A DNA stretch of 30,975 nucleotides from a virus. Made by a program: the position numbers and the translations under genes. Every line of letters starts with the position of its first letter. Within the stretch, counting starts at the first letter, position 1. A model generated the notes under the pieces. The model worked only from the letters and a program-made list of their open reading frames with translations, was not told the DNA's origin and made no database searches. Shown here piece by piece: positions 1 through 30,975 of this stretch. The stretch is from IMG/VR virus record IMGVR_UViG_3300046009_007993, positions 1 through 30,975 of that record; one strand, given 5' to 3'.

Positions 1-1162
1 TCTGTTGAAAATCTTCATCAGTTTCTGTTGGAAAACCCACAATCATCAACAGGTACATTTTTATATTGTACTTGCTGTACATTTTTAAAGTAAAATCTAA
101 ATCACGATTGGTAAAGCCCTTACGCATGGCTGTGCGTACTTTGTCACTGCCGGTTTCTACTCCAATGGCCATTGCATCAGCACCGGCTCGACCCATTAAC
201 TCAAAGTCATGTTCAGTGAAATTTTTAACATGGTGAATCACAGCATGACTACTGTAACTCAAATAACGATCTGGTAAGTTATGTTGTTTGTAGTAATCTA
301 ACAATGTTTGATTAAACTCTCTGAATACCGGAATGTCCCCATTGCACAAAGCATCATGAAAAAAGAAGTTACGCACGCCATAGGTTTCATAGTAGTGTAT
401 GAGTTCATTGGCAAGTTTGCGACCTTGCTTTACTCTATATCCGCCTGCCATGGTGGGAATATCGCAAAACACGCATTTCCTAAAACACCCTCTACTGCTT
501 TCCATTGGTAAAACACCGTGATCAAAACCGCTTTGATATTGATCAATTTGATAATCACTGAAATCCATGTAGGCATGATCAGAAACCTCTGTGGTCAACG
601 CCATGGTATCTGTGTTAATACCTTGCACGTTGTAATTGCCTTTGATAAGCTCTGGGATGGTACTTTCTGCTTCACCGCGAATCCAATGATCAATCAAACC
701 TAGATCTTTGAGTTCGTGTGCAAAATCTGGGCGACCGCTGTAACTGCCGTGTTCTGCATAGATCAATCCTTGTCCACCAATTATGATTTCAGCTTGACAT
801 TGACTGCGAAGTGTTTTTAAAAACTCTCGTGTGAATCTTTGTGCTTGCCAAGTAAACACACTGAGAAAAATTTTTTCTGGTTTGTGTTCTAATACTTGTT
901 CAGCACATGCTTGTAAAAACTTTGAAAAACATTGTTGAGCTGGTTGGCCAAGATTTCTATTAGGCAAGAACAAATGATCATCAATCTCAGCAAATACTTC
1001 GGGGCTAACTTGTTGGTTAAAGTCTGAAAAGTATTTTAGATTTAGATCAATTACTGTGCTGCTTTTGCCGTGTTGGTTAAGGATACTTTTTATAATCGCA
1101 GGAGCCGCTGCTGGTCTAACCGGCGCTACTCTTGGTACACTAAGTATCACAGCATAGGTCAT
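1..1162 (-). CDS. B12-binding-type radical SAM protein, C-terminus beyond window
   Basis: I translated this from the minus strand; 387 codons are in the window and the 3' end runs off the left edge. The N-terminal ~200 residues look like the Rossmann-like cobalamin-binding domain of B12-dependent radical SAM enzymes (an EIIIGGQGL turn after an FLSVFTWQ strand), but I do not see the DxHxxG cobalamin-ligand motif. The 4Fe-4S motif CxxxCxxC is C226, C230, C233 within SRGCFRKCVFCDIP. Two further family motifs follow: AIGVETGSDKV and, near the edge, MIVGFPTETDEDF. Such enzymes cleave S-adenosylmethionine to a 5'-deoxyadenosyl radical, often for methylation of unactivated carbon; the substrate here is unknown. 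The ATG overlaps the gene 46 stop as ATGA with no clear Shine-Dalgarno, so translational coupling is likely. The family is clear; the B12 dependence is inferred. Confidence 0.85.
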   Translation of the reverse strand, partial: MTYAVILSVPRVAPVRPAAAPAIIKSILNQHGKSSTVIDLNLKYFSDFNQQVSPEVFAEIDDHLFLPNRNLGQPAQQCFSKFLQACAEQVLEHKPEKIFLSVFTWQAQRFTREFLKTLRSQCQAEIIIGGQGLIYAEHGSYSGRPDFAHELKDLGLIDHWIRGEAESTIPELIKGNYNVQGINTDTMALTTEVSDHAYMDFSDYQIDQYQSGFDHGVLPMESSRGCFRKCVFCDIPTMAGGYRVKQGRKLANELIHYYETYGVRNFFFHDALCNGDIPVFREFNQTLLDYYKQHNLPDRYLSYSSHAVIHHVKNFTEHDFELMGRAGADAMAIGVETGSDKVRTAMRKGFTNRDLDFTLKMYSKYNIKMYLLMIVGFPTETDEDFQQ

Positions 1163-2916
1163 AACAAATCGTTGTTGTAATTGGTGAATCCATTTTCTTT
1201 AACAACTTTGAGAGTGTTTTCTACACGACTTGCCAAATCATCTTTGTGACTCACTAACCAGATTGACTTGTTGCGTTCACGACTCATCTTTTTCAACAGC
1301 GCCAATCCGTTTTCAACACCCTGTGTGTCTAGGCCATTGTCCATGAGCTCGTCTATGAACAGTAGATTAATGGGTTGATACAAACTTTCCCATACATCGC
1401 GAAATGCCCAACTCATGCTTAGAATAAGTCTATTACGTTCGCCTCTTGACAGATTGTCAAAGTCAAGATCTCTTCCTAGTTCTGTGATTTCTACACTGAG
1501 ATCATTTTGGAAAACCACTGTGTGCGGCAAACCAATGCGATCTAGATAGTAGGTCAAACGTTGATTAAGATAACTTAGATTTTGATTTATAATTTTCTTT
1601 CGTACAAAACTGTCTTTGTTGGTCAGTAGCTTGATTATAAAATCTTGGTGATCTTGTAATCTTGTGAGTTCATTGAGATGATTATAGTCAACTGTTTGCA
1701 ATGCTTGATGTTTCATGTCATCAATTTGTTCTTGATAAGGATCCTTTTCTGTGGATCTAGCCGCATGATCTCGGCGCAAACCTTCAAGACTGTTGCGATG
1801 ATTCAGTGCTTGCTCCAGTGAGTCATAAAACACAGTTGGTGCTACGCCCAGCTCACCTTGATCGTCAAGTTCGTTTTGATGTTCGTTTTTCTGTGTGTCG
1901 TTGGTCAACAGTTGTAGTGCTAGTTCTTGTAATTCTTTTTGTTTCTTTTCTTTGACTGTGTCAAGACTGTTGTCGTGTATTTCTGTGCCACAAGCAAAGC
2001 AACGATGTTCGCTGATTTCTTCAATTTCTTTTTGAAGCTGTTTTACTTGTCGATCTAGTTTGACGTTGTCTGCCTCAATACTTTTGATCCAACGATTACA
2101 CTCGTCAATGATTTTTTTCTTGCTATGAAATTCTTCAAGATCTCTATGTGCCTGTACTTCTTGATCGATGTCTATGTGCTCAAGGCTGTCAATAGCTGTT
2201 TGAAGTTGATCACAATCTTCTTTTTGTTTTTTGAGCCACAGTGTCTGTCTCTTTTGTAAACTGACAATTTGTTCTTCAATTCTACGATTGGCTTCTTGCA
2301 CAGCTCGAATTCGTAGTTCTTCACTTTGTATTTCTTCTTTGGTGGTTCGGTTTAGTTCTTTGATACGATCAGCACGTTCACTGAGCAAAGTTATACCCAA
2401 CAGTTGCTCAATCATCAATCGTTGATCATTGGCTTTCATGCTCAAAAAGGGCTCGGTGTAGGTATTCAATGCAAGTATATGCTTGAACATGTCATGGCTG
2501 ATGTTCAGTAGATGCTCGATTGCTTCTTGTGTTTCTCTACTGTCGCCCTGTGCGTCATCAGTTATCGCTTGTTCTTCGTTGTTGACATAAAATTTTAGAA
2601 TGTTGGGTTTACGCCCACGTTCAATTTTGTAGTCTTTGCCGTTTACAGCAAATTCTAATGAAACCAACATGTTCTTAGCGTTGGTTTTGTTCACTAGATT
2701 GTCTTTGCGTATGTTTGACAAGGCATTGCCATACAATGCATAACTCAACGCATTTATGATGGTGGTTTTACCAGTGCCATTACGACTACCATCGCCTCCA
2801 AGATCTAGGTTTTCTCCCAGTACCAGGGTGAGGTCACGACGATCAAAGTTTATGGCTTGGGTAGCATTGCCCACGCTCATGAAGTTTTTTACGGTAAGTG
2901 TTTTAATATTAATCAT
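1159..2916 (-). CDS. 46: Recombination endonuclease subunit gp46 (Rad50/SbcC-like ATPase)
   Basis: 585 residues, close to T4 gp46 (about 560). ABC-ATPase of the Mre11-Rad50 type that works with gp47 to resect DNA ends for recombination-dependent replication and host DNA breakdown. Visible parts: Walker A SRNGTGKTT at 44-52 (K50, T51), preceded by an acidic/glycine-rich GENLDLGGDG stretch; coiled coil from about 175 to 440; zinc-hook CFAC with C306 and C309 at its apex; ABC signature LSRGE at 489-493; Walker B LLFIDE at 518-523; and the switch histidine H557 in LVSHKDD. The fold order and the CxxC hook are complete, so the protein looks functional. It overlaps the upstream methyltransferase and the downstream radical SAM gene by four bases (ATGA) at each end, placing it inside a coupled operon with no obvious ribosome binding site of its own. 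Confidence 0.95.
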   Translation of the reverse strand: MINIKTLTVKNFMSVGNATQAINFDRRDLTLVLGENLDLGGDGSRNGTGKTTIINALSYALYGNALSNIRKDNLVNKTNAKNMLVSLEFAVNGKDYKIERGRKPNILKFYVNNEEQAITDDAQGDSRETQEAIEHLLNISHDMFKHILALNTYTEPFLSMKANDQRLMIEQLLGITLLSERADRIKELNRTTKEEIQSEELRIRAVQEANRRIEEQIVSLQKRQTLWLKKQKEDCDQLQTAIDSLEHIDIDQEVQAHRDLEEFHSKKKIIDECNRWIKSIEADNVKLDRQVKQLQKEIEEISEHRCFACGTEIHDNSLDTVKEKKQKELQELALQLLTNDTQKNEHQNELDDQGELGVAPTVFYDSLEQALNHRNSLEGLRRDHAARSTEKDPYQEQIDDMKHQALQTVDYNHLNELTRLQDHQDFIIKLLTNKDSFVRKKIINQNLSYLNQRLTYYLDRIGLPHTVVFQNDLSVEITELGRDLDFDNLSRGERNRLILSMSWAFRDVWESLYQPINLLFIDELMDNGLDTQGVENGLALLKKMSRERNKSIWLVSHKDDLASRVENTLKVVKENGFTNYNNDLL

Positions 2917-3572
2917 TTATGTGCAAGCATGAAACGAACAGTGCCATTGAGATAGAACCAATGAGTTACTTGTTCAAGTGGTTCCCCACGTTTGGTAGGT
3001 ACGTCAAAAATCAGTATTTTGTATGGAGTACTTTCAATCATTTCATAAAATTGATCAAGCAACGTGTCAAAATCAGTGTCTGGTTTGTTACGAAGTTGAT
3101 CAAAGTTAAACGTAAACAGAAATCTATCTTTTACAATGTTCATTGCAAGTTCAACTTGTTGCGGAACAAATTGCCAATCAATGAAATGAATTGAACACAA
3201 TGCCATGCCAACATCATATTGTGCTGTGTGTCCTTCACTAAAGCCTGCGTCAAAAAAGTCTATGAAATCAGCTTCACTGTATACGTTGGGGTTAGGATCA
3301 AATCCAATTATGTTTGGAAACCAACGTTTCCAGGTACATTCGCCACAACCAACATCAATCACTGATTTTGGATCATTGTCGTATAAACGGTCAATGTAAT
3401 AAAAAATGTCTTTGAATCCTATTCGTTTGCCATGTTCATAAACCAAACGCGGAGTGATTATCCAGGGAATAACAGAATCAAACACTAGATCATAATATGA
3501 TTCAATTCTAGAATCTAGATCAGGAAAGTTTGTGAACTTTACTTCATTATAGTACGGATTAATTTGTTGCAT
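2913..3572 (-). CDS. Class I SAM-dependent methyltransferase
   Basis: 219 residues. Motif I of the Rossmann-fold methyltransferases is seen as VIDVGCGECTWKRW at 71-84, followed by an acidic residue at the end of strand 2 (D92 in IIGFDPNP) expected to bind the ribose of S-adenosylmethionine. A later ALCSIHFIDW segment is placed like motif IV. I see no DPPY/NPPY or PC motif, so a DNA base methyltransferase is not supported; small-molecule, sugar, protein or RNA substrates all remain possible. The ATG lies eight bases after the preceding stop, with an AGGG about ten bases upstream as a possible ribosome binding site, and its stop overlaps the gene 46 start. In T4 no methyltransferase sits between 47 and 46, so this is an insertion relative to that layout. 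The fold is fairly sure; the substrate is unknown. Confidence 0.72.
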   Translation of the reverse strand: MQQINPYYNEVKFTNFPDLDSRIESYYDLVFDSVIPWIITPRLVYEHGKRIGFKDIFYYIDRLYDNDPKSVIDVGCGECTWKRWFPNIIGFDPNPNVYSEADFIDFFDAGFSEGHTAQYDVGMALCSIHFIDWQFVPQQVELAMNIVKDRFLFTFNFDQLRNKPDTDFDTLLDQFYEMIESTPYKILIFDVPTKRGEPLEQVTHWFYLNGTVRFMLAHK

Positions 3573-3580
3573 ACTAGATT

Positions 3581-4291
3581 TTACCCTATTGTAAAAGTTT
3601 TGTCTACCACAAAGTTTGCGTAATCATCTGAGTACCAATTCAGCCAACTTTTGTCAATCATGATTCCAAACATATTGTAAATATCTTGGAATACCTTGTC
3701 ATGATTAAAAAACAGATCTTCGTATGCAATGATCAAATCATAATCAATGTCAGGTTCAGGCACGTGATCGTTTCTAAAATTATTTAAATATTCTTTCCTG
3801 TTGTCTTGGTTTGGCTCAACACCAAATGCGATAAGCCACATGGTAAGGTAATCATCGTCTGCCGAAGTTGATTCTAACACAGCTGGATTGCCTGTTAGAT
3901 TATAAAGTTGTTCAGCGGCGCCTTGATAATGCTCCTTAGACGGTTGTGTTGACAGCCAGACCTTTTTTTCTAATTGGGTTGCCATGTAGTCCCATAAGTT
4001 TTCGCTTTTTGGGCTGGCAATTCTAATGGCTTTCAAATCATTCAAAGTATTTCTAGCGCGATCTGTGCTGCGATGGCACGGCACAATTTCCCATAGCACA
4101 GGATCGGCCGCAATAGCCTTTGGTGTATTGTGCGGGATGAGCCAACCTTGATTAAATCTGTCTTGAATTTTGGTTCTAGAGTTTGATCCTATGCTGTATT
4201 GTAGTGGAACACATCCCGGGCTTTTACTCAATTCTGCACAAAAACGTTCACCACCGGCACCTGCGTCGTAGTCAACCATTAACCAGGGCAT
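3581..4291 (-). CDS. Unrecognised protein, faintly sulfotransferase-like
   Basis: 236 residues; I do not recognise the family with confidence. A glycine-rich turn follows a hydrophobic strand near the N-terminus (LMVDYDAGAGGERFCAEL, 4-21), which could be a nucleotide- or phosphosulfate-binding loop. Near the C-terminus, IAYEDLFFNHDKVFQDIYNM (188-207) resembles the conserved YEDL helix of sulfotransferases, where the segment follows the catalytic core. Between them is an LWEIVPCHRS segment (67-75) with Cys and His. No signal peptide or membrane segment is visible. The start overlaps the gene 47 stop by one base (TAATG), so translation is probably coupled. Its position between 47 and a methyltransferase suggests a small enzyme cassette, but the sulfotransferase idea rests on weak similarity only. 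Confidence 0.5.
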   Translation of the reverse strand: MPWLMVDYDAGAGGERFCAELSKSPGCVPLQYSIGSNSRTKIQDRFNQGWLIPHNTPKAIAADPVLWEIVPCHRSTDRARNTLNDLKAIRIASPKSENLWDYMATQLEKKVWLSTQPSKEHYQGAAEQLYNLTGNPAVLESTSADDDYLTMWLIAFGVEPNQDNRKEYLNNFRNDHVPEPDIDYDLIIAYEDLFFNHDKVFQDIYNMFGIMIDKSWLNWYSDDYANFVVDKTFTIG

Positions 4292-5307
4292 TATAGTGTG
4301 TTATAGATTTGCAACAACAAACCTCGATCATAAATGTCACTTTCAATATTGGTAATTTGATCGGTGACTATTTGGTCCACACTTTCAAACACAATATCTC
4401 CAGGAGAGAGATCTTGTTCAAAGGCATTGTTCTTGTTCGGAATCAGTGCCATTTCACTGAGTTGATAATCTCTTATAAATGTTTCTTTGATAAAGTTGGC
4501 TTCTTCGTAGCTGATATCAATGTCTAGTTCCACACGTACATGCATCTTGGGTTTAAGTATACTTGGTGCATGATCGATTAAGTGTGCAAGCCCTAGCACA
4601 CGATAAGTTGGTTGATCTGGCCATGCATGATACTCTGGTTCTTTGCCCCATTCCAATATCATCATACCGCGCTCGTCGTCACCTGCGTCTGCAAAATTAT
4701 GTGGAAAACAATTTCCTATATAGGTTACGTTTTTCTTGGTTTGACGCTTGTGAAAATGACCTGTGAATACATGCTCAAAGCCCCCAAGATCATCTCTACG
4801 AATTGATCCGTGATCTGGCATTTCAACCATGGCATTCATTAGATAACCTGGCAATTCAAAATGCCCAAACAAATATTTGCTTTTAAGTTTTGCTAATTTT
4901 TTATGATCATCGTTTACCAACCATGGAGCAATAACGACATCACCACTGTGTAACCAATCATTACATATGACCACATTTGGCAGATAACGAGCCCACTCCA
5001 CACTCTGAACATCGCGGCGGTCGCGATAATATAGATCATGATTGCCGGGAATAAAGTACACACTAGAAAAGTTACTGCTGAGGTGCTCCAGTGCCCGGAG
5101 GCTATAGTTAAGAGTGACAATATTAATACTAGCCCGGTGATTGTGCCAATCTCCGAGAAATAACGCTGTTTCACACCCCTCCTCCTTTGCTTTTTGAGTG
5201 AACCATTTTATAAAATTCAAACAATCATCATTGTGGGCTTGACTATTGCTTTTCAAGCCAAAATGGATGTCTGTGCAAACTGCTGCTTTTCGAAATAGAT
5301 TAGTCAT
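4291..5307 (-). CDS. 47: Recombination endonuclease subunit gp47 (Mre11/SbcD-like)
   Basis: 338 residues, essentially the length of T4 gp47 (339). Calcineurin-like metallophosphoesterase forming the nuclease half of the gp46-gp47 complex. The metal-binding motifs appear in order: D13 and H15 in CTDIHFG; D53 in LGDWHNHR; GNHD at 88-91; GHFE with H148; and GHFH with H183 and H185. The five motifs match Mre11/SbcD phosphodiesterases, so the catalytic site looks intact. After the nuclease core the ~130 C-terminal residues are acidic and probably carry the Rad50-binding helices. No Shine-Dalgarno is visible before the ATG; a TATAAT hexamer lies only eight bases upstream (see the separate promoter entry). 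It follows gene 55 by 14 bases and precedes the 236-residue gene with a one-base overlap. Confidence 0.95.
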   Translation of the reverse strand: MTNLFRKAAVCTDIHFGLKSNSQAHNDDCLNFIKWFTQKAKEEGCETALFLGDWHNHRASINIVTLNYSLRALEHLSSNFSSVYFIPGNHDLYYRDRRDVQSVEWARYLPNVVICNDWLHSGDVVIAPWLVNDDHKKLAKLKSKYLFGHFELPGYLMNAMVEMPDHGSIRRDDLGGFEHVFTGHFHKRQTKKNVTYIGNCFPHNFADAGDDERGMMILEWGKEPEYHAWPDQPTYRVLGLAHLIDHAPSILKPKMHVRVELDIDISYEEANFIKETFIRDYQLSEMALIPNKNNAFEQDLSPGDIVFESVDQIVTDQITNIESDIYDRGLLLQIYNTL

Positions 5308-5315
5308 AGTACAAC

Positions 5316-5344
5316 ATTATACTAGTCATCGCTGTAGTTTACAA
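5316..5344 (-). promoter_or_regulatory. Possible sigma-70 promoter ahead of gene 47
   Basis: On the minus strand TTGTAA (5344-5339) and TATAAT (5321-5316) are separated by exactly 17 bases. The -10 is perfect and the -35 matches four of six. It spans the last codons of gene 55. The expected start site, about seven bases downstream of the -10, would fall within a couple of bases of the gene 47 ATG, giving a nearly leaderless message. It could be a chance match in AT-rich sequence. Confidence 0.4.
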
Positions 5345-6215
5345 CAGTAACTGGCATACTATTATAGTTGCCTCCGCCAGAATTCTGGCGTGTCCAACTC
5401 GGATTCAACCCGTTCATTTCAAGAATATCATCACGTATGTTTTGCATCTTCTTTTCTATGTTTAGGATTCTAGTAAAACTGTTGGTAATTGCAGCGGTAT
5501 AGTATGCAAAAGGATTCTGCGATTTTGATTCATCAAATTGCAAGCCAATTTGTGATAGCTGCAACAGAGCTTGCCCACGCATTTCTTCGTTGTAGGTGTA
5601 TCCACGCCAGTTGCTTCTTGTGGCATAACGTTCGCACAGCTTCATGAGCATCAATGCTAATTTTTTTGTCATCTGCCCGTGTTCTTTACAGAATTCACCT
5701 TTGTCCACATCACCGCGCCAGTGACTTTTACCCACTAGATATGGAACTTTGTGGTCTGTGATTCTGTATTGAAAAAACGGAGGAAAGTTTACTCTTATAT
5801 GCACATGATCTATAGGAGCATCCTCAATGATATCAGCCAATCCATCATCAATTTCTTCCTCAACACTGAGCAAATCTTCTATGTTTGATTTCTTCAATGA
5901 GCTTTTGGTTGGCTTTTTTGGCGCCTTGGGTATGTGTTCCCAGGTCATGATTCTAAAGACCAAATCTGTGTTTGGTATTTTCTTTGGATCAACTACTTCG
6001 CCGGTTTCGCGTTTGATTCTGTCTGCACGATTTCTTCTGGCTTCGGCTATGGTTTTTTGATTGATTTTTGCCACACTGGGCAAAATGATATCAAATTGAT
6101 GATCATTGTCTGGGTCAACAAAAGCACAGTATGTGTTCTTGCTTAGATGTATTTCTTTTAATATGTCTCGGTTGTTTAGATAATTGGTTTTTGGTGCAGG
6201 TTTTGCGAGTGACAA
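5322..6215 (-). CDS. 55: Late transcription sigma factor gp55, with N-terminal extension
   Basis: 297 residues, against about 185 in T4. The C-terminal third carries the gp55 core: RGYTYNEEMRGQALLQL (204-220), then SQNPFAYYTAAITNSF (232-247), NIEKKMQNIRDDILE (252-266) and GLNPSW. This corresponds to sigma region 2 in late sigma factors of T4-like phages, which directs host RNA polymerase to TATAAATA-type late promoters together with the sliding clamp. Residues about 1-130 form an extra segment with a basic stretch (ARRNRADRIKR) and an acidic linker (VEEEIDDGLADIIEDA). The start is TTG: an in-frame TAG lies three codons upstream, AGGAGA sits five bases before it, and no in-frame ATG occurs until residue 90. 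It is the first gene of the leftward operon, behind a strong sigma-70-like promoter. The gp55 call is firm; the role of the extension is unknown. Confidence 0.87.
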   Translation of the reverse strand: MSLAKPAPKTNYLNNRDILKEIHLSKNTYCAFVDPDNDHQFDIILPSVAKINQKTIAEARRNRADRIKRETGEVVDPKKIPNTDLVFRIMTWEHIPKAPKKPTKSSLKKSNIEDLLSVEEEIDDGLADIIEDAPIDHVHIRVNFPPFFQYRITDHKVPYLVGKSHWRGDVDKGEFCKEHGQMTKKLALMLMKLCERYATRSNWRGYTYNEEMRGQALLQLSQIGLQFDESKSQNPFAYYTAAITNSFTRILNIEKKMQNIRDDILEMNGLNPSWTRQNSGGGNYNSMPVTVVNYSDD

Positions 6216-6220
6216 TTTTG

Positions 6221-6226
6221 TCTCCT
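6221..6226 (-). promoter_or_regulatory. Ribosome binding site fixing the TTG start of gene 55
   Basis: AGGAGA on the minus strand, five bases before the TTG at 6215-6213. Together with an in-frame TAG immediately upstream it leaves TTG as the only sensible start. Confidence 0.75.
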
Positions 6227-6234
6227 AAGAAGTA

Positions 6235-6242
6235 TATTTATT
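6235..6242 (-). promoter_or_regulatory. Late-type box facing gene 55 (possibly incidental)
   Basis: AATAAATA on the minus strand, the same octamer as the rightward box at 6300-6307. It overlaps the TACAAT -10 element. If used, late polymerase would also transcribe gene 55 from nearly the same start site, giving positive feedback. It may instead be a by-product of the AT-rich -10 region. Confidence 0.35.
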
Positions 6243-6267
6243 GTACATTTTTTAACAGATTTGTCAA
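6240..6267 (-). promoter_or_regulatory. Sigma-70-like early promoter for the gene 55-47-46 operon
   Basis: On the minus strand a perfect TTGACA -35 (6267-6262) is followed after 16 bases by TACAAT (6245-6240), five of six matches to the -10, with a TG directly before it. The predicted start near 6233 gives a leader of about 18 bases that contains the AGGAGA ribosome binding site. This geometry fits a host-polymerase promoter used before gp55 is made. Confidence 0.75.
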
Positions 6268-6279
6268 CCGGACCTATGT

Positions 6280-6293
6280 AAATCAGCTGATTT
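6280..6293. promoter_or_regulatory. Perfect 14-base palindrome between the divergent promoters
   Basis: AAATCAGCTGATTT, a perfect inverted repeat with no spacer, lies 12 bases from the leftward -35 and six bases from the rightward late box. It is placed like an operator for a dimeric DNA-binding protein. No regulator gene for it is seen in the window. Confidence 0.45.
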
Positions 6294-6299
6294 TGGGTG

Positions 6300-6307
6300 A
6301 ATAAATA
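6300..6307 (+). promoter_or_regulatory. T4-late-type promoter for the rightward tail genes
   Basis: AATAAATA matches the T4 late -10 box TATAAATA in seven of eight positions, and no -35 element is apparent, as expected for gp55-dependent promoters. Initiation about six bases downstream gives a leader of roughly 13 bases carrying AAGGA before the ATG at 6326. Confidence 0.7.
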
Positions 6308-6314
6308 TTGTGTC

Positions 6315-6319
6315 AAGGA
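6315..6319 (+). promoter_or_regulatory. Ribosome binding site selecting the ATG at 6326
   Basis: AAGGA six bases before ATG 6326. A longer reading frame from TTG 6308 would start inside the promoter leader and lack a ribosome binding site, so the ATG is preferred. Confidence 0.7.
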
Positions 6320-6325
6320 ACATAT

Positions 6326-8170
6326 ATGCCAGCACCATTTGACCCGGCCAAGGCCGCAGTAGTCAACGATTTACTGCAACAAGGATTAACATTAGAGTCT
6401 GCAATTCAGCAAGCTGGAATTGCCGCGGATGATGCCTCACAGTATCAGTTAGATGTTTTACCTGGATCTGGGGAAGTAGGAAAAGTGATTCAACGCGGCA
6501 GTAACACGCCATTTGCAGGAGATACCACCGCAGATGTCCCGGTCACACTTAACACTACTCAGGGTTCGCAAGCTGATATCAGCGGAGATATCATAGCCAC
6601 TGATCCAAACTTGATCATAGTTCCGCCCCCGGCACGTATAGAATCAACTGAGCCAGTGGGCGTTGGTGACGCTGTGAATTATGGAACAGCATACGGTGAA
6701 CCTGTTGTTTTGCCCACAGTTCCGCAGACAGCCTTAAGCGATCAACAACTTAGACAAATCTATCCTGCCCCCGAACCAGATCCAGCAGGGCCGGTGGTAA
6801 CAGAAGCACAGGCTCTTCAGCAAAATGCACAAAACATTGTGTTAGATCCGCAAGCAGAAGCCACGCGATTATTGGTGGCTCAGGCTTCAAATCCGGATAC
6901 CGCTATAGCAGTGCCAGCAGATATCAACACACAATTATCTGATCAAGATGTATCAATATTTTACACTGCTCCACCACTGGTACCTGAGGCAGAGAGAGTT
7001 GATCAACCTGCACCAAGCCAAGATCCATTCACTCGACCAACGGAAACTGTTCCACCACCAGCCGAGGTAATCACACAGGCAGACAATCCATTTAGACCCC
7101 CTGCCCCACCTGTGGAAGTTACTCCTGTTGATTCGCCGGCAAATAATGATACCGATCCATTAGCGCAGAATCAAGTGCCTGCAGAACCTGCTGTAAGGCC
7201 TACCAGTACCACAGTGTCCAGCGGCATAGACCCCACGGTGTTTTTACTAGGTGCTGCCACGCTGATTGGCCCATCTGTGATTCCATTGCCAGTAAGAGAC
7301 GGACTGGCACTGGCAGGCACAAACAATGCAAGAAGTCAACAGGTTATCAACACACAACGCAGAGCCACTAACTCAAGAGATTGGCGTGTTAAATTAAAAC
7401 TTGGACCCAATGCAGACTATCTATACAATGCGGCACAACCTGGTGATTTGTTGTTTCCTTTACGCAGCAATGGCGGCACTGATGGAGTTATATTTCCTTA
7501 CACACCAAGTATTCAAACCACTTATGCCACAACCTATCAAAAGGTGCCGTTGACACACAGCAATCATCAAGGTTTGTTTTATAAAAACAGTTCGGCACAA
7601 GTTGTCCAAATCACTGCTACATTCACAGCACAGGACACACAAGAAGCTGACTATCTACTGGCAGTGATACACTTTTTACGCAGTGCTGGTAAAATGTTTT
7701 ATGGACAAGATGCCAATAATGGAGCACCACCACCGGTGTTGTTCTTAAGTGGATTTGGTGAATTTCAATTCAATAATCATCCGCTGGTACTGGAAAATTT
7801 TACCTATAATTTGCCTAACAAAGTGGATTACATACGAGCAAGAAGCTCAAACGATGTAAACTTGAATCTTCTTCAAAGACAAAATCGTGGTGGCAGCGCA
7901 TACAATGGACTCAGTGGTGTGCTCACAAGACTGAACACCTTGGTTGAAGTTACTCAACGTGTGTTAAAAATAAAACCTGGTGCCAATCCAAATATCATTC
8001 CCACGGTGCAAAATACTTTTGAACTAGGTGGCAACAATCCAACCTATGTGCCCACTGAAATGGAGATATCAATAACATTGATACCAATACAAAGCAGAGA
8101 ACAAGTCAGCAAACAATTTAGTTTGACAAAGTTTGCTCAAGGCAATTTACAACGAGGAGGATTCTGGTAA
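6326..8170 (+). CDS. Tail-tube cap / baseplate junction protein (gp48/gp54-like) with proline-rich N-terminus
   Basis: 614 residues from the ATG supported by AAGGA. The C-terminal domain (352-614) starts at DWRVKLKLG and carries IFPYTPSIQTTY, LTHSNHQGLFYKNSS, YLLAVIHFLRSAGKMFYGQD, PPPVLFLSGFGEF and a final FSLTKFAQGN. I recognise this pattern from tail-tube junction proteins (T4 gp48/gp54 type) of marine T4-like phages; these cap the baseplate dome and nucleate the tail tube. Residues 1-300 are rich in Pro, Ala, Gln and Asp and probably disordered; a motif recurs there as LSDQQLRQIYPAPE (137) and LSDQDVSIFYTAPP (204). A hydrophobic segment VFLLGAATLIGPSVIP (305-320) separates the two halves. 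T4 gp48 is only about 364 residues, so the N-terminal half is extra. GAGGAGG near its end serves the next gene; the stop and next start overlap as TAATG. Confidence 0.7.
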   Translation: MPAPFDPAKAAVVNDLLQQGLTLESAIQQAGIAADDASQYQLDVLPGSGEVGKVIQRGSNTPFAGDTTADVPVTLNTTQGSQADISGDIIATDPNLIIVPPPARIESTEPVGVGDAVNYGTAYGEPVVLPTVPQTALSDQQLRQIYPAPEPDPAGPVVTEAQALQQNAQNIVLDPQAEATRLLVAQASNPDTAIAVPADINTQLSDQDVSIFYTAPPLVPEAERVDQPAPSQDPFTRPTETVPPPAEVITQADNPFRPPAPPVEVTPVDSPANNDTDPLAQNQVPAEPAVRPTSTTVSSGIDPTVFLLGAATLIGPSVIPLPVRDGLALAGTNNARSQQVINTQRRATNSRDWRVKLKLGPNADYLYNAAQPGDLLFPLRSNGGTDGVIFPYTPSIQTTYATTYQKVPLTHSNHQGLFYKNSSAQVVQITATFTAQDTQEADYLLAVIHFLRSAGKMFYGQDANNGAPPPVLFLSGFGEFQFNNHPLVLENFTYNLPNKVDYIRARSSNDVNLNLLQRQNRGGSAYNGLSGVLTRLNTLVEVTQRVLKIKPGANPNIIPTVQNTFELGGNNPTYVPTEMEISITLIPIQSREQVSKQFSLTKFAQGNLQRGGFW

Positions 8171-8469
8171 TGGCAGTTTACAGCACAACCAGTCCGTATT
8201 TTAACACTGGCGTTACACAGTTTTATCTTGATCTCATGGTCAATAGACCTGTGCCACGCAGTTCAGACGATTTACTGATAATCATAAATTCAACCTACCA
8301 GTACAGACCAGATTTATTGGCATTTGACTTGTATGGTGATGCGTCGCTTTGGTGGGTGTTTTATCAAAGAAACCCAAACACACTACAAGCACCTCCACTG
8401 GATTTCAAAGCCGGCGTTAACATTTATCTCCCACAAGAATCACTGTTACGCACAGAACTAGGATTCTAA
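8170..8469 (+). CDS. 53: Small baseplate protein with LysM-like fold (gp53-like)
   Basis: 99 residues, about half of T4 gp53 (196). Residues 45-57, YRPDLLAFDLYGD, followed by SLWWVFYQRN and, after a short loop, KAGVNIYLP, match the LysM-like pattern shared by gp53 and P2 gpX-type proteins: an Arg-Pro-Asp helix, a YGD turn, a Trp-rich strand, an Asn loop and a closing beta strand. In T4, gp53 is a wedge component that joins neighbouring wedges around the hub. The start is well supported by GAGGAGG nine bases before ATG 8170 and by a one-base overlap with the previous stop. Its place beside tail-tube-cap and hub genes fits. The fold is likely; equivalence to gp53 rather than to another LysM-like tail protein is an inference. 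Confidence 0.68.
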   Translation: MAVYSTTSPYFNTGVTQFYLDLMVNRPVPRSSDDLLIIINSTYQYRPDLLAFDLYGDASLWWVFYQRNPNTLQAPPLDFKAGVNIYLPQESLLRTELGF

Positions 8470-8472
8470 TAC

Positions 8473-11385
8473 ATGGCTCTACAACCATCCAGTTTTTATC
8501 AAGCTAGAATTCAAGCAAACAATGAAGAAATTTTACGTTTAAGAAATCTGCTGGCCAGCGGTGATCTGACTGCACAGGAAACAGCAGAAATAACTGCACG
8601 TATTCCTGTGATTGAAGCTGACAATGTACGATTGCAAAGTTTGTCTAGACAGGCATTGTTGGCCGAACAAGCTTCTGGTCAAACTGGAGGACCCAGCAGT
8701 TCGGGACAAATTGTTGTTGACGATGGTGGCACAGTTGGCGCAGACAGCGCAATAAATGCTCTTGGTGCAATTGTTCCAATCAACGCAGTGAGTCAAAGTG
8801 GTACCAATGCAATACCAGTTGATACTTCCGCTTATTTTACTCCAAGCATTAATAGTTTGCCAATAAGAGGTTTATCAACCACCCAGGCCACAAGTGGTCC
8901 AAATGGGGTTGGTGCTGCTAGATCACTGTCTGACAGCATAGGGTTTGCTTCAAGACCTGGCGTTGGCAGCGGTAATGACAATGCTGAGCCGCCAATAGCA
9001 CAACGTGCAGAAGCCACGCGAGCAGCCATTGGCCAAGCTTTTTCTGAACCAATTCAGCCACAGCCCAATGTTTTAGACAAGTATTTGAGTTACAGCTATG
9101 TGGCTGAACTAAGGCTGATCAAAAGTGAAGCTTTTGCACAGTCCATGCGTAACCGCAGAATCAACTATGACAACGCAGGGTTGTTGATACGCAGTGGTGG
9201 TGCAAATGGGGTAGCGTCCACAAATGACAATCAAAGACGCAACAGATTTTTTGATCTTGATTTTTATTTAGACAATATAAAAATTACCAATCATTGTCAA
9301 GGTACCGGCACAGGTTCAGCTCACAGTTATCAAAATCTAAGTTTTACTGTCACCGAACCTAATGGCATTAGTTTTCTAGATAGATTGTACATGGCAACCA
9401 AAGACTATGTTGGAATTGAAAATTATTCCAGTGCAATTTATCTAATGATCATAAAGTTTTATGCTTATGATCAAGGAGGCAAAATTGTTAAAGCCAACAA
9501 TCAAAACAGTGGAGCCTACAACGATCCCAGCGCGGTTGTGATAAAAACCATACCTTTTACTATCAACGACATTGCATTTACCATTGACAGCAATCTTGTT
9601 ACTTACAATGTAACAGGGTCATGCATCGCCTATGAAGGGTCAATGACAAACCGAGGCACTATACCAAGAAACATTGAAGTATCTGGTGACACCGTTGATA
9701 AACTTTTACGTGGTGTGACAATCACAAATATTGATGCTGAGATTGCAGCAGACCTAGGAACCTTTCAAGGACAAAGTTTTCCATTGGGCGGGAACTTTGG
9801 CAGCACAGTAACCGCCACTCCCAGCGTGAATGCGCCCAACGACGCAGGAGCTAGTCAAACACAGGACAAGTACCAAGTGGTGTCTCTACAGGATGCTTTG
9901 AACTATGAAGAAAAGAAACATGTTGCACAAGGACTTTTTGAAATTGCCAATCAGTATGTTATAGAAATAGCCAGTCCAGTGATAGCCAATGCACAAGTTG
10001 GCAACGACAAGGGTTTTCCTGATCTTAGTAATAGTCCTATGACAGATGGCAGCAATCCGCGAAACAGCACAGATGAAACGCAGAGCACAGATAGGAAAAA
10101 AAGAGTTCTAGGTATAGCAGCAGGCACGCCAATTATTCATGCCATAGAAATGATCATTAGACAAAGCACTTTTATCACTGATCAGGCTGACATTGTTTAT
10201 GATCAAACCACTGACCAACCGTTGCCTATACCTAGCACAAAAGATAGACCGTTTGCCTGGTTCAAGGTCAGCATGAAAAGCGAACAGTTGCAATACGATA
10301 AAAAACGCAATGACTATGCTTATAAAATTACCTATATAGTAAGTTTGTACAACATCGCAGGCATGGATAGTCCTTACTTTCCAACAGGTCAATTCCGTGG
10401 GGTACACAAAAGTTATCCTTACTGGTTTACAGGACAGAACACCGCAGTTTTAGATTACAAAGCTACCTTTAATTACGCATGGACAAGTTTGATCAGCGGA
10501 TCAGCTGATCAACAGGCCGCTGGCGGTGCTTTTAGTTTAAGCCAAATTCGCAAAAAAGTATTTGCTCCTAGAAGTGCAGAAAGTTCTCAAGGTTTTAAAA
10601 ACCGCGGCGGTGAAGTAGCAGCCAGCGCAGCAGCATATCTTTATGATCAGGGCGCACTGGGTGAAGTCAATTTGAAAATAATTGGTGATCCAGCATGGAT
10701 GGCACAAGGAGAACTTTGGCCAGGCGTGAGTGCAACAAATTTTGATTACAAACCTTTTTTACCTGATGGCACAATTAACTTTGATGCCAGTCAACCGATG
10801 TTTGAAATCAGGTACGTCAAACCCAGTGATTATAATCTTGCAACTGGTTTAATAGAACCAGACCCAAATAGACTAGGCCCTGAAAATCAAAATCTAATAA
10901 GTTATGTTTACAGAGCGACCACGGTTGATAGTTTGTTTTCTGATGGACAGTTTACTCAGCAATTACAAGGTACTCTGTACTACTATCCAACACCAGCAAC
11001 AGTCAAAGGCACTGGATTGACTTTTGACGGGGATACCCAAACCATTGCGTCAAACATTTTACGCACGCCTAGTCCAGATAACAACATACCATTGATTCCC
11101 AATTTACCATCAAGTATTGGACAGTTACCCACTGGATTTAATTTAAACTTTCCTCTTAATGACGTCAACGTAGCCACTCCACCGTTTAATGCCAATCCAT
11201 TACCGTGGAGTTCACCTACTGCACCAAGCAGTACCGGAGGAATAAGACCATCAGTACTCAACGATTCAAGTTTTAGAACACTTACCCAAAACCTTTCTAG
11301 ATTTGGCGGCGGCAGTGGCATTGATAGGCTAACTACGCTGGGTGTTACCAACGCCAGATCACAGTTAATTAGGAAGGATCCATAA
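8473..11385 (+). CDS. Probable baseplate hub structural protein
   Basis: 970 residues. The N-terminus (8-65) is a charged, heptad-like helix (ARIQANNEEILRLRNLLASG), followed by a Gly/Ser/Ala-rich linker to about 195. The core from about 198 to 900 is beta-rich, with YSYVAELRLIKSEAF, FDLDFYLDNIKITN, LVTYNVTGSCIAYEG, RPFAWFKVSMKSEQLQY (about 591) and YPYWFTGQNTAVLDYKATFN (about 647). The final 70 residues are Pro/Asn/Ser-rich. Similar segments occur in large baseplate proteins of marine T4-like phages as I remember them. Lying directly before the gp5-like spike, in the place where a gp27-type hub protein would be expected, it is the best hub candidate here. I see no lysozyme or protease motif. 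It follows the gp53-like gene by three bases and overlaps the next by one (TAATG). The exact T4 counterpart is uncertain. Confidence 0.55.
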   Translation: MALQPSSFYQARIQANNEEILRLRNLLASGDLTAQETAEITARIPVIEADNVRLQSLSRQALLAEQASGQTGGPSSSGQIVVDDGGTVGADSAINALGAIVPINAVSQSGTNAIPVDTSAYFTPSINSLPIRGLSTTQATSGPNGVGAARSLSDSIGFASRPGVGSGNDNAEPPIAQRAEATRAAIGQAFSEPIQPQPNVLDKYLSYSYVAELRLIKSEAFAQSMRNRRINYDNAGLLIRSGGANGVASTNDNQRRNRFFDLDFYLDNIKITNHCQGTGTGSAHSYQNLSFTVTEPNGISFLDRLYMATKDYVGIENYSSAIYLMIIKFYAYDQGGKIVKANNQNSGAYNDPSAVVIKTIPFTINDIAFTIDSNLVTYNVTGSCIAYEGSMTNRGTIPRNIEVSGDTVDKLLRGVTITNIDAEIAADLGTFQGQSFPLGGNFGSTVTATPSVNAPNDAGASQTQDKYQVVSLQDALNYEEKKHVAQGLFEIANQYVIEIASPVIANAQVGNDKGFPDLSNSPMTDGSNPRNSTDETQSTDRKKRVLGIAAGTPIIHAIEMIIRQSTFITDQADIVYDQTTDQPLPIPSTKDRPFAWFKVSMKSEQLQYDKKRNDYAYKITYIVSLYNIAGMDSPYFPTGQFRGVHKSYPYWFTGQNTAVLDYKATFNYAWTSLISGSADQQAAGGAFSLSQIRKKVFAPRSAESSQGFKNRGGEVAASAAAYLYDQGALGEVNLKIIGDPAWMAQGELWPGVSATNFDYKPFLPDGTINFDASQPMFEIRYVKPSDYNLATGLIEPDPNRLGPENQNLISYVYRATTVDSLFSDGQFTQQLQGTLYYYPTPATVKGTGLTFDGDTQTIASNILRTPSPDNNIPLIPNLPSSIGQLPTGFNLNFPLNDVNVATPPFNANPLPWSSPTAPSSTGGIRPSVLNDSSFRTLTQNLSRFGGGSGIDRLTTLGVTNARSQLIRKDP
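11371..11378 (+). promoter_or_regulatory. Strong ribosome binding site before the spike gene
   Basis: AGGAAGGA, six bases before ATG 11385. It lies within the end of the hub gene and suggests high, coupled expression of the spike protein. Confidence 0.65.
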
Positions 11386-12818
11386 TGGCAGAAAATATAC
11401 AACGTAGTGGCGGAAGACAAGAACAATACAAATTAGATCGAGGCGGTGCTATTGCCGACGCCGGACCTTTCATTGGGGAGATCATGAACAACATTGATCC
11501 AACCTTTACTGGTCGTGTTCAAGTGTACATTGAAGCTTTTGGACAAGGCGATCCCACAGATGAAAGATTATGGCGTACTGTAAGGTATATGACACCATTC
11601 TATGGTAGAACCAACCCCAGAGCCAGCAATGATTTTACGCCAGGCACAGGATTTGGCACTTATCTAACCAATCCGCAAAGTTATGGCATGTGGTTTACAC
11701 CTCCAGACATTGGGGTTGAGGTATTGTGTTTTTTTGTAGAAGGTGACCCATCTCGAGGCTTTTATGTAGGGTGCATTCCGCAACCAGCTTCAACTAGAAT
11801 GATTCCAGCAATTGGTGCAGTTCGTGACGTGGAGTACACCGCGGAAGAAAAACAATATTTTAGTAGTTCACCTCAGATGCCTGTGACAGAAGTGAATTCT
11901 TGGAACCAAGGCATCATGAGTAATCCCAAGGTCACAACTGTTAAAAAACCTTTGCACAGCTATGTGGCTGCTGCAATGTTTCAGCAAGGTATCAACACCG
12001 ATCCGCAACGAGGTCCTATTACTTCAAGTTCACAACGTGAAACTCCTAGTAATGCTTATGGTATTATCACACCTGGGCGACCTATCTACAACGGTGGACT
12101 ACAACCTGAAACCATAGAACAACAATTGAACAGTGGTGCGTTGAAGCCAGTGGATGTCAAAGTCATAGGGCGACAAGGCGGCCACAGCTTGGTCATGGAT
12201 GATGGTGACCTAACAGGCAACGATGCTTTAATCCGAATAAGAACTGCCAAGGGACATCAGATAATGATGAATGACCAAGGCAACTTTATACAAATTTTGA
12301 CTGCGAACGGTCAGGCCTGGATTGAACTTGGTGTAGAAGGCACAGTTGATGTGTATGCTACCAACTCAGTGAATGTGAGAACCAAGGGAACTTTGAATTT
12401 ACATGCTGATAAAAATATCAACATCTATGCTGGCGGTACATTCAATGTTAAATCTAAAGAAAATATGAATTTAGAAACTGAAGCAGCCATGGCGTTGACA
12501 GGAACCAAGAATTTTCAAATCTACAGTCAGGCCACTCTTGATGTAAAATCAGATGGCAGTCTGGCAATACAAAGCGCGGATGGCGCATGGTCAGCCAGTA
12601 GTTTAAAATTACAAGCAGGTCGTATTGATCTCAACAGCGGCGGTGGCAGAAAACCAGGAAAGCCAGCACCAATAAAGAAAACCACATTAGATGATACAAA
12701 ATTCAATGATCAAAAGGGTTGGCAAGTACAGAAAAATGCATTGAACAGCATAGTAACAAGGGCACCTACTCATGAGCCGTATCCATGGCATGGGTTTGGC
12801 ACCAACGACGCAGGTTAA
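11385..12818 (+). CDS. 5: gp5-like baseplate central spike, no lysozyme domain
   Basis: 477 residues. Residues 38-131 form the OB-fold found at the N-terminus of gp5, gpV and VgrG spikes: DPTFTGRVQVYIEAFG, RTVRYMTPFYGRT, then GMWFTPPDIGVEVLCFF and DPSRGFYVGC. Residues about 265-418 are a regular run of short beta repeats (GNFIQILTANGQAWIELG, VDVYATNSVNVRTKGTLNLH, INIYAGGTFNVKSKENMNLE), typical of the trimeric beta-helix needle. The intervening 135-260 is polar and carries no lysozyme catalytic motif, unlike T4 gp5 (575 residues). The last residues, TRAPTHEPYPWHGF, are a conserved tail in marine relatives as I recall them. The protein should trimerise on the hub and form the membrane-piercing tip. 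It has a strong ribosome binding site. Confidence 0.83.
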   Translation: MAENIQRSGGRQEQYKLDRGGAIADAGPFIGEIMNNIDPTFTGRVQVYIEAFGQGDPTDERLWRTVRYMTPFYGRTNPRASNDFTPGTGFGTYLTNPQSYGMWFTPPDIGVEVLCFFVEGDPSRGFYVGCIPQPASTRMIPAIGAVRDVEYTAEEKQYFSSSPQMPVTEVNSWNQGIMSNPKVTTVKKPLHSYVAAAMFQQGINTDPQRGPITSSSQRETPSNAYGIITPGRPIYNGGLQPETIEQQLNSGALKPVDVKVIGRQGGHSLVMDDGDLTGNDALIRIRTAKGHQIMMNDQGNFIQILTANGQAWIELGVEGTVDVYATNSVNVRTKGTLNLHADKNINIYAGGTFNVKSKENMNLETEAAMALTGTKNFQIYSQATLDVKSDGSLAIQSADGAWSASSLKLQAGRIDLNSGGGRKPGKPAPIKKTTLDDTKFNDQKGWQVQKNALNSIVTRAPTHEPYPWHGFGTNDAG

Positions 12819-12823
12819 ACAGT

Positions 12824-13561
12824 ATGACAAGTCAAGTTGATACACAGTTAGCAAAACTCATAGGTGCACCAGTGCAAAATGCTGTGACTATCTCTGACTT
12901 TATAAAACAATCATTGGTGCCACCAACTGTGGGACCTCTTAGCAGCGCAGAAATCAAAGCCATGCTTGGACAACTTCAGGCCAGCAGCCAGCAAACTCTT
13001 ACCACAGTGACAGCTCAGGCCATAGGAATTTATGGAATACCGCCTGCACAAATAGAACAAGCAGGTTATCTAAAACCAGGTACTACAGAATCCTATCTTA
13101 AAAATAGTGCCAATGTGGTGTCAGTGCTGAATTCGCCAGCGGTTTGGACTGGCAAAAACAATGTGTTTAATATCAAGCTGTTTTTAGCCAGTCAGGCAGT
13201 TCAAGCCAACGCAGCCATAGACGTTTTTAACGCTGCCTATTCAACCTTGGCCAAACAAGGTATCTTAACTGGTGCCAGCGTGAATGGAGTGGGGGCTATG
13301 CTACAAGGATCATTGAGATTTGGCACAGAAGCAATGAGTGCCTGGAGCAAAGGTCAGTCTCCAGGAATTATTGTTGCACAAATAAATCAGGTTGCAAAAC
13401 AAGGATCTTATGCGGTGACTTTTGCTAGAGATTTACCCGCCGGCATATCAGGCACAGGACCAGCTGTGGGATTTCAGAAAAGAGTAAATCGTAGTCTGTT
13501 GGATTCTGTTGTACTAAGAATTTTAGGCAGCAAGAAGATTCCGCCACCAAATTATGGATAA
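12824..13561 (+). CDS. Unrecognised tail/baseplate-associated protein
   Basis: 245 residues from ATG 12824, five bases after the spike stop. A longer version from ATG 12785 would overlap the spike gene by 34 bases and begins with an atypical WVWHQRRR, so I reject it. The protein is rich in Ala, Gln, Ser and Val and looks mostly helical. A central segment, IGIYGIPPAQIEQAGYLKPG (67-86) followed by NSPAVWTGKNNV (103-114), resembles the 'aGy.kp...w.gk' segment in phage proteins associated with lytic transglycosylase-like domains, but I see no catalytic glutamate in the expected context. It has no signal peptide. Lying between the spike and gp25 genes, it may be a hub-associated or peptidoglycan-contacting component. 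The function is unknown. Confidence 0.6.
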   Translation: MTSQVDTQLAKLIGAPVQNAVTISDFIKQSLVPPTVGPLSSAEIKAMLGQLQASSQQTLTTVTAQAIGIYGIPPAQIEQAGYLKPGTTESYLKNSANVVSVLNSPAVWTGKNNVFNIKLFLASQAVQANAAIDVFNAAYSTLAKQGILTGASVNGVGAMLQGSLRFGTEAMSAWSKGQSPGIIVAQINQVAKQGSYAVTFARDLPAGISGTGPAVGFQKRVNRSLLDSVVLRILGSKKIPPPNYG

Positions 13562-13569
13562 TTAATAGT

Positions 13570-13944
13570 ATGACTACTTTTATTGGATTCAACACCGTGG
13601 ATCAGTTTAAGAAATTTACTCTCACTGATCAAGCCTTGATTAAACAAGATCTAAAGAATGCTTTTAATATCCGTCAAGGCAGTCTGCCAGGGCGCCCAGA
13701 CTACGGCACAAGAATTTGGGATTATGTGTTTGAAAACATGACTGATCAGATGTTGGATTCAATGAACACAGAAATTCAAAGAACCGTTGCTCAAGATCCT
13801 AGACTCCAAGTAAATTCAGTTTTGGCTTTTCCGCGAGACAATGGGTTACTGATAGAACTAGAAATTCAATTTGTAACTTCAACTGATGCCGAGCGCCTGA
13901 GTGTGTTTTTTGATTTACAAACACGTTCTGCTAGTTGGCTCTAA
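13570..13944 (+). CDS. 25: Baseplate wedge protein gp25
   Basis: 124 residues, close to T4 gp25 (132). The family pattern is clear: DLKNAFNIRQGSLPGRPDYG (27-46), RIWDYVFENMTD, then a helix MNTEIQRTVAQDPRL (65-79) and beta strands NSVLAFPRDNGLLIELEIQF. In gp25-like proteins the EPR motif in the core bundle joins the sheath-like handshake fold; here it reads DPR (76-78). Gp25 bridges the tail tube, the sheath and the gp6 ring of the wedge. It precedes gene 6 as in T4-like relatives, separated by 45 bases that carry a late-type box. There is no strong ribosome binding site before ATG 13570; GGATAATT is the only purine-rich run nearby. Confidence 0.9.
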   Translation: MTTFIGFNTVDQFKKFTLTDQALIKQDLKNAFNIRQGSLPGRPDYGTRIWDYVFENMTDQMLDSMNTEIQRTVAQDPRLQVNSVLAFPRDNGLLIELEIQFVTSTDAERLSVFFDLQTRSASWL

Positions 13945-13964
13945 AAACCACCATTTTTTGCTTC

Positions 13965-13972
13965 ACTAAATA
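13965..13972 (+). promoter_or_regulatory. Second late-type promoter box, ahead of gene 6
   Basis: ACTAAATA in the 45-base gap between 25 and 6 resembles the T4 late box and CTAAATA forms described in marine T4-like phages. Transcription starting about six bases later leaves a short leader with AAGGTG (13980-13985) before ATG 13990, the same geometry as at 6300. A poly-T run (13953-13958) precedes it, but I see no convincing stem for a terminator. Confidence 0.55.
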
Positions 13973-13989
13973 TAGGAACAAGGTGAAGC

Positions 13990-16900
13990 ATGGCTACTAC
14001 TCAAAGACAAACAGCTATTTTTGGTATTGAAGACTGGAAACAGATCTATCAAACCTATCGTGAAGCGGATTTTCAAAGTTATGATTTTGAAACATTACGC
14101 AAGAGTTTTATTGATTATCTGCGTCTTTACTATCCAGAAACTTTCAACGATTACGTAGAATCCAGTGAATTTATTGCACTGTTGGATGTAATGGCCTTCA
14201 TGGGCCAGGCGCTGGCTTTTAGAAACGATCTCAATACCAGAGAAAACTACATTGACACAGCAGAACGTAGAGACAGTGTGGTTAGGCTTGCAAACTTAGT
14301 AAGCTACACTGCCAAGCGCAATTTAACTGCTGAAGGGCAAATCAAAGTTGTAGCAGTTAGCACCACAGAAAATGTGTTTGATTATGCTGGTTTGAATTTA
14401 GCCAATCTAACCATTAACTGGAACGATCCGTCAAATCCGGACTGGCTTGAGCAATTCACAGCAATTATCAACGCATCGTTGGTATCCACACAAAGTGTTG
14501 GCCGCCCAGGCAATAGTAAGAACATACTTGGCGTGCTCACTGATGAATACACCATAAACCTAATTCCAGGATTTTTGCCCATTGTTCCATACAACGCCAC
14601 TGTTGATGGAGTAACCATGCCGTTTGAGCTTGTGAACTCAACCATGGCTAATCAAAACTATGTTTATGAGCCAAGTCCTAGAGTTGATCTTGGTTTCAAC
14701 ATAATTTATAAAAACGATCAGCTGGGATACGCCAGTGTAAACACAGGTTATTTCTTCTTGTTTAAACAGGGCACACTACAGGCTCAGGAATTTAATCTGC
14801 CAGAAAGAGTTGCAAACCGCACAGTTAATATCAACATAGAAGGCATCAACAATACTGACAGATGGTTGTACCAGCTGGACACAGTGGGCGATGTTAAACA
14901 AGAGTGGACCTATACAGAAAACGTCTACACCGCGGCAACAGCAGCAGCAGCATCAGCACCATTGTTTGTATTCAGCACAACAAGTCGTACTAATGATCAA
15001 ATTACATTGGTATTTGGTGATGGAGTGTTTGCAGAAATTCCAGTAGGAAGTTTTCGTTGCTATGTTAGAGCCAGCAATGGCTTAGAATATATTATCAATC
15101 CTGAAGAAATGAACAGTGTAACTGCAACCATGAGTTACACCAGCAGAATTGGTCGTACAGAAACTATTACCTTTACCTGCGCTTTACAGGAACCAGTGTC
15201 TAACAGTCAGGCTCGTGAAAGCATCACAGAGATAAAACAAAGAGCGCCTGCTGGTTACTACACTCAAAACCGCATGGTCAACGGTGAAGATTATAATCTG
15301 TTTCCGTTTACACAGTATTCCAGTATTGTAAAAAGCAAAGCAGTGGTACGCAGCAGCATAGGTACCAGTCGTTTTCTTGAATTAATTGATCCAACAGGCA
15401 AATATGCAAGCACCAATGTCTACGCCAGCGACGGTGCGTTGTACAGACAGAATGAACTGCCAAGTTTTAATTTTGATTGGGTCACTGTTAATGACATTGC
15501 CAACGTTATAAGCAGCAGTCTACAGCCTCTCATACAACAACCAGGACTGCTACAATTTTATTATCAAAACTATCCACGACCATCCTTGGCAGCGTTGGAT
15601 GTGAGTTGGGTACAAGTTACAGCACAAATAAATCAATGCTCAGGATATTTTATTTACAACAACACTGGACAAGTTGCACAACTAGGACCATATGCCAGTA
15701 ACTTTATGGAATACGTCCGTGTTGGTGCATTGATAAAATTTGTTCCGCCAGCAGGATACTACTTTGATCAATACAACAATTTAAAAGTTGGTGTACCTGT
15801 TGAAGACACAGACAAAACAGTGATCTGGGCAGCACCAAGCGTGATTATACTAGATGGTACAAACTTTGGCACTGGTGTTCTAGACAACGGGGTTGGTGCA
15901 GTGATTTTAGATTCATTTGTGCCAGACAATGCCATACCAGTACAGGTTATTCCCCTGTTCAAGACCAATTTAAACGTCACCGCAAACACAGTTGGCGAAA
16001 ATATTACCACAAACACAGTCACTGATCAAATTAGAGACAACATTAGACTGTACAGAAATTTTGGCTTAGGTTACAACAACCTTGGTCAATTCTGGTATGT
16101 GATTACCAGCACTAACCTGGACGTTGATGCAGAATTTAACATTGGTAATGCTCAGAGCACAGCAGGCACCGGCAATGATGCAAGTTGGTTGATACAGTTT
16201 ATCACCAATGGCACAACCTACACTGTAACCTCAAGACAACTAAATTATTATTTTGGTTCAGTGCTGCAAACAAGATTTTTCTTTAGAGGCGGAAGTGCAA
16301 TTTACGATCCTCGTACTGGCACTGTGCTTAAAGACTTTTGTAGAGTATTAAAATCAAATAGTCAGCCAGGTAACAATTCACCATTGGCCAGCGATATCAC
16401 AGTTACCATTGTTGGCCAACCAGTACAAAGCGATGGTGTGGTAGACGATTTTCAAGTTTCTGTGAGCTTCCAAGACAACGAACTCAATGGGTTGCCAGAT
16501 AATCCAGATTTCTTTACTGATATAGTTGCTGCCAACAGTTACGTGTTTTTAGAAAAAACAGTTGACTTTGATGGGCTAGAAAGATATCTACTGGTTGAAT
16601 CATCAAAGGTAAACTATCAGTTTCCTAATTTAATATCAATTGAATTAGTAAAAGAGCAGTATCTTCCAGGACAAATCTTTTATGCTTATCAAAGTTTAGA
16701 ATTTTATGAACTGTCAATTGATATTGCAACACAGACTAAAATTTTGACCTTGATCACTGATAACACTTTTATTGCAAGAACTGGTAGACCAGATCTAGCA
16801 TTCCAGTACAGACATAATGCACCATTGACATCAAGAATTGATCCCACAGCAACCAATATCATTGATGTTTATATTGTCACACAGGATTACTATACAACTT

Positions 16901-17427
16901 ATCAAGCTTGGTTAAAGGATACCACTGGATCTATTGGAGAGCCAACACCTCCCAACATTGATGAGCTCAATACCACATATCAAGCTCTTGGTAATTACAA
17001 GATGATCAGTGATCAATTGGTGTTGAACAGTGTGCAGTTTAAACCTTTGTTTGGTACAAAAGCATCAACAGACTTACGAGCCACCATCAAGGTAATTCCA
17101 GCAAAGGATTCAACCGCCAGCGAAAGTCAAATCAAGAACCTGGTTATCACAGCACTCAACGATTATTTTAATATTGACAATTGGAATTTTGGAGATACTT
17201 TCTACTTCAGTGAATTGTCAGCATATATCCACGCCAACATTGGCAGTGATGTAAGTTCGGTGGTTCTAGTCCCAGTCAACCCACAAAAGAGTTTTGGTGA
17301 TCTTTATGAAATAAGATCAGCAGCCAATGAAATCTTTGTTAATGCTGCAACTGTAAATGATGTTGAAGTGATTGCAGCACTCACAAGCACAAACTTGCGT
17401 ACAGCACCCGGTAGCGGAGTAATTTAA
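13990..17427 (+). CDS. 6: Baseplate wedge protein gp6, enlarged
   Basis: 1145 residues, against about 660 in T4. The N-terminus is classic gp6: DWKQIYQTYREADFQSYDFE (11-30), then YYPETFNDYVESSEFIALLD, LAFRNDLNTRENYIDTAERR and VVRLANLVSYTAKRN. The C-terminal ~120 residues (ITALNDYFNIDNWNFGDTFY, followed by LSAYIHANIGSDVSSVVLVP) also match gp6. The intervening ~900 residues are beta-rich and account for the extra length. Gp6 forms the dimeric ring that holds the baseplate wedges together and dilates on contraction; it belongs to the baseplate J-like group. AAGGTG lies four bases before the ATG. The stop overlaps the next start (TAATG). Confidence 0.9.
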   Translation: MATTQRQTAIFGIEDWKQIYQTYREADFQSYDFETLRKSFIDYLRLYYPETFNDYVESSEFIALLDVMAFMGQALAFRNDLNTRENYIDTAERRDSVVRLANLVSYTAKRNLTAEGQIKVVAVSTTENVFDYAGLNLANLTINWNDPSNPDWLEQFTAIINASLVSTQSVGRPGNSKNILGVLTDEYTINLIPGFLPIVPYNATVDGVTMPFELVNSTMANQNYVYEPSPRVDLGFNIIYKNDQLGYASVNTGYFFLFKQGTLQAQEFNLPERVANRTVNINIEGINNTDRWLYQLDTVGDVKQEWTYTENVYTAATAAAASAPLFVFSTTSRTNDQITLVFGDGVFAEIPVGSFRCYVRASNGLEYIINPEEMNSVTATMSYTSRIGRTETITFTCALQEPVSNSQARESITEIKQRAPAGYYTQNRMVNGEDYNLFPFTQYSSIVKSKAVVRSSIGTSRFLELIDPTGKYASTNVYASDGALYRQNELPSFNFDWVTVNDIANVISSSLQPLIQQPGLLQFYYQNYPRPSLAALDVSWVQVTAQINQCSGYFIYNNTGQVAQLGPYASNFMEYVRVGALIKFVPPAGYYFDQYNNLKVGVPVEDTDKTVIWAAPSVIILDGTNFGTGVLDNGVGAVILDSFVPDNAIPVQVIPLFKTNLNVTANTVGENITTNTVTDQIRDNIRLYRNFGLGYNNLGQFWYVITSTNLDVDAEFNIGNAQSTAGTGNDASWLIQFITNGTTYTVTSRQLNYYFGSVLQTRFFFRGGSAIYDPRTGTVLKDFCRVLKSNSQPGNNSPLASDITVTIVGQPVQSDGVVDDFQVSVSFQDNELNGLPDNPDFFTDIVAANSYVFLEKTVDFDGLERYLLVESSKVNYQFPNLISIELVKEQYLPGQIFYAYQSLEFYELSIDIATQTKILTLITDNTFIARTGRPDLAFQYRHNAPLTSRIDPTATNIIDVYIVTQDYYTTYQAWLKDTTGSIGEPTPPNIDELNTTYQALGNYKMISDQLVLNSVQFKPLFGTKASTDLRATIKVIPAKDSTASESQIKNLVITALNDYFNIDNWNFGDTFYFSELSAYIHANIGSDVSSVVLVPVNPQKSFGDLYEIRSAANEIFVNAATVNDVEVIAALTSTNLRTAPGSGVI

Positions 17428-20400
17428 TGGCATCAATAAGATCGGTAGACTTTCTTCCAGAAATATTTCAAACACCTACCAACAAGCAGTTTTTATCTGC
17501 TACCTTGGATCAACTTATTCAGGAACCTAACTATAGTAAAGTTCAAGGTTACATTGGTGGAAGAATAGGCCCAGGGGTAAATGCCAATGATTATTATGTT
17601 GTGGAACCAACCGCGGAAAGATCTAATTATCAATTAGAACCAGCTGTGGTTGTAACCGCAGGCGACAGTGATACCGCGGTTGATGCTATAACATATCCAG
17701 GAGTAATTGACACTCTCAATCTACAGGGATCTCCTACCGAACGAGCCAGCCCACTATTCAGCAGTGAATATTATGCATGGGATCCAATGATTGATTTGGA
17801 TAAGTTTGTAAATTTTGCAGAATATTACTGGGTACCCACAGGCACAGATCCTGTGCCGGTGTTTGCTAATGCATTGCCTATTCAAGCCGATATTCAAGTA
17901 ACACGCAATCAAACCAATTACACTTTTGATTATGTTGACGGTAACAATCCAACTATAACCTTGGTAAGAGGTGGCGAATATAATTTTGAGCTCACACAGA
18001 ATTTCAAGAGCACTGTGAGTTTTAGAGTCACAAATCGAGGCACCAGTGCCTACATCATTGATTATTTGCCTAATCCAACCTTGGAACTAATAAGAGGCAA
18101 CACATATGAATTTGTGTTAAATCTTGGATCTCCTCTTCCTTTTTTTATTAAAACACAACCAACCACTGGTACCACAAACTTGTTTTCAACAGGAGTGGTC
18201 AACAATGGAGCCTTTGAAGGTGTAATCACATTCACAGTGCCTTACAGTGCACCAGACACATTGTATTACATCAGTGAAAATCAAAGTAATATGCAAGGTG
18301 TGTTTAATATTGTTGACCCCACCCCAGGCACAGGACCAAGATTTTGGATTCAAGCTGCACCTGGGGTACAAGGTACCATGCCAGGATTGCCTAACATCAG
18401 CAGCAGAGAAGTCCTTGGTGTTACCAACAATGGCACAGATCTCGGCACGTTGACTTTTACAGTACCAACCAAGACTGCACAGAACTTTTATTATACACTG
18501 GATAGCATAGACAATGTTGATCTTGCAACAACTATGCCCTTTAACAAAATCAATGGCGCATATATAAATGAATTTTTAGACACATACGGCGGCATTGATG
18601 GCGTAGCAGATATTGTTAACAAAACGCTGGTTTTTCTACAAGATCCACCAATTAGAGATTTTGATGATGCCGAAGAGTATGGATGGATACAAACCACAGG
18701 CTACAGCCCTAACTTTGACGCATCTTTAGTTGAACCTGGTGATTACGATTTTCCAAACTTTAACACAACCGTACCTCTTTTACTTAAAAATCAAAGATTC
18801 GTGGTCTGGAGAATTGACATTGACACTGATGTATTTGGTGATCAGTACATTGTGTTAACAACACTAACACAGGTCAATGTCTATCAAAAGTTCACAATAT
18901 CATCTGGAATACAATACAGCAGCACACAATGGTTCAAAAATGACGAAGAAGTTTTTGAGCGAATCCCATTGCTTACCGCGGTACTGGATACTTTGTACTA
19001 CCAAGACGGTGCTGATCCTTCGATGGTTGGTGAAATCCGTTTGGTTGAGCCAGAAGATATTTCTACGCTGTACATTGAAGATATCATAGGCAAGCCCAAC
19101 TTCACCAGTGCCAATGGCGTGGTGTTCACCAACGGACTTTGTGTTGAATTTTTTGATCTAGTTGAACCCGCTTCCTATAAGCAAGGCACATGGTATGTTG
19201 AAGGTGTTGGCACGGCTATCAAGTTGCTGTCCACCAGTGACTTTGTTACTCCAGAGCTCTATGCAGGCACTGTGCCTGCTCCTTTTGATTTGTTTCCTTT
19301 TGATTCAACAAATTACGAGGTACAAGGCAATTCGCCTATTACCCAAGATTATATCACTATCAATCGAGCCAGTCCGGATAAAAATCCATGGTCTAGATAC
19401 AATAGATGGTTCCACAGAGAAGTAATAGTTGCAACTGGTCAATACAATAACCAACCAGCTATATTAGATCAAGTGTACCGCGCTAAACGGCCTATTATTG
19501 AATTTAGAGCTGGATTAAAACTTAACAAATTTGGTACCAACGGAATAGCCCCAATCAATGTTATTGACTTTGACATAGTTGATGCATTTAGTCAAGTGGC
19601 TGGGCAAACACAATATATTATAGATGGTTATCAATTGTTAGAGGGCTCAAGAGTTATTTTTGCCGGAGATAGAGATCCTCTTGTCAAGAATAAAGTATAC
19701 TCAGTGTCATTTATTATTCCAGACACACAGTTGCCGCTGATTCCGCAACCTGTAATTAAATTAAATGAAGTACTTGTTCCAACAGTTGATGATGTCACTG
19801 TTTGTCTTACAGGCATTACATTGCAGGGTACAAGTTTTTATTATGATGGTTCAAATTGGGTTAGAACTCAGGTCAAAAATGGTGTAAATCAAGGACCGTT
19901 GTTCAATGTATATGATCAAGATGGTATAAGCCTAGGCGATCACACCAGATATCCGAGCTCTAACTTTGAAGGTACAAAGATTTTTGGCTATGCCCAAGGC
20001 ACAGGCCCAGATGATCCGGTATTAAAGTTTCCGCTAAAATACCTAACCATAAGCAACGTAGGTGATATAGTATTTGATAATTTTTACTACGATGATACTT
20101 TTATCTACGTTCTAAACCGTAACAGTATCACTGAAATGGTCAGCACAGGTTTTGTAAGAGAATATTCTAACCAGGTTGATTTCACTAGACGGTTGGGTTG
20201 GCAAACAGCTAGACAGGCAAGTCAACAGTATCAACAATTTAGATTCATATACGATGGGTTGCCACTGCAACTTGACGTAAGAGTAAATGATCAAGTTCAG
20301 ATAGCAGGTCAGCCCACGGCTTTTCCTGTTCTAAAAGTTTTTGTTGGCAGTAAGTTTATTCCACCTGATCAATACACATATTCACGATCAAATAATACAA

Positions 20401-23400
20401 CTCAAATTCGTCTCAATAACGTTTATTTTGAGGGCGATAATATTGAAGTTTTGGTTTTAAGTGATCAAGTAAGCGCAGTTGGATTTTATCAGATTCCAAT
20501 AAATCTTGAGTTCAATCCTTTTAATGAAAACAGTCCTGAGTTCACGTTGGGTACTGTGCGAGGACATTACGAAACCATTGGTGAAAATTTATTGAATCTA
20601 GTTGGACCTATCAATGGGTCAAACAATTCAAGAGACTTGGGCAACATATTGATATATGGTACAAACATTGTACAACAAAGTTCACCTTTGAGTTTAGCAA
20701 GTTTCTTTTTAAGGAATCAAAGTTATGGTGTGTTTGAAAGTATCTATTTCAACAGCCAAGAGTATATTAAGTTCAAAAACAAACTACTTGATGCAGTTGC
20801 AAGCAATCATTACAACACTGACAAACCAGGTGAAATTCTCACTCAGGTAATGTCGCAAATAACACGTGGGCTGAATTCTGGAAGTCCATTTTATTGGTCA
20901 GACATGTTGCCATCTGGCAATATTTTTGAAACAGCGGTATACAACTTCAGCGTTATTTCTACACCGGTGTTTGATACTCAACAAGTTTATGATTACACAA
21001 GCAGTAACTATCGTGGACTCAATGTTTACGTAAATGATTTCTTACTCACTCGAGGATATGATTACGTTACCAACCCTGATGCCGCTAGTTTAACAATCAC
21101 TGCACCATTGGCAGTGGGTGATGTTATCACTATTCAGGAATTTGAGTCAACACTGGGAAATTTTGTACCCAATACGCCTACTAAACTAGGCATGTATCCT
21201 GCCTTCCGTCCTAGAATCTATTTAGATACTTCATACCAACAACCAACATTCATAATTGAAGGACATGACGGAAGCAAGACAAGAGCATTTGGTGACATTA
21301 GAGATCAGATTCTTTTAGAATTTGAAACAAGAATTTTCAACAATTTAAAAATTGTATCGCAATTACCAATTGACGTAGCTGATATAATTGCAGGCCAGTT
21401 TACCACAACAGATTTTTCAAATGTTGATGTGCAAAATATTCTAAATCAAGATTTCTTGAGTTATGTTGGGTGGAACAAATTGGATTACCAGACACAGGAT
21501 TATCAGTCTAACGATCCTTTTACCTGGAACTACAGTCAAGCCTCCAACCGTTTAACTGGAAAGCCTTTGCTTGGTGCTTGGCGAGGAATCTATCTGTTTA
21601 CATATGGCACAGTGACCCCAAATACCACGCCGTGGGAAATGCTAGGGTTCAGTCAAGAGCCATCGTGGTGGCAGTCAATATATGGACCGGCTCCGTATAC
21701 CTCAGGTAACATGGTGTTGTGGGATGATCTTGAAGCAGGAAGAATAGCAGAACCGGGAAATGATCGCATTGATCTTCAATATGCAAGACCAGGACTAAAA
21801 CAAATTATTCCTGCAGGCCCACAAGGTGAACTCTTACCGCCAATTGACAGCATAGTTGGCGCATATGATCCACAAGGTTTCAAAGGCGCCTGGACTACCA
21901 GCGATTATGGCCCTGTTGAATATTCCTGGAGAGTCAGCAGTGCATATCCTTTTGCGATCATGAGACTGTATGCTCTGTTGCGCCCTGCTCAGTTTTTCTC
22001 GCTAAACGCTGACAGAGATTTGTATGTTTACAATGATGAACTACAACAGTATCTATACAACAATAGATATCGCTTGTCAACTAAAACTCTGCAACTTTAT
22101 GGTAATGTTGAAGGACAGAGCAAAGCCAGCTATATCAACTGGATCATTGATTACAATACCTATGTCGGCAACCTTAAGTCAACTGAGAGATTAAAAGCAA
22201 GTTTGGTTAATCTTGACATTCGTCTGGCCTATAGATTAGCTGGGTTTTCAAACAAACAATATGTTCAACTGTTCCTTGAAAAACCCAGTCCAAACTCAGT
22301 GAACACTAGTTTACTGTTACCAGATGATAGTTACGATCTGTTGCTGTACAAAAATCAACCATTTGATGATGTAAACTACAGTTCAATAATGGTTCAGATT
22401 GTACCCAACGGGTATGCTGTGTTTGGCTATGGCATAACCAAACCATATTTCCCAATTCTTGTCAGCAGACCAATTGGCATCTTGCAAACCGTTAGTGCTG
22501 GTGGCATAAGCACACAAGTGCCTGCTGTGTACACAGATGAAGTAGTAAACATTCCATACGGCACAATTTTCAACAACATAGCCACTGTGGTGGATTTTAT
22601 TCTCAGCTATGGTAAACTACTTGAACGTCAAGGCATGAGCTTCACTGACACAGAAAATGGTTACATCTTAGACTGGAATCAGATGGCAGCTGAGTTTATG
22701 TATTGGAGTCAGCAGGGCTGGGCCGACGGCAGTGTGATTAATTTAAATCCCAGTGCAGTGAGTTTGTCTGTGACCAAACCCTTGGCCATAGTGGATGATC
22801 TTACCCAGCTGAACACAAACAATCAACCAAAAGATCAAAACGGTAACGTACTCACGATTAATAATTTGGTAATTGAACGATTAGAAAACACCTTTAAGAT
22901 GACCAGTCAGAATGAGCAAACTATCAGTTTTGCTCATCTGCGTTTCATTAATTACGAACAAATTATTGTATTGAAAAACTCAAGTCTCTTTGGTGACTTG
23001 CTTTATAATCCTGTCACAGGTGCTCGTCAGGTTAGAATTAGATTCAACGGGTATAAAACCAATGATTGGAACGGACAATTAAATGCCAAAGGATTTATAT
23101 TAAATCAAGACAACATTGTTGATTGGAGACCAAATGTCCGTTATACCAAAGGTCAGATTGTTAATTATAAAAATCAACTTTACGTAGCAAGATACATTGT
23201 ACAACCCAGTGTTGCATTTGACAACAATGATTGGATATCGTCTGATTATGATCAAGTGCAAAAAGGTCTGTTGCCTAACTTGCCAAACAAGAGTGATCAG
23301 TTGGCCAATAGCTATGATATCAACAATGCTAATTTAAACACAGACAGCGACTTGTTGAGTTATGGTTTGACTGGTTTTAGACCAAGACGATACATGGCCA

Positions 23401-26400
23401 GCTTGGATCTTGATGATGTTAGTCAACTCAATGTGTATAGACAGTTTATTGGTGATAAAGGAACAATTGCTGCGATTAGATTGTTGACCAACGCAAACTT
23501 TGGCAAGGAAGCAGCAGAGTATGAGATTTACGAAAACTGGGGGATTCTACAGGGAATCTACGGCGCTCAAGACAATTCAAAATATATTGATCTACGTTTA
23601 AATGCAGCTGATTTAACCAGTGACGCCAGCACCGTGGCCGTGGTTGATATCAATGAATTCAGTTTAGCAGATCAAAACATAGTTATAAATGATATTTTTA
23701 GCTCTAGCTACTTTGTGACCAGCAAAGACTTTTTGCCTACCAAAGACTTTGTTATCAATTCAAAAAGCTTGCCATGGGCAGGTTATGTAAACATCGATGA
23801 TGTTGATGCTGCTGTGTTTGATTTAATCAATCCACAAATTCTAAACCCTTTCTTTGATAATCTAGCAGTAGGAAGTAAGATATGGGTAGCAGCGGTTAAC
23901 CAATTTGAGTGGGACATTTATCGTTGCACACAAGTTGACTCAGAAATAGTCACAGCTCAGAGCAATTTGGACGGTACCTGGGTGTTGATTTGTAATCAAC
24001 AACACGGATTATCAAAAGGTGAAATCGTACTGATAAAACAGTTTGATGATCAAATCAATGGTACCTATAGAATTTTTTCAGTACCAGATCTTTACACATT
24101 TACCATTGAGCTTGAGTTAGCAGACAATCAAGCAACCACATTCAACGGTAATGGTTTGATGTTGAATCTACAAACCATGAGAGTTGCACAGCCAAGTGAT
24201 GCTGTTGACTTGTCTTACATTAATCAAATGGAGCCAGGTGCAAGCATATGGGTAGACAACAACGGCGAAGGCAAGTGGCAGGTATTAACCAAAGTTAATC
24301 AATTCAGTGAATTTACCACTGTGGCTCCTACTACCATTGAACCAAACACTAGATTTGCACAATCTTTGAGTCAAAGAAGTGATCATCTTGCAATGTTGGT
24401 TGGTAGACCTGATTTCCCATCTGACAAGGGATCAGTAATAAACTATCTTGAACAGATAGTGTCTGCCAATTACTTGCCAGGCGTAACGTTGAACATGCTC
24501 AACGTTGTTGGACTAGGCAACTATGGCAGCAGTGTAAGCATAGGTGGACAACTTTACGCAGTTGCTGGTGCTCCAAGCAGTGCAAACAATGTAGGCTATG
24601 CATCAATACTAAATTGGCAAGAAGGTGTCAGAGCTAGTTTTTATGAAACACAAGTTCTTTTAGCACTGGATCAACCAGGACCAGGAAAATTTGGCCACAG
24701 CGTTGTGATGAGCCAAGATGAAAGATGGGTATACATTGGTGCGCCAGAAGTCAATGCCGTTTACGTTTACGGTAAACAAGATATTCAAACACAAAGTGTA
24801 ACCTACACAGCAGCTCAAGGACAATTTAGATACAGCGCAGCATCACTACAGTTTGATTTTGACACACAACTTGCGGTGTTTGTAAACAATGTCGAACAAA
24901 TTTTCACCAATCAATGGTATCTTGACAGCACTGATGTGGTGTTTTATGCAGCGCCAGTGGCACAATCTACAGTGGTTATACGACGTAAAGAAACCACGGT
25001 ATTGGATTCAGAATGGTTCTTGAATCTTCCTGTGACTCAAACCACTGGATTTGGTATCAATGCTGTGTTTGATGTGGAAATAGTACGCGGACAGTATAGG
25101 CCAAAAATTGTAAATCCTGGTAGATTGTTTAGTATAGGCGAAGTTATAACCTACAAAGGCACATTGTTTGGTGGCCAATCTCCCCTCAATGATTTAAGAT
25201 TAACAGTCACTGACATTACATTTACTGGAGAAATTCTTGGTATCACTGTGGCAGGAAGTTTTATTCCAAGCTCTGGATTGCCATATCAATTCCCAATTGA
25301 TCAGTATCTGTTTGGAGTAACTGACATTGACAGTATGACTGTGTTTGTGAACAATGTGTTGCAAAGACCAAAACTTGATTATGAATTAGTCAATGCCGAC
25401 AGCAGCACGCCAGACAGCACAGGTCAAGATAAACTATTGGTGTTTATGAGTATTCCTCCGTTTGGAGCCAATATTGTGGTCACCGGAGGAACGCACTACA
25501 TTTTCAGTGCAAAAATAAGTCAACCAGGTCTGACTAGATTTGGTGAGTCTTTGTCCACGGACAGAGATGGTAGATCATTAATAGTTGGCGCACCTAATGT
25601 TGCTCAAGATTCTAACTTTGAGGTGGGTGAATCGTATTTTTATTCTAGAAATGTAGAAAAATTTGTTGTTACAAATACATCACAAGCCACTTATACAACC
25701 ACTGCACCGCTGGTGGCTCCCACAGTTGTAAAAATCAATGGTGTAGTAGCCACAAACAGCGAATTTTATTCTCCTGCACAATACACAGCAGGTGTAAACT
25801 CAGTGACATTCTCTGTGGCTTTGCAGGTGGGCGATTTAATCGAAGTTGAAACCAATCAAATGATTTTGACTCAAACTTTGGATGCAGATGCAGTATTAGA
25901 ATCGTCATCAATAAAAGAAAAATTACACTTTGGTCAGGCTGTGGGAATATGCTTGTCGGGCTGTAGTGCGTATATTGGATCTCCAGATTACAGTTATTTA
26001 GATTCAACTCAAGCAGGTTTGGTTTCAATATACGCAAATCAGTCAAAACTCTATGGGTTGATTCAAAGCAACAACGCTCCGACTGTGCTAACTGCTGGTT
26101 CAAAAATTAGAATCAACAATGTCCCTGTCACTGTGCCTGATGCACCCAACAACACAGTAGATGGTTTGGTTTCAGTTATTAATTCTGGCATAGTACCAAA
26201 CGTGATGTCGCAGAATGCCAGCGGTAAGTTGGTTATCATGGTTATTAACCAGAATTCTGCCACAAGGTTTAATAAACTCACAGTGCTGCCGGCATTTAAC
26301 AGTAATCTGTTTACCACACTGGGGTTTGACTGTTTTGTAGAAACACAAACACTGCAAAGTCCATATCCAGTTGATGGAGCCGGGTTTGGTTCAACTATTG

Positions 26401-29400
26401 CTGTGAGTAATCAACTTACTACACTAGTAATTGGAGCGCCAAGAGGCACAGCAGTTATACCAACTACATTTGACGATAATACAACCATTTTTGACTTTAG
26501 AAGTACCACTATAAGTGAATATGTTGCCAACAGTGGTGTTGTTTATGAGTTTGATTATTTGTCAGCTGCAAATGAATCAATACTGAATCCTGGAAAATTT
26601 ATTTTTGGACAACAAATATATTATTCGCAAAGTGGATCAAATGACCTGTTTGGCACTAGTTTAAGTTTGATAGATTCATATTTGCTAGTTGGTGCTCCTG
26701 GACAAGATTTAAGCGATAGCACAGCCAACGAAGGGCTGGTATCAGTGTTCAAGAATCAACAACGGTTGCCGGCATGGACTCCAACCAGCATGGAAAGACC
26801 TGTGGTTGATATTGAGCTAATCAACACTGCCAGCATGTTTGACAGATTGATTAGCACAGTGAATGTGTTCTTAGATTATTTTGATCCTTTGCAAGGCAAA
26901 GTATTAAGTGTCTGCCAGCGTAACCTTGATTACATAGGCGGTGTTGATCCTGCTAGTTACAACAATGGTGCAAATAATGTACTTGGCAATACTTGGTACG
27001 ATAACAAAGTTGGACAGGTCTGGTGGAATACCAGCACTATGCGATTTATTGATCCTAGGGCTGGTGACTTTATCTATGCCAACAAACGTTGGGGTCAGGT
27101 ATTCCCAGGCAGTGTTATAGACATTTACCAATGGATTCAAAGCACAGAACCACCAGCCTCATACACCGGCGAGGGCACTGTGTTTAGTACAACTGATTAC
27201 AGCTCAGTGGTTGTAGTGGGCAACTCAGGTGTATTAATAACTTATTATTATTTCTGGGTAAAAGATATTACCACTGTATACACTAATTCAGGAAAAACTT
27301 TGAGTGTTTACACAGTGGCTAGGTATCTAGAAGATCCCAAGAGCAGCGGGGTTCCTTACTTAATACCATTGGAATCTAACATTGTTGGTTTGACAAACTG
27401 TAGAGACTTTATTTCTGCATCTGACACAATATTACACATAGGATTTGATCAAGTCAAGAACGATGATGTCGTGCATTATGAATACCAGTTAATTGCTGAT
27501 GGTAGAGTCAACAGTAGATTAGCTGATAATTTGTACAACAAACTTGTAGATAGTTTATGTGGTATCAACGCCACTGGCAAACCAGTTCCGGATCCAAATC
27601 TATCTCCGGCAATGAGATATGGTGTATTGAATCGTCCAAGACAAAGCATGTTTGTTGACAGATACTCGGCGTTGAATAATCTAGTTGACTTTACAAACAA
27701 TGTTATGAGTCAGTTTGCATTGGCAGAACTCAATCTGTCGTTTAGTTTACTAAATGCCAAGGAACCTGAGCCTTCGGCAACCAGTGGGCAGTATGACATG
27801 AAAGTTGCTGACCTAGAACAATTGAGTTGGCAAAACATTTATATTGTTCCTCTTGGATACAAGTATTTGGTCAGCTTTGATGCTGCCAATGATGGTTTGT
27901 GGACAATTTATGAAGTACAAAGTGCTGGTATTGAATTACGCGAACTGGTGTTGGCACAAGTTCAAAGTTTTGATACTACCAAGTATTGGAGCTATGTGAA
28001 CTGGTATGCAGCAGATTACAATCCATCAACGCCAGTGCAATACGAAGTGCCAATCTATGCAGATCTGTCTACAATACAAAATCCATTTATTGGAGAAACT
28101 GCAAGAGTAAATGACAACGGGCAAGGCAGCTGGGAAATCTATAGATTTGATCTAAACCAAATCTGGGAAAGAGTAGCGGTTCAGGGCGGAACTATTGCCA
28201 TTGACGATACAATTTATGATTATAGTCTAGGACGTTGGGGCTTTGACAGCGAAGTTTTTGATGCTCAATACTTTGATGACAGCCCAGAAACAGAAACAAG
28301 ATATATTGTAAATGCAATCTTTGATGAAATTTTCATTGATGAACTGCTGATCTATCAAAATCAACTTGTTATTTTGTTGTTTAATTTTATATTAAGCGAA
28401 CAACAGTCGCCAGACTGGATAATGAAAACCAGTTTGATTGATGTACAACACAAAATACGTCAGCTTATTCCTTATGCAACGTATAGACGTGATAACCAAG
28501 ATTTTGTGTTACAGTATATTCAAGAAGTCAAACCATATCATGTGCAAATTAAACAATTTGATTTGCAGTACAGTGGTGAAGACTTTTTTACCGGTGATGT
28601 CACTGATTTTGATTTGCCTGCAAAGTTCTTTACAGCCATAGTACCACCTAGTTTCCAAAGTCCAATACTGAGTATTGACAATGCTTTTGCGTCAAGTCCA
28701 GCAGCTACTCCACCTGATGCTGAAATATGGCAAGAATTTCCTTATAACCAGTGGTTTAGTAATTACTTGCTTGAACTGGATGTTATAGAAATATCCAATG
28801 CTGGCAGCGGTTACACATCAGCACCAACTGTGGCAATTTCTGGACTGGCAACACGTTTAGGACAGGCCACAGCTCAAATTGATAGTCTAGGACGAGTGGT
28901 TAGTATCACAATCACTGACCCAGGCGAGGGTTACTACTACACTCCAACTGTGACCATATCAGGCGGCAACGGATCAGGTGCTCAAGCTGTGCCACGCATG
29001 ATAAACGATCTTGTACGCACATTTGATGTGACTATGAAGTTTGATAGAACAGAGTATAATCAAACTTTTGTGCCTTGGGAGCCAAACGTTACATATGACA
29101 ATGGTACTTTGGTCAGTTACGCAGATAGAATTTGGCAAGCAGCAAGTCCGGACAGCACCGGTGTTGACACCGCTGAATTCAACATCGAAGATTGGATTGA
29201 AGTTCCTATTGCGCTACTAAGTGGTGTAGACAGAACCATGGGATATTATATCCCGGGTATAAATCAGCCAGGTAAAGAGCTGCCATTATTAATAACCGGT
29301 GTTGATTATCCTGGTGTGCAAGTTAAAAACCTACCATTCAGTGCCAATACTGGGTTTGACAGATCACCGTTTGATACCTATGTGTATGACAACTATCAAA

Positions 29401-30975
29401 TAAGTCCAGAAGGTGTGCCTACTTACAGTGATGATTTGCTAGATGTTATTCTAGAGAGTCAATATCTTGACAGTTTCCTTGGCACTAGACCGTCAGATAT
29501 CATCACAGATGGTGGAGCCTATGTTGACACATATTCAAGTCATGCGCCAGAAGAGCTGGTTCCAGGCAGCGAGTTTGATACCTTGGACTTCCGTGTCTTC
29601 ACTAGACCAGGCGCAGATTGGACTGGACTTGGACACGGGTTTCAAATTGAAAGTGTGCGCTATGAATTTGATTCGGCGGACCCAGGATTTAGTTTTCAAG
29701 GTTTGGTAAGATTCCCCACAGTGATACAGGTTACCAACGTAACCAATTATTTGGACTTAAACTTAAACCTAGATTATTCTGTTGATTGGACCAATCAAAC
29801 TGTAACAATATTCAACAATGTATCCAACGGCGATACAGTTATGATTCGCGTGTTTGAACTAGGTGGCGGTAATCAACTCAATCGTGGAATCTATACTGGC
29901 CAGGAAGCAGACGCAGACATACTGGTTCCTGTGCAGTTCAGCGAAATTCAAGACCTAGTGGTTTTCATCAACGGAGAATACTTACCAGAAATCAATGATG
30001 GTTCTTCATTGAACTATACCTATGCAGCAGTTGGAACACGCAATACCATTATTCGTTTCAACGCAATCTTGGCTGCTGATGATTTTGTAAACATCACTGT
30101 ACAAGGTGTAACTCCTATCACACCTAACATGCAGTTACCTACTGTGCATACCTGGAGTGATCCGCAATCACAAATCTTTACAATCACAAATGCTGCAATT
30201 TTAACTTATAATTTAGAAAACAGCATGCAGGGTATGAATCAGGATATGTTGATTGTTACTCACAACGGCAAACGTTTGCGACCAAGTGAAACCATTGAGC
30301 ATTATGCTGACGGCAGTATTTCGTATGAACTGCCTACTCGCGGTGGATATAGTCAGGGTTTGATATCTGATAATGATATAAGAGTTTATTTGAACAATGT
30401 TTTACAAGAACAAAACACTGATTATATAATTCCTCCATGGGATGGTAGCACTTTACGAACCGTTGAATTTGTAAACAATCCAAGTCTTGGTGAGAGAGTG
30501 GTGATTGCAGTAAGCACAAGAGCTCAGTATACAGTGGTTGCCAATCAAATCACATTCAGATCTGGAATAGGGTTTGTAATACAGAACGGCGACATTATTA
30601 ACATAACCTCATGGAACGATACATCCGAACAGTTCTTGTTAACTCTAGTGTGGCAAGGTCCAGGATCAAGTGGTAGTATTACATCTGTTGAAGGATTTGA
30701 TACTGTGCCGTTTGACATAGGCACTGTGGTCAATGGTCCAGGCACATACGATTACAGCACAGGTACTCTAGTGGAAATCAACAACTTCAGTACCACAAGA
30801 ATACCACCACAATCGCCAGAAAGAATGTGGGTATACTACAACGGAAATAGATTGATTTTTGGTGATGGCTTTGGCACTGAAACCATTGATGGCATTGTGT
30901 ACATAACACTACCATTTGTGATTAGTTCAACAGATGTTGTTTCTGCTACTTTGTGTACTCAAAAGGTGGTTCCAA
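17427..30975 (+). CDS. Giant mosaic virion structural protein in the gp7 position, 3' end beyond window
   Basis: An uninterrupted frame of 4516 codons runs off the right edge; I checked the frame at several points along it. GGAG (17416-17419) precedes ATG 17427, which overlaps the gene 6 stop. The N-terminus (SVDFLPEIFQTPTNKQFLSA, then VVEPTAERSNYQLEP and FVNFAEYYWVP) is shared with very large structural proteins of cyanophages as I recall them. Later landmarks: cupredoxin-like segments (150-370), NPWSRYNRWFHREVI (about 650), YTKGQIVNYKNQLYVA (about 1905), seven FG-GAP motifs (2310-3110), KVGQVWWNTSTMRFIDPRAG (about 3195), QYIQEVKPYHVQIKQF (about 3695), GxGY repeats (about 3793 and 3832) and tail-fibre-type repeats to the end. 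No signal peptide is seen. Position after gp6 suggests gp7 or a gp7-fibre fusion; that is an inference. It is presumably a peripheral baseplate or host-recognition component. Confidence 0.8.
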   Translation, partial: MASIRSVDFLPEIFQTPTNKQFLSATLDQLIQEPNYSKVQGYIGGRIGPGVNANDYYVVEPTAERSNYQLEPAVVVTAGDSDTAVDAITYPGVIDTLNLQGSPTERASPLFSSEYYAWDPMIDLDKFVNFAEYYWVPTGTDPVPVFANALPIQADIQVTRNQTNYTFDYVDGNNPTITLVRGGEYNFELTQNFKSTVSFRVTNRGTSAYIIDYLPNPTLELIRGNTYEFVLNLGSPLPFFIKTQPTTGTTNLFSTGVVNNGAFEGVITFTVPYSAPDTLYYISENQSNMQGVFNIVDPTPGTGPRFWIQAAPGVQGTMPGLPNISSREVLGVTNNGTDLGTLTFTVPTKTAQNFYYTLDSIDNVDLATTMPFNKINGAYINEFLDTYGGIDGVADIVNKTLVFLQDPPIRDFDDAEEYGWIQTTGYSPNFDASLVEPGDYDFPNFNTTVPLLLKNQRFVVWRIDIDTDVFGDQYIVLTTLTQVNVYQKFTISSGIQYSSTQWFKNDEEVFERIPLLTAVLDTLYYQDGADPSMVGEIRLVEPEDISTLYIEDIIGKPNFTSANGVVFTNGLCVEFFDLVEPASYKQGTWYVEGVGTAIKLLSTSDFVTPELYAGTVPAPFDLFPFDSTNYEVQGNSPITQDYITINRASPDKNPWSRYNRWFHREVIVATGQYNNQPAILDQVYRAKRPIIEFRAGLKLNKFGTNGIAPINVIDFDIVDAFSQVAGQTQYIIDGYQLLEGSRVIFAGDRDPLVKNKVYSVSFIIPDTQLPLIPQPVIKLNEVLVPTVDDVTVCLTGITLQGTSFYYDGSNWVRTQVKNGVNQGPLFNVYDQDGISLGDHTRYPSSNFEGTKIFGYAQGTGPDDPVLKFPLKYLTISNVGDIVFDNFYYDDTFIYVLNRNSITEMVSTGFVREYSNQVDFTRRLGWQTARQASQQYQQFRFIYDGLPLQLDVRVNDQVQIAGQPTAFPVLKVFVGSKFIPPDQYTYSRSNNTTQIRLNNVYFEGDNIEVLVLSDQVSAVGFYQIPINLEFNPFNENSPEFTLGTVRGHYETIGENLLNLVGPINGSNNSRDLGNILIYGTNIVQQSSPLSLASFFLRNQSYGVFESIYFNSQEYIKFKNKLLDAVASNHYNTDKPGEILTQVMSQITRGLNSGSPFYWSDMLPSGNIFETAVYNFSVISTPVFDTQQVYDYTSSNYRGLNVYVNDFLLTRGYDYVTNPDAASLTITAPLAVGDVITIQEFESTLGNFVPNTPTKLGMYPAFRPRIYLDTSYQQPTFIIEGHDGSKTRAFGDIRDQILLEFETRIFNNLKIVSQLPIDVADIIAGQFTTTDFSNVDVQNILNQDFLSYVGWNKLDYQTQDYQSNDPFTWNYSQASNRLTGKPLLGAWRGIYLFTYGTVTPNTTPWEMLGFSQEPSWWQSIYGPAPYTSGNMVLWDDLEAGRIAEPGNDRIDLQYARPGLKQIIPAGPQGELLPPIDSIVGAYDPQGFKGAWTTSDYGPVEYSWRVSSAYPFAIMRLYALLRPAQFFSLNADRDLYVYNDELQQYLYNNRYRLSTKTLQLYGNVEGQSKASYINWIIDYNTYVGNLKSTERLKASLVNLDIRLAYRLAGFSNKQYVQLFLEKPSPNSVNTSLLLPDDSYDLLLYKNQPFDDVNYSSIMVQIVPNGYAVFGYGITKPYFPILVSRPIGILQTVSAGGISTQVPAVYTDEVVNIPYGTIFNNIATVVDFILSYGKLLERQGMSFTDTENGYILDWNQMAAEFMYWSQQGWADGSVINLNPSAVSLSVTKPLAIVDDLTQLNTNNQPKDQNGNVLTINNLVIERLENTFKMTSQNEQTISFAHLRFINYEQIIVLKNSSLFGDLLYNPVTGARQVRIRFNGYKTNDWNGQLNAKGFILNQDNIVDWRPNVRYTKGQIVNYKNQLYVARYIVQPSVAFDNNDWISSDYDQVQKGLLPNLPNKSDQLANSYDINNANLNTDSDLLSYGLTGFRPRRYMASLDLDDVSQLNVYRQFIGDKGTIAAIRLLTNANFGKEAAEYEIYENWGILQGIYGAQDNSKYIDLRLNAADLTSDASTVAVVDINEFSLADQNIVINDIFSSSYFVTSKDFLPTKDFVINSKSLPWAGYVNIDDVDAAVFDLINPQILNPFFDNLAVGSKIWVAAVNQFEWDIYRCTQVDSEIVTAQSNLDGTWVLICNQQHGLSKGEIVLIKQFDDQINGTYRIFSVPDLYTFTIELELADNQATTFNGNGLMLNLQTMRVAQPSDAVDLSYINQMEPGASIWVDNNGEGKWQVLTKVNQFSEFTTVAPTTIEPNTRFAQSLSQRSDHLAMLVGRPDFPSDKGSVINYLEQIVSANYLPGVTLNMLNVVGLGNYGSSVSIGGQLYAVAGAPSSANNVGYASILNWQEGVRASFYETQVLLALDQPGPGKFGHSVVMSQDERWVYIGAPEVNAVYVYGKQDIQTQSVTYTAAQGQFRYSAASLQFDFDTQLAVFVNNVEQIFTNQWYLDSTDVVFYAAPVAQSTVVIRRKETTVLDSEWFLNLPVTQTTGFGINAVFDVEIVRGQYRPKIVNPGRLFSIGEVITYKGTLFGGQSPLNDLRLTVTDITFTGEILGITVAGSFIPSSGLPYQFPIDQYLFGVTDIDSMTVFVNNVLQRPKLDYELVNADSSTPDSTGQDKLLVFMSIPPFGANIVVTGGTHYIFSAKISQPGLTRFGESLSTDRDGRSLIVGAPNVAQDSNFEVGESYFYSRNVEKFVVTNTSQATYTTTAPLVAPTVVKINGVVATNSEFYSPAQYTAGVNSVTFSVALQVGDLIEVETNQMILTQTLDADAVLESSSIKEKLHFGQAVGICLSGCSAYIGSPDYSYLDSTQAGLVSIYANQSKLYGLIQSNNAPTVLTAGSKIRINNVPVTVPDAPNNTVDGLVSVINSGIVPNVMSQNASGKLVIMVINQNSATRFNKLTVLPAFNSNLFTTLGFDCFVETQTLQSPYPVDGAGFGSTIAVSNQLTTLVIGAPRGTAVIPTTFDDNTTIFDFRSTTISEYVANSGVVYEFDYLSAANESILNPGKFIFGQQIYYSQSGSNDLFGTSLSLIDSYLLVGAPGQDLSDSTANEGLVSVFKNQQRLPAWTPTSMERPVVDIELINTASMFDRLISTVNVFLDYFDPLQGKVLSVCQRNLDYIGGVDPASYNNGANNVLGNTWYDNKVGQVWWNTSTMRFIDPRAGDFIYANKRWGQVFPGSVIDIYQWIQSTEPPASYTGEGTVFSTTDYSSVVVVGNSGVLITYYYFWVKDITTVYTNSGKTLSVYTVARYLEDPKSSGVPYLIPLESNIVGLTNCRDFISASDTILHIGFDQVKNDDVVHYEYQLIADGRVNSRLADNLYNKLVDSLCGINATGKPVPDPNLSPAMRYGVLNRPRQSMFVDRYSALNNLVDFTNNVMSQFALAELNLSFSLLNAKEPEPSATSGQYDMKVADLEQLSWQNIYIVPLGYKYLVSFDAANDGLWTIYEVQSAGIELRELVLAQVQSFDTTKYWSYVNWYAADYNPSTPVQYEVPIYADLSTIQNPFIGETARVNDNGQGSWEIYRFDLNQIWERVAVQGGTIAIDDTIYDYSLGRWGFDSEVFDAQYFDDSPETETRYIVNAIFDEIFIDELLIYQNQLVILLFNFILSEQQSPDWIMKTSLIDVQHKIRQLIPYATYRRDNQDFVLQYIQEVKPYHVQIKQFDLQYSGEDFFTGDVTDFDLPAKFFTAIVPPSFQSPILSIDNAFASSPAATPPDAEIWQEFPYNQWFSNYLLELDVIEISNAGSGYTSAPTVAISGLATRLGQATAQIDSLGRVVSITITDPGEGYYYTPTVTISGGNGSGAQAVPRMINDLVRTFDVTMKFDRTEYNQTFVPWEPNVTYDNGTLVSYADRIWQAASPDSTGVDTAEFNIEDWIEVPIALLSGVDRTMGYYIPGINQPGKELPLLITGVDYPGVQVKNLPFSANTGFDRSPFDTYVYDNYQISPEGVPTYSDDLLDVILESQYLDSFLGTRPSDIITDGGAYVDTYSSHAPEELVPGSEFDTLDFRVFTRPGADWTGLGHGFQIESVRYEFDSADPGFSFQGLVRFPTVIQVTNVTNYLDLNLNLDYSVDWTNQTVTIFNNVSNGDTVMIRVFELGGGNQLNRGIYTGQEADADILVPVQFSEIQDLVVFINGEYLPEINDGSSLNYTYAAVGTRNTIIRFNAILAADDFVNITVQGVTPITPNMQLPTVHTWSDPQSQIFTITNAAILTYNLENSMQGMNQDMLIVTHNGKRLRPSETIEHYADGSISYELPTRGGYSQGLISDNDIRVYLNNVLQEQNTDYIIPPWDGSTLRTVEFVNNPSLGERVVIAVSTRAQYTVVANQITFRSGIGFVIQNGDIINITSWNDTSEQFLLTLVWQGPGSSGSITSVEGFDTVPFDIGTVVNGPGTYDYSTGTLVEINNFSTTRIPPQSPERMWVYYNGNRLIFGDGFGTETIDGIVYITLPFVISSTDVVSATLCTQKVVP
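18073..18315 (+). other. Cupredoxin-like segment lacking copper ligands (inside giant gene)
   Basis: Residues about 216-296 read NPTLELIRGNTYEFVLN, FFIKTQPTTGTTNLFSTGV, GVITFTVPYSAPDTLYYI and SENQSNMQGVFNI. The order resembles small beta-sandwich modules of the plastocyanin type, in which the last loop normally reads like YYxCxxHxxM. Here Cys and His are absent and only the Met remains. A partial second copy follows (GVTNNGTDLGTLTFTVPTKT and on). A structural rather than redox role is likely. Confidence 0.5.
24354..26760 (+). repeat. Seven FG-GAP-type beta-propeller motifs (inside giant gene)
   Basis: Seven F/Y-[GA]-x-S/A-h ... hhhGxP motifs start at residues about 2310 (RFAQSLSQ...VGRPD), 2366 (YGSSVSIG...AGAPS), 2422 (FGHSVVMS...IGAPE), 2705 (FGESLSTD...VGAPN), 2835 (FGQAVGIC...IGSPD), 2987 (FGSTIAVS...IGAPR) and 3075 (FGTSLSLI...VGAPG). 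Most are followed by a G-x-V-x-h-[YF] strand. This is the integrin-alpha FG-GAP blade signature, and seven is the blade number of that propeller. About 280 residues with fibre-type repeats lie between motifs 3 and 4. Confidence 0.75.
28795..28990 (+). repeat. Two GxGYxxxPTVxISG repeats (inside giant gene)
   Basis: Two copies, ISNAGSGYTSAPTVAISG (about 3790) and ITDPGEGYYYTPTVTISGG (about 3830), are joined by GRVVSITI. The second ends in GNGSGAQA. Such tandem Gly-Tyr/Pro-Thr-Val units form short beta arcs and are common in phage tail appendages. Confidence 0.7.
29955..30975 (+). repeat. Cluster of tail-fibre-type repeats (end of giant gene)
   Basis: A unit of the form hhhNGxxL...Y...., a strand, then ..P..GDxhxh recurs: VVFINGEYLPEI (about 4177), IVTHNGKRLRPSE (about 4277), RVYLNNVLQEQNTDY (about 4320) and WVYYNGNRLIFGDG (about 4469). 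Related copies sit earlier in the same protein: VFVGSKFIPPDQYTY (about 971), VYVNDFLLTRGYDYV (about 1200), VFVNNVEQIF (about 2488), VFVNNVLQRPKLDYE (about 2639) and VKINGVVATNSEFY (about 2768). Confidence 0.6.

Follow-up and report, generated by a model that had tools for sequence, protein, structure and literature searches.

A predicted seven-bladed FG-GAP propeller in the giant baseplate-cluster protein of an uncultured bacterial virus

In the records examined, giant proteins of the kind described here carry no annotation beyond 'hypothetical protein', 'structural protein' or 'virion structural protein'. One such protein is encoded by an uncultured large bacterial virus (IMG/VR record IMGVR_UViG_3300046009_007993, positions 1 to 30,975; this whole stretch of 30,975 nucleotides is hereinafter the window) and contains a series of FG-GAP motifs, which raises the question of what fold these motifs form and what it does in the virion. 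The analysis yields a candidate function for part of this very large phage protein.

A giant protein encoded next to the baseplate wedge

The giant ORF (17427..30975, plus strand, as are all features below) encodes at least 4,516 amino acids, is still open at the end of the window and matches PHROG 10938, a family of virion structural proteins (E 9.7e-301). It lies directly behind the gene for a gp6-like baseplate wedge protein (13990..17427), with which it has one base in common, and a gp25-like wedge protein is encoded upstream (13570..13944; Pfam GPW_gp25, E 4.3e-11). The gp6-like gene is matched weakly by Pfam Gp6-like_1st (E 0.0082, under the cut-off), and it occupies the position at which Paride, Phosso and PBECO4 have annotated wedge proteins, with the same annotated gene order. 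The core of the giant is colinear with the giants of RaK2, Paride, Atu_ph07 and Phosso. To judge by these sequences, the cluster is of the T4-like jumbo-phage, contractile-tail baseplate type, in agreement with an earlier note that placed the motifs in a phage tail protein. No homology of the giant to T4 gp7, gp8 or gp10 was detected with single T4 sequences as targets (hhalign of alignment A4, 12 giants, against the single T4 gp7 sequence: probability 0.2%).

In phAPEC6, gp245 (381.88 kDa, 17 unique peptides), a probable homologue of the giant, is reported in virions and adjoins the gp244 wedge (131.18 kDa); the PBECO4 counterparts of the two have computed masses of 383.13 and 131.17 kDa. The phAPEC6 homologue of the giant is very probably a virion protein. 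Since none of the cultured phages considered carries the propeller in its giant, virion presence is carried over from such propeller-less homologues.

Seven blades and their predicted fold

The motifs lie in a slot between two conserved segments. Upstream, the conserved core, with a CBM_5_12-like start (23106..23645; our own HMM and Pfam, whose best-matching stretch, aa 1900-1921, scores 31 bits against a cut-off of 26.2), is followed by the PRE segment (23649..24296; our own HMM and reading of the sequence), which contains AGYVN..DV and two WV...W.V stretches. On the other side of the slot lies R1 (26769..27626), a conserved core segment present in nine of the nine cultured-phage giants examined.

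Behind PRE, at residues ~2290-3123, seven FG-GAP blades follow in order, each with the FG and GAP parts starting 12-15 residues apart. Blades 1 (24351..24491; RFAQ...LVGRP, aa 2309) and 2 (24519..24659; YGSS...VAGAP, aa 2366) are uninterrupted. In blade 3 (FGHS...YIGAP, aa 2422), strands 1-3 (24687..24779) are separated from strand 4 (25494..25520) by an insert of 238 aa (24780..25493); in blade 4 (FGES...IVGAP, aa 2705; strands 1-3, 25536..25667; strand 4, 25836..25883), the insert spans 56 aa (25668..25835), and in blade 5 (FGQA...YIGSP with CxxxC, aa 2835; strands 1-3, 25926..26039; strand 4, 26334..26357), 98 aa (26040..26333). Blade 6 (26382..26618; FGST...VIGAP, aa 2987) has a 33-aa 2-3 loop and precedes blade 7 (26646..26795; FGTS...LVGAP, aa 3075). 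The blades were delineated by motifs, AlphaFold2 strands and alignment, the fourth strands of blades 3-5 by the latter two, and the inserts by alignment. Where the earlier note had mentioned one insertion, there are three large inserts, all in 3-4 loops, along with the blade 6 loop.

The claim of seven ordered motif pairs is borne out. A loose motif pattern, composed after the motifs had been seen, yields 9 matches in the whole giant, the seven blades and two overlapping matches at aa 1663/1666, whereas 2,000 shuffles average 0.096 matches and never exceed 2, which rules out chance as the origin of the motifs. Pfam FG-GAP_2 (PF14312) matches aa 2261-3189 with 52.3 bits vs a cut-off of 23, and blade 7 is the sole single stretch of the window that passes by itself. 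The blade set can be aligned across 41 non-redundant sequences, the window and 40 relatives with 32-43% identity to the window, with all seven blades held in position. For this set, 80 of 114 relatives were kept at the first step; short frames (L023, L024, L080) and partial rows (L028, L036, L038, L085, L087) were left out as well, and redundancy was cut at 85% in alignment A2. At E <= 0.05, FG-GAP_2 matches 41/41 of the aligned sequences, whereas the FG-GAP family that the note had proposed, PF01839, matches 1/41, with no match listed for the window.

With a leave-one-blade-out HMM, blades 2-7 of the window score 14.1-25.3 bits vs at most 8.7 for the controls, whereas blade 1 scores 0.2 bits, under the control maximum of 3.2; in the 40 other rows, blade 1 exceeds the control. 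By this measure, blade 1 of the window is too diverged to be recognised by itself. The note had singled out blades 1 and 2 as the most diverged, but blade 2 of the window scores well. Among the held-out rows, the control is exceeded by blades 3 and 4 in 41/41 each, blade 6 in 40/41, blade 7 in 39/41, blade 5 in 31/41 and blade 2 in 11/41.

The strands of the AlphaFold2 model of the window propeller (pLDDT 80.5, pTM 0.83) can be assigned as 7 x 4 (strand order from DSSP), and the 50 VIA-align rows listed for it are all integrin entries, the best with Z 39.2 and 2.6 A over 354 residues. The same fold is predicted for the relative L138, which has no large inserts (pLDDT 84.3, pTM 0.85); residues 221-703 of its model superpose with Z 37.2 over 361 residues (VIA-align). 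These models indicate that the giant carries a seven-bladed, integrin-alpha-like propeller, predicted to be closed by superposition on closed heads, and the structure prediction that the note had called for thus comes out in favour of the propeller. The non-propeller fold that it had named as a refutation was not found, and a ring broken by insertion can be rejected given that the inserts are in loops and that the insert-poor L138 folds alike. An N-terminal strand (24294..24323) aligns with integrin from residue 1 (the VIA-align range starts at model residue 30 vs residue 1 of the integrin chain) and is a candidate closing strand; blade 7 may be completed by this strand or by the C-terminal one.

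Foldseek with the insert-rich window model gave query-normalised TM scores of at most 0.15 and target-normalised scores of at most 0.35 among the 50 matches listed, with a cyanophage A4 portal-tail chain as the best row; the clear fold match came from VIA-align and the compact L138, not from Foldseek on the window model. For L138, the lowest Foldseek E-values belong to integrins (3.7e-15, with target TM values of up to 0.64), but G-beta chains reach a target TM of 0.72 at E 2.1e-9. Because seven-bladed propellers of other families (G-beta, WD40) match the compact model too, the fold alone is no proof of integrin kinship. The sequence search for solved relatives returned only galectin-10 (E 0.5-0.91) for alignment A1 and none at E <= 1 for R1 or the window region. 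With both a strict and a relaxed pattern, none of the 41 sequences shows a DxDxDG-type Ca2+ loop between FG and GAP in any of the seven blades. The designation 'integrin-type' therefore suits the predicted fold and the blade motif but not these loops.

Variable content of the slot

Nine cultured giants share both flanks of the slot, and the search for blades between the flanks found none in them. The slot is 201-316 aa long and free of blades in RaK2, PBECO4, XaC1 and Paride, and is filled by ~1,525 aa of repeats of another kind in Atu_ph07 and Phosso. Among the best 80 of at least 572 environmental relatives, near-copies included, 74 slots were measurable and six were not; 53 of the 74 show 5-7 blade matches, 16 have other content and 5 are short. 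The blade HMM was refined on the same slots that it scored, and gave one match in shuffled slots. Alignment A5 was built with an 80% redundancy cut, leaving out three slots longer than 2,500 aa and adding L138 despite its 82% identity to one member. In the tree of R1, 97 propeller rows fall inside a single group of 99 rows (support 100/99), and the remaining two, identical to each other, carry a YHYH domain in place of the propeller, so that this lineage is nested within the propeller clade. Of six rows of the tree without a measured slot, L102, L150 and L151 show no blades, L122 and L123 have them, and L108 is truncated.

No cultured phage with the propeller in its giant was found among those examined. 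In tblastn against 50,697 phage records, the window propeller hit 10 cyanophage records, in the insert part only and at E >= 0.06, and L011 as query hit 14 (11 Pelagibacter, 2 Salmonella and 1 Shigella phages) at E >= 0.3; in the 40 listed of 56 matching phage records, the match is confined to the part behind the propeller or to its extreme end. One scan of genome contigs with A1 for cellular copies produced 45 pattern-matching stretches, 0 of them confirmed. A concanavalin-like domain considered for the SCTP-2 slot received no support from Pfam.

The comparison of these sequences indicates that the content of the slot changes over evolution. Because the slot is empty or filled by quite different domains in relatives, the propeller is probably a swappable binding head, and the slot marks a place where jumbo phages may exchange host-recognition parts. 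More broadly, we entertain, with considerable reservation, the possibility that a dedicated cassette site in the baseplate giant of a large jumbo-phage group exchanges heads for host recognition with unrelated folds (the propeller, YHYH, glycine-rich repeats or none), and that adhesion or docking domains grew here in the loops, in convergence with I-domain integrins.

The YHYH domain, which fills the same slot in one lineage and is predicted by Iyer et al. 2021 to be a metal-dependent hydrolase (PMC7824862), would fit a module that acts as an enzyme or processes carbohydrates instead of binding a partner. This appears very improbable for the window propeller, which no catalytic Pfam family matched at the limits used.

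Possible adhesion or docking, and comparable propellers

The observed gene order, motifs, colinearity and slot variation are compatible with a mechanism in which the giant would be a large virion protein encoded together with the baseplate wedge, the module slot between PRE and R1 would hold an FG-GAP_2 propeller here, with further domains inserted between strands 3 and 4 of each of blades 3-5, and the propeller, displayed at the baseplate, would bind a host glycan or surface protein during adsorption. We infer display and binding, and tentatively favour such an adhesion head for a host-surface partner, with a confidence that falls just short of even.

The main alternative to adhesion is a propeller that docks phage proteins. 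The N-terminal domain of the T7 fibre is its tail-attachment end. This domain (Phage_T7_tail) is matched in the aligned region of 7 of the 41 sequences, at best with E 1.2e-7, and in the relative L090, the match, under the cut-off there, is located where the blade 3 insert lies. In the window, that insert consists of beta domains of a type present elsewhere in the giant as well, and its HMM also matches aa 926-1288 and 4069-4511. These recurrent domains, the three inserts in equivalent loops of consecutive blades, and the retention of the propeller across the 99-row group with one replacement would suit a docking platform in the virion for tail fibres, spikes or further components of the baseplate, with the inserts as docking sites. 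We consider it a real possibility, though a less probable one than adhesion: Pfam does not recognise the T7 domain in the window itself, and 27 of the 53 propeller slots measure only 651-724 aa, with scant space for inserts, so that docking via inserts cannot be general.

Counted between the window and five relatives with gaps as differences, aa 2301-2900 retain 7-39 identical residues per 100, compared with 39-67 in aa 1001-2100, a divergence that we counted in favour of adhesion; blades 6-7 (aa 2901-3100) retain 38-57, about the core level, and aa 401-500 and 4201-4400 of the giant are as diverged as the propeller. Loops are only moderately more variable than strands (entropy 1.16-1.56 vs 0.92-1.25), and this comparison singled out no hypervariable face. 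The high divergence of much of the propeller, and the RaK2-type giants that manage without one, would be expected of a passive spacer or decoration with no specific ligand. We deem this unlikely given that all seven blades are held in 40 relatives, whereas a spacer needs no conserved ring. Against adhesion, we also counted the near-core conservation of blades 6-7, the equal divergence of other stretches of the giant, the small excess of loop over strand variability, the virion presence carried over from propeller-less homologues, the negative result for T4 gp7, gp8 and gp10, the match of other propeller families to the compact model, and the retention of the propeller across a large clade, which is compatible with a structural role.

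If binding by the adhesion head is real, phages and animals would rely on one and the same kind of propeller frame to adhere to cells. The integrin alpha head resembles the propeller of the giant in its seven FG-GAP blades, superposable predicted fold and additional domains set into loops. In integrins, the I domain is located between blades 2 and 3, whereas the giant has its inserts between strands 3 and 4 of blades 3, 4 and 5; the propeller of the giant also differs in lacking DxDxDG-type loops and any convincing sequence match to solved structures. It belongs with the FG-GAP_2 proteins by a family match above the cut-off, here within a giant baseplate-cluster protein. Viral FG-GAP predictions in BFVD have a similar predicted fold (best E 1.2e-28) with identity of only 10-16%; the matches are segment 3 of A0A6J5L8L4 from an uncultured Caudovirales virus, the 'FG-GAP repeat' protein A0A6J5S3H5, giant-virus proteins and an Atu_ph07 'hemagglutinin' (E 3.7e-10), and none of these four bears a baseplate name.

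Baseplate propellers of phages are already known, and the giant adds a predicted FG-GAP variant. The seven-bladed propeller of phiKZ gp131C (PDB 4GBF) is described as located at the baseplate periphery, with receptor binding speculated, and phi11 Gp45 as a receptor-binding baseplate protein whose propeller has a modelled sugar site; for the propellers of both phi11 Gp45 and phiKZ gp131, a receptor-binding role is presented as proposed, not proven (PMC4901313). The likeness to gp131C, by description only, is in the seven blades, the jumbo phage and the baseplate, although phiKZ belongs to a different phage group; 4GBF is absent among the 50 VIA-align rows listed for the window and L138 models. 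Gp45 differs in its five blades and as a separate trimeric protein of a siphophage. The giants RaK2 ORF070, PBECO4 gp538, Paride_0436 and Atu_ph07 AUZ94962 have the same gene position and a colinear core but no propeller detected in the slot. Propellers are found in the RaK2-like jumbo phage CBB too, as separate proteins of the Kelch rather than the FG-GAP type (CBB_550, 552 and 554), of which CBB_552 is reported in the virion (PMC5259590).

The giant protein and its gene neighbourhood

The IMG/VR virus record of the window is linear (30,975 bases). Its minus strand encodes, among others, a radical-SAM protein, an SMC-type ATPase and a calcineurin-like phosphoesterase, and its plus strand gp53-like, OB/gp5-like, gp25-like and gp6-like proteins (the gp53-like and gp6-like assignments have Pfam scores under the cut-offs), followed by the giant ORF (17427-30975, plus strand), which comprises at least 4,516 aa and continues past the window end. 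The annotated order in phage Paride matches: SbcC, SbcD, sigma factor, wedge subunit, hub/lysozyme, two wedge subunits, and the giant. In Phosso and PBECO4, the giant is immediately preceded by two wedge proteins, a small one of gp25 type and a large one; the RaK2 annotation names gp46, gp47, gp55 and gp5, and leaves most other genes hypothetical. The giant matches PHROG 10938, 'virion structural protein' (E 9.7e-301). From this match and the gene order, the window is a fragment of a T4-like phage that is distantly related to jumbo phages of the RaK2 group. Related giants occur in records of up to 364 kb.

Among the proteins detected in phAPEC6 virions are a baseplate wedge protein, gp244 (131.18 kDa), and the hypothetical gp245 (381.88 kDa, 17 unique peptides; Table 1, PMC7247149). 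The computed masses of the PBECO4 counterparts, 131.17 and 383.13 kDa, are close to these values, so that gp245 is very probably the homologue of the giant. CBB_236, which is listed as a structural protein and adjoins the wedge protein CBB_237 (PMC5259590), is probably another. The giant of the window would be expected in virions solely by homology.

Two CBM_5_12-like stretches occur in the giant (23106-23645 and approximately 29058-29228), and the protein scores over the Pfam cut-off; the matches in the giants of Atu_ph07, Phosso and Paride are under the family cut-off. A glycine-rich stretch, 'GSGYTSAPTVAISG' (28785-29003), is of a kind that recurs in the propeller-site segments of Atu_ph07, Phosso and three further records (L101, L124, L148).

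A predicted seven-bladed propeller

Seven FG..GAP motif pairs, with the starts of the two parts 12-15 residues apart, occur in order in the giant (aa ~2290-3123), far more than in shuffled sequences, in agreement with the earlier note. The Pfam FG-GAP_2 score of the window protein exceeds the family cut-off, and the propeller is a member of this family. The seven motif positions are alignable in 41 non-redundant sequences (the window and 40 IMG/VR relatives), in all of which FG-GAP_2 is detected. Blade 1 of the window is unrecognisable in isolation (0.2 bits vs up to 3.2 for the control) and was assigned via alignment with relatives in which this blade is recognisable.

In the AlphaFold2 model of aa 2261-3189, built from the 41-row alignment (pLDDT 80.5, pTM 0.83), the DSSP strands around the motifs can be assigned to seven sets of four, so the prediction fits the seven four-stranded blades that had been anticipated. 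With VIA-align, which re-examines the best 1,000 chains from Foldseek, integrin entries fill all 50 rows shown (best Z 39.2, 2.6 A, 354 residues); plain Foldseek with the insert-rich window model yields low TM scores. A second model, of a distant relative with a compact site lacking large inserts (L138; pLDDT 84.3, pTM 0.85), superposes on integrin heads over residues 221-703 (Z 37.2), and Foldseek matches it to integrin heads with E 3.7e-15 and target TM up to 0.64; G-beta and WD40 propellers match too, with weaker E-values. Of the predicted viral proteins, one from an uncultured Caudovirales virus matches best (E 1.2e-28, 16% identity). These predictions point to a seven-bladed, integrin-like propeller fold. 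Thus, of the 'integrin-type' assignment made earlier, the predicted fold and the blade motif stand; however, unlike the integrin alpha head, the window propeller has no DxDxDG-type loops, and PF01839 (FG-GAP) is not among its Pfam matches, so we do not class it as an integrin head.

Blades 3, 4 and 5 carry large inserts of 238, 56 and 98 aa, respectively, each after strand 3, and the inserts hence occupy equivalent loops of adjoining blades. The T7 tail-fibre N-terminal domain (Pfam) is found in the aligned region of 7 of the 41 sequences (best E 1.2e-7), in one of which (L090) it falls, by position, within the blade-3 insert; the profile has no match in the window sequence. The insert portion of the propeller HMM also matches aa 926-1288 and 4069-4511 of the giant; an origin of the insert as an internal copy is therefore possible.

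Variable content of the propeller site

Both flanks of the propeller are colinear with the giants of RaK2, Paride, Atu_ph07 and Phosso, but the propeller itself is not. The slot between the conserved flanks, of which R1 is the one behind the propeller, measured as the distance between the flank HMM matches, spans 203 aa in RaK2, 204 in PBECO4, 203 in XaC1, 201 in Hallingskeid, 266 in Vibrio phage 2.275.O, 316 in Paride, 505 in SCTP-2, 1,529 in Atu_ph07, 1,522 in Phosso and 1,041 in the window. A blade search between the flanks detected none in nine cultured giants. An R1 scan of IMG/VR identified at least 572 relatives, of which the best 80, near-copies included and hence no census, were examined: among the 74 measurable slots, 53 have 5-7 blade matches, 16 hold other content and 5 are short; 27 of these 53 propeller slots are compact (651-724 aa). 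In a set of 50 slot sequences, FG-GAP_2 matches 36 at E <= 0.01. The slots of L104, L105, L136 and L160 (~2,500-2,950 aa) contain no detected blade, and in that of L104 Pfam finds nothing at E <= 0.01.

One relative nested inside the propeller clade carries a YHYH domain in the slot instead (L166:6015-8258, E 3.9e-29); fusions of YHYH to proteins of the tail or base plate have been described (PMC7824862). In this relative, a second WV...W.VY stretch lies ahead of the YHYH domain. In the R1 tree (131 rows; midpoint root, for drawing only), all 97 propeller rows, a count that leaves out four rows lacking blades or truncated (L102, L150, L151, L108), fall within one 99-row group (support 100/99), the remaining two rows being L166 and the identical L168. 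These two sit on a long branch, and support for the fork placing them is 100/74. The simplest reading is a single propeller gain followed by at least one replacement.

Possible roles and other FG-GAP proteins

Propellers on phage baseplates are already known, and those of phi11 and phiKZ have been proposed as receptor-binding parts (PMC4901313); here, we describe a variant. Among the open-licence papers searched, none was found that describes a phage-tail propeller of the FG-GAP kind. The main text of a jumbo-phage survey (PMC7824862) does not mention propeller, FG-GAP or integrin, PMC6102473 does not mention FG-GAP, hemagglutinin or integrin, and the giant was not found in PMC10253068 and PMC3622015 under the names tried.

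We tentatively favour an adhesion head as the most likely role because the module is optional, was replaced at least once, and is less conserved than the core across aa 2301-2900 (7-39 vs 39-67 identical residues per 100); the lower conservation does not extend to aa 2901-3100, and divergence equal to that of the propeller also occurs in some other parts of the giant. The main alternative, a docking platform for phage proteins, appears somewhat less probable; the T7-fibre-type inserts and the long retention of the propeller argue for it. Variability is 1.16-1.56 bits in loops and 0.92-1.25 in strands, with no single face standing out, and does not decide between adhesion and docking.

Phages without a slot propeller may instead encode separate FG-GAP proteins. 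Candidates are a 'hemagglutinin' of Atu_ph07 (MF403008, 243018-244199; L097:8019-9200) and, in the record behind L165, a 925-aa frame with an FG-GAP match (37280-38098); Paride and RaK2 have no FG-GAP_2 matches. Four long records whose slot does hold a propeller (L022, L070, L015 and L159, of which L022 and L015 resemble each other) have FG-GAP_2 matches in the giant only. In Sinorhizobium phage Phosso, no blade was detected in the baseplate giant, and the 66 FG-GAP_2 matches listed for the genome lie mostly within two adjoining giant hypothetical proteins of ~3,160 and ~3,690 aa (PV764938, 48338-68978; L096:4339-24979), which probably contain many tandem propellers.
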